Source: Agarophyton chilense
Lineage: Eukaryota > Rhodophyta > Florideophyceae > Gracilariales > Gracilariaceae
DNA: 64,000 bases
Reading direction: 5' to 3'
Assembly (NCBI GenBank): GCA_030374765.1
Contig: JARGXX010000080.1
Span: 1,116,001-1,180,000 of the forward strand
Part shown: positions 1 through 64,000 of the stretch, in pieces
Layout of the letters: each line of letters begins with the position of its first letter
How positions within the stretch are numbered: position 1 is the first letter of the stretch
Notes under the pieces: generated by a model
Told to the model about the DNA's origin: nothing
Database searches by the model: none
Seen by the model: only the letters and a program-made list of their open reading frames with translations
Position numbers and translations under genes: made by a program

Positions 1-437
1 CTTGCGGCTCGCACTGACACCTGTCGTGCTTGCCACTCTCGTGGGTTTTGCCTCCTCAGAGGATACGCAAGCACCGCTTCGGCGGATATCCTCGGCTTCT
101 TTCAGCCTCCCTGCGCCCGTCGCGACGGTTCGGCTCCGGCTTACACCCGGCATTGCGCGCCGATCCCTGGGAGGGCTCTACGGCGCCGGTTACCTCGTGA
201 GAGGAAGATCCGGACGTCTTCGTAGGTTTTCCCCCTTGAAGGCATTGTCCTACAAAAGTTAATGACAGAAAGTTATGTTTTAGAATATACCCGAATCTGG
301 CGTTTTGCAAAAAAGGTTACGTGGCACCATTTCCAATAGCTTCCCGTTCAGTGATAAATTCCAGAATGAAAAGAATTCTTAACGATCGTCATAGAGATTT
401 CTCTCTGTCAGGATTTTCTAGACAAACCCAGCAGCTT
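1..437. other. GC-rich sequence, unassigned
   Basis: The first ~240 bases are clearly GC-richer than the AT-rich sequence that follows from about 1.4 kb. I see no convincing protein match in any frame and no recognisable rRNA or tRNA. It may be the edge of a decayed retroelement together with the LTR-like stretch that follows. Confidence 0.25.
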
Positions 438-1183
438 TGTTACACATAGACCGTTGTAGTATTCTACTATGTCGGGGAATCCGATAGGTTGGGTTTTCGC
501 GAAGTCGCGGTTGTAACTCATGGGTGAGTGTTATCATCAGCATCCCGCATAGGATTCCTAGAGGCAGAATGTCTTAGTGGAACACGTGGCGTCATGGGTC
601 GAGTGGTTTTCCACGGCGCGCGCATAGTTGCGACCCTTCCTAGGGGAATGCCATATTGACAACGGCGCATGTAGTGGCAATCCACGTGGAGGGCTTTACT
701 ACCCTTTGTAGCTAGACGTCCATTAGGGACCATACCCATACAGTGGTTTGGCTAAGTGGCTGACCACTGGGTATTATTTATATATTTATTTGGGCACTCA
801 CCCTGGTACGCAGTATGTAGTGTACCAGAGGTCAGCGCCGACTCCAAGTAAAGGAGACAACATGGGCATCATGACTATTCTGTTCCTCGCTTAGGATTCC
901 TTAACCGGAGATCCGGACGAGCTATAACAGATAGTCAGCCCCGAACCACTTCACGAGCCGTCTCGTACCTACATTTCATCAACGTCTTACAGTTGCACTG
1001 TTCACCCTCGCTGGCGAGTAGGGGCCTTACACCCCACTTCCAGCTCGCTGGTGTTGTAGCTCTACCACCCCTTTTCCTTCCCCGCAAGCGACCCATCGGC
1101 AGTCCGAACGCTGTGGCAGGTGTCTGCTCTCTCCGTTAGAGCGGATACTACAACCGTCTCCCAATCACTCGAAAGAAGCTTCA
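438..1183 (+). repeat. possible decayed LTR, Ty1/copia-like
   Basis: The stretch opens with TGTTACA and has a TATA-rich block near 775-795. It ends in TTCA, two bases before TGGTACAATAAGC, which loosely resembles the initiator-Met tRNA primer site found after many copia LTRs. There is no partner LTR in the window, no target duplication and no gag/pol match downstream, so this is only a suggestion. A solo or truncated LTR, or unrelated GC-rich DNA, are equally possible. Confidence 0.22.
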
Positions 1184-1186
1184 ACT

Positions 1187-2360
1187 GGTACAATAAGCTG
1201 ACAGAAGGTGCTCCGTCCAGCTTCTAACGCCTTACTGGTCCCCTGTAAAGCAGAAAGTGAATCAAAGGTTTTTATAATGTATGGGGTTGCTTTTCCAGCG
1301 GCAGTGGCCTCACTGGATCCCGGGCGGCAGACCCCTTACCTTTTGATAGATTTGAAGGGCTCGAAGCCAAAGAAAGTTAATGTATTTGGGTTTGAAATGT
1401 TTGTTTTCTTCGTCTGAAAGATAACTCGGAGAAATCAGAGCCGCTTTCATAGAGATCTAGAGCCTCCAATTTGGAGCTGAAACGCATTACTACTCAGTAA
1501 TTATTACTATGTGCTTGTAGTTTACTCCAATCGCTGCTAGCAGCGTTTCATGCAGATAGCGAACCAATAAAAACATAAAAACTACATTATTTTTGCTAAA
1601 GCCCCGTGTTATGGCTTTCGACGCCAGCGATGGAAACAAAAAGGCAGACCATGCTGGCACTCCATATACTTTTGTTGCAGTAATGCTGGAAAACTGTACG
1701 CATTCCTGGACCCACAAAAGGCACATGAAGCTATGGCATAGGTCGTCTACAATAGCTCTTTTTAATTAAGCTAAAATGGAGTTTATTTTTGAAACAAGGG
1801 TATTCTTTCTAATACCACTGCTTTAATTAGCAAGAGCTAAACTTTTATTGCTCGAGCTTGTTTGAGAAGTAGCAAGATTTCAAGAGCGTGGTTCCCCGTA
1901 TTCCACTAAATGATTAATTTTATTCGTTTTTGCTCCGTGATGTGTTTTCCACTGACATCCATTGCCCTAAATATGTCGTCCTGGGTTATTGTATGAAGTA
2001 AATTGAAATCATTTCTCGAAAGGTATATGGTCTTCTAAAACAGCCTAAAATCAGTATCTTTCTCTCGTAGTACGTTGTACACCTGAAGTGCTGAGCGTCG
2101 ATTGTACATTGCTTTTGTTCTCACGCAAGAGGTTCCTTTTCCGGGACGTTTTTGGTCACGGTGGCAGGCATTTTGGTCATCGATATTATCAAAAGAAGTT
2201 CTAAACGACAGAACTACCACTGTTTTACAAACATGTCTGTGTGTAGGGAGGTCTGAAAGATTTGTTTCGACATCAATAGCGCAAGCACAAGATCTATCGC
2301 TGAGAGACTGCTTTTCAGATTGCGCCTTGTTTCACATAGGCCCACCCCTCATTTACATAA
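1187..2360. other. intergenic, nothing recognised
   Basis: AT-rich DNA with short open frames on both strands, none with recognisable family motifs. A 78-codon minus-strand frame (1490-1726) has no ATG support or homology that I can see. Confidence 0.5.
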
Positions 2361-3648
2361 AGTCTGTTTCAAAAACATATCCCTTGCACAAATATTTCGA
2401 AAATTGCCTTTTCGACTACAGTACACTCTATAAAAACAACACATGAAAGATATCAAGTCAAAATACTGTTTCAAAAACAGATCCTTTCGTCAGTCATATT
2501 CTCTACTGCGCGCTTTCAGTAGTTTATTTTCGCCTCTTTAACCCTACTGACACTTACAGAGTGTGTTATCATTTATTCAATAAAAAAAGAATTAAATTAA
2601 ACGTTATTTTGTCATAGTAATTTGTGCTACAAACTTTCGAATAAAAAACTGTACTGAACTGTCTAATTTGCCCTTAAATCATCTAATCTAGCACTCGATT
2701 GGTGTTTTCAATAACGTGTACATCGGAAATTCGTCATGAAAGATCCGTATCAGTCATATTTAAACCATTCATGTACCGTTTCTAAACATTTGACTGTTTT
2801 ACAAGCGCACTAACCTGCTAAAAATCATAATTGACTTCATACGTAAAGTAGGAATAAAGTAGCACATAACATTCTAACACTTTATCATAACGTTTCTAAG
2901 TCATTAAAGCTTTTAAAAACGCTATTTTAATTGGTGTTACTTTAAATATGCCATCTAAAACCATCTCAGATGTATAACCAAAGAACTTTCTTACAAAACT
3001 CAAATTTGTTTTGAAATTATCATGCTAATAGAATTTTTAGAAACGTGGTCCGTCAATATTCACAGTTTTCGTCCAAAAAATTATCTTTTTTCATACTTTT
3101 TGTTAATAAGGCTTTTCTGAGGAACAAAACGCACGTTTGCATTTATGGTGCGTTTTCAAAAGAAGATTCTTTTGTTGTTGTATAGTTTAATCAATTTTGA
3201 CTTTTTAATTTGAGTCATATATAAAAACATTTTACATTCAAACACTGTTTTGTTTCAATTGTTTTTGCACGATGACGTATCACAGAACAGATAAAGCTTA
3301 CTTCCAAGCGTTTTTGTGTTAGAAAGAATGCGGTATGGCTCAAACATCGCCTGAATTCATACCAAACAGAGTTTTCTGTAATAATTGTTTGTTTTTGGGA
3401 TTTTTATTTTTTTGCGCTATAAAAGTTGGGATCATGCCTTTGTAGTTCAATATAATAATTTTCATATAGTTCTGGCAAGATAAAGGCGGTACAGAAGTCA
3501 TAATGGAGCTCTATATTGTAAAGGATATATTTAAGAAACAAGTTTTTTGACTTGAAAAGGTTTTATTCGGTGAGAAATTGGCTCTACAGTACAGAAAACG
3601 CCATTTTTGGCCCAGTTTTAGGAAAAGATATGATTTTGAAACGCACTG
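2361..3648 (-). mobile_element. decayed Tc1/mariner element, copy 1
   Basis: The left end reads AGTCTGTTTCAAAAACATAT. The right end, read on the minus strand, is CAGTGCGTTTCAAAATCATA, flanked by TA at 3649-3650. These are the terminal inverted repeats also found around the Tc1 element at 36.8-49.9 kb. The length (1,288 bp) matches that element once its retrotransposon insert is removed (about 1.29 kb). The left ~250 bp align base for base with gaps to 36791-36858 followed by 48645 onward, so this copy is the uninterrupted counterpart. The transposase is too mutated to read. The left TA is not exact. Confidence 0.7.
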
Positions 3649-4068
3649 TACATCTAAGTTGATTTGAGGGATATCTGCATACCTGTCACACAAAAGACAG
3701 GTGGTCCGCAGTCCTTATCTTATTTGAAAATAAGAAATGAGCTGGAATTGAGGGTCTAAACCGTAAGAAAGAAATCCTTCATTAAAAAGGACTAATGTGC
3801 CCCGTTATTTTCTTAGAAGAATATATCGAACGAGTACTTTAAAGACGACTTTTCTCCAACTGCGGTTTTGGCGCGTTTTGAAACACCGCTTCAAATATTT
3901 TGGGCCCTGTCTGGAATAAGTTTGAGTTATTTATGAAAACATTCTACACGTACCCGGTAGACTCCAGAACGCGGGTGAGCTGGTGGATAGCGTAACAATC
4001 GTGCTCGCGCCGTAATATAACGTTCGATCCGCACCACAACAAAATGCTTCCTTCGGCGTTTGCTGCCG
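3649..4068. other. intergenic, nothing recognised
   Basis: AT-rich sequence immediately right of the Tc1 relic. No gene, RNA or repeat recognised; the small minus-strand frame entering from 4253 has no family features. Confidence 0.4.
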
Positions 4069-4398
4069 CTACAACACCCGAACAATGCCCGACCCTGGTC
4101 CATCAAATTTGAAGCCCCATTTTTTAGTCTCTGTGCAAGGGCGAGGGACGATGTCGTTCCCGAAGGCATCCACACAGAAAGAGCTCGAAACCAACGCTTT
4201 CTGCCCCAACACGATATCCCCACAGAATCTACAAGAGAGCCAACCTTCGTCATGTACCGTGAAAACTACTCCTTGTTTACGACGCAGCCCACGGAAGTCT
4301 AACGTGTCGCAAGCCACGAATGAAACCTCAGCCCAAAACAGAGCAACTCCCATAACAACGAAAACTTGCAAGCTGGAACCAAGCAATCTCTCCTTCAT
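4069..4398 (-). CDS. small putative secreted Cys-containing protein
   Basis: A 109-codon frame from the ATG at 4398. The first ~30 residues look like a signal peptide: a basic MKERLL start, a hydrophobic stretch with VVMGVALFW, then a small-residue region. The mature part has a CRFCG pair and two further cysteines. The CxxCG followed by a hydrophobic stretch and a 'GND' turn faintly recalls the first half of the CULT (cereblon thalidomide-binding-like) domain found in small secreted proteins, but the second half with its Trp cage and CxxC is absent. It could be a truncated gene, an exon of a spliced gene, or chance. An overlapping plus-strand frame of similar length (4085-4465) looks less protein-like. 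Confidence 0.3.
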   Translation of the reverse strand: MKERLLGSSLQVFVVMGVALFWAEVSFVACDTLDFRGLRRKQGVVFTVHDEGWLSCRFCGDIVLGQKALVSSSFCVDAFGNDIVPRPCTETKKWGFKFDGPGSGIVRVL

Positions 4399-4461
4399 AT
4401 CTGTCGGTTTGAATATCCCAATCAGGCAAAAAGATATCACTTTTTTATTAAGGACTGAAAC

Positions 4462-5715
4462 GTGAAAAAGCTACTGCAGATGAGAAAAGTTTGGAAACTA
4501 AATGTACGCAAGAAATCGAAATCTGAGTTGGTTTCGAGGATGATGCTACATGTTTACGTAAAGACACAAAATGAAACTTTTTTCTCTTGCTTGTTCAACA
4601 GAAACAAGGAAATTAATGATTCCTATCGTCTGGAGAAGGATGTGATCGAAGGTTTTCGGACATGAGATGTTCTTCACGAAATATTTTCTTTGATTCAGAA
4701 TGCCGCTGGTTCGGAGAAAGCCGTCATAACCCCGAATATTTTTCGAGCGATCAACATTGTTCCTGGTTTAAAAGACAATAGACAGAAGGAATCAAAGCCC
4801 GGATTTCCGTTTGAACAAGTTTGCGCGTCTGATAATTTTACTTAGAAACGGCGAGCTATGTCGATATGTTCTAATGAAGGCTTCTGATCTGGCGCTCAGT
4901 CGAGTTGAACTTGATGAACGCGTGTCTAGAGAGACTTTTGGGACTGTTATGGAGAATCAATTCAACAATATGCATATAGAATCAGTCAAATTCTTCAAAG
5001 GCTACTTGGATGAAGTGGATTCTGACCTGCGAGAATTGTTTCACAGAACCGCTTCCATATTTAAGAACCACTATTTCCAGGTATAAAGAAGCTTCACAAG
5101 CATGGAGGACAAGTGGACAGCGTCAGGGCAGAGTAAACGTAAGAGAATCAATAGGTTCTTGCAAATGACTGCCGCGCGAGATTTAACAGGGGATTCGAAG
5201 CGAGTTATAGTTTTATTTATTATGTGCAAGGTAAATACACCACAGGAGGATGCGAACCTGCGTGGGCCGCTTCGAAATTGATCGAGAATGCGAACGGTGG
5301 ACGCAAATATGGTTTGGCGGTACTAGATCAAGAACATGATAAATACAATGCTATGGTTCGTAAAAAGCATAATTCCGGATGCAAAAGTGACGCCGAGAAG
5401 GGCATAGTATCACATAAAATGGATTCATTTCACCAGATCATGAAGGAATCAATCGATATCCGGAAAGACCAGCATATTGGAACCACAGGGAAGGACAACC
5501 GAGTCATGGAACAGGAAGAGAAGGAAGCTGAGATGCTGTATATCTGCATTAAAAGCGCCCAGCGTTGTATGAAGTTATTAGAGTTCGACGACAAATTTCA
5601 AGGGTTCGGGCGAGTTCTTCCCGAACTCATGACGAAGCTTTTCAAGGAATATTACGACAATTACATTGAGGTTGAGGGCGCATCTAGATCCACAGAACAA
5701 AAAGGATATGAATAA
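4462..5715 (+). pseudogene. coding-like segments, unidentified (broken or multi-exon gene)
   Basis: Three successive plus-strand open segments (about 4462-4665, 4772-5086 and 5224-5715) have balanced, charged, helix-favouring composition unlike the surrounding AT-rich DNA. The last encodes about 160 residues rich in Lys/Glu, and the middle segment ends ...IFKNHYFQV. A good intron 3' boundary (TTTGATTCAG) precedes 4699, so splicing may join parts of it, but I could not build a model that stays in frame throughout. No family was recognised. It may be a decayed gene or a real spliced gene with exons I have not delimited. Confidence 0.33.
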
Positions 5716-6779
5716 CGTGTTTCTTCCCCTTTTTTCTTTTCATGTGATACTTATAGGACCTAGCTTAGCGTAGATATTTTGATCGTGGTGACGTTCGATG
5801 ATACGTCATCAGAGGGTGGGGGCAAAAGATCACACAACTTTGATGCTTTTGAATATTTATCTGTAGACAAGGATTTTCGTGCCTCAATACTTCCCTTCGT
5901 GGCAACGCACTTTATGCTCACTTGGGGGAATCTATTTGAGGGTGACTACAGTTTCTGTTTTTGTAACGGAAGAGCGGCGACGGAAAGGCGCATTTGAGAT
6001 TTTGACCCAAGAGATGTACTTCGTCACACGTGGGGCAGCATCTAGTCCAGAACGAATCACGGATCCATTGTTAAAAGAAGAATGACTGGAATGGTTATAT
6101 TTACAGGTAGGTAGTGAACTTTTGAAGATATTCGGCGTCATGACTTTCATTAGTTGAAGTGCGCTACAATACAGAGACAGGGGTCATTTTGTAAACATGT
6201 ACGATTTACTGCAATTCTTGTTCACATTCAAAATACTTTTTGACATCAAACTGATCATGAAAGCCTCCACCGTTCTCAATATTGATTTCATTCCAATCCC
6301 GAAACGACGTTTAAACACTTTATCCTCTCTTCACGAAGCGCAACTTATCACTCGTCACCGGGTCAACAAAGGGCCGAATCATCTTGAACAGACCAAGAAA
6401 GAATGAAGGTGTCTCATAAAATATCATTCCACCCAACCGCTCAGGATAATGTGTCTGCAAAATGTTAGTGGTTTCCTTAATGGTCGACAGAGAAGAACAG
6501 GTTTACGCGGAAACTTTTCCTGTGGATTAATCAACTATGACGATGAGTTTTCCATCACAAAGTTGTTCGGATAGAGTCGAACCTCGTTCCAGAGCATTTT
6601 TATGATCTCGAATACTCGCTGCTCCATTCGTATAATTTTGGAGTCCGAATCTCGTATGAATGATGGATCTACCGTAACAACCGGGGGCTGGCAAAATTTT
6701 TCATCTTTTCGAACTGCGCTTCATAGTGCAAAGATTTTTTATGCGTTTTGTACAGGCTTTGCGGATGGTGTGTTAGTCT
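5716..6779. other. intergenic, nothing recognised
   Basis: Short overlapping frames on both strands, interrupted by stops. No recognisable domain, RNA or repeat. Confidence 0.4.
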
Positions 6780-7411
6780 TCACCAAAGTGTGTCGAAAAT
6801 CTGTTTGAAACCCTTTTCTGGATCTTCGTTTCGGGCGACGAGGTACCGCTTGAAGGTGGTGTCGGTAAGCAACTTGGAGGCGGCTTCGTTTCGAGCTTGT
6901 GATTCGATTAGAAGCTCGAATGCTTCTAGTGGTTCAGAAGGCAGTTGCAGGTACGGTGCAGACAAGTACACATTTCGTAAGCTGGAAAGCATGGTGGGAA
7001 GGATGGTGGATGGATAGATAGAGGCGAGTGGAGGTGGGAGAGGAGGAGAGGTGAGCCGGACGAAAGCGCCACATTGTTTATTGTGATAAATTTTCTTTCG
7101 TGGACAGAATGTGAAGCCTTCCAACAAAACCGTTTTTCCACAAAGTAGCGCAGCAATTTGTTGAGATTGAGAACTAGAAGAGGATGCAAAGGGTCAAAAT
7201 GGCGTCTCTTGTGCAAGCGCTTAACCATGGGCAACAGCGTGCCCAACAAACACAACTCTTTCGTTCGAATCCCTTCAAAACGACTCATTCCCATGATGGG
7301 GCAATACATGCCTAATGCTAAGCAGTATCTCAGATTTGCCTGAGGATGATCTCGAACTCTCTTATTGTACACAGTGACGGTTTGACGAAGAAGGCGCCGC
7401 TTGCAAACCTA
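6780..7411 (-). CDS. hypothetical two-exon gene (3' part), minus strand
   Basis: The 3' exon (about 6983 down to 6780) encodes an amphipathic, well-balanced sequence ending ...FKQIFDTLW. It is preceded by a textbook intron end: a long pyrimidine tract and TTTCCAG. An upstream exon (about 7411 to ~7130) runs open from a second AG boundary. Joining at CG|GTTTTG (about 7131) to the 3' exon keeps the frame, giving roughly 160 residues with no stop. The donor is weak. Further 5' exons probably exist beyond 7411 but were not identified. The product looks like an all-helical soluble protein; I do not recognise the family. Coordinates are approximate. Confidence 0.42.
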
Positions 7412-8387
7412 TGTTAATCATCTCTCCACGAATTGCTTCTACTGCAACCGAATGGCTTGCAATCTGTGCATTTCGGTAGCAGCCGAAATAATTCAATTGG
7501 AACTTAGCCCGCGGAATAGTCCTAGACTGTGTTCATCCTGAAAGTTTGAGACAGGCTTTTGGGCATGGCGGTTGATGCTCATTTCTCAGTGCTGCGAGAA
7601 CATTACATACAAAGACATCATTGCTCTCCGCCTTTCAAAAGCCTCTTTCAAACATTTCATCCGCCACGCTTTCTACGTTCACGCCCTACTCTTCTGCAAA
7701 CGGCCCTTCTTCATCTTACTACAACACGCTGCCCCCCTCGCCGCCCCCTCGCCTAATATCTACCACCACAAGTTGCATGTCCTGCAATCCTCACCCGATC
7801 TCAGCTCTCCCCTGCGCTCCCCACCTTGCCACAACTTTGTTCGCACCCTTCACCTGCCACGCCCAGCTTTTCATACACAAAACCAAACGAAGAGTTTCTC
7901 ACTGATCCCGATTATTAACCTGGTCATTATGAACAACGGTATCTAGAAGCATGGGCTTTTCAGGTAAATCTCGCCTCTTATACGCCTTCCGTGCAATTCC
8001 ATTGCATGCTCCTAGCGATCTACGCCAATCTGAGAGTGGTACTGGTTCAGGAATTGTTCTAGCAAGCTGAAAACCGCCCCTTCTCCCCCGTCGACTACCA
8101 ACTGCACAGATTGCGCAATGCAGCCAAATGTTCTAACTTGCTTTACATGGTTTAAATGCAAATCGGTGCAAAGAATACATACCCTTATTGTCTTTTTTCT
8201 ATACAGATCCCGAACCACAGTTTTAAAGCATCAAGAACATGATATAGGAGTATAAATCACTGCGATAACCGCACGCGCGAATGGAGACGATATGCGCGAG
8301 CAGATTCATATCTTTGCGTATTCCTAGGTTAAAATAGTGTTGAAGGGGGCCCTCCCTCGAGAGAAAAGTAGAGTCCTACGAAGTGGC
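7412..8387. other. intergenic or unresolved exons
   Basis: Includes a strongly C/T-biased stretch (7640-7870) whose open plus-strand frames are low-complexity Pro/Ser/His and not convincing. A short minus-strand frame (8012-8218) is somewhat protein-like but has no recognisable motif and no ATG. Confidence 0.3.
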
Positions 8388-8591
8388 TTATTCGATTTGC
8401 GCCATTGAAGCACACGAAATAATTGGCCCGTGCAGCCCCTTGCTCTTGAGTATCTCGACAAGTTTTTCGCGTTTGGTGGACACAGAAGAATGAAAAGCAA
8501 TAGATGAATTAGTTATCTCGTCCCCGCTACTTTCGTAACAAGCTGCGTACCAAGCTTTAACTTTCAAATTTCTTTCGCATATCTCATCCAT
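8388..8591 (-). CDS. short coding-like frame, unidentified
   Basis: A 67-codon minus-strand frame starting with ATG has the mixed Lys/Glu/Ser composition of a real exon. A second coding-like stretch in another frame (8614-8868) lies just upstream of it. No family is recognised. They may belong to the same broken or spliced gene, or to a mobile element near the Harbinger relic. Confidence 0.22.
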   Translation of the reverse strand: MDEICERNLKVKAWYAACYESSGDEITNSSIAFHSSVSTKREKLVEILKSKGLHGPIISCASMAQIE

Positions 8592-9036
8592 TTAGATACA
8601 CTTAAACTCGTAGTCAGTATGATCGATACAGAAGTTGTAAAGCTTCATGCACAAAACAAAAATATCTCAACTGTTCGCCACTGAGTACTACAGGTTGCTT
8701 AGAATCCGCCTGCGCGAAACCTGTATTCAAAATTTCTCTGCAACATGAATTCGGAGAGAAAACCGGTAGATATTGAATAAATCCTCCGAAGCATGTCGTA
8801 CCTGACATTGAGGAACCGGCATTATTAAGTTTGTAGTACATAGATATACCTCGTTCCCCGGTATCCAAAACCCTGTACGCAGCTTATCACTACCTAGATA
8901 CTTTCCCATTCATGATACCGCACGAGCGAGAGAATCGTTCCTTGATCCCCAATGCATGGAATTTAAATATCCAAAAAGCGGTAATATGAATCTACAAGAG
9001 CCTGAAACGGTAGAGAATAAAACTTCTTTGTTTTTG

Positions 9037-9251
9037 AAATGCTAGCTTGGTGCTAGTAGGTCTGGTCATTTTATCGATTATTTTTCTCATACTTGGAGTA
9101 TTCATCAAGAAATACTCGTTTTGTGTGCTAGTTTAACATTCCATGATGCTAGTTTGAAAGTTTGGTTTTACAAACTAGCATAGTTTACTGTTAAACGAGC
9201 ACATAAAGCAGGTAGTTATTGACTAGCATAAAATTAGTACACCTAGCATTT
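9037..9251. repeat. nested inverted-repeat (foldback/MITE-like) element
   Basis: Three nested palindromic pairs share the GCTAG/CTAGC core. The inner pair, ATGCTAGTTTG and CAAACTAGCAT, is perfect over 11 bp with a 14-base loop. A middle pair (TGTGCTAGTTTAACA and TGTTAAACGAGCACA) has one mismatch. An outer pair (AAATGCTAG and CTAGCATTT) closes the structure. The whole 215 bp can fold back on itself. It ends 30 bp from the Harbinger-like transposase remnant, so it could be a foldback terminus of that element or a separate MITE inserted in it. Confidence 0.5.
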
Positions 9252-9280
9252 AAACTGGCATTCCGAAAAACATAGACGAA

Positions 9281-9825
9281 TCACTTTCTAAAATAATATG
9301 ATGCTGTATTAGATAAAATAGCCTTCTTTATTCGAATAACGAAGCCATCGAGAGCCCCGAGGCACCCTATTGAAGATATTATTGACCGTTCGAAATTTTT
9401 GAAGCCCATTGAAAGCTTTTCAAGCCCTTTCATAGTGCTTTGAATCCCCGACAAAGGTAACTTCTTTATTGGTGCCGCTTTGGTGTCACAAAACACGGCA
9501 TATGTCAAGGAACAAGCACTTCTGAACGCAATCATGACGTCTAAATAGCTCTTTTTACTTAACATTCGAAGCGTCGTAGCTAAACGAAGTTTGGTTGAAA
9601 TCTTTATCCTACGAGATCGCTTTCCCACGGATAAATTATTTAGTATGAGGATGGTGCGATTTCTTCTTGAAACTGTTCAAATTTGTCTCTCGAAACCCTG
9701 AACGCCTTTTTAAATGTTCGTGTATTGAAAAGTGAGTTCATCTGTTGGAATTCGATGCGGCTTTTCAGAAGAGTAGAATAAAGAACCGCCATCGGCTTGG
9801 GCGTAGACTTAATTATCGTTGACAT
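9281..9825 (-). pseudogene. PIF/Harbinger-type transposase remnant
   Basis: Two abutting minus-strand frames together match the HARBI1/PIF transposase layout. The first (9640-9825) has the N-terminal FRVSRDKFEQF helix. The second (9281-9628) has 'TTLRMLSKKSYLDVMIAF', the CLGALDGFVIRIKK block containing the first catalytic Asp, and a terminal Y-x-F-R-K. The family normally continues about 150 residues further, with two more catalytic acids. Here the frame stops at 9281 next to the palindromic repeat, so the gene is truncated and also broken by a stop near 9640. No second (MYB-like) Harbinger ORF is evident. Non-functional. Confidence 0.65.
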
Positions 9826-10640
9826 TCAAACCGCATGTTTGTAGAAGTATAGTATAACGCAAAATTGTACTATTGTCACGGTGACATTTAAACAAAAGTA
9901 GGGACCTATTGCCTTTGGCTAACGCGGATTTACTAGGTGAAGTACAGTCATTATTAAAACCAAAAGACGATTGGAGGGATCAATTTGAAGCACAAGATGC
10001 TGAAAACAGGAGGTCAAAGTCAAACGGGCGCGACGACAGTACAAGATACTGTGTGCTTTGTGGTGCATGAATGCTCTTCGCATGGGACGCTCACCAGTGC
10101 ACATGATTAGCGCATGAGGGTTCTGGCGCAGAACAGAGCAGGCATGTGCAAAGAAACGGGGAAGGTGATATCATCGGTCAAAAGCTAGTGGGGCTTTTGA
10201 ACCTCTGATCGATCTGTGGAAGCTGTTGAAATACGGACGTTTCTAACGGAAATTTCAAAAATCCTATTCATTTTACTTCACTTCACGCTTGTTCTCGCTT
10301 GTTGAAAACGTGCCTAAAAGTGGCTTCGTGAACAGCGGAATGTTGACGCGCGTAGCTAGTGGGTAGCAACAACTACGCGTGGGTGTTTGGAGTAAGTCTA
10401 CACAAGCGGTTCGGTATTGACGCTGGTTCCATGTAGTAGTTTATGGGTACGCTTATTTACAGAGGTTCTACGCTTCTCTTGACGTAACTGTTCCACGCAA
10501 GTTACAATAGTTATAGTCCTAGAATCTTTGATAAGCTCTAAGTACCCAACGGACATTTTGTTACTTAATCGGAGAATCGACTTCCAAGAGTGGATTCGTG
10601 ATGTCTCGCGATAGTTCAAAACCATTGTTCACGGCCTCTG
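9826..10640. other. intergenic, nothing recognised
   Basis: No protein-like frames of note. There is a small imperfect palindrome around 10347-10380 (CGCGTAG ... CTACGCG). Confidence 0.4.
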
Positions 10641-13600
10641 GGTGAGAAACTGATCTTCAATACAAAACTATTTACCAAACTCTCTTCTTGCAGTTGTACG
10701 ATTGGGGTCTCCTTTCTGCGCAAAAGTCTATTGATGACAAATTCCAAGCGAAGAAAATAATAAATGATAAGCAGGAAGACCCTGATCAAATATTCTTGTC
10801 CTTTTTGGATCTCATTTTAGACAAAATAAGATGGTGGACATCTTGAAGAAAGCCTTTAACACACACAGAAAGGGGAGGAGAAGTACAAAACCCGTAGAGA
10901 TGGTCAGGTGACAGAAGTATGAAAATAAAGTGTAAGAGAGCTTCTGTAGATTCTCACGGTATTTTTGGGACAGCATTCTGGCTTTTGGTATGTTGAAGAT
11001 GGTGAAGTGATTCTCTACAATCATGGTGATTGCAAGGAATTGAATGAATCGGAGTGAGATGGTAGGGGAGAAAAATGAACGGCCTTTTTTTGTCGAAAGA
11101 CATACCGAGACAATACCCAATTTTTCGTTTCACATGGCAACGAAGATGAAGGCATGCATGCAGTCATTTTGAGGGAGAGGTCATTTATTCCTGAAGTCTG
11201 TTCTCGGGACGAAGGTTACAGAGAAACGGTGAGAGTCAAGAACGACTGCGGCAAGGGAGGAGTACTGTATTGAGAAGGGGAGGTTGGATATGAGTTTGGG
11301 ATAACGAAGAAGACAGACGTTGAACGAAGTGCTAAGGGTACGAAAGCGAGGTGCTTTTGACCCTCTGTTTGGGATGCTTGGTTTCGAATTAAATTAGATA
11401 CGTGTGAAGTTGGAGTGGAGAAGAGAATGGTGCTCAAAAGGAAATCGAAGAAGAAGAGTAAAAGTAACTCGAGAAAGATTTGGATGGGGAGTAAAAATGA
11501 AACGAAGAGCCTATTGATATGGGGCACGCGTCAGATTGAGAATCTAAACTATTCGGGGTCGAAGGCTCATCCGAAGTTTAGACCATTTGATGAGGGGGAT
11601 TTGTAATTCAGGAATGGAATTGCGTTGGAAGTGTTGGAGAAGTTTATGGACTACGATTGCAGTAAGCAGAATGAAAAAATATGCATTATGTGGGTGGAAC
11701 TGTACTGCATATCATAAGATTTGATGCGTGGGTTACGTGTGTGATGACAGTGATGGATGGAGAGGCCAGGAGCGTGTAGCAAAGGAAGTTACTGGTTAAG
11801 AAGATCTACGATAAGTACTTAATTCTTGCAGTAAAGGGAAACTTGGAAATGGCTTCGGACATGGTGATGGCGAGGAATGGTGTAGAGTGTGAGAATCATG
11901 GGTCTCTTGCAAAAAACGGGAGGACAGTGGCCAGAAATTTTGAGAGATTTGCGACAGTGAAAATTGGGATTTCATCATCTGAGAATATCTACCCTGTAGT
12001 GAAAGAAGAATTTCAGTGAAGAAAATGAAAAAACTTGTACTTTATTCGCCAGAATGCTATGTTAACGCCAGCAAATCTGAGAAGTTCTATTCGACTCGGT
12101 GACAGAGGGTAAGGAAAAGCAAAGTGGGGATAAAAACCGAAGAAGATGGGAAAGAAGCAGGAACGGTCGATAAGGCATAAGAAATATTAAATGACATGAG
12201 CTAAGAAGATAGTGTAATGAATGGTTTCATACTCGGGCCACAATAGAAACGGTTGAGATAAAAGCGGTGGAAGCGCCAGTCGAGACGTATTGTGAAAGGA
12301 GGGGCGGGAATTTGGTCACAGACGATATGAACGAAGCCGTGGATAGAGGAAGGGGGGATGATACCGAATCAAAAGGAAGCGTTGTATGAGATTAAGGCTG
12401 AGAAGATAGGGGAGGAGTGTATTATGGGATTGTGCTCGTCTTATGTAGCCCAGTGAAGGGGGATGCAGTTGAATGTGTGGTCGATGTGGTCTCTTCGGAG
12501 AATTATCTCTACAATCTGAACCAATGCGACATTGGTAGAGAGATTGGGAATGGTTGCAGATTAGAGTACAACATGAAAAATGAGTTGTCACACCCAGAAC
12601 TCTGCGAAAGGAATTCAGGGAATGTTTTTTGACAAAGATGATTGGGCAAAAATTTGGAGATTTGGAGAGAACGAAGAAGAAGGCGGCGGTGATGCCCTGA
12701 ATGAATAGGACAGGGGGTTCTTTCATTACGATTTCGTTTCGTGGAGGAAGTGGTGTTCCTGAAATCTGGAAATATAACCTGCGACGATTTCTGCAAACTT
12801 GAAGACGGTGAGATGGAAGAGGCAAATGTTGAGGTTGTGTTCGTGGAGGGAAATTGCTTCGAGGTAAATGGTTTTGAAGAAGTGGAGTGCAGTTGTTCTG
12901 AAATTACACTCGATGGAGAGTGTTTCTAGAGAGAATAGGTGTTTGGGGGAGGAAGGATTGGAGAGGAGGGTGAGATGGAGTAGCCTCCATGCGGCAAGGA
13001 GATCCGACAGTGGTATGGTTATGCCCTCACGAACGAAGAAAGGGTGACGGGGTGAAACGAAAGAATGATTGAAGGAAGATAAGAAGAACGGGTGAGAGTA
13101 GATAGTGTTTTAGTCCCGTAGAGCGTATGAGCGGTCGATGGCGCGGATGGTTTCAGTGTTAGCAGTGGATCGCCGCTTTGAGGTTTGGCGGTTATGGGCT
13201 TTCAAGAGGGTGTGGTCATATTTGTATATGTCATAGTCGTTGACTTAGAGCACTTTCTATCGTTGAACAACTGAGATAATGTGGTCGAGGGGGTTGACCT
13301 TGAGAGTACAGAGGTTGGAGGTGTCTTTGGATCACAGAATGGTGACTACAGTGCGTTAATGGAGCGAAAGTATTCTTCCATTGTTTCAAGAGCTTCTTCT
13401 GTTCATCCGGAAACGTTTTTGCATCACATGGCCATGAGGAGAAGGCCAATGTATTTATTGAAGACGGTTGAGATAGGTGCAGCTGGGAATCCATGCCAGA
13501 ATCGGGCGAAGAAGGCGCCGATGAAGAAGAAGACCATGTCGAGAGTGCGGTATCCTTTGGCAACTTTTATTTTTTACATATCTTCTAGAGTGAAGAATCC

Positions 13601-14140
13601 GTTACAGTTTCGAGTGCTGTTCGATGATATGGAGACGTCAATGAACAGGCTATGCGCAGGGGAGTGTGCATCTAAAGAAGCAATAATGGGTTTCGACTTG
13701 ATAAAAATCGAGGTACGAACGGAAAAGAATTGAGGAGGTATTAGAAGAACCAACAGTGGTGCAAGAAAGATTCGGACTTTAGTCTTCCGATGGCGGTGGG
13801 TTTGATGAGCTTAGAGATTCCGATGTAGAAGTTGTAGAAGAGTTATAATTCGAGGATGCAGTACAGATTGAACTCGTAGGAGATGATTTGGAGGGGGTGT
13901 TATTAGATAATAGAGATGAATTTCGCGTGGGAGACTTCTTGAAGGGCAGTGTGTGGTGCCTCTTTCCTAGAGCGGGCGATTATTGGTCTTTGGGAGAGAA
14001 GCTCTTGTTCAGAGTCGTATAGACAAGATGAATGCCGCTTTTGGGTGGTTGAGGTGTGATTGGAAGTGCTGGAGGGTGGGTTGTGAGATAGCTTTCGATA
14101 TTTATATTTCCAAAAATCTAGCAACCTTGAATGAATGAAG
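10641..14140. other. purine-skewed tract with degenerate frames
   Basis: Over about 3.5 kb the plus strand is markedly rich in G and A (many GAAG, GGAG and GAGA runs). Minus-strand open frames (for example 11216-11527, 12316-12825 and 13231-13563) are therefore long but low-complexity Ser/Pro/Leu/His. The plus-strand frame 13281-13733 (150 codons) has a more normal composition but no recognisable motif. The tract may be a decayed mobile element or gene; I could not identify conserved reverse transcriptase, integrase or transposase blocks in it. Confidence 0.35.
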
Positions 14141-14395
14141 TTATTAGCAAAATATAGAACTGCAAAATTGAAAAAATTCATGGGTTTTCGATCCATTTTT
14201 GTTCGACTATTTTTGAAATCTGTACCAGCATTCCCAGAACACAGACGTCATTCCCCCACATTCGCGTTTCTTGAAGCGCTCCATTTCTGCATTTATAGCT
14301 AGTAGCTGTCTTTTGTCTTACAAACAGATTAAGTTCGCTCTTAAGTAAGGGCTTATAACAATTCCAGTGAGTCCATCTTCTCATGGGGCGGAACT

Positions 14396-15117
14396 TGTGG
14401 TGCAAGGTCAGGAGACAAAGAGATACGAATACATTTGGTATCCACCCCTGTAAGGGGTATCACAGCAACGCAGGTTCTCCGGGAATTCAAGACAAAGTCG
14501 TGGGTGTGAGCCCAAGGCAAACCGGCACGGCAAGCGAGGAGAGTGGATAGGAAAGACAAGGTACACGGGTAGCGGTGCAATAAGGTAGTCAGCCACGAAA
14601 GTGGGGGAAAGGAATTGTATATTACCCAATGCGGCCAACAATGCGTAGAGCACGGGAGCCAACGGAATGGAAATAGAAACAGCCCTAGACATGGGCGAGA
14701 ATACGACAAGTAATAAATAACAGCCTCCGACTTCGGTAGTAGTTCTCATGAAGAAGCGGGATGGGTCAGTCAACCGTGAATAATGCGGCAAAAAGTCCAA
14801 AGACAGTAGTAGCACGCGAAAGCGGAAAACACTTAAAGCCACCAAAACGGTTGGGAAAGACTTACTGAGCGTTAAGGCAGCTTCGCGGATACACTCGATG
14901 GTGAAGATTACCATAGTAAACTCCCTACCTTAACCGAAAGAATTCAGATAAAAGATATAAGCTAGCCAGCAGTGCGGGGCGCCCATGTGTACACCTTGCA
15001 CGCACTACCAGTTCATCTGGCGATTACTTTGCTTACTTGAAACAACATTCAGAACGACGTGCTAGCGGTGAAATTGCCTTAGTGCTAGGAAACTTCCTTC
15101 ATCGAGGTTGCACTTCA
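14396..15117 (-). repeat. family B 3' LTR (copy 1)
   Basis: On the minus strand it runs from TGAAGTGCAAC at 15117 to ...CCACA at 14396. It is similar over its length to 24507-25230 and to 62776-63697, for example the shared 'GAATACGACAAGTAAT' and 'CACGCGAAAGCGGAAAA' blocks. A purine tract (AGGAGGGAGATA, 15118-15131) lies just inside and serves as the polypurine tract. Confidence 0.85.
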
Positions 15118-15152
15118 TATCTCCCTCCTGAACTGCGAGTACGACATCCGTA

Positions 15153-16990
15153 ATGGACCGCGAAACAGCGCAGATCCCATTAACAGAAATAGTCAGCGTC
15201 GAAGGTCTCATTTTACAAGCGCAGAATCAAACACGCTTTAGCGAAACCCAAATCTTCCGGCAGGGAACACTTTAAAACTTCGCTTTCCACTACGTCTGCG
15301 CCTTTGCGATCACATTCTCTAATTCTTCTGATTTCCCCATCAATCCACCATGCAGCTCTTCAACATTTATTGTCAACATCCCATCTGATGGAGGAGAGGA
15401 ACAACAACCCCAACCAAACTAACAACAACCCACCGGTGTATTTCTCTGTATTCCGTTCCGCCGGATTTCGTTCTATGCCCTAGCCTCAGACCGGGGCTGC
15501 AACTGCAGAACTGTTTTCTTCAGTCGAAAACGCGGCACTCGCTTTTGTGGGAGACAATTCACCAGTGGTGTGGTCTTTGTATAACCGGGTGAAATATCTT
15601 TAACCCATTCTGGACATAACTATCCTTTGGCTCGCGACTTGGTCCCACCTGACTGCAGTGCTTAACGAAGCGTTGTTGGAACTATTTACCAATGAAAACG
15701 AGATGCTCACTGGAGACGTTCCTGTCGTTGCAAATCCTTCTTGGAATTGGCAGAACCGTGTGGTGGTTCCGGTTCATACGATAAGCCGTCGCGGGGGCGA
15801 GTCGATAGCTTCCGAGCATGCGGCTTTTGTCCTCTTTGGTCATCAATGGCATCGCCAAGTCTCTTTTGAACATCACATTCCCGATGGACTGGGCTCTGAT
15901 TTCAGACTATACCGCACCAAATGTGAAATTAGATATATCGACAGCCTCGTGGCTTTGGAAACCTCTCCGTGGAGAATTTTTACTCTTGTGCGCCAGGAAG
16001 CCGATATGGGGTCAGGCTAATCATTCGGGCTACATCCCACTTCATGCCACGACTTGGGCGAGCGAACATGTTCGCGATGATCCCCTTTGAGTGACAATTG
16101 CGATCCCAGTTTGGGTATATGGTCCCATACCAAAAAGTTGATATCGGACGCAATTGAACAGCCAGCTGACGCGGTCGATATGTAACCAAAATATCTGGAT
16201 GTTCGCATCTCAAAGTTTGTCGAGGCTGTTACATATAGTTACGCAGCGATCATCGCGTATCGTGGGTCCTACCTCTTTGATAATCCTCAGTCCATATTTT
16301 GGTCCCCTTTTGTCACCTCGCGGGCTGCCACCGCCGCAGTTTTCCTTTTATGGAAGGTTCAAGACCCGTACTAAATGTGGTTCATCGCATGGCGAGTTCA
16401 CGGCGTCATTCCTGCCTTGGACTTGCGCGCCCCACTAGGTGGTGGAACCAACGCCCACGAGGGGGAGACACTTATCGGTTTCGCGAAACAGGTAGACGGA
16501 GACTCAATAACTTTCAAAGGGAGAACTCGCAGACGGGGGTCGGGCGTAGAAGCTGTCAAATGAACGCCGAACTCCAATAGCGGGTGTCCTCATCTATTTT
16601 AGCCCATGGGATGGACATGAGATCTGTGTGGAGGAGGATAGCGAGCTTCAGTTTGCGCATCGCTGTATCCCTAAAAAACACCTGTCTTGTTTCGTGGACG
16701 CGAACGAGTATTGACAAGTCTTCGAAGGTGAGGACCGGAACTTAGATAATGAACCAAATGATGGGATGTCCTCTGCTGAAGCGATTAAACTCCAAGTTAT
16801 GGAGTATCCCCATAAAGCAGGGACCTCTATCGTGCTATGTATGGACCTGGGATAGCTATGCCGAGACTAATCCTTCCATTGACGGTTTTGATGAACCTTG
16901 GACTCAACCAGTAGGCGTTTTAGGGTGGATTGCCTCCGTCCCAGGCTGAGAAAGTGCTGCCTAAACTGTTTACGTGGACATGATCTCCCA
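15153..16990 (+). pseudogene. decayed antisense ORF (aORF) of family B element
   Basis: On the strand opposite to the retrotransposon genes, starting with an ATG 36 bp inside the 3' LTR. It is broken by several stops and frameshifts. Two stretches align to the antisense protein of the young element at 45794-47650 with the same spacing. About 15667-15920 shares the RGES, Q, F-H-x-P and YRT landmarks. About 16252-16446 gives 21 identities over 65 ungapped positions by hand count, including I-x-Y-x-G-S, AA, LLW, W-x-I and DL. The distance between the two blocks is 195-197 residues in both elements. The end is uncertain. No known domain is recognised. This is the main evidence that the antisense frame encodes a genuine protein. 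Confidence 0.7.
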
Positions 16991-17253
16991 CTTACACTAC
17001 CAGGTGAGGACGGGACTAGCATAGACAGTGGTGAGGTTGCCGAGATGTGGGCGACCTTAAATTTCTGTCTTCAATGCAGCCAATCTGGTGGTAACAACTG
17101 CAGTCTGTAAGGGTGTGATAATCCTGAAAAGAGCGTGTGGCTTCCCGATGTAAAGTGTATCCGACATCTAGGTATCGTACCAGTTTAATCGAATAAATAC
17201 AAATCTATTTGTGCGTTCTTCTTGCTTTTTATTCTATCTCTTAATAAATTCTT

Positions 17254-17590
17254 CTATCTTCCCTTTTTCCCTCCTTTAGGTCCAATACGTTGATTCAAAT
17301 ATTCCAGCTTGGCGTAAGCGATTGTTTCAGGGATACCTGACCTTGTTCGGCGGTGACTTGAAACCACTTTTGGACGTAGGAGATGATCAATGGGGTTATT
17401 CAAGTTGGCCTCGAGACCATAGTCATACCAAAAGGACAAGATACTGTATGTAAATTTCCAGATGGTATGAATATTTCATAATATGGTCCATGAAATTTTT
17501 CTGGTCGTATAAATTTCGGATGGGTCGTGTTAGTGACGAAGACTATACTCCAAGAGGGGGTTCTTGGTCTCGCTAAACTCGCCTACGTGC
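17254..17590 (-). pseudogene. chromodomain relic of family B element
   Basis: The minus-strand translation includes FWYDYGLEANLNNPIDHLL followed by KVVSSHRRTRSGIP. This aligns to RWYGFSPDEDTVEPIEHLP and KVLSYHRRARVTLP of the family A chromodomain genes, with an aligned upstream stretch (YYEIFIPSGNLHTV). A chromodomain at the end of a Ty3/gypsy pol region is typical of chromoviruses, where it directs integration to histone-marked chromatin. The N-terminal part is only recognisable with frameshifts. A plus-strand open frame over the same bases (17278-17460) is the shadow of this region. Confidence 0.6.
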
Positions 17591-18699
17591 TAATATTCGT
17601 CGTGAAAATAAGGAAGTTGAATACGTAGGCAAAGGTGCCACTATGCGACGAGCAGAGAAGACTGGGACGTCTTGGGCGTTAATTGGTATATATCCAGAAG
17701 CAAGGGCCGTTCTATCACGTACGCGTTACAACTGATGGATGGGAGCGCTCTGCACCGTGGATTGTTCCACTTCCTCGCGTTAGAGCTCGCGAGGCAGCGT
17801 TGTAAATTAGTTCGAACGCTTCGGTGTTGCAATACCGCTTTCAAAGTTTTCTTTCGAAGTTTCGGTATTTCTTTCGTCCAAGTCCCTGGAATGTATGTGA
17901 ATTGTATGAACCTGGGAAGCATCGGCAATGCGGCGTACTCTTTTGAAGGTCTCTGCTTTACTTTTGGAGGAGCTATTTCAACTTTTGGCGTGTGAGTCGT
18001 CCAGTACCAGCTTGTCGTTAAAGAAAGTGTCGGCGTCTACCATAATACCCTTATTTACCTCCTCAAAAAGAGAGATTTGGAAAGCGATAGGGAAGTCCAA
18101 CCAGAGAGGCTAGATATAACGCCGCGGCGTTACAGAGGAACCCTTCTGTGTAGTTTAAGACAAGATCAGGATTTCAGAAAGTAACCGATTAGATTGTGGC
18201 TAAACGGAATCTCTAATCAGCATAGAAGTGGGCTGAGGCGCTAAGATGCACATCTGAACACTATTCACGGCTACAGGTTGTGTTTCAACAGCTGGTTCTT
18301 CTGAGGGCGATGGGGGGAGATGACAAAGCGATTTCGAGAGATGCGCTGTTGGACGTTGGCCTTTTGCACTACGATGAAATTTTTCTTGACAAAATCTTGT
18401 TTATACGGTCCTTTTACGATAGGCAAGATTATGTGGCGCTTTCACTTATCGAGATTGCATTAATCCTTATGGATGAAGACGTCGTCTCAGATTTGATAGG
18501 TGGCGCCGGATCACGTGGTCAGCAGTTAAAATGACGCTTTTAGGAGGCTTGAGAATGGGACATTGAACTGCGAGCAGCTGTAGTAAAATTGGTCAGCCTT
18601 CCTTTATACTTTTGATGATAATCCTTCACGGAAGGGAAGCACTCCAGCTTAGGCAGGGGTTCTTACGCCAAAGCCGGAAAAGGGGTGCAAAAGACCAAT
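17591..18699. other. degenerate C-terminal pol region of family B element
   Basis: Lies between the integrase core and chromodomain relics, where the intact family A copy carries the integrase C-terminal region and a Pro/Ser-rich tail. No frame stays readable. Plus-strand frames at 17672-17995, 18280-18534 and 18721-18990 are open, but the last overlaps the integrase relic and is its shadow. Confidence 0.45.
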
Positions 18700-19646
18700 T
18701 CTAATGGAGTCAAATGAATTGTGAAATGTACCTGCGTACTGTACGCTGACGCTAAAGTGCCCGTAAACAGATCTCGGGGGTTTTTCGGCTACGTAAAAGC
18801 GTTAAGATGCGAGTATCATTCCCTTCAACCGCTCGACTGGTCCATGGCACTGGGGGTAGTAGATTGTTTTGAAGAGATTCTTCATGTCGAAAAACCGCCA
18901 AATGTCTTCTCAGCATCTCTATGCCAATTTATTTCCGCTATCGAACAGAGGATGAACCGGCGGGTCGTGGATAAATATCCTATATATTAGAAAGAAAAGA
19001 TTTGGCAACCGTGAAGGCGGTTATCTCCCATAAAAAATTCAAAACAACTTCCAAAAAGGATCCGAAATAACGAGTATAGATTCTGTTCACGTCGGGTCGT
19101 GAGTAGCTGGCATAAAATTTCGATTGCGACAAACTCGAGAGAAGCCGGGGCAGGATAAGGTTTCAAAGTAGTTGTGTGTTTGGGTACTTTCACGCGATTT
19201 CTAACACATTAGGTGCCCAACCGCACTGTTGCGTAGCAATTCACAACAATGACTGGCCGATAATAGTTCCTTCGCAAAGTGAAGTAGAGCTTCCCTCCTC
19301 TGGCGTGCTCACGAGGTTTTGCAAAGTGCGATGGATGCCATACTCTAGAGTTCAGGGTATGCAAAACAAATACTTGTCGGGAGGAATGTACGGCCTTGAA
19401 AAGGTATCCTATGTCATCTATCTCGAAAGGGAGTGGTGCACCATCGTTAAACGGGTGCGTATCTTCATAAAGAAAAGCTCCCCTGCAGTTCTCTAACCAT
19501 TTTTTCTGCCGGTATCGGCATGAAAATACCCCGTTTGCGCTTCTCATTTTCGTCATCGACGAGATATGTATCCCATTCAGCATCCGATTCGAGGTCTTCA
19601 GCACATGTATCGAGTATCCATTCCGGGTGGTCCGGTGCCCGATCAT
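18700..19646 (-). pseudogene. integrase relic, family B
   Basis: Minus-strand translation recovers the zinc-binding N-terminal part (PFEIDDIGYLF, then H-x3-H spacing and GGKLYFTLRRNYYRP). It also recovers the linker PASLEFVAIEIL and the core segment KNLFKTIYYPQCHGPVERL carrying the catalytic Glu, aligning to YHPQGNGQVERF of family A. The region around the second catalytic Asp is not readable. Several frameshifts and stops make it inactive. Confidence 0.75.
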
Positions 19647-19649
19647 CTA

Positions 19650-21150
19650 CAACAAAGCAAGGTACATCCTTGTCCACGCCCATCAAAGCTTCTTCAATCG
19701 TGGGTAAATGTCATAGATCTTCGGCTCGCAACGTTTTGCGGGGCGTTATTTTAGATAACTTCGAAAGCATATTCCGCTAGGCGGTGTCTCCACTGCATTA
19801 AACGGTCTGACGGTTCCAAGACGGTTAAAAGCCATCTTCATTAGAAGTGATCTGTGTAGACAGTAACAAGCACATCTATGAGACAGGTACAGTAAAGAAA
19901 GCCTACACAGGGGTCAGGCATTCTTTCTTCGAAACGGAGCAGTTCCATTCGTAGAAATTCAGCGAACGAGACCGATACCCAATGGGTTTCGGTTCTCCTT
20001 GGCAAGTTGTCTGAAAGAGAGCACAACCTACTTGGTAATCGCTAGCGTCTGCGTTTACTGCATCCGGTAGTCCGGGTTCCGGTAACGATAAGATCGGTGG
20101 TGATGTGTTGGTCTCAATAAGGGAATTAAAAGGATCCGTATGGGCTGTCGTGAAGGGTTCAAACTTAGGTGTTTGACATTTAGGCAGAAGCGCGTTTAAG
20201 GGTACGGTGATGTCCGAGAAGTTAGGTATAAACTGTCAGTAGACATTGATCAATCTGAGAAAGGAGTGAAGTCCCTTCTTGGTTAAGAGCTCTCTATCGC
20301 TATAAAAAGCGATTTATGTCGAGCGTTTTCAATCATCACCTATCCAGTACGAAAAATGTGACTAAGATACTTGACATTATCTATGAAGAGGTTGCGATTC
20401 CTAACTTAAGTGCAACTATAGCTATGTGTAACGTGGTCATAGTATCCCTGACCTAGGTGGGGTAGTAATTTAGATTATCTGAGAGAACAATGATTCTTTA
20501 TAGATAAAAGAGGCATGTGAACCTTTTACAGCAGGCTTGTAGGATATCAAGAGCACGCTTAAAGGTATCGGAAGCATTGTTTAGACCAAACCGTATCCGC
20601 TTGAAACTGTCAATTCCCATATGACAGACAAAATCAGTTTTGTACTGGTTCTATTATTTGAAAAAACTTGCCAGTATCTCCAATTGGGGTCCAAAGTGGA
20701 AAAAACCGTAGCTGTGCCAAGCAAGTCGATGTACTCATCCATGCTTGAAATCAGATACAATTTATTAAAGCTCACGTTGTTCAAGAGACGGTAGTCGATG
20801 CAAAAACGCCAGGACCCATCGGATTTCGGTGTCAGTACAACTACAGATGTCCCCTACTGAGCCACTTTGAGCAATCCACCTCGGATCCATTTTGCTCACT
20901 TGGAACTGTTTCTCTTCACTTGCCATGTGGCCTGCCGTGTAAGGAGGTTGAGCAACTAGTTCAGCGTTCGGCGAGAAGTCTATCCGGTCTTCCGTTGTAG
21001 TAATCTAACCGCGAAATCCACCCCACATTGGTGTAAACTCTCGTAATATGTCCCGGAGACGTTCACGGTGCGAAAATGGCCCGTCACAGAGGTCCAGTGT
21101 TTGAAGTTCTTTCACTGTATCTATCTGGTCATAGCTCGTCGGAACAGTGG
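19650..21150 (-). pseudogene. reverse transcriptase-RNase H relic, family B
   Basis: The fingers/palm motif SSMDEYIDLLGTATVFSTLD (near 20690-20745) matches RMDEHIDSLGSATVFSTLD of family A. RNase H landmarks TSPPILSLPEPGLP, DASDYQVGCALFQ and VYTDH are readable across frames between about 19840 and 20230. At the RT-RNase H junction this element reads a Lys codon where both family A copies have a TAA stop, which matters for interpreting those stops. Confidence 0.75.
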
Positions 21151-21439
21151 TCTTTTTTTGCTTCAAAAGGTTGTCGATTCAGAATACCGAGTGATTGAGT
21201 GATGTCCCTTCCCCCTTCAGAGTCAACGACGTTAAGTACATCAGCCACGGTCAACTTTGTATGGAACATGGCGGTGGAGTGAGGCATGATCGCCCCCCGT
21301 TAGTATGGGTTTCTACGAGAAATTTTGCTGTGGCGCCCAGATTGTCAACCAAAACAGGTAACTGTTTGTCCGGCTCAAGCTGAAAACCCCCATTCATTAC
21401 GACTGTTTGATTTTTATCATGTAGCAATGGGAGGGGATG

Positions 21440-21950
21440 AGTAGCTCGTCACCCCTGTTGACAGTAGTTGACGCGCATAGAGACCTGGGTCTCAAATGTG
21501 ATTCGTATCGATGCAGCCCCGCGGAAATTGGAAGGTTCTGAGAAGCGGGTGGGCGCTTCTATGCGGCAGGTAAGGGTACGGGCTTCTTCGAGGCTAGCAT
21601 TCACGAACGACGGACGATTGCAAACCGAAGAACCGTTTTCCAGTTTCACAGGCATTAAGTGGGGCTTTATCGCGTCAGCAAATCTATCACAATAGTAACA
21701 TACCATTTATACGTTGGCAGCCAATTCCCCGCGTACGAAAAAATCAATCTTCAACATGAAGGAGCCCAAGCACATAACAAGATCGATAATTGCCAGTGTT
21801 GACAACGGGTTGTTATTCGCGTCTGCTACGTCAGGTATTACACCAAAGCGAATCGGATACCCCAAGTGCGAAGGAAAAAGCGACTCCACCATGAAGTTCG
21901 GGCCAGCACCCTATCTACAATAGTTAGAACTCGTAGGAAATATTTGGTAC
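21440..21950 (-). pseudogene. aspartic protease relic, family B
   Basis: Minus-strand translation contains VADANNNPLSTLAIIDLVMCLGSF, which aligns to IADANNNPLRTLGTISLMVRLGSY in the protease region of the family A elements, followed by a CDRFADAIKPH block. It lies in the expected place between gag and reverse transcriptase. The active-site DTGA box is not clearly readable. Confidence 0.65.
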
Positions 21951-22699
21951 ATAAACCAAGATCAACATATACTTTGTAATCGAGCTTATTCATCACCCTG
22001 AATCTATCCACGAATCGGTTATTTTTACTCCGTTTTCACGGACGACCCAGAAACCTAAGGGGTTCAGGGTGTTCATCTGAGACGTCCTGTTTCGTTACAA
22101 TGATTTCGACTGGGGAGCGAGTCAGAGATTCTTAGAGCATCGAATACTTCAATGTAAAGAACGTCTCTTCCAAAGGGGAGACTCCTGCAATCTGTTTACC
22201 TGAACCTGTACCGCATGGAGCGGGGCTTTATAATTCTGATTCATCGGCATGGTAGTGCCAGCGGCGTTGTCGCTACGAATAGAACAGTGGTTGGTAGTTG
22301 GATGTAAAAGGTTAAACAATGCCTTATGTGAGTTCGTATCCGAGATATTCCGTACAAAATTCGAGTTCACACGAAGATACGAAGGCATGGAGACGATCTG
22401 CTTTTTCTGAGTGGGCAATGTCTCATAATTACCTATCACTCGGGGGAATTCTTTTAATGTGAAAATATGGTCTGGTGACAAATGATCGGGTGTGTAACAT
22501 ATGTAGCGCCTAAGCCCAGAACTTGGAGGCGAAAAACTGGGCGGGACCACTTAAACGTCACCACAGGGCGTGTATCTTTCCATATGGATCACTCTGTAGA
22601 TTACTATAGTTCGCATAGAGAATGAAAGGCCCTCGAACACAGGATGAAGCTGCATAAAGCAGTGGGTGTTCCTGAGCTGTGTTGTAGGAGTCATCTATA

Positions 22700-24335
22700 T
22701 TTGATCAGAGTTCTATGCTCAGAATAGACAGGATATCGCTGCAAGCGAATTTCACGTGGTAAATATCTTTTGGATGTTGCCGACTCGCGACCAGCGATAA
22801 AGATGGCGAATTCGTTGGCATCATCAACGCCTTGGAGGAACGAGACTTATGAACAGGTATATGAGCGTAGAGAGCCTTGCTTTCTACTTGCGCAGTTCTT
22901 ACTGACTCGAAATACGTGGGTTTTCTTAGATATTCTCGGTATCGGGCCACAGGGGTACGGACTACGGGATTTCAATCATTTATGTACATAATGGCGCGTT
23001 CTCCAGTGAAGTAGACAACACCGCAACGGTGACAAGCCTTACTCAGACATACCAATAACTCCGTATGTGTTTCTCCAGCCTTGTGGTGGTTGTCACGAAG
23101 AGCGAATATAGCCGACTGAATCGCCTGATTAGTAGCATAGAGCCTCAAAAGGTATTTAACGGCTTCCGGTCTGCACGTAACTCTTCTGTCGAACGCTTGG
23201 GATGAACCTTCCACAGAATTTTACTTACTCTTAGCTAAACTACGTAGAATTTACGGTAGGGAAATATAAACCAGACCCTCATTCATAACAAGTATGTCGG
23301 TTTCCGCAACGAAACGAGTAAGATAATCTACCAACAAGATAGGGTCGTCTCCAGAAAAGGAATGGTTACGGAGGGAAAGCAGCATATGCTTTTCGCAGTC
23401 TTTCACCTTACCTGTGCCTCAGAATGTACGATCTTATGAAAATTGTTTTAGCCGATGCTATTGGTAGGATACCAGTTTCTAGTACATGGGATTTGTGCAC
23501 TTTAGTTCTTTCAAATCAGTTTGCTTCTTTCTTTTAGTATGGGTACAAACTACACCTTTGGTGGCAGACAATCGTTTAGAACGAGACGAGTACGTTCGAT
23601 GATTGCCCTCAGATATGAAATCTTATGAAGTCGACACTTTCGAATGGTGAGAGGTACGTTAAGACCGGGAGAAAACCGAGGAATGGGAATCATAGTTCTC
23701 TTTCTATTTACCTTTTAGGGGGTTTTTATCCTTCTTCCTGGCTTCGAGTTTTGCAAGACAGAAATCGGCTCCTCTGGGACGTTTTCAATTATCAATTTTG
23801 TTTGCTTCAACGTCTGTAGACGGCAACAGACACGAACGAATCGGGTTTCAACGTTTTTCATCTAAAACGCAGGACCACCGGAGCATTCCAACAGTGCGTT
23901 GACATTCCCCCGTGAGAGAAGGAGATCTTCGAACAAATCCTTCATAGAAAAGGTATCGAACATGACACAACGGATTTCAAACTCCTACAGGAGGGCATTA
24001 TGAGATTTGTGCATCTTCGTGAACTGCTTTCGCAGTTCTGCATCATCATCGATATGAAATTATCCTTCATGGGTCGACGCGGAATTCGCGGGGACCTGAG
24101 TGTCTGCGGTAGGATCCGGTTTGTCACCAGGAATTTGTTCTTCATTCGACATATCCGGAAGTTGATTTCGATCCTTCGAAGAGCCGTGGCCCTTACCTTT
24201 GGGTTTAGAGTTAATCTTATGTGGTGGGACAGGGAGGGACCTCTTGGAAGAATGGGCACCTGCAGTGGGGGTCACTTCGGCAACGTAATTGCTCCGCTTT
24301 TGGGCGGAGTCGGCTTCCAACGGCCGTCGTGACAT
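22700..24335 (-). pseudogene. gag relic, family B
   Basis: The N-terminal basic/low-complexity part (24060-24335, start MSRRPLEADS) is followed by capsid-like segments at 22972-23214 (VTCRPEAVKYLLRLYATNQA) and 22705-22950, aligning to family A gag. At the position where both family A copies have an in-frame TGA before the nucleocapsid part, this element has a sense codon. Frames are interrupted; non-functional. Confidence 0.7.
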
Positions 24336-24506
24336 GTTGGAACAATTCCATCGGTGTCCTGGTAAACCAAATTATTACACGAAGGGCTATCAAACCACGG
24401 AATCGGGAATGAATCTCAATAAAGAATTGACACATAAATGTGGACACCGCCTTGTAGACCAAAAACCAAAGATGGACATAAATCCTTTCAAGTCGGGGTA
24501 CCACTT

Positions 24507-25230
24507 TGTGGTGTGAGGCCAGAAGCCCAAGAGACACGAAAACGGTGGGTATCTTTTCCTCTAGAGGGTAGCACAGAAACGGAGCTTCTCTGGGAATGCA
24601 CGACGAAGTCGTATTTCAAGTGAGAGGAAAACCAGCACGACAAGCGCAGACAGTAGAAGGGAAAGGCTAGGTTGAAATGTATTGGTGCAAAAGAGGTGGT
24701 CAGCCACGAGAGTGGGGGAAAGGAAAGGTATACCATCCAGTACGTCGAACGGGGCGTATGGAACGGCAGCCAAAGAGAACGAAATTGAAAAAGCCCTATA
24801 CAGTGGCGAGAATACGACAAGTAATGAATAACGGACGCTAACGGCTCTAGTATTTCTCTTGAAGACGCTGGGTGGGTACTTATACCGTGGATAACACGAA
24901 AAAACCTCCGAAGAAAGTCGAAGCACGCGAAAGCGGAAAAGAATTAGATCCACAAGATCCCGTTGCGGGAAGATTTACCGAGCGGCAAGCCGAGATCGCT
25001 AAGCCACTATATAATGTAGCCTGCTACAGTAAACTTCCTACATCAAAATAATGCATAAAATAAGATTTACAAACTAACCAGCAGTGCTGGGCGCACCCGT
25101 GGAGTTCTTGTGCGCACGGCCAATCCTACGGACAATAATGCTCCCTAACAGGGGGTAAGACTCATAACAACGCGCCAACTATAAAAATACCTAAGTAGTA
25201 GGAAACCACCTTCACGAATGTTGCACTTCA
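24507..25230 (-). repeat. family B 5' LTR (copy 1)
   Basis: On minus it runs from TGAAGTGCAAC at 25230 to ...CACCACA at 24507. After a 3-base gap (AAG) the sequence TGGTACCCCGACTT follows, matching the primer-site position of the family A elements (TGGTCTCCCGACTT). The priming tRNA was not identified. Confidence 0.85.
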
Positions 25231-26339
25231 AAACGTCTATTTGGCAGATATCATGCTTCACCTGAGGTCAACACTTCTGCACGCAAAAGAGAAACGCTGT
25301 TTGAAAGGCGCTCAACATGGCACAGAAGCACTGCTTGCGCTTCGTACACTTCGTTATAAGGGTCTAAATATATGTGACTGTTTAAACTGGGGCGTTTCAC
25401 ATAAGGTCATACTGCGTGTAGTGGCGCTTATTAAATCTTTTCTGGCCATTTCGACACCAAAAAGCCCTAAAATCGGTCTGAAAAACCTTGTTTTAGAATG
25501 AGCCGTTCTGATTGTTAACCCCGAGTGTCTGGCTCTAGTTTATGTCGCTTGCACAGTATTCCCGACTCTTAGACGGTTCAGCATCCAACCCAACTAACAT
25601 CAACAGCCGTCACTATATTACACTTACTCTGTCTTTATTGTACAAATGTTTACCCGTATAAGGTTAGTGCACTATTTATGTAAAACTAATTCTTGTGCAG
25701 TGTGATATCGTTCTGACATTTTTGGATTGGCACTTTCCAGGTCTGTACGTTCTATCGTGCTCCCTGCTTTTTTATTCCTTCTTTGTTTTTGTTCTTTTCC
25801 ACGTTTTCTACGGATCAATTGCTCTTTTCTGTCCTTTAATTGTTCTTTTCAAACCATTCTGGTATAACTCTCGTCAATATTTATATTCATCACCATGGTC
25901 TCACTCTCACAACCGTGGGGCACGAAGAAGTCTTTTTGCGCTACTCACTGCTTTTATAGCAGGATATTAGAGACCTCGATATATTACTCATATCTCAAAG
26001 ATTGTGCCCCACAAGAATTATCATGCTGATTTTGGTTAGTAAAAGAGTTTTTCTCTTCCATTGAACCTCTAAACAGTTTTTGTTCTATCCGGCTTTCTCC
26101 AGCCCACTACAGCAAAATGTTTGACGGAATATCATAAATATCAGCCAAATGGATATTGAATGAACTTAATTGATGAAAAGGATTAGAGGTGAGAAAGGTT
26201 ACCCGCAAAGTTGAACAACTTATACAAAACATAGTTGAACACTGTTTTAAAATCATGTTCTTCCTCCAGAAGTTCCGAAAATTCAGGTTTAAGTAACAAT
26301 AAAGCTAACTAGATCAGTATGACAAAAATGAGAAGTAAA
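25231..26339. other. intergenic, nothing recognised
   Basis: Contains an open plus-strand frame (25241-25501) and a hydrophobic plus-strand frame (25695-25970) with no recognisable family. A 9-bp perfect inverted repeat, GTGGGGCAC/GTGCCCCAC, spans 25915-26012 with an ~80-bp loop. Confidence 0.35.
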
Positions 26340-26791
26340 AATACTGTTCCAAACACAAAAACTTTATTGCATCATATTTACTCTAACTTGGGTCCACTAG
26401 TATCTGCGAGATAAAGTGTAATGGAACCGTTCTATCTTAATTATAAGCTTATAGGCTAGATACATTGATATATATTGGAATGCCGAACGCTTTGTTTCGT
26501 ATATGGTAGGATTTTTGATAAATTTGATGATCTTTAATGGGCTGCGCTTGCGTTTTCAGGCTGTATCTGCTTAAATCATACCCTGGCCTACTAATTGCAT
26601 GATTGTCAGCTGTTAAGAACGACTCAGATACTGGTAACGAGCCATAGATGGGCTATTCATTATATAAAAGATATACTTTTGAAACAGTGTTTAAGACTTC
26701 ATGGGTTTTATTTCGTGTAAAATGTTCTCTACCGTATATGAAATCTTTTTGGCGCTGTGGCTTGTCAAGGGTTATATTTTTAAACGCACTG
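26340..26791 (-). mobile_element. internally deleted Tc1/mariner copy 2
   Basis: The left part (CTGTTCCAAACAC...TTTATTGCATC) aligns to the subterminal region of the Tc1 element near 48.69 kb. From about 26480 to 26791 it aligns continuously to 49565-49875, including the CATACCCTG, CGAGCCATA and TTTTTGGCGC blocks and the terminal AAACGCACTG. Most of the transposase core is missing, so this is a non-autonomous deletion derivative. Confidence 0.65.
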
Positions 26792-26852
26792 TTTTAAGTA
26801 CGTGTTAGGCGTTGCCGGACATGCCTGTTAGGTTCTCGTTTACGTAGGGAAC

Positions 26853-27767
26853 TGTGGAGCAAAACCCGGCGACTAGAAGTGCTCTCAAGGTGTTAGAAGC
26901 CTTGCTCCCTGGGGGAGGCAGACTCAGAGACAGAGCCCTCCGTTCCACCCGTAGTGTGGGGTGTAACTCCCACGGAGGATTCCGGCAGTACCGACGGAGG
27001 TGAGGGTTAGAAACCGTTGGGTCGGGAATGGGTCTGGGTATCCCAAAGAATGGGGGAAAATCCGGCGAAGAGGAAAAACGGGGCGAGGGTCGGGCACTAA
27101 CAGGCACCGGACCCGAGAACCAAAAAAGGGGCGAAACAACAAAAGAAACCCAATACAGGGGCGAAAACCTGTCCTCGAAAGGAAACACAAAAAGCACGCA
27201 ACAAGTAAGCAGAACCCCCACGGGGTATCGTGCACGCAGGTCGTCTGAGCGGTCCCAAGGGGGTGGTTGCACGGAACCCAAACGTGGGCACTCTCCAAGT
27301 GGAGTCGTGTCCATACGCAGGCGTTGCTAACCAGAGCCCGTTCCGGGTTGTAAGGCCGAAACGATGGCGACGAAGAACCTCTAAAGGTATCGAAGACCAA
27401 CCTTGGTTGTCATTTACTCTGAGCTTCGGACTGTCAGATCTCGTCTCCCTAAGTAGGGCCCACTAACTAATCTCTACAGTAGTGCACACCTGCTCAGGGC
27501 CATACACGTGGAGATCCCACTGCCAGGGCCCAAAAATCCAACGTTCTAACAAATATCCGAAATTCGGTGCCAAAATTAAGCCAAGTGTATCACGGGGCCA
27601 ATCCAACCATGGGCCATCCGAATTTTCCCTTATAGACAAAATATACCCAGAAAACAGTGCCACCTCAGCACACCTTAGAGGGGATCATAGTCATAACCCT
27701 CGGAGGGTTCAACCCTTATTCTATGAGTTGCATCTTCAAGTATCCCCTAACTGGGCGTTGCTCTACA
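26853..27767 (-). repeat. family A copy 1, 3' LTR
   Basis: Begins TGTAGAGCAACG (27767) and ends CTCCACA (26853) on minus. A purine tract (AAGGAGGGGGAGA) abuts it at 27768-27782 as the polypurine tract. Confidence 0.93.
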
Positions 27768-27782
27768 TCTCCCCCTCCTTAA

Positions 27783-28424
27783 GACGAGGAAGAACATTCC
27801 GAGCCGCGGGTGTCTCGCTTTCCGGTCACTATATATACTTCTCTCCCAATGGGTTCCTTCACCACTTCCGCAAGCGGCTAGTGTGCGACAAGGCCTCGGG
27901 AACGCGGGCATTCCGATTCCCCTGGGTATGACGGATGTGAGCCAGATGTTGGCTTTCGCCTCGGCGTACCATCAGGGTCAGAATCCCAACGGTGGGGCGG
28001 GTCCCTCCTCGGGCTTTCCGTAGTTCTGCCTTCGGGCAATTGTAGAGTCCATAGCTTGGCGACAATAGTAAACTTCTGATATTTGCATAACTTCTTTTCT
28101 TCTTCCTTCCTAGGATCTTAACTTCTACTTCATCTTCTTTATTTTTTCTTAGGATCTTCTTCATCTTCGTCTTCATCTTCTTCCCTTCCTAGGGTCCAAT
28201 CTTCTTCTTAATATTCTTCTCCACTTCGTGGGTCTTCTTTTCCTTTTTCATCATAAACTGTCCCGATAACCGGTGCTGTGTTCCCCGGTTAACGGCGCTA
28301 GGCCGAGGGCCAGTAGACATTCCCTCTCAATACGTGTTCTTCGGGGTACTCTCCTCAATTCCTCTTCAGAGGTCCAACATCTTCCTCACTTCGAGGTCCC
28401 ATCCACACCAGTTCCCGTGGTGGC
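27783..28424. other. remnant of antisense ORF and GA-rich tract in copy 1
   Basis: The plus strand retains the aORF ATG (27849), but the frame stops after ten codons because 1,683 bp present in copy 2 are missing. The join is at a 7-bp repeat (CCACTTC). Beyond it, about 28080-28260 is a C/T-rich tract (GA-rich on minus) with TCCTAGGA-type repeats, also present in copy 2. Confidence 0.8.
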
Positions 28425-28664
28425 TTACCCGACTTGGGCACGATCCAGATTTGGAGGCAAGGTTACCCGAGCGCGTCGGTGGTAGGATAAAACCTTAGAC
28501 CTCGGAAGGTGCTCAATGGGTTCCACTGTATCCTCATCAGGCGAGAATCCGTACCATCGGACTTGGTAGCGAACTTCTCCCTCGGGGGTGTAGATGTGAC
28601 GCACGATGCGATCGATAACGAATTCCTGCGCGTACACTTTTCCCTGTTCGGGCTTCTCTTCCAT
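28425..28664 (-). CDS. chromodomain protein, family A copy 1
   Basis: A 79-residue frame from the ATG at 28664. Residues ~12-60 form a chromodomain: FVIDRIVRHIY, then a Tyr-rich strand 'VRYQVRWYGF', then 'EPIEHLP', with the aromatic residues of a methyl-lysine cage. In chromoviruses this domain is normally fused to the integrase C-terminus and tethers integration to heterochromatin. Here stops separate it from pol, so it would need its own translation or splicing. It is nearly identical to the copy 2 version. Confidence 0.75.
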   Translation of the reverse strand: MEEKPEQGKVYAQEFVIDRIVRHIYTPEGEVRYQVRWYGFSPDEDTVEPIEHLPRSKVLSYHRRARVTLPPNLDRAQVG

Positions 28665-28924
28665 CTTGGAACGCTCTAGTTCCCTTGAGGGTGTCAACGT
28701 AGAGTTTAGACACACCCCGGTGGGTTCTTTTCCGTGTTGCGAGCAGGTCTCAGCACTTCGTCCAAACGGCGCCGAGTGGCCTGTGGGCTACGTTATAACT
28801 TCCGTCTACGGAGTCAAAGCGGCCCAGTTTTGGTTTCTTCTTAAAGCTGAGATCTTCCCGATAATAACGGTGTTCTTAGATTCCGTGACGGTTGAGAAAC
28901 CGCGACGCGGTAGCGTCTCCAATC

Positions 28925-30346
28925 TCAGGGGGGTAAGACTTCAACGTCAACCCGAGCTACGGGGACGAAGGTTGCTCCCGTGAAACGCGCCGTGCGACGG
29001 AGGCGGTTGGCGCGACGGTTGCTCGTCAGAGCCTTTTGATTGGCTCGGTGCCATTCGACGTGTGCCACACAAATGCGCGGGCGCGCGGTGTGGGGCGACC
29101 GTTCCTTATGCGGGAAAATCTGCATATGCGGATGTGAGGTGGCGCTTTCGACACGCGCTAGCACTCTCCTGAGCTGTCCCCGACGGGTCTCACTCATTTC
29201 TTTCCCATTCCTGAGGGTTCCAGTGTCTCCATAGGAGTTTTTATTCCCATTCCATAACGGAGAGCCAAATTTGGTCAACCTCGTCGTCGAGATCTTCCCC
29301 GTGCGGGTCCGCTGACACAGCTCGTTCCCGAGAAAGCGGGGTTTGAGTGTGCGACACCTCAGTGTCTCGTCCGCGGCGGCGGGTGATCGTCGGCTCTGTA
29401 GGCGTTCCGGGTGCGGAAGTATAACGGGGCGGGTGTTCGAATCTCCGCCTGACGGGTTAACGTCCGTTGAATCATCCCCTGTGGAGGGCGTTGGTGCCGA
29501 CACCACTTCCACATTTGGGTTGGGCGCTCGTGTGATGCGGTCCCTGGAGATCCACTCGTGGCGGTTAGCGATATCCAATACCACCGTGTCCGGGTCTACA
29601 GAAACCACACGATAGGGTCCGTCCACAATTGGCGAAAGCTTGTGCCTACGTTCCTTTTCACGATTGTAGTATTCCTTTCGAAGGAAGACGAAGTCGTCGG
29701 GCTCCACCTGAGGTAGAGGTTTGCGAACCCGATTGTCAAAGTCCTTCTTGTAGGCGCGTTGAGCTTTGTCCATTGCTTTCCGGGCTATCGGCACCATCTT
29801 CGTAAGCCACTCCTTTCAGGCTTCTCGGTACAATCCCGGTGACGGGTACGTCGACAGCGTCGGTTGAGCCTCGATGGCGACCGGCGGCGGTGTCCTCGAC
29901 AGTACCAGTTCGAATGGGGATAACGATGTAACCCGATGTACCTGGGTGTTATATGCATACGTGATAGCGTCTGTGTACAAGTCCCAATTTTTGGGGTGAT
30001 CCGCAACATACGATCTCAAAGCGTTGAGTATCGTGCGGTTAAACCTCTCCACCTGGCCATTCCCCTGAGGGTGATACGTAGTAACAAATAAATTCCTTAC
30101 ATCAAGGATTCGACATACATCCTGAAAGAACTTTGATGCGAATTGCCCTCCGTTTTCGGATAACAACTGCACCGGTGGTCCATATACGAACACCCAATGG
30201 GTCACGAACGCTTGCACGACGGTAGCGGCGGTGATCCGCTTCAGCGGCACAGTTCTCGTTAGCTTAGAGAATCTGTCAGAAATGACAAGCAGATACCGAT
30301 GACCTCGGGGCGTCCTGATAAACTCCCGTAGGATGTCTATGGCCAC
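28925..30346 (-). pseudogene. integrase core and C-terminus, family A copy 1
   Basis: The core (29816-30346) starts after a nonsense codon at 30350-30352 (Glu in copy 2) and ends at a TGA at 29816-29818 (Trp in copy 2). The next open segment, 28925-29797, carries the C-terminal integrase region. The first catalytic Asp (SDRFSKL) and the Glu (GQVERFN) are present, but the second catalytic Asp is changed to Glu (LLSENGGQF against LLSDNGGQF in copy 2). A 370-bp deletion at the pol tail (between CCGCACCC-AGAACG repeats) shifts the frame, producing a different C-terminus. Inactive as encoded. Confidence 0.85.
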
Positions 30347-30349
30347 GAA

Positions 30350-31351
30350 TTAGAGTGGAGGCCGTGCCGGGAACAGCGTCAACTTCTTAGAGTGCTTCCG
30401 AAGTTTGACGTCATTCTTGGCGCAATTGGCGCAGGCCCGTCTGACGGTGTAACAATCGAATGCCATTGCCGGCCAGTAAAAGTCCCTTCTCAACGTGAGG
30501 TACAGTTTTCTTCCCCTGGGGTGGGCGCCAACCTTCACATAGTGAGTGAGGTGTAATACCCTCTGTTGTAGAGTGTGCGGCACCACTATTCTCGGGCGAG
30601 GTCCAACGGTCCTGATTAGGTAACCCTGATCGTCGTCCTCGAAAGGTAACTGAAATCCTCCGTTGAGGCGAGCCCGAATCCGTGTACAGAATGGGTCGAG
30701 CTGTTGCTCGCGTATCATCTCCTCTGGAGAGATAGGTATAAAAGAGCCGGTCGGCGAATCCAGACTCTCGTTGACGAGTATATCGTCACAAACATCATCC
30801 GTCAGCGGTTGAGCTCCTCCCTCGAGGTCCGATACCATAAAGCATGGGATGTCATCGTCCTCGTAGGGGTCTGTTTCCGCTGTTGTTCCCAAGCGGGATA
30901 GTGCATCAGCCTGAGTGTTCAGCTTCCCTTTCTTATGCAGGATCTCAAAGTCGAATTCCGACAGTCGGAGACGCCAGCGCATAAGGCGGCCCGAGGGTTC
31001 GGAGATCTCCAGGAGCCAACGCAAGCATGCGTGGTCCGTATAGACTTTGAAACGAGTACCCATCAGATAGGGGCGAAGTGTAGCTAAGGCCCACACAACG
31101 GCTAAACATTGTTTCTCGGAGACCGAGTAGTTCCTTTCATGGACATTCAGGGAACGTGACCAGTACCCAATAGGGTGACGTTCACCATCCTCAGAGGATT
31201 GGAACAGTGCACACCCTACCTGGTTTGCACTAGCATCGGTGTCCACTTCGTAAGGGAGCCCAGGATTGGGTAGAGCCAAGATTGGCGGTGATGTTACGGC
31301 ATTCACCAGTGCCGTGAAGGCAGACGCTTCCGCGTCGCCAAAAGGTTCCAG
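30350..31351 (-). pseudogene. RNase H and integrase zinc domain, family A copy 1
   Basis: An open frame directly downstream of a TAA (31352-31354) shared with copy 2. The RNase H acidic residues are visible (VDTDAS, SEKQCLAV, VYTDH, NTQADALS), followed by the HHCC integrase N-terminal domain (H-Y-V-K-V-G-A-H ... CANCAKN). It ends at a private TAA replacing a Glu codon. Catalytically plausible residues, but no longer part of a continuous polyprotein. Confidence 0.85.
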
Positions 31352-33403
31352 TTAAACTGGTTGTCCCTTCGTCATGAGCCTGTTGAGGGAGGTGGCAATA
31401 TCCGCAAAGTTCGGGACGAATCGGCGATACACGTTACACAGACCTAAGAAGGATCGCAACTCCGTTTGAGTTTTCGGGTGTTTTGCTTCCTTCAAGGATT
31501 TCACTCGTACTTCATCGATTGAAAGCTGTCCGGGACGGATGATATGACCCAGATACTTAACCGAATCGGTGAAAAACTCGCACTTCTTGAGTTTCAAAGT
31601 GATTTCCGCGTCACGGAGTATCTTCATTACGTCCCTGACGTGTTCGAGGTGGTCATCCAGGTTGTTGGAGAAGACAATAATGTCGTCTAAATACACTAGA
31701 CACGTCCTCCACTTGAAGGGAGCCAACAGAATGTCTATCGCCCGTTGAAACGTTGCGGGGGCATTTGTCAACCCAAAAGGCATCCTCCGGAATCGGAAAA
31801 GTCCTTGATGACACACGAAAGCCGTTTTGTCTCGATCTTCCTCCCTAATAGGGACTTGCCAGTAGCCCGAATTGGCGTCGAGGGTAGAGAAAACAGTAGC
31901 GCTCCCAAGGGAGTCAATGTGTTCGTCCATCCGAGGGATCGGGTACACATCCTTAATGGTTACCTCGTTCAGGCGTCTGTAATCGATGCAGAAACGCCAC
32001 GATCCATCCGGTTTCGAAACTAACACCACTGGTGAGGCCCAAGCTGACTGGGCAGGTTCAATTACGCCCGCTTTAAGCATCTTCTCCACCTGAGATTTCT
32101 CCTCTTCCCGAGCTTTCGGTCCGTCCCTGTAAGGGTGTTGGGCAATAGGCCGAGTGTTCGGTAACAAGTCGATGCGGTGTTCTGTAATCCCAATAGTTCC
32201 AAGGGAACCATCCCACATGGGGGTAAATTCACGAAGCATGTGCCTCAGCTTCTCCCGATGAGATGCGGGTACATGGTCGAGATCCCATTTCTCCAATTCC
32301 TGAACAGGATCCGTCTGGTCTGCTCCTGTGATAGGGGCCGTAACCTTCTGCGGTTTAAAGTGTTCAGCGTGTGGAGCTGCAGTGGTATTCTCACTGTCTT
32401 CCGCGATTTCGGCAGTGTCCTCCCCCTCCTTAGGGTCCGCCACACCAAGGACCTCTGTGATAGAGATCTTTGTAGGTACGACCGCATACGGGTATGGAAG
32501 AACAGAACCCAGGATCTGGTGTTTGACCAAATGCTGCGTTGTCTTTCCAAGGTTGGCTACCAAAACCTTGAAAGGTTTATCCGGTTCCACGGAGACAACC
32601 CCATTCGCAAGGGCGAGTTGACGCCACGTATACAGAGACGGGTTCGGTTGTACCACATGCACACCAATTTGCTTGTTAACAACTGTGACCCAAACCTGGG
32701 TTTCTGGCGGGATAGCCACTGACTTCGCAACCTTTACCCGTGTAGACACCGGGTCCTTCTTCACAGATTCCTGCGCGACAGGGAGAGGAACGCGTGTTTG
32801 CGCTGCTCCCTGTAAGGGTTTACGAACGATTGGGATCGTAGACCCGTCTTCGAGTTTCACAGTTCTACTCCGAGGACGGATGGCTTCCACGAAGCGGTCG
32901 CAAAAGTCACAACCCAGTATGACTGGTGCTGCAAGTGACTTGCATAAAATAAACTCCAGTTGGACGAGATAGGAGCCTAACCTCACCATGAGGGAAATTG
33001 TACCCAGTGTCCGTAGCGGGTTGTTGTTCGCATCGGCAATACCCAAACGTGGACCGGTACGAACTTGGACCCGGAGCAGCGGGGGTAACAATTCCACATG
33101 AATTAAGTTAGGAGCGGCTCCTGTATCCAGGACAGATATTTGACGAACCTTAAACTGGTTGGACAGGCCGAAGTCGGCGAATACTTTATAATTCCGCTTG
33201 GCCATTACCATAACTCGATCCGGAATACGGAGATTACGGGACCGTATCCACGGGCGACGGAGGACACTAAAGTATCCCGAGTTAACGTCGGTGTCAGCCG
33301 TTCTCCTTGAAAGGATAGTCACAGCTGGGGAGCGAAGCTGGAGCGCCTCGGGCGTCTTCAACTCCGGCTTAGAAGACGCCCCTCCCGCAGGGGAGACTCC
33401 CAA
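31352..33403 (-). CDS. protease-reverse transcriptase, family A copy 1
   Basis: A 683-codon open frame. The aspartic protease active site DTGA lies near residue 93, with the flap-side ILGCDFCDRF downstream. The reverse transcriptase has MPFGLTNAPATFQ and the catalytic VYLDDIIVFS box near residue 570, then the thumb and LRSFLGLCNVYRRF connection. It is entered from gag in the -1 frame: the upstream gag frame ends with AAAAAC-TAA at 33406-33414 (see the frameshift site). No Met start; a polyprotein segment. It ends at a TAA shared with copy 2 and absent from family B. Confidence 0.9.
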   Translation of the reverse strand: MGVSPAGGASSKPELKTPEALQLRSPAVTILSRRTADTDVNSGYFSVLRRPWIRSRNLRIPDRVMVMAKRNYKVFADFGLSNQFKVRQISVLDTGAAPNLIHVELLPPLLRVQVRTGPRLGIADANNNPLRTLGTISLMVRLGSYLVQLEFILCKSLAAPVILGCDFCDRFVEAIRPRSRTVKLEDGSTIPIVRKPLQGAAQTRVPLPVAQESVKKDPVSTRVKVAKSVAIPPETQVWVTVVNKQIGVHVVQPNPSLYTWRQLALANGVVSVEPDKPFKVLVANLGKTTQHLVKHQILGSVLPYPYAVVPTKISITEVLGVADPKEGEDTAEIAEDSENTTAAPHAEHFKPQKVTAPITGADQTDPVQELEKWDLDHVPASHREKLRHMLREFTPMWDGSLGTIGITEHRIDLLPNTRPIAQHPYRDGPKAREEEKSQVEKMLKAGVIEPAQSAWASPVVLVSKPDGSWRFCIDYRRLNEVTIKDVYPIPRMDEHIDSLGSATVFSTLDANSGYWQVPIREEDRDKTAFVCHQGLFRFRRMPFGLTNAPATFQRAIDILLAPFKWRTCLVYLDDIIVFSNNLDDHLEHVRDVMKILRDAEITLKLKKCEFFTDSVKYLGHIIRPGQLSIDEVRVKSLKEAKHPKTQTELRSFLGLCNVYRRFVPNFADIATSLNRLMTKGQPV

Positions 33404-33405
33404 GT

Positions 33406-33987
33406 TTAGTTTTTCGAAGCGGACCCCACCGAATTCGGTGCAGCTGCAGCGAAGGGGACCGGTTGTTCCCCGTTCGCGGGTACAAGTTCTGTATCCCTGT
33501 CAGCAAGGTGAGCTCGGAGTATCCTTTGTTCCTCATAGGACCTACTCGGGACTCGAGCTTTCTCCTCAGGGGTCAGAGCCTCGTACTGAGCGATAATTCG
33601 TGAGCCCTCCCGCAGGGGAAATGTGCAGTCTGGTGCTTTGTGACCACGGAGGTAACACAAATAGAAAATCAGCTCTGCCGGGTTCGGTTGTGGACGTGAA
33701 TCCACGCGACGTGGTGCTGTATCCCTCCATCCGGGGCGAGAGAACCGAGCAGCGGTATTCGCAAAAGGTAGCGATGCGGCTGGCACCCTCCGTCCTTGGG
33801 TATAGAGCGCAGGGTCTTCATCCGTAGTCGGAGCGGATGTCGACGGCAACTCAGATGTACCCATAGATTCGGGGTTACTTCCCATGAAGTGAATGTTATC
33901 ATTGACCCCCACAGAGGCAGGGCCTCCTGCGAGTGACAAAGACGAGTTACCTCCATCGGCGAGGAGTGCACGTGTCGGCCGACTGTT
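33406..33987 (-). CDS. nucleocapsid part of gag, family A copy 1
   Basis: In frame with the capsid part but separated from it by a TGA at 33988-33990 that copy 2 shares. It contains a CCHC zinc knuckle, CYLCYLRGHKAPDC (C-x2-C-x4-H-x4-C), which binds the genomic RNA during packaging. It ends ...SASKN followed by TAA, immediately after the AAAAAC slip sequence. Unlike copy 2, this copy has no frameshift after the knuckle. Confidence 0.85.
   Translation of the reverse strand, partial: NSRPTRALLADGGNSSLSLAGGPASVGVNDNIHFMGSNPESMGTSELPSTSAPTTDEDPALYTQGRRVPAASLPFANTAARFSRPGWRDTAPRRVDSRPQPNPAELIFYLCYLRGHKAPDCTFPLREGSRIIAQYEALTPEEKARVPSRSYEEQRILRAHLADRDTELVPANGEQPVPFAAAAPNSVGSASKN
33409..33414 (-). 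promoter_or_regulatory. candidate -1 frameshift site, gag/pol (copy 1)
   Basis: AAA AAC directly before the gag TAA; a -1 slip leads straight into the protease-RT frame. The hairpin-forming sequence downstream (GGGCGTCTTC ... GAAGACGCCC) is conserved with copy 2. Confidence 0.5.
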
Positions 33988-33990
33988 TCA

Positions 33991-35316
33991 GTTCTGCCGG
34001 GCACGGAGAGTATCCCCCTCAGCCTGGGCGTACTGAACCAGTTCCAAGTAGGTCAGCTTGCGCTTCTCTTCCCGATGTCGGGAAACCAATGCCCTTATCG
34101 AGGGGTCCAAACCATCCACAAACATGGTGCATCTCTCTTAGACGGGGAATACATTCCCGCATCGGTGAAACGCTTTATTCAAGCGAGTTGAATACACCGT
34201 TTCGGTTTCCATCGGCTTCTGCCGCGTATCCCTTAATGCGAGGATTGCTTCCTGAATCGCATTTCCAGTAGCGTATGACCTCAAGAGGTACTGCACCGCT
34301 TCGGGCCAGCACGTGACTCCCCCTTCCGAGGCTCGGGATGATCCACGGACGGAGTTGAACTGGTCTTCAGCCATCCCCTTTAAGAAATAGGGTAATGCAA
34401 GATACGCTTGCGCTTCACTCATACCGAGGATGTCAGCCTCCTGGACGAACCTCGCAAGGAAATCGAGCACCAGAATTGGGTCTGTTCCTGTGAACTCCCT
34501 CTTCTGTAGGGTGATGCTCAGCCTTTTGATGTAGTCCTTGACCTTACCCGTTCCGCGGGATGTTCGATCTCCCGAAGGGTTATCCAACCGGTAATAGCGG
34601 TACGATAGCAGCTTCCGATAGAGAGGATTCGTCGGCTTCAGCTCCCTTAATCCAAGGTGTTTCCTACCCTTCTTCCGGGTACGGATTGCCCCTTGAGAGG
34701 TGTAAGTAGCCTTCGACCGAGTCGCCCGGGATGACCGGCGTCCATCTTCACTATCCGAAGATTCGGAGGACGAACTCGATGACGAGCGATTGGGATCGGA
34801 ATCCGATAAATCCTCTTGGAGGTGAACCCTCTTCTTGGACTTGCGGCGGTCCCGTTTAGCGGAGCGGTGTTCTTCGTCTTCCGAAACGTCGGGTTTATCC
34901 TTCGAGGCTTCTGTGTCTCCGTCCATACGGATAATGGCCTCGAGGGTGTCCAGCCGAGCTCGGAAGCGTTCCGCTTGCACGCGGTGTTCCTCCACCTTGC
35001 GGCGGAGGGTAGTAACCTCCTGAAGGAGCTCGACGTGAGCCGCGTTGGCGATATCGATTCGAGTCTCCAGGCGCTGTAATTCAGGGTCGGCCCGACTTCG
35101 GGGTGCTGCTGAGGGGGTCTCCACCACTGGAGCTGGGCCCACAGCCACGACCTCTCGAGGACCTGAAACCACTGAGGGTGCTCTCCGAGTGTCCGGATCG
35201 ATACCGGAATCGTTCCGATCTTCGGGAATTGAGCTCCTCGACCTAGGCGGGGCCGGGGGCACTGAATTCGCTTGACCGTTCGATCCAGTCCTGGAACCAC
35301 GGGTAGGCGGCGACAT
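33991..35316 (-). pseudogene. gag capsid part, family A copy 1 (deleted, nonsense)
   Basis: ATG at 35316 (MSPPTRGSRTG). It has a Ser/Pro/Arg-rich N-terminal region, a coiled-coil-like segment, an acidic/Ser-rich linker and a capsid-like C-terminal half (VQYLLRSYATGNAIQEAILAL). Compared with copy 2 it lacks 40 residues of the coiled coil: a 120-bp in-frame loss between two GTGGAGGA repeats. It has a private TAA at 34138-34140 in place of a Tyr codon. Gag normally builds the cytoplasmic virus-like particle. Confidence 0.85.
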
Positions 35317-35520
35317 GCTGCAGACACGACACCGACGATTCGGGGTAACGATGAAATTCCATCACGAGATTCCCGGAGACCGGATGACGTAACACAAAAC
35401 AAAAATAAAAACCAATTCCACCCTTTCCAAAGAGGACCACTACAACAAATCTTCACGACGGTGCTTCCTCTTCCAAGAGATATTCCAACACGCGGATGAC
35501 CAACCCAAAAGTTCGAGAAC

Positions 35521-35541
35521 GGATTCTAAGTCGGGAGACCA
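35521..35541 (-). other. primer binding site, family A copy 1
   Basis: Two bases after the 5' LTR end the minus strand reads TGGTCTCCCGACTTAGAA. The initial TGG pairs with the CCA tail of a tRNA as usual for an LTR element. I cannot assign the tRNA; it does not fit initiator Met or the tRNA-Ser in this window. Confidence 0.6.
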
Positions 35542-35543
35542 CT

Positions 35544-36466
35544 TGTGGAGCAAAACCCGGCGACGGGAAGTGCTCTCAAGGTGTTCGAAGCCTTGCTCCC
35601 TGGGGGAGGCAGACTCAGAGACAGAGCCCTCCGTTCCACCCGTAGTGTGGGGTGTAACTCCCACGGAGGATTCCGGCAGTACCGACGGAGGTGAGGGGTA
35701 GAAACCGTTGGGTCGGGAATGGGTCTGGGGATCCCAAAGAATAGGGGAAAATCCGGCGAAGAGGAAAAACGGGGCGAGGGTCGGGCACTAACAGGCACCG
35801 GACCCGAGAACCAAAAAAGGGGCGAAACAACAAAAGAAACCCAGTACAGGGGCGAAAACCTGTCCTCGAAAGGAAACACAAAAAGCACGCAACAAGTAAG
35901 CAGAACCCCCACGGGGTATCGTGCACGCAGGTCGTCTGAGCGGTCCCAAGGGGGTGGTTGCACGGAACCCAAACGTCGGCACTCTCCAAGTGGAGTCGTG
36001 TCCATACGCAGGCGTTGCTAACCAGAGCCCGTTCCGGGTTGTAAGGCCGAAACGATGGCGACGAAGAACCTCTAAAGGTATCGAAGACCAACCTTCGTTC
36101 CCATTTACTCTGAGCTTCGGACTGTCAGTTCTCGTCTCCCTAAGTAGGGCCCACTAACTAAACTCTACTAATTACAGTAGTGCACACCTGCTCAGGGCCA
36201 TACACGTGGAGATCCCACTGTCAGGGCCCAAAAGTCCAACGTTCTAACAAATATCCGAAAATCGGTGCCAAAGATAAGCCACGTGTATCACGGGGCCAAT
36301 CCAACCATGGGCCATCCGAATCTTCCCTTCATAGGCGAACTCTAACCAGAAAACAGTGCCACCTCAGCACACCTTAGAGGGGATCATAGTCATAACCCTC
36401 GGAGGGTTCAACCCTCATTCTATGAGTTGCATCTTCAAGTATCCCCTGACTGGGCGTTGCTCTACA
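35544..36466 (-). repeat. family A copy 1, 5' LTR
   Basis: TGTAGAGCAACG at 36466 to CTCCACA at 35544 on minus, 923 bp. It differs from its partner by few substitutions and a small indel, so insertion was recent. Long open frames cross it but lack ATG. Confidence 0.93.
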
Positions 36467-36790
36467 GGAACAATCTACGGGCAACGTCTAACGTCAAAAA
36501 ACTGGATCAGCAAAAGACTTGGCTTCTCTCTCACTGCCATTCTTTATTCCTCACTTGGGATGGATTTTTATATCAATGTGCTCGGGCCCATTGGCATGAA
36601 CTGCTATTATCAGCGCCAAGGCATGAGCAGCAGCTCATGCCTGGGCGCTGACAATGTCAACCGGCGCTATGGCCCATTTAAGCTTGCATTGGTCAAGGCG
36701 GCGTGATTTAGGCAAATCTTTGTAATGCAGTGGAGCACTATGAAAGTACTCTACGTACTGTATCCACTTTCGATTACAACTGTACTGTTA
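36467..36790. other. spacer between head-to-head elements, with long hairpin
   Basis: Unassigned sequence between the target duplication of copy 1 and the Tc1 end. Its main feature is a near-perfect inverted repeat at 36610-36651: 19-bp arms (TCAGCGCCAAGGCATGAGC and its complement with one mismatch) and an AGCA loop. Confidence 0.7.
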
Positions 36791-36858
36791 AGTCTGTTTC
36801 AAAAACATATCCCTCGTGCAAATTTTCCGAAAATCAACGTTTTGGCTGCAGTACAATT

Positions 36859-37771
36859 GGTAGAGCAACGCCCAGTCAGGGGATACTTGAAGATGCAACT
36901 CATAGAATGAGGACTGAACCCTCCGAGGGTTATGATTATGATCCCCTCTAAGGTGTGCTGAGGTGGCACTGTTTTCTGGTTATATTTTGCCTATAAGGGA
37001 AGATTCGGATGGCCCATGGTTGGATTGGCTCCGTGATACACGTGGCTTAATTTTGGCACCGAATTTCGGATATTTGTTAGAACGTTGGATTTTTGGGCCC
37101 TGGCAGTGGGATCTCCACGTGTATGGCCCTGAGCAGGTGTGCACTACTGTAGAGTTTAGTTAGTGGGCCCTACTTAGGGAGGCGAGATCTGACAGTCCGA
37201 GCTCAGAGTAAATGACAACCAAGGTTGGTCTTCGATACCTTTAGAGGTTCTTCGTCGCCATCGTTTCGGCCTTACAACCCGGAACGGGCTCTGGTTAGCA
37301 ACGCCTGCGTAGGGACACGACTCCACTTGGAGAGTGCCCACGTTTGGGTTCCGTGCAACCACCCCCTTGGGACCGCTCAGACGACCTGCGTGCACGATAC
37401 CCCGTGGGGGTTCTGCTTACTTGTTGCGTGCTTTTTGTGTTTCCTTTCGAGGACAGGTTTTCGCCCCTGTGTTGGGTTTCTTTTGTTGTTTCGCCCCTTT
37501 TCTGGTTCTCGGGTCCGGTGCCTGTTAGTGCCCGACCCTCGCCCCGTTTTTCCTCTTCGCCGGATTTTCCCCCATTCTTTGGGATACCCATACCCATTCC
37601 CGATCCACGGTTTCTACCCCTCACCTCTGTCCGTACTGCCAGAATCCCCCGTGGGAGTTACACCCCACACTACGGGTGGAACGGAGGGCTCTGTCTCTGA
37701 GACTGCCTCCCCCAGGGAGCAAGGCTTCGAACACCTTGAGAGCACTTCCAGTCGCCGGGTTTCGCTCCACA
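36859..37771 (+). repeat. family A copy 2, 5' LTR
   Basis: Nearly identical to 47732-48644. The first base is G instead of T compared with the 3' LTR. It contains a TATA-like CTATAAGGG near 36990 and the palindrome AACCCTCCGAGGGTT near its start. It ends CTCCACA, then AG, then the primer site. Confidence 0.92.
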
Positions 37772-37773
37772 AG

Positions 37774-37794
37774 TGGTCTCCCGACTTAGAATCC
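37774..37794 (+). other. primer binding site, family A copy 2
   Basis: TGGTCTCCCGACTTAGAA two bases after the LTR end; same as copy 1. The tRNA was not identified. Confidence 0.6.
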
Positions 37795-37998
37795 GTTCTC
37801 GGACTTTTGGGTTGGTCATCCACGTGTTGGAATATCTCTTGGAAGAGGAAGCACCGTCGTGAAGATTTGTTGTAGTGGTCCCCTTTGGAAAGGGTGGAAT
37901 TGGTTCTTATTTTTGTTTTGTGTTACGTCATCCGTTCTCCGGGAATCTCGTGATCGAATTTCATCGTTACCCCGAATCGTCGGTGTCGTGTCTGCAGC

Positions 37999-39444
37999 AT
38001 GACGCCCCCTACCCGTGGTTCCAGGACTGGATCGAACCGTCAAGCGGATTCAGTGCCCCCGGCCCTGCCTAGGTCGAGGAGCTCAATTCCCGAAGATCGG
38101 AACGATTCCGGTATCGATTCGGACACTCGGAGAGCACCCTCAGTGGTTTCAGATCCTCGAGAGGTCGTGGCTGTGGGCCCAGATCCAGTGGTGGAGACCC
38201 CCTCAGCAGCACCCCGAAGTCGGGCCGACCCTGAATTACAGCGCCTGGAGACTCGAATTGATATCGCCAACGCGGCTCATATCGAGCTCCTTCAGGAAGT
38301 TACTACCCTCCGCCTCAGAGTGGAGGACGCCCAGGTGCGGGGAGTCGCCGATGACCTTCGTACCCTGAGGAGGGATGTGAACTCCCTTTTGGAAAGCTTT
38401 GGTACCCCTGGGGTCTTTATCCAGGAGTACCGGAGCCTCGTGGAGGAACACCACGTGCAAGCGGAACGCTTTCGAGCTCGACTGGACACCCTCAAGGCCA
38501 TTATCCGTATGGACGGAGACGCGGAAGCCTCGAAGGATAAACCCGACGTTTCGGAAGACGAAGAACACCGCTCCGCTAAACGGGACCGCCGCAAGTCAAA
38601 GAAGAGCCTTCACCTCCAAGAGGATTTATCGGATTCCGATCCCAATCGCTCGTCATCGAGTTCGTCCTCCGAATCTTCAGATAGTGAAGATGGACGCCGG
38701 TCATCCCGGGCGACTCGGTCGAAGGCTACTTACACCTCTCAAGGGGCAATCCGTACCCGGAAGAAGGGTAGGAAACACCTTGGATTAAGGGAGCTGAAGC
38801 CGACGAATCCTCTCTATCGGAAGCTGCTATCGTACCGCTATTACCGGTTGGATAACCCTTCGGGAGATCGAACATCCCGCGGAACGGGTAAGGTCAAGGA
38901 CTACATCAAAAGGCTGAGCATCACCCTACAGAAGAGGGAGTTCACAGGAACAGACCCAATTCTGGTGCTCGATTTCCTTTCGAGGTTTGTCCAGGAGGCT
39001 GACATCCTCGGTATGAGTGAAGCGCAAGCGTATCTTGCATTACCCTATTTCTTAAAGGGCATGGCTGAAGACCAGTTCAACTCCGTCCGTGGGTCATCCT
39101 GAGCCTTGGAAGGGGGAGTCACGTGCTGGCCCGAAGCGGTGCAGTACCTCTTGAGGTCATACGCTACTGGAAATGCGATTCAGGAAGCAATCCTTGCATT
39201 AAGAGATACGCGGCAGAAGCCGATGGAAACCGAAACGGTGTATTCAACTCGCTTGAATAAAGCGTTTCACCGATGCGGGAATGTATTCCCCGCCTACGAG
39301 AGATGCACCATGTTTGTGGATGGTTTGGACCCCTCGATAAGGGCATTGGTTTCCCGACATCGGGAAGAGAAGCGCAAGCTGACCTACTTGGAACTGGTTC
39401 AGTACGCCCAGGCTGAGGGGGATACTCTCCGTGCCCGGCAGAAC
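37999..39444 (+). pseudogene. gag capsid part, family A copy 2
   Basis: ATG at 37999 (MTPPTRGSRTG). Residues ~60-170 are Arg/Glu-rich and coiled-coil-like, including the 40 residues lost from copy 1. A Ser-rich acidic linker follows (SSSSSSESSDSEDGRRSS), then the capsid-like half. A private TGA at 39103-39105 replaces an Arg CGA codon of copy 1 (a C-to-T change). The frame then continues to ...LRARQN and a TGA at 39445-39447 shared with copy 1. Gag forms the particle in which reverse transcription occurs. Confidence 0.88.
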
Positions 39445-39447
39445 TGA

Positions 39448-40028
39448 GACAGTCGGCCGACACGTGCACTCCTCGCCGATGGAGGTAACTCGTCTTTGTC
39501 ACTCGCAGGAGGCCCTGCCCCTGTGGGGGTCAATGATAACATTCACTTCATGGGAAGTAACCCCGAATCTATGGGTACATCTGAGTTGCCGTCGACATCC
39601 GCTCCGGCTACGGATGAAGACCCTGCGCTCTATACCCACGGACGGAGGGTGCCAGCCGCATCGCTACCTTTTGCGAATACCGCTGCTCGGTTCTCTCGCC
39701 CCGGATGGAGGGATACAGCACCACGTCGCGTGGATTCACGTCCACAACCGAACCCGGCAGGGCTGATTTGCTATTTGTGTTACCTCCGTGGTCACAAAGC
39801 ACAAGACTGCACATTTCCCCTGCGGAGGGTTCGCGAATTATCGCTCAGTACGAGGCTCTGACCCCTGAGGAGAAAGCTCGAGTCCCGAGTAGGTCCTATG
39901 AGGAACAAAGGATACTCCGAGCTCACCTTGCTGACAGGGATACAGAACTTGTACCCGCGAACGGGGAACAACCGGTCCCCTTCGAGGCAGCTGCACCGAA
40001 TTCGGTGGGGTCCGCTTTGAAAAACTAA
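39448..40028 (+). pseudogene. nucleocapsid part of gag, family A copy 2 (frameshifted)
   Basis: Continues in the gag frame after the shared TGA. It carries the CCHC knuckle CYLCYLRGHKAQDC. About 15 nt later one G is missing compared with copy 1 (CTGCGGAGGGTTC against CTGCGGGAGGGCTC), shifting the frame. The remainder, to ...SALKN, is readable in the next frame up to TAA at 40026-40028. Confidence 0.82.
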
Positions 40029-40084
40029 ACTTGGGAGTCTCCCCTGCGGGAGGGGCGTCTTCTAAGCCGGAGTTGAAGACGCCC
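40020..40084 (+). promoter_or_regulatory. candidate -1 ribosomal frameshift signal, gag/pol (copy 2)
   Basis: AAA AAC (40020-40025) is followed directly by the gag TAA. One step back, the frame reads CTA AAC TTG and enters the protease-RT ORF. Seven bases after the slip sequence lies GGGAGTCTCCCC...GGGAG (40033-40052). A perfect 10-bp stem, GGGCGTCTTC/GAAGACGCCC (40053-40062 with 40075-40084), follows. AAAAAC slip sites followed by structure drive -1 frameshifting in several retroelements. The base before AAA is G, so the heptamer is not canonical. Confidence 0.5.
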
Positions 40085-42082
40085 GAGGCGCTCCAGCTTC
40101 GCTCCCCAGCTGTGACTATCCTTTCAAGGAGAACGGCTGACACCGACGTTAACTCGGGATACTTTAGTGTCCTCCGTCGCCCGTGGATACGGTCCCGTAA
40201 TCTCCGTATTCCGGATCGAGTTATGGTAATGGCCAAGCGGAATTATAAAGTATTCGCCGACTTCGGCCTGTCCAACCAGTTTATGGTTCGTCAAATATCT
40301 GTCCTGGATACAGGAGCCGCTCCTAACTTAATTCATGTGGAATTGTTACCCCCGCTGCTCCGGGTCCAAGTTCGTACCGGTCCACGTTTGGATATCGCCG
40401 ATGCGAACAACAACCCGCTACGGACACTGGGTACAATTTCCCTCATGGTGAGGTTAGGCTCCTATCTCGTCCAACTGGAGTTTATTGTATGCAAGTCACT
40501 TGCAGCACCAGTCATACTGGGTTGTGACTTTTGCGACCGCTTCGTGGAAGCCATCCGTCCTCGGAGTAGAACTGTGAAACTCGAAGACGGGTCTACGATC
40601 CCAATCGTTCGTAAACCCTTACAGGGAGCAGCGCGAACACGCGTTCCTCTCCCTGTCGCGCAGGAATCTGTGAAGAAGGACCCGGTGTCTACACGGGTAA
40701 AGGTTGCGAAGTCAGTGGCTATCCCGCCAGAAACCCAGGTTTGGGTCACAGTTGTTACCAAGCAAATTGGTGTGCATGTGGTACAACCGAACCCGTCTCT
40801 GTATACGCGGCGTCAACTAGCCCTTGCGAATGGGGTTGTCTCCGTGGAACCGGATAAACCTTTCAAGGTTTTGGTAGCCAACCTTGGAAAGACAACGCAG
40901 CATTTGGTCAAACACCAGATCCTGGGTTCTGTTCTTCCATACCCGTATGCGGTCGTACCTAAAAAGATCTCTATCGCAGAGGTCCTTGTTGTGGCGGACC
41001 GTAAGGAGGGGGAGGACACTGCCGAAATCGCGGAAGACGGTGAGCATACGACTGCAGCTCCACACGCTGAACACTTTAAACCTCAGGAGGTCACGGCCCC
41101 TATCACAGGAGCAGACCAGACGGATCCTGTTCAGGAATTGGAAAAATGGGATCTCAACCATGTACCCGCATCTCATCGGGAGAAGCTGAGGCACATGCTT
41201 CGTGAATTTACCCCCATGTGGGATGGTTCCCTTGAAACTATTGCGATTACAGAACACCGCATCGACTTGTTACCGAGCACTCAACCTATTGCCCAACACC
41301 CTTACAGGGCTGGACCGAAAGCTCGGGAAGAGGAGAAATCTCAGGTGGAGAAGATGCTTAAAGCGGGCGTAATTGAACCTGCCCAGTCGGCTTGGGCCTC
41401 ACCAGTGGTGTTAGTTCCGAAACCGGATGGATCGTGGCGTTTCTGCATCGATTACAGACGCCTGAACGAGGTAACCATTAAGGATGTGTACCCGATCCCT
41501 CGGATGGACGAATACATCGACTCCCTTGGGAGCGCTACTGTTTTCTCTACCCTTGACGCCAATTCGGGCTACTGGCAAGTCCCTATTAGGGAGGAAGATC
41601 GAGACAAAACGGCTTTCGTGTGTCATCAAGGACTTTTCCGATTCCGGAGGATGCCTTTTGGGTTGACAAATGCCCCCGCAACGTTTCAACGGGCGATAGA
41701 CATTCTGTTGGCTCCCTTCAAGTGGAGGACGTGTCTAGTGTATTTAGACGACATTATTTTCTTCTCCAACAACCTGGATGACCACCTCGAACACGTCAGG
41801 GACGTAATGAAGATACTCCGTGACGCGGGAATCACCTTGAAACTCAAGAAGTGCGAGTTTTTCACCGATTCGGTTAAGTATCTGGGTCATATCATCCGTC
41901 CCGGACAGCTTTCAATCGATGAAGTACGAGTGAAATCCTTGAAGGAAGCAAAACACCCGAAAACTCAAACGGAGTTGCGATCCTTTTTAGGTCTGTGTAA
42001 CGTGTATCGCCGATTCGTCCCGAACTTTGCGGATATTGCCACCCCCCTCAACAGGCTCCTGACGAAGGGACAACCACTTTAA
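40031..42082 (+). CDS. protease-reverse transcriptase, family A copy 2
   Basis: A 683-codon open frame, -1 relative to the end of gag. DTGA protease active site at residues 93-96, and ILGCDFCDRF downstream. The reverse transcriptase runs from about residue 390, with IDYRRLNEVTIKD, STLDANSGYWQVPI, MPFGLTNAPATFQ and the catalytic YLDD at 571-574. The connection LRSFLGLCNVYRRFVPNFADI is Ty3-like. It makes the cDNA copy of the element inside the particle. No Met start, so it is part of a polyprotein. It ends at TAA 42080-42082, which copy 1 shares but family B replaces with Lys. Confidence 0.93.
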   Translation: MGVSPAGGASSKPELKTPEALQLRSPAVTILSRRTADTDVNSGYFSVLRRPWIRSRNLRIPDRVMVMAKRNYKVFADFGLSNQFMVRQISVLDTGAAPNLIHVELLPPLLRVQVRTGPRLDIADANNNPLRTLGTISLMVRLGSYLVQLEFIVCKSLAAPVILGCDFCDRFVEAIRPRSRTVKLEDGSTIPIVRKPLQGAARTRVPLPVAQESVKKDPVSTRVKVAKSVAIPPETQVWVTVVTKQIGVHVVQPNPSLYTRRQLALANGVVSVEPDKPFKVLVANLGKTTQHLVKHQILGSVLPYPYAVVPKKISIAEVLVVADRKEGEDTAEIAEDGEHTTAAPHAEHFKPQEVTAPITGADQTDPVQELEKWDLNHVPASHREKLRHMLREFTPMWDGSLETIAITEHRIDLLPSTQPIAQHPYRAGPKAREEEKSQVEKMLKAGVIEPAQSAWASPVVLVPKPDGSWRFCIDYRRLNEVTIKDVYPIPRMDEYIDSLGSATVFSTLDANSGYWQVPIREEDRDKTAFVCHQGLFRFRRMPFGLTNAPATFQRAIDILLAPFKWRTCLVYLDDIIFFSNNLDDHLEHVRDVMKILRDAGITLKLKKCEFFTDSVKYLGHIIRPGQLSIDEVRVKSLKEAKHPKTQTELRSFLGLCNVYRRFVPNFADIATPLNRLLTKGQPL

Positions 42083-44563
42083 CTGGAACCTTTTGGCGAC
42101 GCGGAAGCGTCTGCCTTCACGGCACTGGTGAATGCCGTAACATCACCGCCAATCTTGGCTCTACGCAATCCTGGGCTCCCTTACGAAGTGGACACCGATG
42201 CTAGTGCAAACCAGGTAGGGTGTGCACTGTTCCAATCCTCTAAGGATGGTGAAAGTCACCCTATTGGGTACTGGTCACGTTCCCTGAATGTCCATGAAAG
42301 GAACTACTCGGTCTCCGAGAAACAATGTTTAGCCGTTGTGTGGGCCTTAGCTACACTTCGCCCCTATCTGATGGGTACTCGTTTCAAAGTCTATACGGAC
42401 CACGCATGCTTGCGTTGGCTCCTGGAGATCTCCGAACCCTCGGGCCGCCTTATGCGCTGGCGTCTCCGACTGTCGGAATTCGACTTTGAGATCCTGCATA
42501 AGAAAGGGAAGCTGAACACTCAGGCTGATGCACTATCCCGCTTGGGAACAACAGCGGAAACAGACCCCTACGAGGACGATGACATCCCATGCTTTATGGT
42601 ATCGGACCTCGAGGGAGGAGCTCAACCGCTGACGGATGATGTTTGTGACGATATACTCGTCAACGAGAGTCCGGATTCGCCGACCGGCTCTTTTATACCT
42701 ATCTCTCCAGAGGAGATGATACGCGAGCAACAGCTCGACCCATTCTGTACACGGATTCGGGCTCGCCTCAACGGAGGATTTCAGTTACCTTTCGAGGACG
42801 ACGATCAGGGTTACCTAATCAGGACCGTTGGACCTCGCCTGAGGATAGTGGTGCCGCACACCCTACAACAGAGGGTACTACATCTCACTCACTATGTGAA
42901 GGTTGGCGCCCACCCCGGGGGAAGAAAACTGTACCTCACGTTGAGAAGGGACTTTTACTGGCCGGCAATGGCATTCGATTGTTACGCCGTCAGACGGGCC
43001 TGCGCCAATTGCGCCAAGAATGACGTCAAACTTCGGAAGCACTCTAAGATGTTGACGCTGTTCCCGGCACGGGCTCCACTCGAATTCGTGCCCATAGACA
43101 TCCTAGGGGAGTTTATCAGAACGCCCCGAGGTCATCGGTATCTGCTTGTCATTTCTGACAGATTCTCTAAGCTAACGAGAACTGTGCCGCTGAAGCGGAT
43201 CACCGCCGCTACCGTCGCGCAAGCGTTCGTGACCCATTGGGTGTTCGTATATGGACCGCCGGTGCAGTTGTTATCCGACAACGGAGGGCAATTCGCATCA
43301 AAGCTCTTTCAAGATGTATGTCGAATCCTTGATGTAAGGAATTTATTTGTTACTACGTATCACCCTCAGGGAAATGGCCAGGTGGAGAGGTTTAACCGCA
43401 CGATACTCAACGCTTTGAGATCGTATGTTGCGGATCACCCCAAAAACTGGGACTTGTACACAGACGCTATCACGTATGCATACAACACCCAGGTACATCG
43501 GGTTACATCTTTATCCCCATTCGAACTGGTACTGTCGAGGACACCGCCGCCGGTCGCCATCGAGGCTCAACCGACGCTGTCGACGTACCCGTCACCGGGA
43601 TTGTACCGAGAAGTCTGGAAGGAGTGGCTTACGAAGATGGTGCCGATAGCCCGGAAAGCAATGGACAAAGCTCAACGCGCCTACAAGAAGGACTTTGACA
43701 ATCGGGTTCGCAAACCTCTACCTCAGGTGGAGCCCGACGACTTCGTCTTCCTTCGAAAGGAATACTACAATCGTGAAAAGGAACGTAGGCACAAGCTTTC
43801 GCCAATTGTGGACGGACCCTATCGGGTGGTTTCTGTAGACCCGGACACGGTGGTATTGGATATTGCTAACCGCCACGAACGGATCTCCAGGGACCGCATC
43901 ACACGAGCGCCCAACCCAAATGTGGAAGTGGTGTCGGCACCAACGCCCTCCACAGGGGATGATTCAACGGAAGTTAACCCGTCAGGCGGAGATTCGAACA
44001 CCCGCCCCGTTATACTTCCGCACCCAGAACGTGGTTTAACCGACCTACCGGAAACTTCGGATACTCCCGAACCTGGGCCCGCTCCCTCAAGGGCCCAGCC
44101 AACGAACTCTTACAGAGTTACTACCCCACCGGAGGTAATCAAGCCTCCTGGCTCTCCGCTTAAGGAGGGGGAGGATGACTTAGTTCCTTCGCAGGACGAT
44201 GTTTCGGCGTCAGCCAGTCGCCCTAACAGGGAATCTAGTTCTCCCAGTGAGACGGCGAGCCCGACCGAGCCGGCGACAGAGAAGTCACAACCCCAGCGTA
44301 TGGGTAGCGACATCACCGCCGACCCAGCCGAGCACGACGTCAGAAAAGATGACGAAAACCCGCCTAGGGAGAGTCGTGTGGAGAACTCCGCACCCGGAAC
44401 GCCTACAGAGCCGACGATCACCCGCCGCCGCGGAAGAGACTCTGAGGTGTCGCACACTCAAACCCCGCTTTCTCGGGAACGAGTTGTGTCAGAGGACCCG
44501 CACGGGGAAGATCTCGACGACGAGGTTGACCAAATTTGGCTCTCCGTTATGGAATGGGAATAA
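42083..44563 (+). CDS. RNase H-integrase, family A copy 2
   Basis: Same frame as the RT, resuming after the TAA and open for 826 codons. RNase H acidic residues: VDTDAS, SEKQCLAV, VYTDH and NTQADALS. Integrase: HHCC zinc domain (H-Y-V-K-V-G-A-H ... CANCAKN); core with Asp in SDRFSKL, Asp in LLSDNGGQF and Glu in GQVERFN, all three catalytic residues intact; then a C-terminal GPY/F-type block (DGPYRVVSVDPDTVVLDI). A long Pro/Ser/Glu-rich tail of about 180 residues follows and ends SVMEWE. Integrase inserts the cDNA into the host genome. Apart from the preceding TAA, this is an intact pol end. Confidence 0.92.
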   Translation: MEPFGDAEASAFTALVNAVTSPPILALRNPGLPYEVDTDASANQVGCALFQSSKDGESHPIGYWSRSLNVHERNYSVSEKQCLAVVWALATLRPYLMGTRFKVYTDHACLRWLLEISEPSGRLMRWRLRLSEFDFEILHKKGKLNTQADALSRLGTTAETDPYEDDDIPCFMVSDLEGGAQPLTDDVCDDILVNESPDSPTGSFIPISPEEMIREQQLDPFCTRIRARLNGGFQLPFEDDDQGYLIRTVGPRLRIVVPHTLQQRVLHLTHYVKVGAHPGGRKLYLTLRRDFYWPAMAFDCYAVRRACANCAKNDVKLRKHSKMLTLFPARAPLEFVPIDILGEFIRTPRGHRYLLVISDRFSKLTRTVPLKRITAATVAQAFVTHWVFVYGPPVQLLSDNGGQFASKLFQDVCRILDVRNLFVTTYHPQGNGQVERFNRTILNALRSYVADHPKNWDLYTDAITYAYNTQVHRVTSLSPFELVLSRTPPPVAIEAQPTLSTYPSPGLYREVWKEWLTKMVPIARKAMDKAQRAYKKDFDNRVRKPLPQVEPDDFVFLRKEYYNREKERRHKLSPIVDGPYRVVSVDPDTVVLDIANRHERISRDRITRAPNPNVEVVSAPTPSTGDDSTEVNPSGGDSNTRPVILPHPERGLTDLPETSDTPEPGPAPSRAQPTNSYRVTTPPEVIKPPGSPLKEGEDDLVPSQDDVSASASRPNRESSSPSETASPTEPATEKSQPQRMGSDITADPAEHDVRKDDENPPRESRVENSAPGTPTEPTITRRRGRDSEVSHTQTPLSRERVVSEDPHGEDLDDEVDQIWLSVMEWE

Positions 44564-44727
44564 AAACTCCTATGGAGACACTGGAACCCTCAGGAATGGG
44601 AAAGAAATGAGTGAGACCCGTCGGGGACAGCTCAGGAGAGTGCTAGCGCGTGTCGAAAGCGCCACCTCACATCCGCTTGCGGAGTGGCAACCGGCGCCCG
44701 CGCATTTATGTGGCACACGTCAAATGG

Positions 44728-44827
44728 CACCGAGCCAATCAAAAGGCTCTGACGACCAACCGTCGCGCAAACCGCCTCACCGAGCCAATCAAAAGGTTCT
44801 GACGACCAACCGTCGCGCTAACCGCCT
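44728..44827 (+). repeat. 50-bp tandem duplication downstream of pol
   Basis: Two adjacent 50-bp units starting CACCGAGCCAATCAAAAGG (44728 and 44778), differing at a few bases. Copy 1 has a single unit, so the duplication is private to copy 2 or its immediate parent. Confidence 0.85.
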
Positions 44828-45163
44828 CCGTCGCACGGCGCGTTGCACAAGAGCAACCTTCGTCCCCGTAGCTCGGGTTGACGTTGAAGTCTTACCCCCC
44901 TGAGATTGGAGACGCTACCGCGTCGCGGTTTCTCAACCGTCACGGAATCTAAGAACACCGTTATTATCGGGAAGATCTCAGCTTTAAGAAAAAACCAAAA
45001 CTGGGCCGCTTTGACTCCGTAGACGGAAGTTATAACGTAGCCCACAGGCCACTCGGCGCCGTTTGGACGAAGTGCTGAGACCTGCTCGCAACACGGAAAA
45101 GAACCCACCGGGGTGTGTCTAAACTCTACGTTGACACCCTCAAGGGAACTAGAGCGTTCCAAG

Positions 45164-45403
45164 ATGGAAGAGAAGCCCGAACAGGGAAAAGTGTACCCGC
45201 AGGAATTCGTTATCGATCGCATCGTGCGTCACATCTACACCCCCGAGGGAGAAGTTCGCTACCAAGTCCGATGGTACGGATTCTCGCCTGATGAGGATAC
45301 AGTGGAACCCATTGAGCACCTTCCGAGGTCTAAGGTTTTATCCTATCACCGACGCGCTCGGGTAACCTTGCCTCCAAATCTGGATCGTGCCCAAGTCGGG
45401 TAA
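45164..45403 (+). CDS. chromodomain protein, family A copy 2
   Basis: 79 residues from the ATG at 45164, 600 bp after the pol stop. Chromodomain residues ~12-60: FVIDRIVRHIY, VRYQVRWYGF and EPIEHLP, then a basic tail (YHRRARVTLP). In other chromoviruses it is fused to integrase; here stops in every frame intervene, so it is either a separate product or joined by splicing. The same arrangement is found in copy 1, and the domain is recognisable in family B. Confidence 0.78.
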   Translation: MEEKPEQGKVYPQEFVIDRIVRHIYTPEGEVRYQVRWYGFSPDEDTVEPIEHLPRSKVLSYHRRARVTLPPNLDRAQVG

Positions 45404-45793
45404 GCCACCACGGGAACTGGTTTGGATGCGACCTCGAAGTGAGGAAGATGTTAGACCTCTGAAGAGGAATTGAGGAGAGTATCCCGAAGAACACGTATTG
45501 AGAGGGAATGTTTACTGGCCCTCGGCCTAGCGCCGTTAACCGGGGAACACAGCACCGGTTATCGGGACAGTTTATGATGAAAAAAGGAAAAGAAGACTCA
45601 CGAAGTGGAGAAGAAGATGAAGAAAAAGATTGGACCCTAGGAAGGGCAGAAGATGAAGAAGATCCTAAGCAGGAATGAAGAAGATGAAGTAGAAGTTATG
45701 ATCCTAGGAAGGAAGAAGAAAAGAAGTTATGCAAATATCTGAAGTTTACTATTGTCGCCAAGCTATGGACTCTACAATTGCCCGAAGGCAGAA
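45404..45793. other. GA-rich tract between convergent chromodomain and antisense genes
   Basis: About 45570-45740 is GAAGAA-rich, with repeated (A/T)CCTAGGAAGG units. It separates two convergently oriented frames and is conserved in copy 1, so it may hold poly(A)/termination signals for either strand. No coding frame. Confidence 0.6.
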
Positions 45794-47650
45794 CTACGGA
45801 AAGCCCGAGGAGGGACCCGCCCCACCGTTGGGATTCTGACCCTGATGGTACGCCGAGGCGAAAGCCAACATCTGGCTCACATCCGTCATACCCGGGGGAA
45901 TCGGAATGCCTGCGTTCACGAGGCCTTGTCGCACACTATCCCCTTGCGAAGTGGCAACCGGCGCCTGCGCAAGGGTGTTCACACCCCACCCGGGGGGAGC
46001 AGATGGACCGCCACCGGATGCATTCGCCGCCGCAGGTGAGGTCGTTCCCACTGGTTGGAAGGGTGCAGATGGCTCCACAGGGAGTACTCCACTAGGAGCT
46101 GGCACTTCGTTATCCAACGCTGGATCGTCCAGGTCTACTGGAGGCTCGTACTCGTAATCGTCGGTATAAATGAACCCCGTCGGGTGTCCCACCGGCATCG
46201 GTCGAGGCGAGTCAATCAGCGCCCGTGCTTGCGCCGCGCTGATGCGAACCCCTTCGAAGGGATTGTAATAGACCTAGTTACCGGAGCCCGGATCGTACCG
46301 GCCAGGAGACTTGTCTCGCGCGGATCCTTCCCCTGCGGGCTGATTTGCCACTGGAACTCGATCCCATTGGGTGTTGTCGATCACGTCCAAGATTGGATAC
46401 AGGTACTGCACGTTGCTGGCCGAACCCAACGCTGGGACAAGGTCGATCTGACGCATGATGGTCCGTAGCATCGGAGGAATATACCAGATACGGAAATGGT
46501 CATGAGCATCCCAGAGGAGGTGCGCCGCTACGCGGGCTGCCCACTCGGCTGCAACGAGGGCCCAGTATCCCGAGTTCGGGTCGTGCATCAAACGAGACCC
46601 GATATAGTAGATACATGGGGGCAGTTCAGCAAAGCACCCTCGGGGGACCTCGATCTTACTCCACCAAGCTGGAAGGGGCACGAATCGCCCAACCTTCGCC
46701 GTGTTACGGATACGCTCCAGTTCCACGTGAGGATACGGGACAAGGAACCCGAAACGGGAGCGCGAGCGGCGCTCGAAGCGCACGCGTCGATCGAACCCAT
46801 ATTGGGTAAACTGCCGCTGAAGGTACCTGAATTCAGCCCGAAGGATGGGACGACTCCATTGGAGCATATCTTCTCGGAGAGGAAAACCCGGTCCGCGGAA
46901 CTCGGCTTCGGGAAAGGCTGCAAAGTTATCCCCGTAGGAGACCTCACCGTACGTGCGGTAATAGGCGACGTCGAACCCGTACTCCGGGGGAACCAGATGG
47001 TCAAAGCGTGACCTCTCCAATCGCTGGTAGGCCAGAGCCGCCATCGCTGCGCGCGCCTTGTCCAGGGACTCACCGCGACTGCGGTATAGATACTGAGGCT
47101 CTATGGCTACCCGCGCCCTCCAATCGGGAGAACGTACAACCTCAACAGGTAGGCCACCCGGCAATAAGCCGTCCTCCACGTAGGAGTCGATGAGCTCATC
47201 GTCGCGAACCGCTGTCGGATGGAACCACGGAGCGCGGGAATATATCACCGGATCGGTAAGGGGACTCCACCTTCGAAAGGATTCGTTTGAGATCCAACCT
47301 CTGGAGTTTGCTACCAAGGGCATCGCATGAGCGGAGTTCCACGCCACCGCGGTGATGTCCAAATCCTTTTGAGGATGTCGGTTGACCGCCGAGGCGGAAG
47401 GTTCGGTACCTGACGGAGCCGCATCCAAACCGGAGAAATATCCACCCTGCTGGGGAGCTTCGTTGTCCGCCGGCGCGGAGGCCGATGGCCCCGAGAGTGG
47501 GTTGATGACGTATGGGTTCATTCCCTTGAGAGGGCTAGTCGAAACCGCTGTTGCGAGAAGGTGCTTATCGCCGAAAGTCGGAGGAGTAGAAGAAAGTTGT
47601 ACCGATGTGCCGGTTTTGTGGCGATCCTCAGAAGTGGTGAAGGACCCCAT
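45794..47650 (-). CDS. antisense ORF (aORF) of the family A retrotransposon
   Basis: Encoded opposite to gag-pol, starting with the ATG at 47650 (MGSFTTSEDRH), 82 bp inside the 3' LTR, and reading 618 codons to 45794 with one interruption, an amber TAG at 46274-46276. The protein has a variable Ser/Pro/Gly-rich first third and a conserved middle (about residues 150-410) rich in Arg and aromatic residues (RGES, FDHLVPPEYG, YRTYGE, CIYYIGSRL, AAHLLW). A Pro/Gly/Ala-rich tail follows. The middle aligns colinearly to the antisense relic in family B. No catalytic motif, signal peptide or membrane segment was recognised. Antisense genes near the 3' LTR are known in some plant Ty3/gypsy elements, but I see no basis to assign the same function. 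Copy 1 has lost it by deletion. Confidence 0.72.
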
Positions 47651-47717
47651 TGGGAAAGAAGTATGTATAGTGATCGGAAAGTTAGACACCCGCGGCTCGG
47701 AATGTTCTTCCTCGTCT

Positions 47718-47731
47718 TAAGGAGGGGGAGA
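47718..47731 (+). other. polypurine tract, family A copy 2
   Basis: AAGGAGGGGGAGA directly before the 3' LTR start TGTAGAGC; primes plus-strand DNA synthesis. Same sequence in copy 1. Confidence 0.85.
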
Positions 47732-48644
47732 TGTAGAGCAACGCCCAGTCAGGGGATACTTGAAGATGCAACTCATAGAATGAGGACTGAACCCTCCGAG
47801 GGTTATGATTATGGTCCCCTCTAAGGTGTGCTGAGGTGGCACTGTTTTCTGGTTATATTTTGCCTATAAGGGAAAATTCGGATGGCCCATGGTTGGATTG
47901 GCCCCGTGATACACGTGGCTTAATTTTGGCACCGAATTTCGGATATTTGTTAGAACGTTGGATTTTTGGGCCCTGGCAGTGGGATCTCCACGTGTATGGC
48001 CCTGAGCAGGTGTGCACTACTGTAGAGTTTAGTTAGTGGGCCCTACTTAGGGAGGCGAGATCTGACAGTCCGAGCTCAGAGTAAATGACAACCAAGGTTG
48101 GTCTTCGATACCTTTAGAGGTTCTTCGTCGCCATCGTTTCGGCCTTACAACCCGGAACGGGCTCTGGTTAGCAACGCCTGCGTAGGGACACGACTCCACT
48201 TGGAGAGTGCCCGCGTTTGGGTTCCGTGCAACCACCCCCTTGGGACCGCTCAGACGACCTGCGTGCACGATACCCCGTGGGGGTTCTGCTTACTTGTTGC
48301 GTGCTTTTTGTGTTTCCTTTCGAGGACAGGTTTTCGCCCCTGTATTGGGTTTCTTTTGTTGTTTCGCCCCTTTTCTGGTTCTCGGGTCCGGTGCCTGTTA
48401 GTGCCCGACCCTCGCCCCGTTTTTCCTCTTCGCCGGATTTTCCCCCATTCTTTGGGATACCCATACCCATTCCCGATCCACGGTTTCTACCCCTCACCTC
48501 CGTCGGTACTGCCGGAATCCCCCGTGGAAGTTACACCCCACACTACGGGTGGAACGGAGGGCTCTGTCTCTGAGTCTGCCTCCCCCAGGGAGCAAGGCTT
48601 CGAACACCTTGAGAGCACTTCCCGTCGCCGGGTTTTGCTCCACA
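47732..48644 (+). repeat. family A copy 2, 3' LTR
   Basis: 913 bp, TGTAGAGCAACG to CTCCACA. Very similar to 36859-37771. The sequence right of 48644 returns to the Tc1 transposon. Confidence 0.93.
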
Positions 48645-48828
48645 AAATTAACAAAATCAGTGTGAAAAAATTTTCAAGAAAAAATAATGTTTCGAAAACA
48701 TAACCTTTATTGCATCCTTTTGATTCTGACGCGAGTTCAGTAGTTTATTTTTGCTCTTTTAGCCTGTATAACACTTATACAACGCTTTGGCATTGATTCT
48801 ATAAAAGGATTGTAAGAATTACAGTCAA

Positions 48829-49664
48829 TTATCTCCCAGCAATCTTTGATACAATTTGTAAACCAAGAACTGTATCAAATTGCCTTCCTTTCCTATAAAC
48901 CCTTCGAGCCAACATTCCCGAAATATTTTCGATAGGGTTGAGGTCAGGAGAGCGCGCAGGCCATACCATAACCGACATATTTAGACTATTGAACCACTGT
49001 CTCATAGAATTAAACTTATGCACAGGTGCATTATCTTGCTGTAAATTAATTCTTCTCCGTGCATACAGTATGCAAAAGGTAAAAGATAGTATTCTAGAAC
49101 CTTAAGATACTTCTCAGAGTTCATTGTAGTTTCAACAAAAGCCATATCAGTTGCTCCTTTCGTAGAGATTCCAGCCCAAACCATTACTGATGCACCTCCT
49201 GAATGCTTGGTCATAATTTCCTTCTTTCCTTTTCGTAGATCATGCCAGTAAAATTTATAGCAATTTGGACCATCAAGGTTAAACTTTTTTGGTCGAAAAA
49301 GATAACATTATTCCATTCATTTTTCCAATAAGAACTTGAAGCACACCATTAAACACTATTGTTTTTTGTGATTATCTTTTACAAAAAAAGAGTTCCTCAT
49401 TTTTATGTACTTGAAATTTTTTAAACGGTTCACTTTGCGTCATAAAGTAGACCTTGATATGAGCCAATATATATTTTTGACAATTTTTGCACAAGATGAA
49501 GTGTTACGGCATAGTTCTAGCTTAATTAAACGCTTATCGACCGAGGAAGGTGATGTAGAACGACCGGTTGAATGCTTTGTTCCGTATGTAGCGGGGTTTT
49601 TGATGAAGTTGCTGATTGTTTTTGGGCTGCGTTTGAGTTTTTGGGCTATATATGCTGGAATCAT
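48829..49664 (-). pseudogene. Tc1/mariner DD34E transposase, broken
   Basis: Read on minus across frames: N-terminal helix-turn-helix (49440-49664, KLKRSPKTISNFIKNP). The catalytic domain has SVMVWAGIS, then QQDNAPVHK carrying the second Asp. WPARSPDLNPIENISG, with the Glu 34 residues further on, defines the DD34E class. The C-terminus ends at 48829, close to the left terminal repeat once the retrotransposon is removed. At least two frameshifts separate the segments, so the enzyme is inactive. Confidence 0.85.
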
Positions 49665-49969
49665 ACCCTGACCTACTTATTCCGTGATTTGCAGCTGTTC
49701 AGAACGAGTCAAAGGCGCGCCACGAGCCATAATTGAGTTAATGATTGTATAAAGGATATACCTTTGAAACGTTATTGACTTAGTGGTTTTTATTTGTTGT
49801 GAAGTGTGCTCTACAGTACGTGAAATGCCTTTTTGGCGCAGTTTTTGTAAAGGGATATGTTTTTAAAACGCACTATAAAGTGTCATTATTGTAGTGACAC
49901 AGATAAAAATCTGATCTTCAAGCTTGGTCAAATGGCAATCGAGAAATTTAGATTTTTTTTTCAAGTCCT

Positions 49970-50400
49970 ACACCTTTACTCGAGCCGCATTCTTTTCTTT
50001 GGCCGGTACAGATTCCTCCACCATGGCTTTGTTTAGTTCTTCTAATGAATAGGCTTTCCGATCCTTCTTCCCGAGAGATATCATTGAAGAAGCCTTTGTG
50101 TCCTGTAAATAGCACTAAGCTAGGTCTAACATACTTTCATTAGAGTGGCTACAGAGTTTTTAATGCGTCTGAATAGAATAGAAGAAGCTTTTTACCTACG
50201 AGATCTTTTCTTCTGCTTTGTATGCGAAAGTCGTAATGGGAGGTGACTTGATGGCGTTTCTGCCAACTGAAGCTCTTCTAATCTGTACTTGAACTTAGAT
50301 TGTACCCTCAAAACAAGCCCATAACTCTCTAATCAGTTCTGTCTGCACCTTCATGATATTTTTCAAACTTTGTACTTCTCTTGCACAAAAGTTAAGATTC
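49970..50400 (-). pseudogene. 3' end of an unidentified host gene, decayed or spliced
   Basis: Two coding-like minus-strand stretches. One (about 50210-50400) reads ELIRELWACFEG, TAA, then IRRASVGRN...AYKAEEKIS. The other begins after a good intron end (TTTACAG, 50103) and runs DTKASSMISLGKKDRKAYSLEELNKA... to a TAG near 49973. The composition is clearly protein-like, but I could not join the segments without a stop, so the gene is either broken by the nearby transposon insertion or has exons I mis-set. Confidence 0.35.
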
Positions 50401-52058
50401 AATACTCTTCTTCCACATTATGGTTCTTTTTTATCGATACTTGTAATCATGCGACGGATATTCTTTTCGTACTAAACAATTGTTGTGGAAAAGAATTTCC
50501 TAAAATGGTACTAATTGAAACCGAGTTGCTCTCGCGCCCTGATACTCTTTAATAACAACAAGCTTTTACAATTCAGAAAAAGACATTCCCTGGTCTCATT
50601 ATGTAACACAACCAAAAGTGGTCTTATATAGACGTTCTGCTGCGATTGTGGTTTGAATCTGTGATTTAGACTAAAGTAGAGGGCCATAATCTCGTAGCTT
50701 CCGCGTTAAGAATCATTCTGTTACAGTTCGATCCGCTGCTTAGCGGAAAATTGCCTGGAAGGTCTATTGGAATAGAACGATTACGATTCAACCGTCATTT
50801 GGAGCAGCGGATCGGCTTTAGTGCAGCGTTTTGGTGTTGCCCATAAGCTATCATGACACTACTCAAGGAGCGGATGGCTCGAAAATGTACGGGGGGACGT
50901 CGGTGCCAGATCTGCTTATACTAGGCAGCTGCGACTGTGCCTGCTGCTGGCTACGTATGATAATAGCGTGAACTTCATAGATCACAAAAAGAACTTCAAA
51001 GGTGTACTAAATATCTAGAATCATTTTTTACCAACCATGCGTAACGTGCGTCATGGGAGGGGCAGCGGCGCGGGAGAGTGGCCAAAGATGCAGCTTTTTG
51101 GGTAAAGTAGCGAGTGTATCGCGTAACGAGAACTAAAAGCACAAACTTGGGTCTGAGGGGTCCCGGGCGCTGTCGCCAACGGGGCTGGCAGAGCTCGGGT
51201 CGAATGAACAGAAAACTGTTGGCGGCGATCGAGTAGCCGACCGAACCCAGACGCAGTGTAGGAGAAGTAGAGATGGGAATGGGAGGGAGGGAGAAGCGGT
51301 TCACTGCCAGACTTAACTTCGCCAGCAGCGCCGCACAGCCACCGGATTTAAATGCGAAGCTGGCGGCACTGCAAGCCCCCAGGGGAAGTACAATATTATC
51401 TAAGATACTGAGCCGTTTTGCAAAGGAAAACGTTAGTCATACTTTCCGACTCGTCACCGAGAACTAAATGTTCATTTCTATTCTACTCTCTCTAGTTTAT
51501 TTTGGGTCAGATAATGTCTATATAGCCTGGCTCGGTGGCCCAACTCATCTAGGTATTTTGCTCCTCAAGTCTCTCAATAAAACACCAGTCCTCGGTATGT
51601 CCTGATCAAGGTCGCGAAATAGGAGATCAAAAGACCTTTTAAAATCTTTCTAAAACAGCAAATGAAAATATGATTTAAGATGTTGTCGTTGACGCAACTT
51701 TCCTGTTTCACAACCACCACAAGAATCTAGTTTTTTGTTTTGCATTTCATAGTTCTCTTCATAGCGAAGTTTGTTTTCATAAGGTGTCTTTGTAGTTTCT
51801 TGGAACGGATAGAAAGAAGATTGACAGGTTTTGAGATTCCGCATGTCTCCTCAATGGCAAGCCCACCTTGATCAAAGGACTTAAGAAAACCAACGGGCAA
51901 GGGTTTTGGAAATAGTTCTTGCTTACGCTATGTTGAGCACGTAATCCGTCTTTTGTACTTGGGACGGGTCGGACTACTCTTTTCCTCTGCATCGGAGACT
52001 ACCCCACGACGTGCAGTCCAGCGTAATTGGTTGTCTGATCAATTCCTCATCCTTTGGA
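50401..52058. other. intergenic, no confident gene
   Basis: AT-rich to 50.9 kb, then a GC-richer block (51030-51380) with open frames on both strands (minus 50996-51304, plus 51273-51467) that could be a first exon or promoter; neither has a recognisable motif. A 12-bp perfect inverted repeat (CGATCCGCTGCT) spans 50729-50814. Confidence 0.35.
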
Positions 52059-53560
52059 TTAACTGTATTGAATCTCAAGAGCGAAGGCTGTGTTGATTGT
52101 CACCAGTATCGGGGCCAAGAGATATTGGACAAATAGGCACTTGGCAACATCCAGGCGAACACCATCCACATGGTCAGGTAACGTATCTTCTAACAAGTTA
52201 GCAATAATCATTGCATTGTTTGCGGTTAATACGCCAAATTGTACTAGTATGAATGCTCCAAGTTCATCGTCAGCAATGAAGTCTCTGAGTCCCACTAGTT
52301 TGTATACCCACCGACCCAGAAAAGGGAAAAGAACTAGCCTGACCATACATATAGCAAAAATGGCGTTGCGTCCAAAACGTCTCCGACTATCTCCGTTGGT
52401 CTTTGGCTGCGTTTACGTGAAATGTATCAATAGAAATATGTTAGTACAGAGAAAGCGATTCGGCATGTACAGAACTGCTACTTAAGACATAAAATGTATA
52501 CATACAGCAGTGAGAGCTTCGTATAAATCACCTCCAACAATAACAGAGCTCAAGGGCACAGCAATACTTCCCACCATTGCAAAAGAGTCCATAACAGGTC
52601 TCAGGGTACCATTTTCTTTCAAAAATTCGTTAGCAACTCCTGGAATCTGCAAAGATTATCAAACTTGAGTGGTCAGTGGGATCTAAAGACATGTGAATCC
52701 TTAGCAGGAAATACTTGAAATACGTACGCAGGCTAGAAGACCGGTGACGGCCATAGCAACAGTGGGTGGAGACAAAAGGCACTGCTTAAGTATTGTTCTT
52801 GTATCCAATTTGGCTTCCTTCGGAGGGCTAGGGTACGTTTCTCCAAGCAACGATTGCTCTTCTTGATTCATAGCCTGGGCAGCCTGGCGAACATACGGAA
52901 ATATGATAGAAAACTAAAAGAAGAAGAATGGTGAGAAATTCGCTGATTGCATCGGTTGAGCACATTATTGAATGTGGACGTACTCCTAGAAACGTTACAA
53001 AGGAAATGTACAATGTTCCATACGCGGTTGCTTTCATAAAGCACTGTTCATTTGACCTGAGTGGTTGATACCCGTCACAAAGTGACTGCATGATGAGTAG
53101 GGGCATAGAATTGCAGTTGCCAAGCACTATACACATAAAGATTACTCGCTTCGTGAACTCACTTTTATTTCGAGCGAGCATAGTTGACAGTGGATATGCC
53201 ACGACCATCATAGCCAGAGAAATAATTACGGAGAAACACAAAGGAATCCATAGCTCTTGGGCAGATGCCTGTGTTTTACCATCATGTGAATGATTGATGG
53301 CATTTTGTACCGTGCCAAGCATAGCAACAAATACTAGCGCGGGGAAGAAAATCTTATACACACCTTTCTGGTGAGTTAGAAATGGTTTGGTTTTAAAGTT
53401 TGTTGTAGCGGAGTTCCCAGTACGTACCATTTGACAAAGCAGCTGAGACTTTGGCGTTCCAGTGACCAAGGTGTGACAGCGCTGCTCCGGCAGCGCAGAG
53501 AGTGAGCAGTTCTACGCTTCCTCCAAAGCTCACTTGAAAAACTGTTGCGAATGCCTCCAT
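52059..53560 (-). CDS. PIN-like/PILS auxin-efflux-carrier family transporter
   Basis: Five exons on minus: 53428-53560, 52984-53363, 52728-52913, 52506-52646 and 52059-52406. All introns are GT-AG (65-99 bp) and the joined CDS is exactly 396 codons including stop. The product is a multi-span membrane protein of the Mem_trans (auxin efflux carrier/PILS) family. Exon 1 has hydrophobic helices with FGGSVELLTLCAAGA. Exon 2 has the family loop 'VLGNCNSMPLLIMQSLCD', placed before the central cytosolic loop. Exon 4 has VMDSFAMVGSIAVPLSSVIVGG and exon 5 'ANNAMIIANLLED' with a final hydrophobic helix. Related plant proteins sit in the ER or plasma membrane and move auxin-like weak acids; the substrate here is unknown. 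Start chosen at ATG 53560 (MEAFATVF); a longer N-terminus is possible. Confidence 0.82.
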
Positions 53561-54619
53561 TGGTCTGTCGATATGAGCGGAGCAAAATACTGAAAGGAGT
53601 GGGTGAAGATGTACAGAAAGTCCGAGGAGAAAGTGCGAGAGACAGGAGCTTATCAATGCCGTGAGGAACAGGCCTTTCAGAAAAGTTTGAGTACAATTAC
53701 GGCTTGTATGAAAAGAACGAGCACTTTATGAGATCCCCTTCCGACAGAGAGAGACACGTATGAGACATACGGAGACAGGGTGTAGCTCAAGATTCTTAGA
53801 TTGAAACGCAACGGGTGTAAAAACCTGCTATGTTTAAGACTACGCGTCATTTAAGAGAATGAATAGTAGTCTGTATTCATCAACCACACTTCATATGAAA
53901 AAAGGACCAAAGGCGGCTTTTGCCCTTGAAGTTGGAAGACTAGTCCATGGAAGATCGAGTGGATGGACGTAATAAACTGTAGGAACAGATAGACGAATTG
54001 ACCATCCAGTCATTTACTTCCACTGTTTTGGCTAGATATGGAAACACGAAACCCCCTTTCATTCATTATGCTATCGAAAACGGAACACTTGATAATTGCG
54101 CTCCGTAGAAAACATGGAGGCGTATTCGAAGTGGCTCAGAAGGTGAAGATTCGATAACTCATCAGAAAAGTATCGCGCTTGACTTGTGGAAAAGAAATTG
54201 TTGACGAATCTTGTTTTTTACAGAGTTGATTTCGTTTTTATGTATAAGATATTACAAACAACGTTAAAGAGAGCTCGAATGGGAAGAAACAGAAAACCAC
54301 ATCCCGACCGGTAGACTGCGAACCGATGCACAGCGAAATAGGGGTGTGTTCACTACGTACTGGGACTTGACAGTCCATACACTCAAAACCTAATTCATGG
54401 TTTGGGCTCCACACGGAAACGTTTTGAATGAGAGCGATGACAGCTGTTTAGCGAATGCAGAGCAAAGACATTCGAAGGGAAAGAGAGATTTTTATGGATC
54501 TGCATTCAAACTGCAATCAGAGTTGTGTCAAACACGTTCGCTTGCTGTACAGGGTGAAAGTGATGCAGGTAGTGAGGTCTAAAAGCGTGACGAGCACAGT
54601 TAAAAAGTTTTGGCGGAAC
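53561..54619. other. intergenic, nothing recognised
   Basis: Upstream region of the transporter gene and downstream side of the tRNA gene. Only short frames without family features. Confidence 0.45.
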
Positions 54620-54701
54620 GATGATACCAGGATTCGAACCTGGGCCCCCGAAAGGATGTGATTTCTAGTCACACGCATTAGACCACTCTGCCATATCATC
54701 C
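54620..54701 (-). tRNA. tRNA-Ser (anticodon AGA)
   Basis: Read on minus from 54701: acceptor GATGATA pairs with TATCATC. The D arm contains AGAGTGGTCTAATGC. The anticodon stem TGTGA/TCACA encloses loop CTAGAAA with anticodon AGA. A long class II variable arm follows (TCCTTTCGGGGG), then the T arm CCAGG-TTCGAAT-CCTGG. The discriminator base is G (54620), as in Ser tRNAs. No intron; the CCA tail is not encoded. Confidence 0.95.
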
Positions 54702-54916
54702 TCATAAATATACGAGTAGTGGGAAAAATGCTAATACTTATATTATACTTTTAAAAAAAGCGAAGCAAATCTGGCGCCAAACCGAAACGGCACAGACATG
54801 ATGACTTTGGGTGAACCCCCTTTGTGCTTCTCACCTGCACTGCATGCAATCCGTCAAACCTTATCTACCCGGGACACATCTGCTTCTCGGCTTCTCGTCT
54901 GAGTACTTTCCAAATC

Positions 54917-56890
54917 ATGAATCTACGTGAACGACTGGCCGCGCTGCGGTCGCGACGCACGTCTAGCAAGTTGGACATACCATCGCAATTAGTCCTCAAC
55001 TCCCCCTCCCCAAAAGGCACCCCCTCCAAGAAAAGTCGTCTACACAGCGAGGCAGCCCGTAGACAGTGGCATCAACAACAGCTCCACAATGCAGCCAGAA
55101 AGGCACGCCAAAATGTTATGGAAACTGGCCTTTACGATGTGCTCACCAGAGCACCCCCCCCGGAAAAGGTTGTGCCCCCGCTTGTTAAGGAAGAGAAACA
55201 GGCCGATGCTCAACCCAGTGACTCTGAAGACGAGGATGAAGAAGGAGAGCACGTTGAAATTGACGAGGAGCAGATGGAAATTTATGAAGAAGAACGTGCT
55301 CTGCAGCATGCAAATCGACAGTTGTTGTTCGATGACCACTCTGTACCGGAAAGTTCTAAACTCAGCTTAGACCAACCGCGGAAAGATATTACCGCTCATA
55401 GCTGCGAGAAAAAGGTTGTGTTGGAGTCACCAGATACCGCCGAGCTTCAATATTCCGAGCAAGTCGATGACCCTGACCCCATACATAAAGAACAGCCCAC
55501 AACCAACATGACCACATCTCCAGTCAGTGTTCCCGACCATCCACCGTCTTTTGCAGGACCTAACGCATTGCAGTCTGGTCCACACCAATCCCAGCAATTG
55601 AAGGAACAACATACAGTGTCCAAGGAGAACAACCGCTCTCCTCAGAATGAAGACCCCACCATCTCTTCTGTCAAAGCCAACACACGACTTGCGCCACTAC
55701 AGGACACATCACCTCAGACCCCGGACCAGCCGGCTCTGAAAGGAGCGGAGAAAAAAGACGCTCTACGCTTTCTCTGCAACGACCGTCTGTCTAATCCGTT
55801 GGGCATAGTGGATGAAGAAGCCGATGAAGAAAACGCCGGCGGCAATGGTGCAGTGAGTCACGAATTAGAAGCTATAGATAGCGATGGTGATGATGATTGC
55901 ATTGACCATGATGAAGTCGCTCCGAGTGCAATTGACAGAAATAACCTCGCTCAGTTTCATCGCATGTGGCAACTAGACAAAGATAAGAACGATCTTGCGG
56001 TCGCAGCCGCAGGAGGTGTGGTGGACGATATTGACGACGCTGTGGACCTCACAGAACTGTTGCACAAGGAGGAACAAACCGCTAAAGACAACGAAAGTGA
56101 ACATGATGGCAGCGTATTTGGTGCAGCTCCAGTTTCAAATGAAGTTGATGAGACAAAACAACAATCAGAGCAATACATGGAGCAAATGTAAGTTCTTATT
56201 CAAAACAGGAATCCAGCTCTCACCATTTGATTAGCTTCCCCCTAACATTCGCGTTATCGTTCATTGCCACTTAACAGGTTTCAACGAGATGATAGCCGTT
56301 CAAGAATCATTGACAATATCAATGAGGATGCAGAAGATGATCAGAAGCGTGAAAAAGCCCGTGCGTTATGGAAAGCACGTCAAAAAGCAAAAGCGATTCT
56401 TCAACGAGATAACGACAGCCTATCAAAGTTTGATTTGTTCGACAGCAACTCAAAATCTCGAAGCGCCGACTTTCGTCAGAAGCTCGAAAAGACATGTCGT
56501 CGCTCTTCACCACATCTACAATCTAGGAACGAAAACAACAAGCGCAATAACTCCTGGTTGGCGGAAAGCACCTTGTCCGCTTGGGAGAAACAGCGCAGGT
56601 GCATGCAGAGCGTGGCAGTCAAGAAACGGAAGGGTGTCCCAGTCAGCAATTGGTCTTTCGCTATTCATGGAAATCAAGAGAAGACACCAAAGAAGAGTGC
56701 GCGAACGCCTACCCCAAGCTTGGGCGCTCCTTGTGTGAGCAGTCGGAGTAGATCTAGACATACGCCAGTCAACGAGACCCAAAAGTTAGCGAGATTACCC
56801 CCACGTCGTGCTCCTCCAAGTTCTCGTGGGCCAACCTCATTTCAAGGGTTGCTCACCTTATTAGGTAAATCGGCCCAAACGACCAAATAG
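54917..56890 (+). CDS. unidentified acidic, probably nuclear protein (627 aa)
   Basis: Two exons, 54917-56187 and 56278-56890, joined by a 90-bp intron (AT|GTAAGT ... TTAACAG|G). Splicing completes a Met codon and keeps the frame, giving 628 codons with the stop. Start at ATG 54917 (MNLRERLAALRSRR); the frame is open upstream but without ATG. The N-terminus is basic with Ser-Pro pairs. Residues ~95-120 are strongly acidic (SDSEDEDEEGEHVEIDEEQME). The middle is low-complexity Ser/Pro/Gln. The C-terminal third is basic and helical (KREKARALWKARQKAKAIL) with SP/TP sites, then an Arg/Ser-rich tail. This layout recalls replication-checkpoint or chromatin scaffold proteins (Claspin/Mrc1-like), but no diagnostic motif is visible, so no function is assigned. 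Convergent with VPS52, stops 67 bp apart. Confidence 0.75.
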
Positions 56891-56957
56891 GCAATTAAAA
56901 GACTGAAACGCATCGAAGAGTTATAACTCATCCACATGCCGCTGACAACTCGAAACT

Positions 56958-59015
56958 TCATGATGTGCCATTTGTGCGCTGTCGAAGTTCATAAACGATC
57001 TCGGTTCCAGTCACAATCTCCGACTTCAACCTCGGATAGTGTGTATCTACAGCTTCTTCGCAGCGCTTGTGGTACGCCAGCAGTTTTGCAAACAGGCTCC
57101 GAATAATATCCGCACCAATATCAAAGCTAGGGAAATCCCTCATTACGGCGTCTTGCATGTGCTGCACACCAAGCCGCCAATTCGCCGCAAATTGACGCAA
57201 AATGGACTTCACCCGATTATCGCTTGTTGTCTGCTTCCCCTTTCCTGCTGTTGTCGTGGTCCTCTGGGCGCTTTCGCACTGTCTTACGAATTGGACAATG
57301 TCAGGGAAATGATCCGCAACCTCATACTCTACGTAAGCAGCAGAATGAACTTCTTGAAGTTCTTCAAAAAACTTGAAATCATCAGTCTCGAGAACATCGT
57401 GTCGACGAAACATAGAGAGTATGAGATCGATATTATTGATCAGAAACACGCATCGACGTCTTGGCCTTGAGAAAAGAGTAGACACAGTATTGAGAAACCC
57501 GTTATACTCTGTCCTGAGGCTTCGTAAACCCTCTAACAGAGAATCATCCGGAGTGCCGAAGCGGGAAATGGCAAGCAATGATGAAGATAATTCTGCAAAC
57601 CTTCTCGTAACAATGTGAGGACTTGTATCTATATCTTCTCGGTGCGACTGTTTAGTTATCGTCGCACATGCTTGCGTAACACTAGCAACATTCTCGTCAA
57701 GCAACTTCTTAAACTTTGGTTTCAACAAAATATCAACCTGAATAAAGAAATCTGACAGATACATGATCTGACGCCTCTGCATGAAACCCTTCTGCGCTTC
57801 GTTGACTTTCAAAGCTAGCAAAACACCGATCGCATCCCTCGTCGGAGCTGTGTGCGCTTTTACAGCGTCGAGGAGAAAGCCAACAATTTTGCGGAAGAAG
57901 GAATTGAACATACGACCGTTGCTCTCTCCAAAAAACGCCTTGCAGAACAAGTGCTCACTAGCACACGCTTCTGACAGCATCTTGCCAAGACTCCGGTGTA
58001 TTTGTTCGTAATAGAAGCGCTGATTGTTATCCACAGCAGTTGCGAGAACAATTGCTGGCCCTTCGACCTCGTGCAAAACGTCCAGCCTGTCTCGCAGAGC
58101 AAATTGCCCGACGCCACCTACTGGTGAGGTTTGGTGACGAGAGAACAGTGAAGAGCTTTCTTCTGCCATGCTCCCAACGAGCGTATCGGCGTTTTCGGAT
58201 GGAAGCATTTGCTTCATCGTCAATAGTCCAGCTGTATACCGGCGGAAAAGCACGAAATAGGTACGTGACATTGTCTCAACGTAGGCCGATTTGATCTCAG
58301 CGAAAATGCGAGGGTGGTGAAGCTCAATGAACTCAACTAATGCACGATGCTTTAAGAGCACATTTTCCTTGACAATGTTGACGTTTGTGTTTGGACGTCT
58401 CAATAAAGAAATCTTCTCTATCAGAAACGAACGCGACTTTGCAACTGCCGTTTCCACAAGCGACTGTAACACGGGGGCTAGCTCTTCGTGTAGCGGCGTG
58501 GAATAAAAATCACCCATATCATACAACGCAACTTTCTTTGAAAGCTTTGTCAAGCAGCCACCATACTCTGGTTCAGAAACACGTCCGTCGACAACATGCC
58601 TGATAAGCGATGGAGAGATTATGAGCTCATCCAAAAGCGCCGACAAGTGATTGAAAGCAGCTGTGCTAGCCAGAGCGGCGGTGTCGCTAGCGTTCGCCTG
58701 ATCTCGCATAGCTATAGCATCAGTTTCCAGCTGTCGCAATGAATCGGCTAGTGACTCGAGTTCTAGGATGGCGCCATCCACTTTCTGCAAAACTTCTAGT
58801 GCAAGCTTTAGTTTGGACAATTGAGAAGCTTCTGCCTGATATGCTGAGAGTGAGGCTGAAAGGGCGGCTTCGTATTCCTCAGTGGAAAGCTTAGCGCTTG
58901 TCGATGGCAGCGATTTGAAACGAAATGCTTGGGATATGTTGGTGTCAGGTAAACTAGAGAGCCCGAGCGCGGCCCAAACAGCTTCAGGATCTTCGACTGA
59001 TTCGTCAAAGCCCAT
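56958..59015 (-). CDS. VPS52: VPS52, subunit of GARP/EARP vesicle-tethering complexes
   Basis: Single-exon, 685 residues from the first in-frame ATG (59015, MGFDESVEDPEAV); the frame is open to 59228 but has no earlier ATG. The product is a coiled-coil tethering subunit acting with VPS51, 53 and 54 in retrograde transport from endosomes to the trans-Golgi. Family landmarks in order: N-terminal coiled coil with LSKLKLALEVLQKVDGAILEL; 'HLSALLDELIISPSLIRHVVDG'; SRSFLIEKISLLRRPNTNVNI; LLKHRALVEFIELHHPRIFAEI; YVETMSRTYFVLFRRY; later HIVTRRFAELSSSLLAI and VFLINNIDLILSMF. Length is close to animal and plant VPS52 (about 700). No frameshift or missing block seen; an intact housekeeping gene. Confidence 0.9.
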   Translation of the reverse strand: MGFDESVEDPEAVWAALGLSSLPDTNISQAFRFKSLPSTSAKLSTEEYEAALSASLSAYQAEASQLSKLKLALEVLQKVDGAILELESLADSLRQLETDAIAMRDQANASDTAALASTAAFNHLSALLDELIISPSLIRHVVDGRVSEPEYGGCLTKLSKKVALYDMGDFYSTPLHEELAPVLQSLVETAVAKSRSFLIEKISLLRRPNTNVNIVKENVLLKHRALVEFIELHHPRIFAEIKSAYVETMSRTYFVLFRRYTAGLLTMKQMLPSENADTLVGSMAEESSSLFSRHQTSPVGGVGQFALRDRLDVLHEVEGPAIVLATAVDNNQRFYYEQIHRSLGKMLSEACASEHLFCKAFFGESNGRMFNSFFRKIVGFLLDAVKAHTAPTRDAIGVLLALKVNEAQKGFMQRRQIMYLSDFFIQVDILLKPKFKKLLDENVASVTQACATITKQSHREDIDTSPHIVTRRFAELSSSLLAISRFGTPDDSLLEGLRSLRTEYNGFLNTVSTLFSRPRRRCVFLINNIDLILSMFRRHDVLETDDFKFFEELQEVHSAAYVEYEVADHFPDIVQFVRQCESAQRTTTTAGKGKQTTSDNRVKSILRQFAANWRLGVQHMQDAVMRDFPSFDIGADIIRSLFAKLLAYHKRCEEAVDTHYPRLKSEIVTGTEIVYELRQRTNGTS

Positions 59016-59898
59016 TGGATATGGGAATTCGAGCCGGGCCAGCGCACCGGCGATGGTGGAAAGCACCTCTGGTGCTTGCTCTACAAGATAGAATCGTCCG
59101 CGACAGGTTTGTGGTACGTTCGTACCATTCGCACCATGGAGATGCTGCCAGCAAATTGATGCAGCACAAAAGTTTCCATCGATGTGCTTGGAAGGTCTGG
59201 GCAAAAATTCTCGATTTGCCTCAGCCACGTGGCATCAGATTTGTATAGTTGGAAAATACACATGTATACACTGTAATACGCTGCCATTCTGACCAACCCA
59301 CTGTGTCGTGATAAGAAATCTTTATCAATATGTATTTGAGAAAGAGGTATGCAGCTTTAATGGAAGTCTGAATGACCACAAGCCCAGGGAAGAAACAAAC
59401 TAAAGATAGATCAAATCCGTTGCATTCAAGCTCAGTTATGGAAGGAGGCGAACGGGATGGGAGCGGAAACTCCATCGTGTTTGGGACATACTAGGTTATG
59501 GCTGGGCGTTGAGCAAAAGGAACAGGAAAACGACAGAATTTTATCAAGGGTATGTGAGAGGGAGTGAATAGTTGTGAGACAAATCGACAGTCCTGGGATG
59601 CTCTTTCCCAGTTTTACGTCGGCCACGTCGTGTCAATTCGGCACTACGGATGAGGTTAGTATCTATTCGACGTTATATTTACACTGCACCTGAAGCTCCT
59701 GTTCCTGCAAAAAGCACAAAATCTATTCTATAAAATCAAAGCGTGTCTAAACGAAGTGACGAATTGTCGTCAAGCTGATCCTGAAAAGTCAAGTATAGAA
59801 GTTCTCTCATTGTCTTCTGGAACTGCTGATGTACATCAGGTGATCAATACTTGGTCATAGGCAAGAGCATTGCAACCACTCTACACAAAAAAGGTGGC
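59016..59898. other. intergenic between VPS52 and next gene
   Basis: Includes the open, ATG-less extension upstream of VPS52 (to 59228), which could be a 5' exon, then sequence with only short frames. Probably 5' regulatory DNA for VPS52 and the 3' flank of the gene at 59.9-61.3 kb. Confidence 0.45.
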
Positions 59899-61332
59899 TC
59901 ATTCCTTGCATCTCCGACACAACATCTCTCCGTCCTCGCCGCCACCACACAAGTCGTGTAACGGGCAGCTGCATTTAGAACATCGACCGGTTATTGAGCC
60001 GTCGTCTTGACATGAGAGGTCTTCTTTGGGAAGGAAGAGGCAGTTTTCACCTGCACCACAACTAGTTTTTTGAGAGGGCACTGCGCGTTGGGGATTTGGC
60101 GGTACAACCGGAATTCTTGTATTTCCCTCCCCATTCGATGTTATATGCTCTTCTAAATCCAGTTGTGTTTGTTTCTCTTCTTCGTCAGTCGATTGCTGCG
60201 CTTCGGGTGGATGACCTCCCTTAATTCCATGTGGGTTGTGATTCGTGTCTTTCCTACGTTCACCATGAATCCCATTTCCTTCTTCATTTGATATATTTCT
60301 TTTCTTTCGAGCTGGCTCGGTGGAGGCCGTCGCCATCTGGGAGGGATGCATCGGTCTTTCCCTGCGCCAACGACTAGGTTCAGATGGAGGAAAGCTGCGC
60401 AAAAGACCGTCTAAGATCTCTCTCGAAAACATGGGCTCAATCTCGTAAAACGCAGCGAGTATAAACGCCATTCGTTGATATCCAGCTCGATTTCTTTGAT
60501 TCCGTAGGTCAGGTATTGTGAGTCGAACAAGATAGGAAATTTGCTCCCCAACGCATATTAACCTCCGAATCCACGGAGGAGTAAACTCAGCGTAGACCAG
60601 GGTACGGGGCATGCGACATTTATTGAGGGCTTTGATTCTGACATGCAGAGCCTTGAAAAAACGCTTGTACATTTGCGAGACATCACGTACATCTCGTGCC
60701 GAGAAATAGCGAGCGAGTTGTCTGTTGATGAACAGCTTCGATTGAGTTAGTTCTTGCCATTTTTCCTCGCCTACGTCGTGTCGTACAAGTTCCCTACCTG
60801 GATACCACGACGGAATTGTAAATGGGGGTTGTTGAGGGTTAGGCGGAGGGATTGGTACAATATTTCCTTGGGCATAGTCCAGTGCACAAACACCTGCATT
60901 GGCTGGACGTTTGTCCATGAGGGCGAAAGAGTTGAGACAATCTGCAAGTTTCTCGGCAATCGGTAATCGCTCAGAACCTTGGAAGGAAATTGTCGGAGAA
61001 AAGAGTACACGCGTTTCTACATGGTCGTTGTCTTCAATATCATCATCTTGGTTCCCATGAACTTCGTTTTCCATAATAAGATGGAATCGCCCTCGACTAC
61101 GAAACTTCTTTTGAACGCGCTCTATGATGGTAACAAGCAGTTCCACGTCTTCTCGAACATCCCTCAGGCACGGAATTTGATTTAACTCCAGCATTCTGAT
61201 CTGACGAGCAACTCGATCCTGTGAGAGACGATACACAAACTCGTCCTGAGAGCCCGGGCGCTGCTGATTTTCAGGTGTTGCACGTGGACCCCATGGGCCG
61301 CTTTCGCAACGTTCTGGCACTTCATCCGTCAT
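59899..61332 (-). CDS. unidentified protein with C-terminal Cys-rich (zinc-type) module
   Basis: 477 residues from ATG 61332 (MTDEVPERCESG). The central part is folded-looking and helical: a Trp/Tyr/Phe-rich core with 'FTIPSWYPGRELVRHDV', RQLARYFSARDVRDVSQMYKRF, and TPPWIRRLICVGEQISYLVRL. A polar linker of about 100 residues follows. The last ~45 residues hold eight Cys and one His (C-x9-C-x2-C-x-C-x3-H-x2-C ... C-x2-C), suggesting a small zinc-binding fold resembling a degenerate PHD/RING. No family recognised. A strong donor-like GAG|GTAAGT lies just upstream of the ATG, so an additional 5' exon or a 5' UTR intron is possible. Confidence 0.7.
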   Translation of the reverse strand: MTDEVPERCESGPWGPRATPENQQRPGSQDEFVYRLSQDRVARQIRMLELNQIPCLRDVREDVELLVTIIERVQKKFRSRGRFHLIMENEVHGNQDDDIEDNDHVETRVLFSPTISFQGSERLPIAEKLADCLNSFALMDKRPANAGVCALDYAQGNIVPIPPPNPQQPPFTIPSWYPGRELVRHDVGEEKWQELTQSKLFINRQLARYFSARDVRDVSQMYKRFFKALHVRIKALNKCRMPRTLVYAEFTPPWIRRLICVGEQISYLVRLTIPDLRNQRNRAGYQRMAFILAAFYEIEPMFSREILDGLLRSFPPSEPSRWRRERPMHPSQMATASTEPARKKRNISNEEGNGIHGERRKDTNHNPHGIKGGHPPEAQQSTDEEEKQTQLDLEEHITSNGEGNTRIPVVPPNPQRAVPSQKTSCGAGENCLFLPKEDLSCQDDGSITGRCSKCSCPLHDLCGGGEDGEMLCRRCKE

Positions 61333-62058
61333 TTCAATAGCACTTACCTCTGTTGGCTGGGCATACAAAAACAGTAGACCGCGTGCAACGGCAACGAGTT
61401 ATGAGAGCGAGTCGGAATCAATCACTCATTCAGTACATGTGCATGAGCGGATGAATATTATGGATGTAGAAGTTATTCCTAGTTCAGTACTGAGAACAAA
61501 CTGTACAGCAGTTCGCAAGCAACTGCTTGCAAGTAACTTGGAAGCCAAGGGATGTTCTACAAACCGAGGAGTGGCACCAAACCGAACGGAAGAGGAAAAC
61601 AGGCTTTCTCCAAAACAGGAGGTAGAAGAAACGAAGCGATTTCGGCTCCGTGTATCGATGGAAAGTGTATCGATGTCGTTCATAAGAAACGAGGTTCAGC
61701 TCGTAATAATATTTCGGAGCTGTTAAGGAGGTGTGCGATATGCTGTATTGAGCTGGGAAGAAATTGCTGCAAATCGCTCGCAGCGGAAGAGGGGCGCGAT
61801 GAAGCTGTTTTGCACCAGTTTTGGCCCGAAATAAAAGAACTTCGGTAGTGCGAGAATGCCAGAATTCGAAGTTTTACTGTGGGATGGTTTAAGGCGAAAA
61901 TACACACAGTATGTTATGTAGAGAATAGATTGAATTAGAACCAATTATAGAACAGGGACCCAACTCAACCCTGCTCCCCATGCGCCATTTGTACGCTATT
62001 CAATGGTGCTATAGAATCGCATTAGCCTCCGACGAATCAAAGATCTCCATTGTCCTTC
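61333..62058. other. intergenic with open frames on both strands
   Basis: About 61426-61850 is open on plus in two frames (up to 98 codons, Cys-containing) and on minus. None has a recognisable motif; it may be a 5' exon of the neighbouring gene or a decayed gene. Confidence 0.35.
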
Positions 62059-62555
62059 TCACCCAACCACCTTCCAGTGTCTCAGCTCAACAATCTCAAC
62101 CAATGACGGGCCATCAAGTCTCTCCGCATTGCGTTTAAAGTATCTTCTGGATAAATCAAAACCATTATAGCGCCAAATATCGTCGCTGATCTCACGCGGC
62201 AATGACATCCCCATGCCAATCGTTTGTAGCCATCGTTCGTCTATATTCTTGTGAGCGTTTTTTAGATTCATTTTTATCCTACTGAAGACCGAAAGGTTTT
62301 TTGTAATGAAAACATACAAGACTGACACGTGGTCGCCGTTGAAGTCAAAGCGATAACACACCGGCAGAGGTCGTCTCCGACATGACTTTGTTGGTATGCC
62401 TTTGTTTTCGCCGAGTACGTTTTCTCGACGAAGATTCTCCAAGTTCCACCCGAACAGCTTGTAGGCCTTTTACAACCGCGTTTCCACCAAACATACTTCC
62501 TGATAGAGAGCAATTTGTCCAAGATCAAGAGCGCAATAATGCGGCTCAAGGACAA
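62059..62555 (-). CDS. hypothetical protein, possibly two exons or frameshifted
   Basis: The 3' frame (62059-62442, starting near ATG 62442, MENLRRENVLGENKG) ends ...LVEIVELRHWKVVG and has a normal globular composition (FDFNGDHVSVLYVFITKNL, ISDDIWRYNGFDLSRRYF). Upstream sequence in another frame (to about 62555) also looks coding (LGQIALYQEVCLVETRL), so either a short intron or a frameshift separates them. No family recognised. Confidence 0.4.
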
Positions 62556-62559
62556 GTTT

Positions 62560-62775
62560 GTACTATGAAATCAAAATAAAGATGCTAAAGAAGCGCATCT
62601 GTCAGTTTCAGATACGCTAGAGTTGCGTCAGGTACTCGAAGCCTACGTATCGTTACTCTTCTGAGACCGGGGTACTTCAGAATGAAGCATTCTCTGTGGT
62701 GGCAGAAGTTTGTTAGTGAAACACCGTCGGTAGGGGAGTATTATGTTCACTACTTGTCGTATAATCACCTCTGGG
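62560..62775. other. intergenic next to family B LTR
   Basis: Short spacer before the LTR at 62776; nothing recognised. Confidence 0.5.
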
Positions 62776-63697
62776 TGTAGTGCAACGCCAAGGGCGGCGG
62801 AAACACACGAAGATGTCCGAGCCTTTCTCCAAGGAGGGTAGCACGGCGACGGAGCCTCTCCGGAGTGAACACGACTAAATCGGGGTGTAAGGCCGAGGTT
62901 CACCGGCACGCCAAGCGGGGAGAGTGCGGGATGCTAGAACGGAGCAGACCAGGTATGAGCTGTATTCCACGGGAGTGGGCAAGTCTCGAGATCGAGTAAT
63001 GCACCCACAGGAGTTGCGGTAAACCCCGTAAGCCGGCGCGCGGCACATGCGCGAGCGGCACGAATAACCAACCACAAAGCAAAAGGGGGAGCTACCACGA
63101 GAGTGGGTAAGCGATAAAAGAGGGACCACCCAGTGGAGGCGATCGGGGGCATGGGCCACGAGAGCCAAAAGAAATATGTAGCAAACCCAATACTGGGGCG
63201 AGAACACGGCAGTGGTATGAAAGATACACACGCTAACAGCGGTGAGTCTCCTGGTAACTCAGGGTAGATAAGTCTACCGTTAGTAACGCGGCTTCACTTC
63301 CGTAGAGTGTGAAAGACTCGCGAAAGCGGAAAAAGACTTAGAGCCAAGAACCCTGGTTGGGGAGGTTTACTGAGTGTCAGGGCGAGATCGCCCTGGCACT
63401 ATATAGTGTAGAATACTGTAAAGAGCTCCCTAACCTAGTGTAATAAAGCTAAATAAATCGAGAAATATCCAGCTATGCTGTGCCAACCTGTCCTGGGCCA
63501 CCCGTGGTACACGTGGGTAAGTCCCACCCGAATCGAGGCCACGGCGCACGGCCGCCGGTGCACTTCGCGTACAACGCGCATACACCTGGCTACGCCAGCC
63601 CGCTAGTAGCGGTATTACTCATAGATCTCACAAGTATCGCCCGAGGCGGAAAAACAACCAAGTCCTGGAAAACGGCCCTCACGAGGGTTGGACTTCA
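62776..63697 (-). repeat. family B 3' LTR (copy 2)
   Basis: On minus it starts TGAAGTCCAACCC (63697) and ends near 62776 (...TTGCACTACA). It aligns with 14396-15117 and 24507-25230, sharing the CGCGAAAGCGGAAAA and CACTATATA blocks. At about 922 bp it is longer than the copy 1 LTRs. A purine tract abuts at 63698-63711. Confidence 0.82.
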
Positions 63698-63732
63698 TAT
63701 CCCCCTCCTGAGGCGCGAGTACGACATCCGCG

Positions 63733-64000
63733 ATGGTGGGCGACGCGCCGAGACGAATGCATAAGAGTGCAACCAGCTCGCTGGGATGCACTTCATCCGA
63801 TGCCAACAAACGAAGTGCGGCAAAACTCCAGTCTCCTGGCAACAACCGTTCTCAACGTTCCATCTCAACCGAATCCGCATCCTTGCGTGCCAGTCCTCCG
63901 ATTCCTCGGCATCGTCTTTCGCTTCGCCGGTCTCCTCTTCCGGTCATCCGGCCTCTTCGCTCACCGATGAGCAACCAAAACAATCAACCCAACCGTCTCC
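63733..64000 (+). CDS. antisense ORF (aORF) of family B copy 2, 5' part
   Basis: ATG at 63733 (MVGDAPRRMHK), 36 bp inside the 3' LTR, at the same place as the decayed ATG of family B copy 1 (15153). The frame stays open for 89 codons to the window edge. The translated part is Ser/Pro/Arg-rich, like the variable N-terminal third of the family A antisense protein. Truncated by the window end, so the conserved middle cannot be checked here. Confidence 0.5.
   Translation, partial: MVGDAPRRMHKSATSSLGCTSSDANKRSAAKLQSPGNNRSQRSISTESASLRASPPIPRHRLSLRRSPLPVIRPLRSPMSNQNNQPNRL

Follow-up and report, generated by a model that had tools for sequence, protein, structure and literature searches.

Antisense accessory genes have been known in the LTR elements of flowering plants and of HTLV-type retroviruses. 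Open reading frames (ORFs) lying antisense between pol and the 3' LTR, with a TRP28 domain in their product, are a hallmark of the Retand-type elements, a non-chromovirus lineage of flowering plants in which most families carry such an ORF and in which the function of TRP28 is not known, according to the sections of the report available to us (PMC11963269). The same sections mention nuclear localisation of the antisense protein of Grande, and they count HBZ of HTLV-1 and APH-2 of HTLV-2 among the antisense genes of LTR elements, with a nuclear regulatory product (PMC11963269). Family-specific additional ORFs, the extra ORF3s, have also been described for LTR elements of bdelloid rotifers and resemble the present case in that respect, the accessible part of that report making no mention of their orientation (PMC5408684). 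A search of open-licence papers by their titles and the beginnings of their abstracts brought up none that describes an antisense gene for the elements of red algae, which is a weak sign of absence from the literature.

The DNA studied here (the window) is the whole stretch of 64,000 nucleotides of the Agarophyton chilense genome, which holds two Ty3/gypsy copies of one family (A), in opposite orientation, and one older element (family B). The first-pass annotation had placed a long frame, antisense to gag-pol, in the interval from the chromodomain ORF to the 3' LTR of the long family A copy, and this arrangement was confirmed. The features of the window are as follows.

14395..25230, minus strand (pol): old family B element, with LTRs at 14395-15117 and 24506-25230 that are 70% identical
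15604..16753, plus strand: decayed antisense ORF of family B (tblastn E 6.8e-29)
26853..36466, minus strand: short family A element, most of the antisense ORF missing (1,682-bp deletion relative to the long copy)
27856..28020, plus strand: remnant of the antisense ORF in the short A copy, its last 55 codons (87% identity)
36860..37772, plus strand: 5' LTR of the long family A element, 98.7% identical to its 3' LTR
37999..39102, plus strand: gag-like sense ORF of 367 codons, named from its place; other families have matches at the same place
40031..42082, plus strand: pol part 1, reverse transcriptase (PF00078, E 3.7e-40)
42128..44563, plus strand: pol part 2, RNase H and integrase (PF17917, E 6.4e-35; PF17921, E 2.7e-11; PF00665, E 4.6e-10)
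45113..45403, plus strand: chromodomain ORF, the last sense gene (PF00385, E 1.7e-8)
45404..45793, no strand: gap separating the two convergent reading frames, from reading the sequence
45794..47650, minus strand: antisense ORF, with its ATG at 47650 and a TAG at 46274-46276, open in other copies
47719..47731, plus strand: polypurine tract between the antisense ATG and the LTR, recognised by eye
47732..48645, plus strand: 3' LTR of the long family A element, from LTR comparison, where most of the antisense promoter would lie

The domains of the long A copy follow one another in the chromovirus order (PF00078, PF17917, PF17921, PF00665 and PF00385), split over several ORFs, and by this order of reverse transcriptase (RT), RNase H, integrase and chromodomain the element classifies as a chromodomain Ty3/gypsy element. 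The gag-like ORF gave no match in a Pfam search. The gap between the convergent frames is purine-rich on the sense strand at about 45575-45725, and an Rfam search of 44900-48700 returned no match. The long A copy also has a pair of direct repeats, each of 50 bp (96% match), at 44728-44828, after the integrase and before the chromodomain. The minus-strand placement of the family B pol is based on one 164-nt match (41417-41580 to 20829-20666).

Like the ORFs of Retand, Grande and RIRE2, the red algal ORF is antisense to gag-pol and lies between pol and the 3' LTR; however, the red algal elements carry a chromodomain and their hosts are red algae, whereas Retand appears in the available sections as a non-chromovirus lineage of flowering plants (PMC11963269). 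The proteins differ as well, since none of 18 red algal ones (13 + 5) matched TRP28 (PF04195) or any other Pfam family at E up to 1. Of three defining features tested it lacks two (TRP28 and a non-chromovirus lineage); the red algal gene is like the Retand type in arrangement and not a member of it, and the relation to plant antisense ORFs that the first-pass annotation had left open extends, as far as tested, to the arrangement only. With HBZ and APH-2 the gene shares its antisense placement in an LTR element, as those genes are presented in the same sections (PMC11963269), but there is no sequence relation in Pfam, in NCBIfam (four proteins, no match) or among PDB sequences, where no relative was found, and the red algal protein has about 600 residues and a transcript that is only predicted. 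A strongly conserved red algal antisense gene with no detectable relation to the known ones hints at more than one origin of the arrangement, and it offers a natural comparison for what antisense accessory genes do.

The claim of a 618-codon frame holds for the family rather than for the copy in which it was made: in the window the TAG divides the frame into 458 + 159 codons, while a copy on another contig (L002, protein P0001) is open over all 618. Family B does have a decayed relative at the same place and in the same orientation, as had been proposed (15604-16753, plus strand; tblastn over the window, E 6.8e-29), recovered as four pieces in more than one frame with 25.5-38.8% identity, and the equal block spacing reported for the two families was found again, at 216 residues versus 215 codons between the two largest pieces.

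The genome searched comprised 79.8 Mb in 135 contigs, and the copy counts are lower bounds. For family A, all 90 scored copies (the best 90 of 1801 first-look candidates) matched at 94-100% identity, 52 of them without a stop in the queried 471 residues and 38 with stops. With the family B relic as query, 150/150 scored copies matched, at 43-58% identity apart from the window itself. Sorting by eye and by the tree gives three more families among them, B' at about 51-58% identity to the relic and both C and D at about 43-50%. The open piece of the relic, 15604-16014, is itself about 51-58% identical to the B' copies, a group drawn by eye. All 74 scored family C copies matched, some being tandem duplicates, and 48 were stop-free (the stop counts for families A and C were made by hand).

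Twenty loci of B', C and D, mostly picked for long frames, were fetched. Measured from the first ATG, the antisense frame had 554-659 codons in 18 of them and was shorter in L038 and L040; an apparent frameshift lies near the C-terminus in L035 and L037, and L011, the relic of the window, gave no open match. In one step of the analysis L021-L024 were dropped as duplicates of L012, L014, L016 and L017. A chromodomain was present in 18/20 loci (L036 and L038 gave no match), its best match lying on the strand opposite to the antisense frame in 18/18; L021 and L028 have in addition a weaker match on the strand of the frame itself. Matches to pol fell on the frame's own strand in L036 and L039 and on both strands in L024 and L034, which would reflect insertions nested in or next to these elements. 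In family C, the strand facing the antisense gene carries an open frame of 411 codons (L029, L031 and L032:1428-2660, minus strand), and one copy each of A, B' and D has at most 256 open codons there.

The frame is almost certainly a real, conserved antisense protein gene. That its conservation goes beyond chance, as the first-pass annotation had argued, was borne out in one open copy from each of four families (n=4), where the observed 591-645 codons compare with maxima of 375-563 in 2000 Markov resamples per copy, 0/2000 reaching the observed length; on the antisense strand of the pol region, at most 206 codons in a row are open at five loci. Six core sequences have no stop in the antisense frame and 1-21 stops in each of the five other frames. 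Between families, the JC-corrected dN/dS was 0.24-0.26 for pairs drawn from B', C and D and 0.33-0.44 for pairs that include A (pol, 0.14-0.24), a purifying selection similar in order to that on pol. In these comparisons pS was 0.62-0.69, dS was near saturation and codon position 3 varied most, and the between-family result does not depend on how copies were selected. An alignment of 13 sequences has 87 invariant columns, and a wider set of 11, partial proteins among them, has 30.

Within families, dN/dS in the antisense frame was only moderately below 1 (A 0.55, B' 0.78, C 0.60, D 0.65), values biased low because copies of the frame were picked by query similarity or openness, which was not so for pol. 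When the same copies were compared (five of B', five of C, three of D), the antisense frame gave 0.65, 0.56 and 0.71, against 0.71, 0.86 and 0.86 for pol part 1 and 0.77, 0.69 and 0.78 for pol part 2; the one pair available for family A pol gave 0.73 and 0.52, the latter not above the 0.55 of the frame. The pol comparison covered 13/20 loci and that family A pair, seven loci being omitted as nested, interrupted or RT-less. At two-state codons, the ratio of non-silent to silent changes (N:S) was below expectation in each of the four families (p 0.006, 0.04, 0.0002 and 0.0002; pooled 5e-9), these p values being somewhat too small because the counts exclude stop variants (4, 3, 0 and 4 in A, B', C and D) and codons that show three or more states or multiple changes (21, 56, 16 and 102), whereas changes creating a stop enter the expected fraction as non-silent. 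Variants common to at least two copies numbered 51 N : 42 S, for an expectation of about 2.5 : 1 (p 0.0005, subject to the same caveat), and in B' alone the shared variants (19 N : 8 S) had no silent excess, as expected without selection. Within-family dN/dS alone would not have settled which strand is coding: a frame of the sense strand (rc1), whose wobble positions coincide with those of the antisense frame, gave 0.51-0.75. With 12-21 stops in every one of six core sequences, rc1 does not code, and its low dN/dS echoes that of the antisense frame. The two outcomes that the first-pass annotation had named as contradicting a conserved antisense gene were a dN/dS near 1 and the lack of an open frame in other members, and neither appeared: the ratio is 0.24-0.44 between and 0.55-0.78 within families, and besides the 618 codons of family A, 18/20 loci of B', C and D have frames of 554-659 codons.

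Protein searches scored about 8,000 candidates sharing most words, and the homolog counts are lower bounds. Single-sequence and full-length profile searches found at least one homolog, and a profile of the core alone found at least 10 at E up to 1, all with E < 1e-50. Five of ten have a named host, in every case a red alga. They include protein BWQ96_03215 of Gracilariopsis chorda (P0003; 617 aa, 58% identity in the core) and four fragments labelled Agarophyton chilense (P0007-P0010), one of which, P0008, shares 99% identity with a copy found here, and these matches point to a host in the Gracilariaceae, A. chilense or a very close relative; P0002 (48% identity), P0004, P0005, P0006 and P0011 are ENA or lgn proteins. 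An antisense place in an LTR element is assumed for the foreign homologs. A pattern-based search of IMG/VR and of prokaryote genome contigs found no homolog. In a tree that left out P0011, as partial, and the four fragments, P0003 and P0004 grouped with family C (100/100) and P0002 with family A (100/99), while P0006 formed a long outlying branch of unsure placement. Because P0003 and P0004 join family C, the C-type gene would predate the split of Gracilariopsis and Agarophyton, unless it moved between hosts.

The antisense protein consists of a variable, mostly basic N-terminus, a conserved core, some 325 residues long, with much Arg, many aromatic residues and almost no Lys, and an acidic tail, the end of which is a short, partly conserved stretch. 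Families B', C and D and the protein P0003 have an N-terminus of pI 10.6-12.0, whereas family A has one of 4.8 and P0002 one of 6.2; the pI of the tail is 4.1-4.4 in nine of the ten proteins having one and 5.8 in P0002. AlphaFold models had a mean pLDDT of 38 and 35 and were not used. K/(K+R) is 0.02-0.13 in 11/11 antisense proteins versus 0.28-0.43 in 14 sense ORFs, a set made up of three from the window element and the longest one from each of 11 loci. The core has 0-4 Lys in 11/11 proteins (three cores being partial) and at most one in six, and P0003 has a single lysine in 617 residues, so that by Lys counts, rather than by a formal desert score, the protein is lysine-desert-like, with long conserved Lys-free stretches. 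Pooled over four families, lysine makes up 0.61% of the antisense protein versus 4.43% of pol, the 19 other residues being within 0.49-1.85 fold. The bias seems to act on the amino acid rather than on the bases, since AAG is scarce (3.6 vs 28.4 codons per 1000, frame vs pol) while GAG (36 vs 27) and AAC (27 vs 20) are unreduced; AGA (4.0 vs 6.2) and AGG (5.3 vs 10.6) are mildly reduced. Base usage by codon position predicts 1.85% Lys for the frame and 2.9% for pol, and base composition therefore accounts for only part of the scarcity, given the 0.61% seen (P ~1e-7).

The antisense gene converges on the chromodomain ORF. Its ATG and the 3' LTR are separated by 81 bp in family A and by 47 bp in family C (L031), a space that holds the polypurine tract; at such distances, most of any antisense promoter would be the LTR itself read in antisense. 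Genes of the HBZ type have a 3' position and an antisense promoter in the 3' LTR. Given the short distances here, the mRNA of the red algal gene may come, once the element has integrated, from transcription that its 3' LTR starts in antisense, and the product would act in trans, as an accessory or regulatory protein and no part of the replication enzymes, with host silencing or the export, packaging or stability of the element's RNA as candidate tasks. Its lack of Lys would block ubiquitylation and degradation, or permit work beside the host ubiquitin machinery. An accessory protein is the best reading because the product is strongly conserved, not recognisably gag-like and not part of pol, and its expression from the 3' LTR is rather probable. 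For the explanation as a whole, that is, a chromodomain Ty3/gypsy lineage of gracilariacean red algae with an antisense gene, an mRNA made from the 3' LTR and a trans-acting accessory product, we estimate a probability of about 0.6.

Derivatives of these elements bear on the action in trans. In a family C derivative (L028, L031), about 3.5 kb of pol is represented by 0.93 kb of diverged or unrelated sequence (L031:4587-5516) in which Pfam finds no RT or integrase match. The derivative retains gag-like sequence, a chromodomain (E 3e-4, which falls short of the Pfam cut-off) and the antisense frame, and the type is apparently a non-autonomous subfamily of family C. The 0.93-kb segment has at least 34 near full-length copies (among 40 scored), nine of which adjoin antisense frames among the 74 best family C matches, six of these nine stop-free (matched by hand), so that at least six copies keep the gene without a stop. 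A target duplication of 5 bp (GTTCC) flanks the short A element of the window. This gene-less element recurs at another locus, C92:2385370, with different flanks, so the antisense gene is not strictly needed in cis. Retention of the gene by a variant without recognisable RT and integrase and the spread of a gene-less A element fit a useful trans-acting helper that relatives can supply. The product is most likely a trans-acting accessory protein. The near absence of Lys and the retention of the gene where RT and integrase are not recognisable are testable clues to its function, not met for the plant cases in the accessible sections of that report (PMC11963269), and the nearly Lys-free composition is the best lead to a biochemical role.

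Narrower roles are less certain. That the protein regulates by binding nucleic acid, or exports RNA, in the manner of Rev/Rex or HBZ, with the Arg/aromatic core and the mostly basic N-terminus binding the RNA of the element or the DNA of its LTR, is a doubtful possibility: the eight proteins with a complete core have 38-43 Arg plus Lys in about 325 residues, but the same cores carry 32-41 acidic residues, the high N-terminal pI of B', C, D and P0003 gives way to acidic values in family A and P0002, and, although the plant TRP28 domain is predicted to bind DNA in the sections at hand (PMC11963269), Pfam finds no nucleic-acid-binding domain in the 18 proteins. The accessory reading also has a sharper form, in which a Lys-poor protein would bind, redirect or escape the ubiquitin-proteasome or silencing machinery of the host, its lysines purged because any would be ubiquitylated. 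Lysine deserts are frequent among ubiquitin-system proteins, according to the part of the source available (PMC10169902), which agrees with the low Lys of 11/11 proteins and with a bias that looks amino-acid-level; yet the 18 proteins lack any ubiquitin-related Pfam domain, the use of Arg for Lys has other causes too, such as RNA binding, the base usage of the frame already predicts less Lys than that of pol, and AGA and AGG are also somewhat reduced, all of which makes this form unlikely. Quite unlikely is its fullest version, a dedicated, Lys-purged accessory protein of red algal chromoviruses that works against host defence (ubiquitin-proteasome or silencing), whether as its antagonist or by hijacking it, is so useful that an RT- and integrase-less parasite still keeps it alongside gag and chromodomain, and was invented independently of the antisense genes of plant Retand elements and retroviruses.

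Other readings depart from a regulatory role. A gag-related, capsid-like helper in structure or packaging would agree with the variant that keeps gag-like sequence, chromodomain and antisense gene without RT and integrase, but a profile comparison with gag-like ORFs of the same lineage gave a probability of 0.1% (from few sequences, Neff ~2), and the reading is improbable. In retroviruses env lies between pol and the 3' LTR, so an extra ORF there recalls an envelope-like protein, placed in antisense; the orientation itself speaks against this, no signal peptide was seen by eye, and the maximum 19-residue hydropathy stays below 1.6, the threshold for a membrane segment over that length, in 9/11 proteins (L022 and L033 have 1.70 and 1.74), which leaves it extremely unlikely. 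That base composition merely keeps open a passenger frame without function might be thought from the stop in the window copy, the loss of the frame in the short A copy and the stops in 38/90 family A copies, but it has next to no probability when none of 2000 resamples is as long in four copies, between-family dN/dS is well below 1, 87 columns are invariant among 13 sequences and homologs occur in other sequence sets; homologs, between-family dN/dS and tree together refute it in effect.

Two minor observations concern the surroundings of the elements. Just outside element B, the window has a strong GC skew (0.28, 0.41) over about 4 kb (10001-14000), in which a tandem repeat search found none. 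Elsewhere in the genome, three family C copies (C68:3138181, 3147378 and 3156575; L029) follow one another head to tail, 9,197 bp apart and with equal scores, an arrangement that resembles a tandem array in which the repeats of a single element have LTRs in common, and the copies at C77:295889 and 305138 have a similar look.
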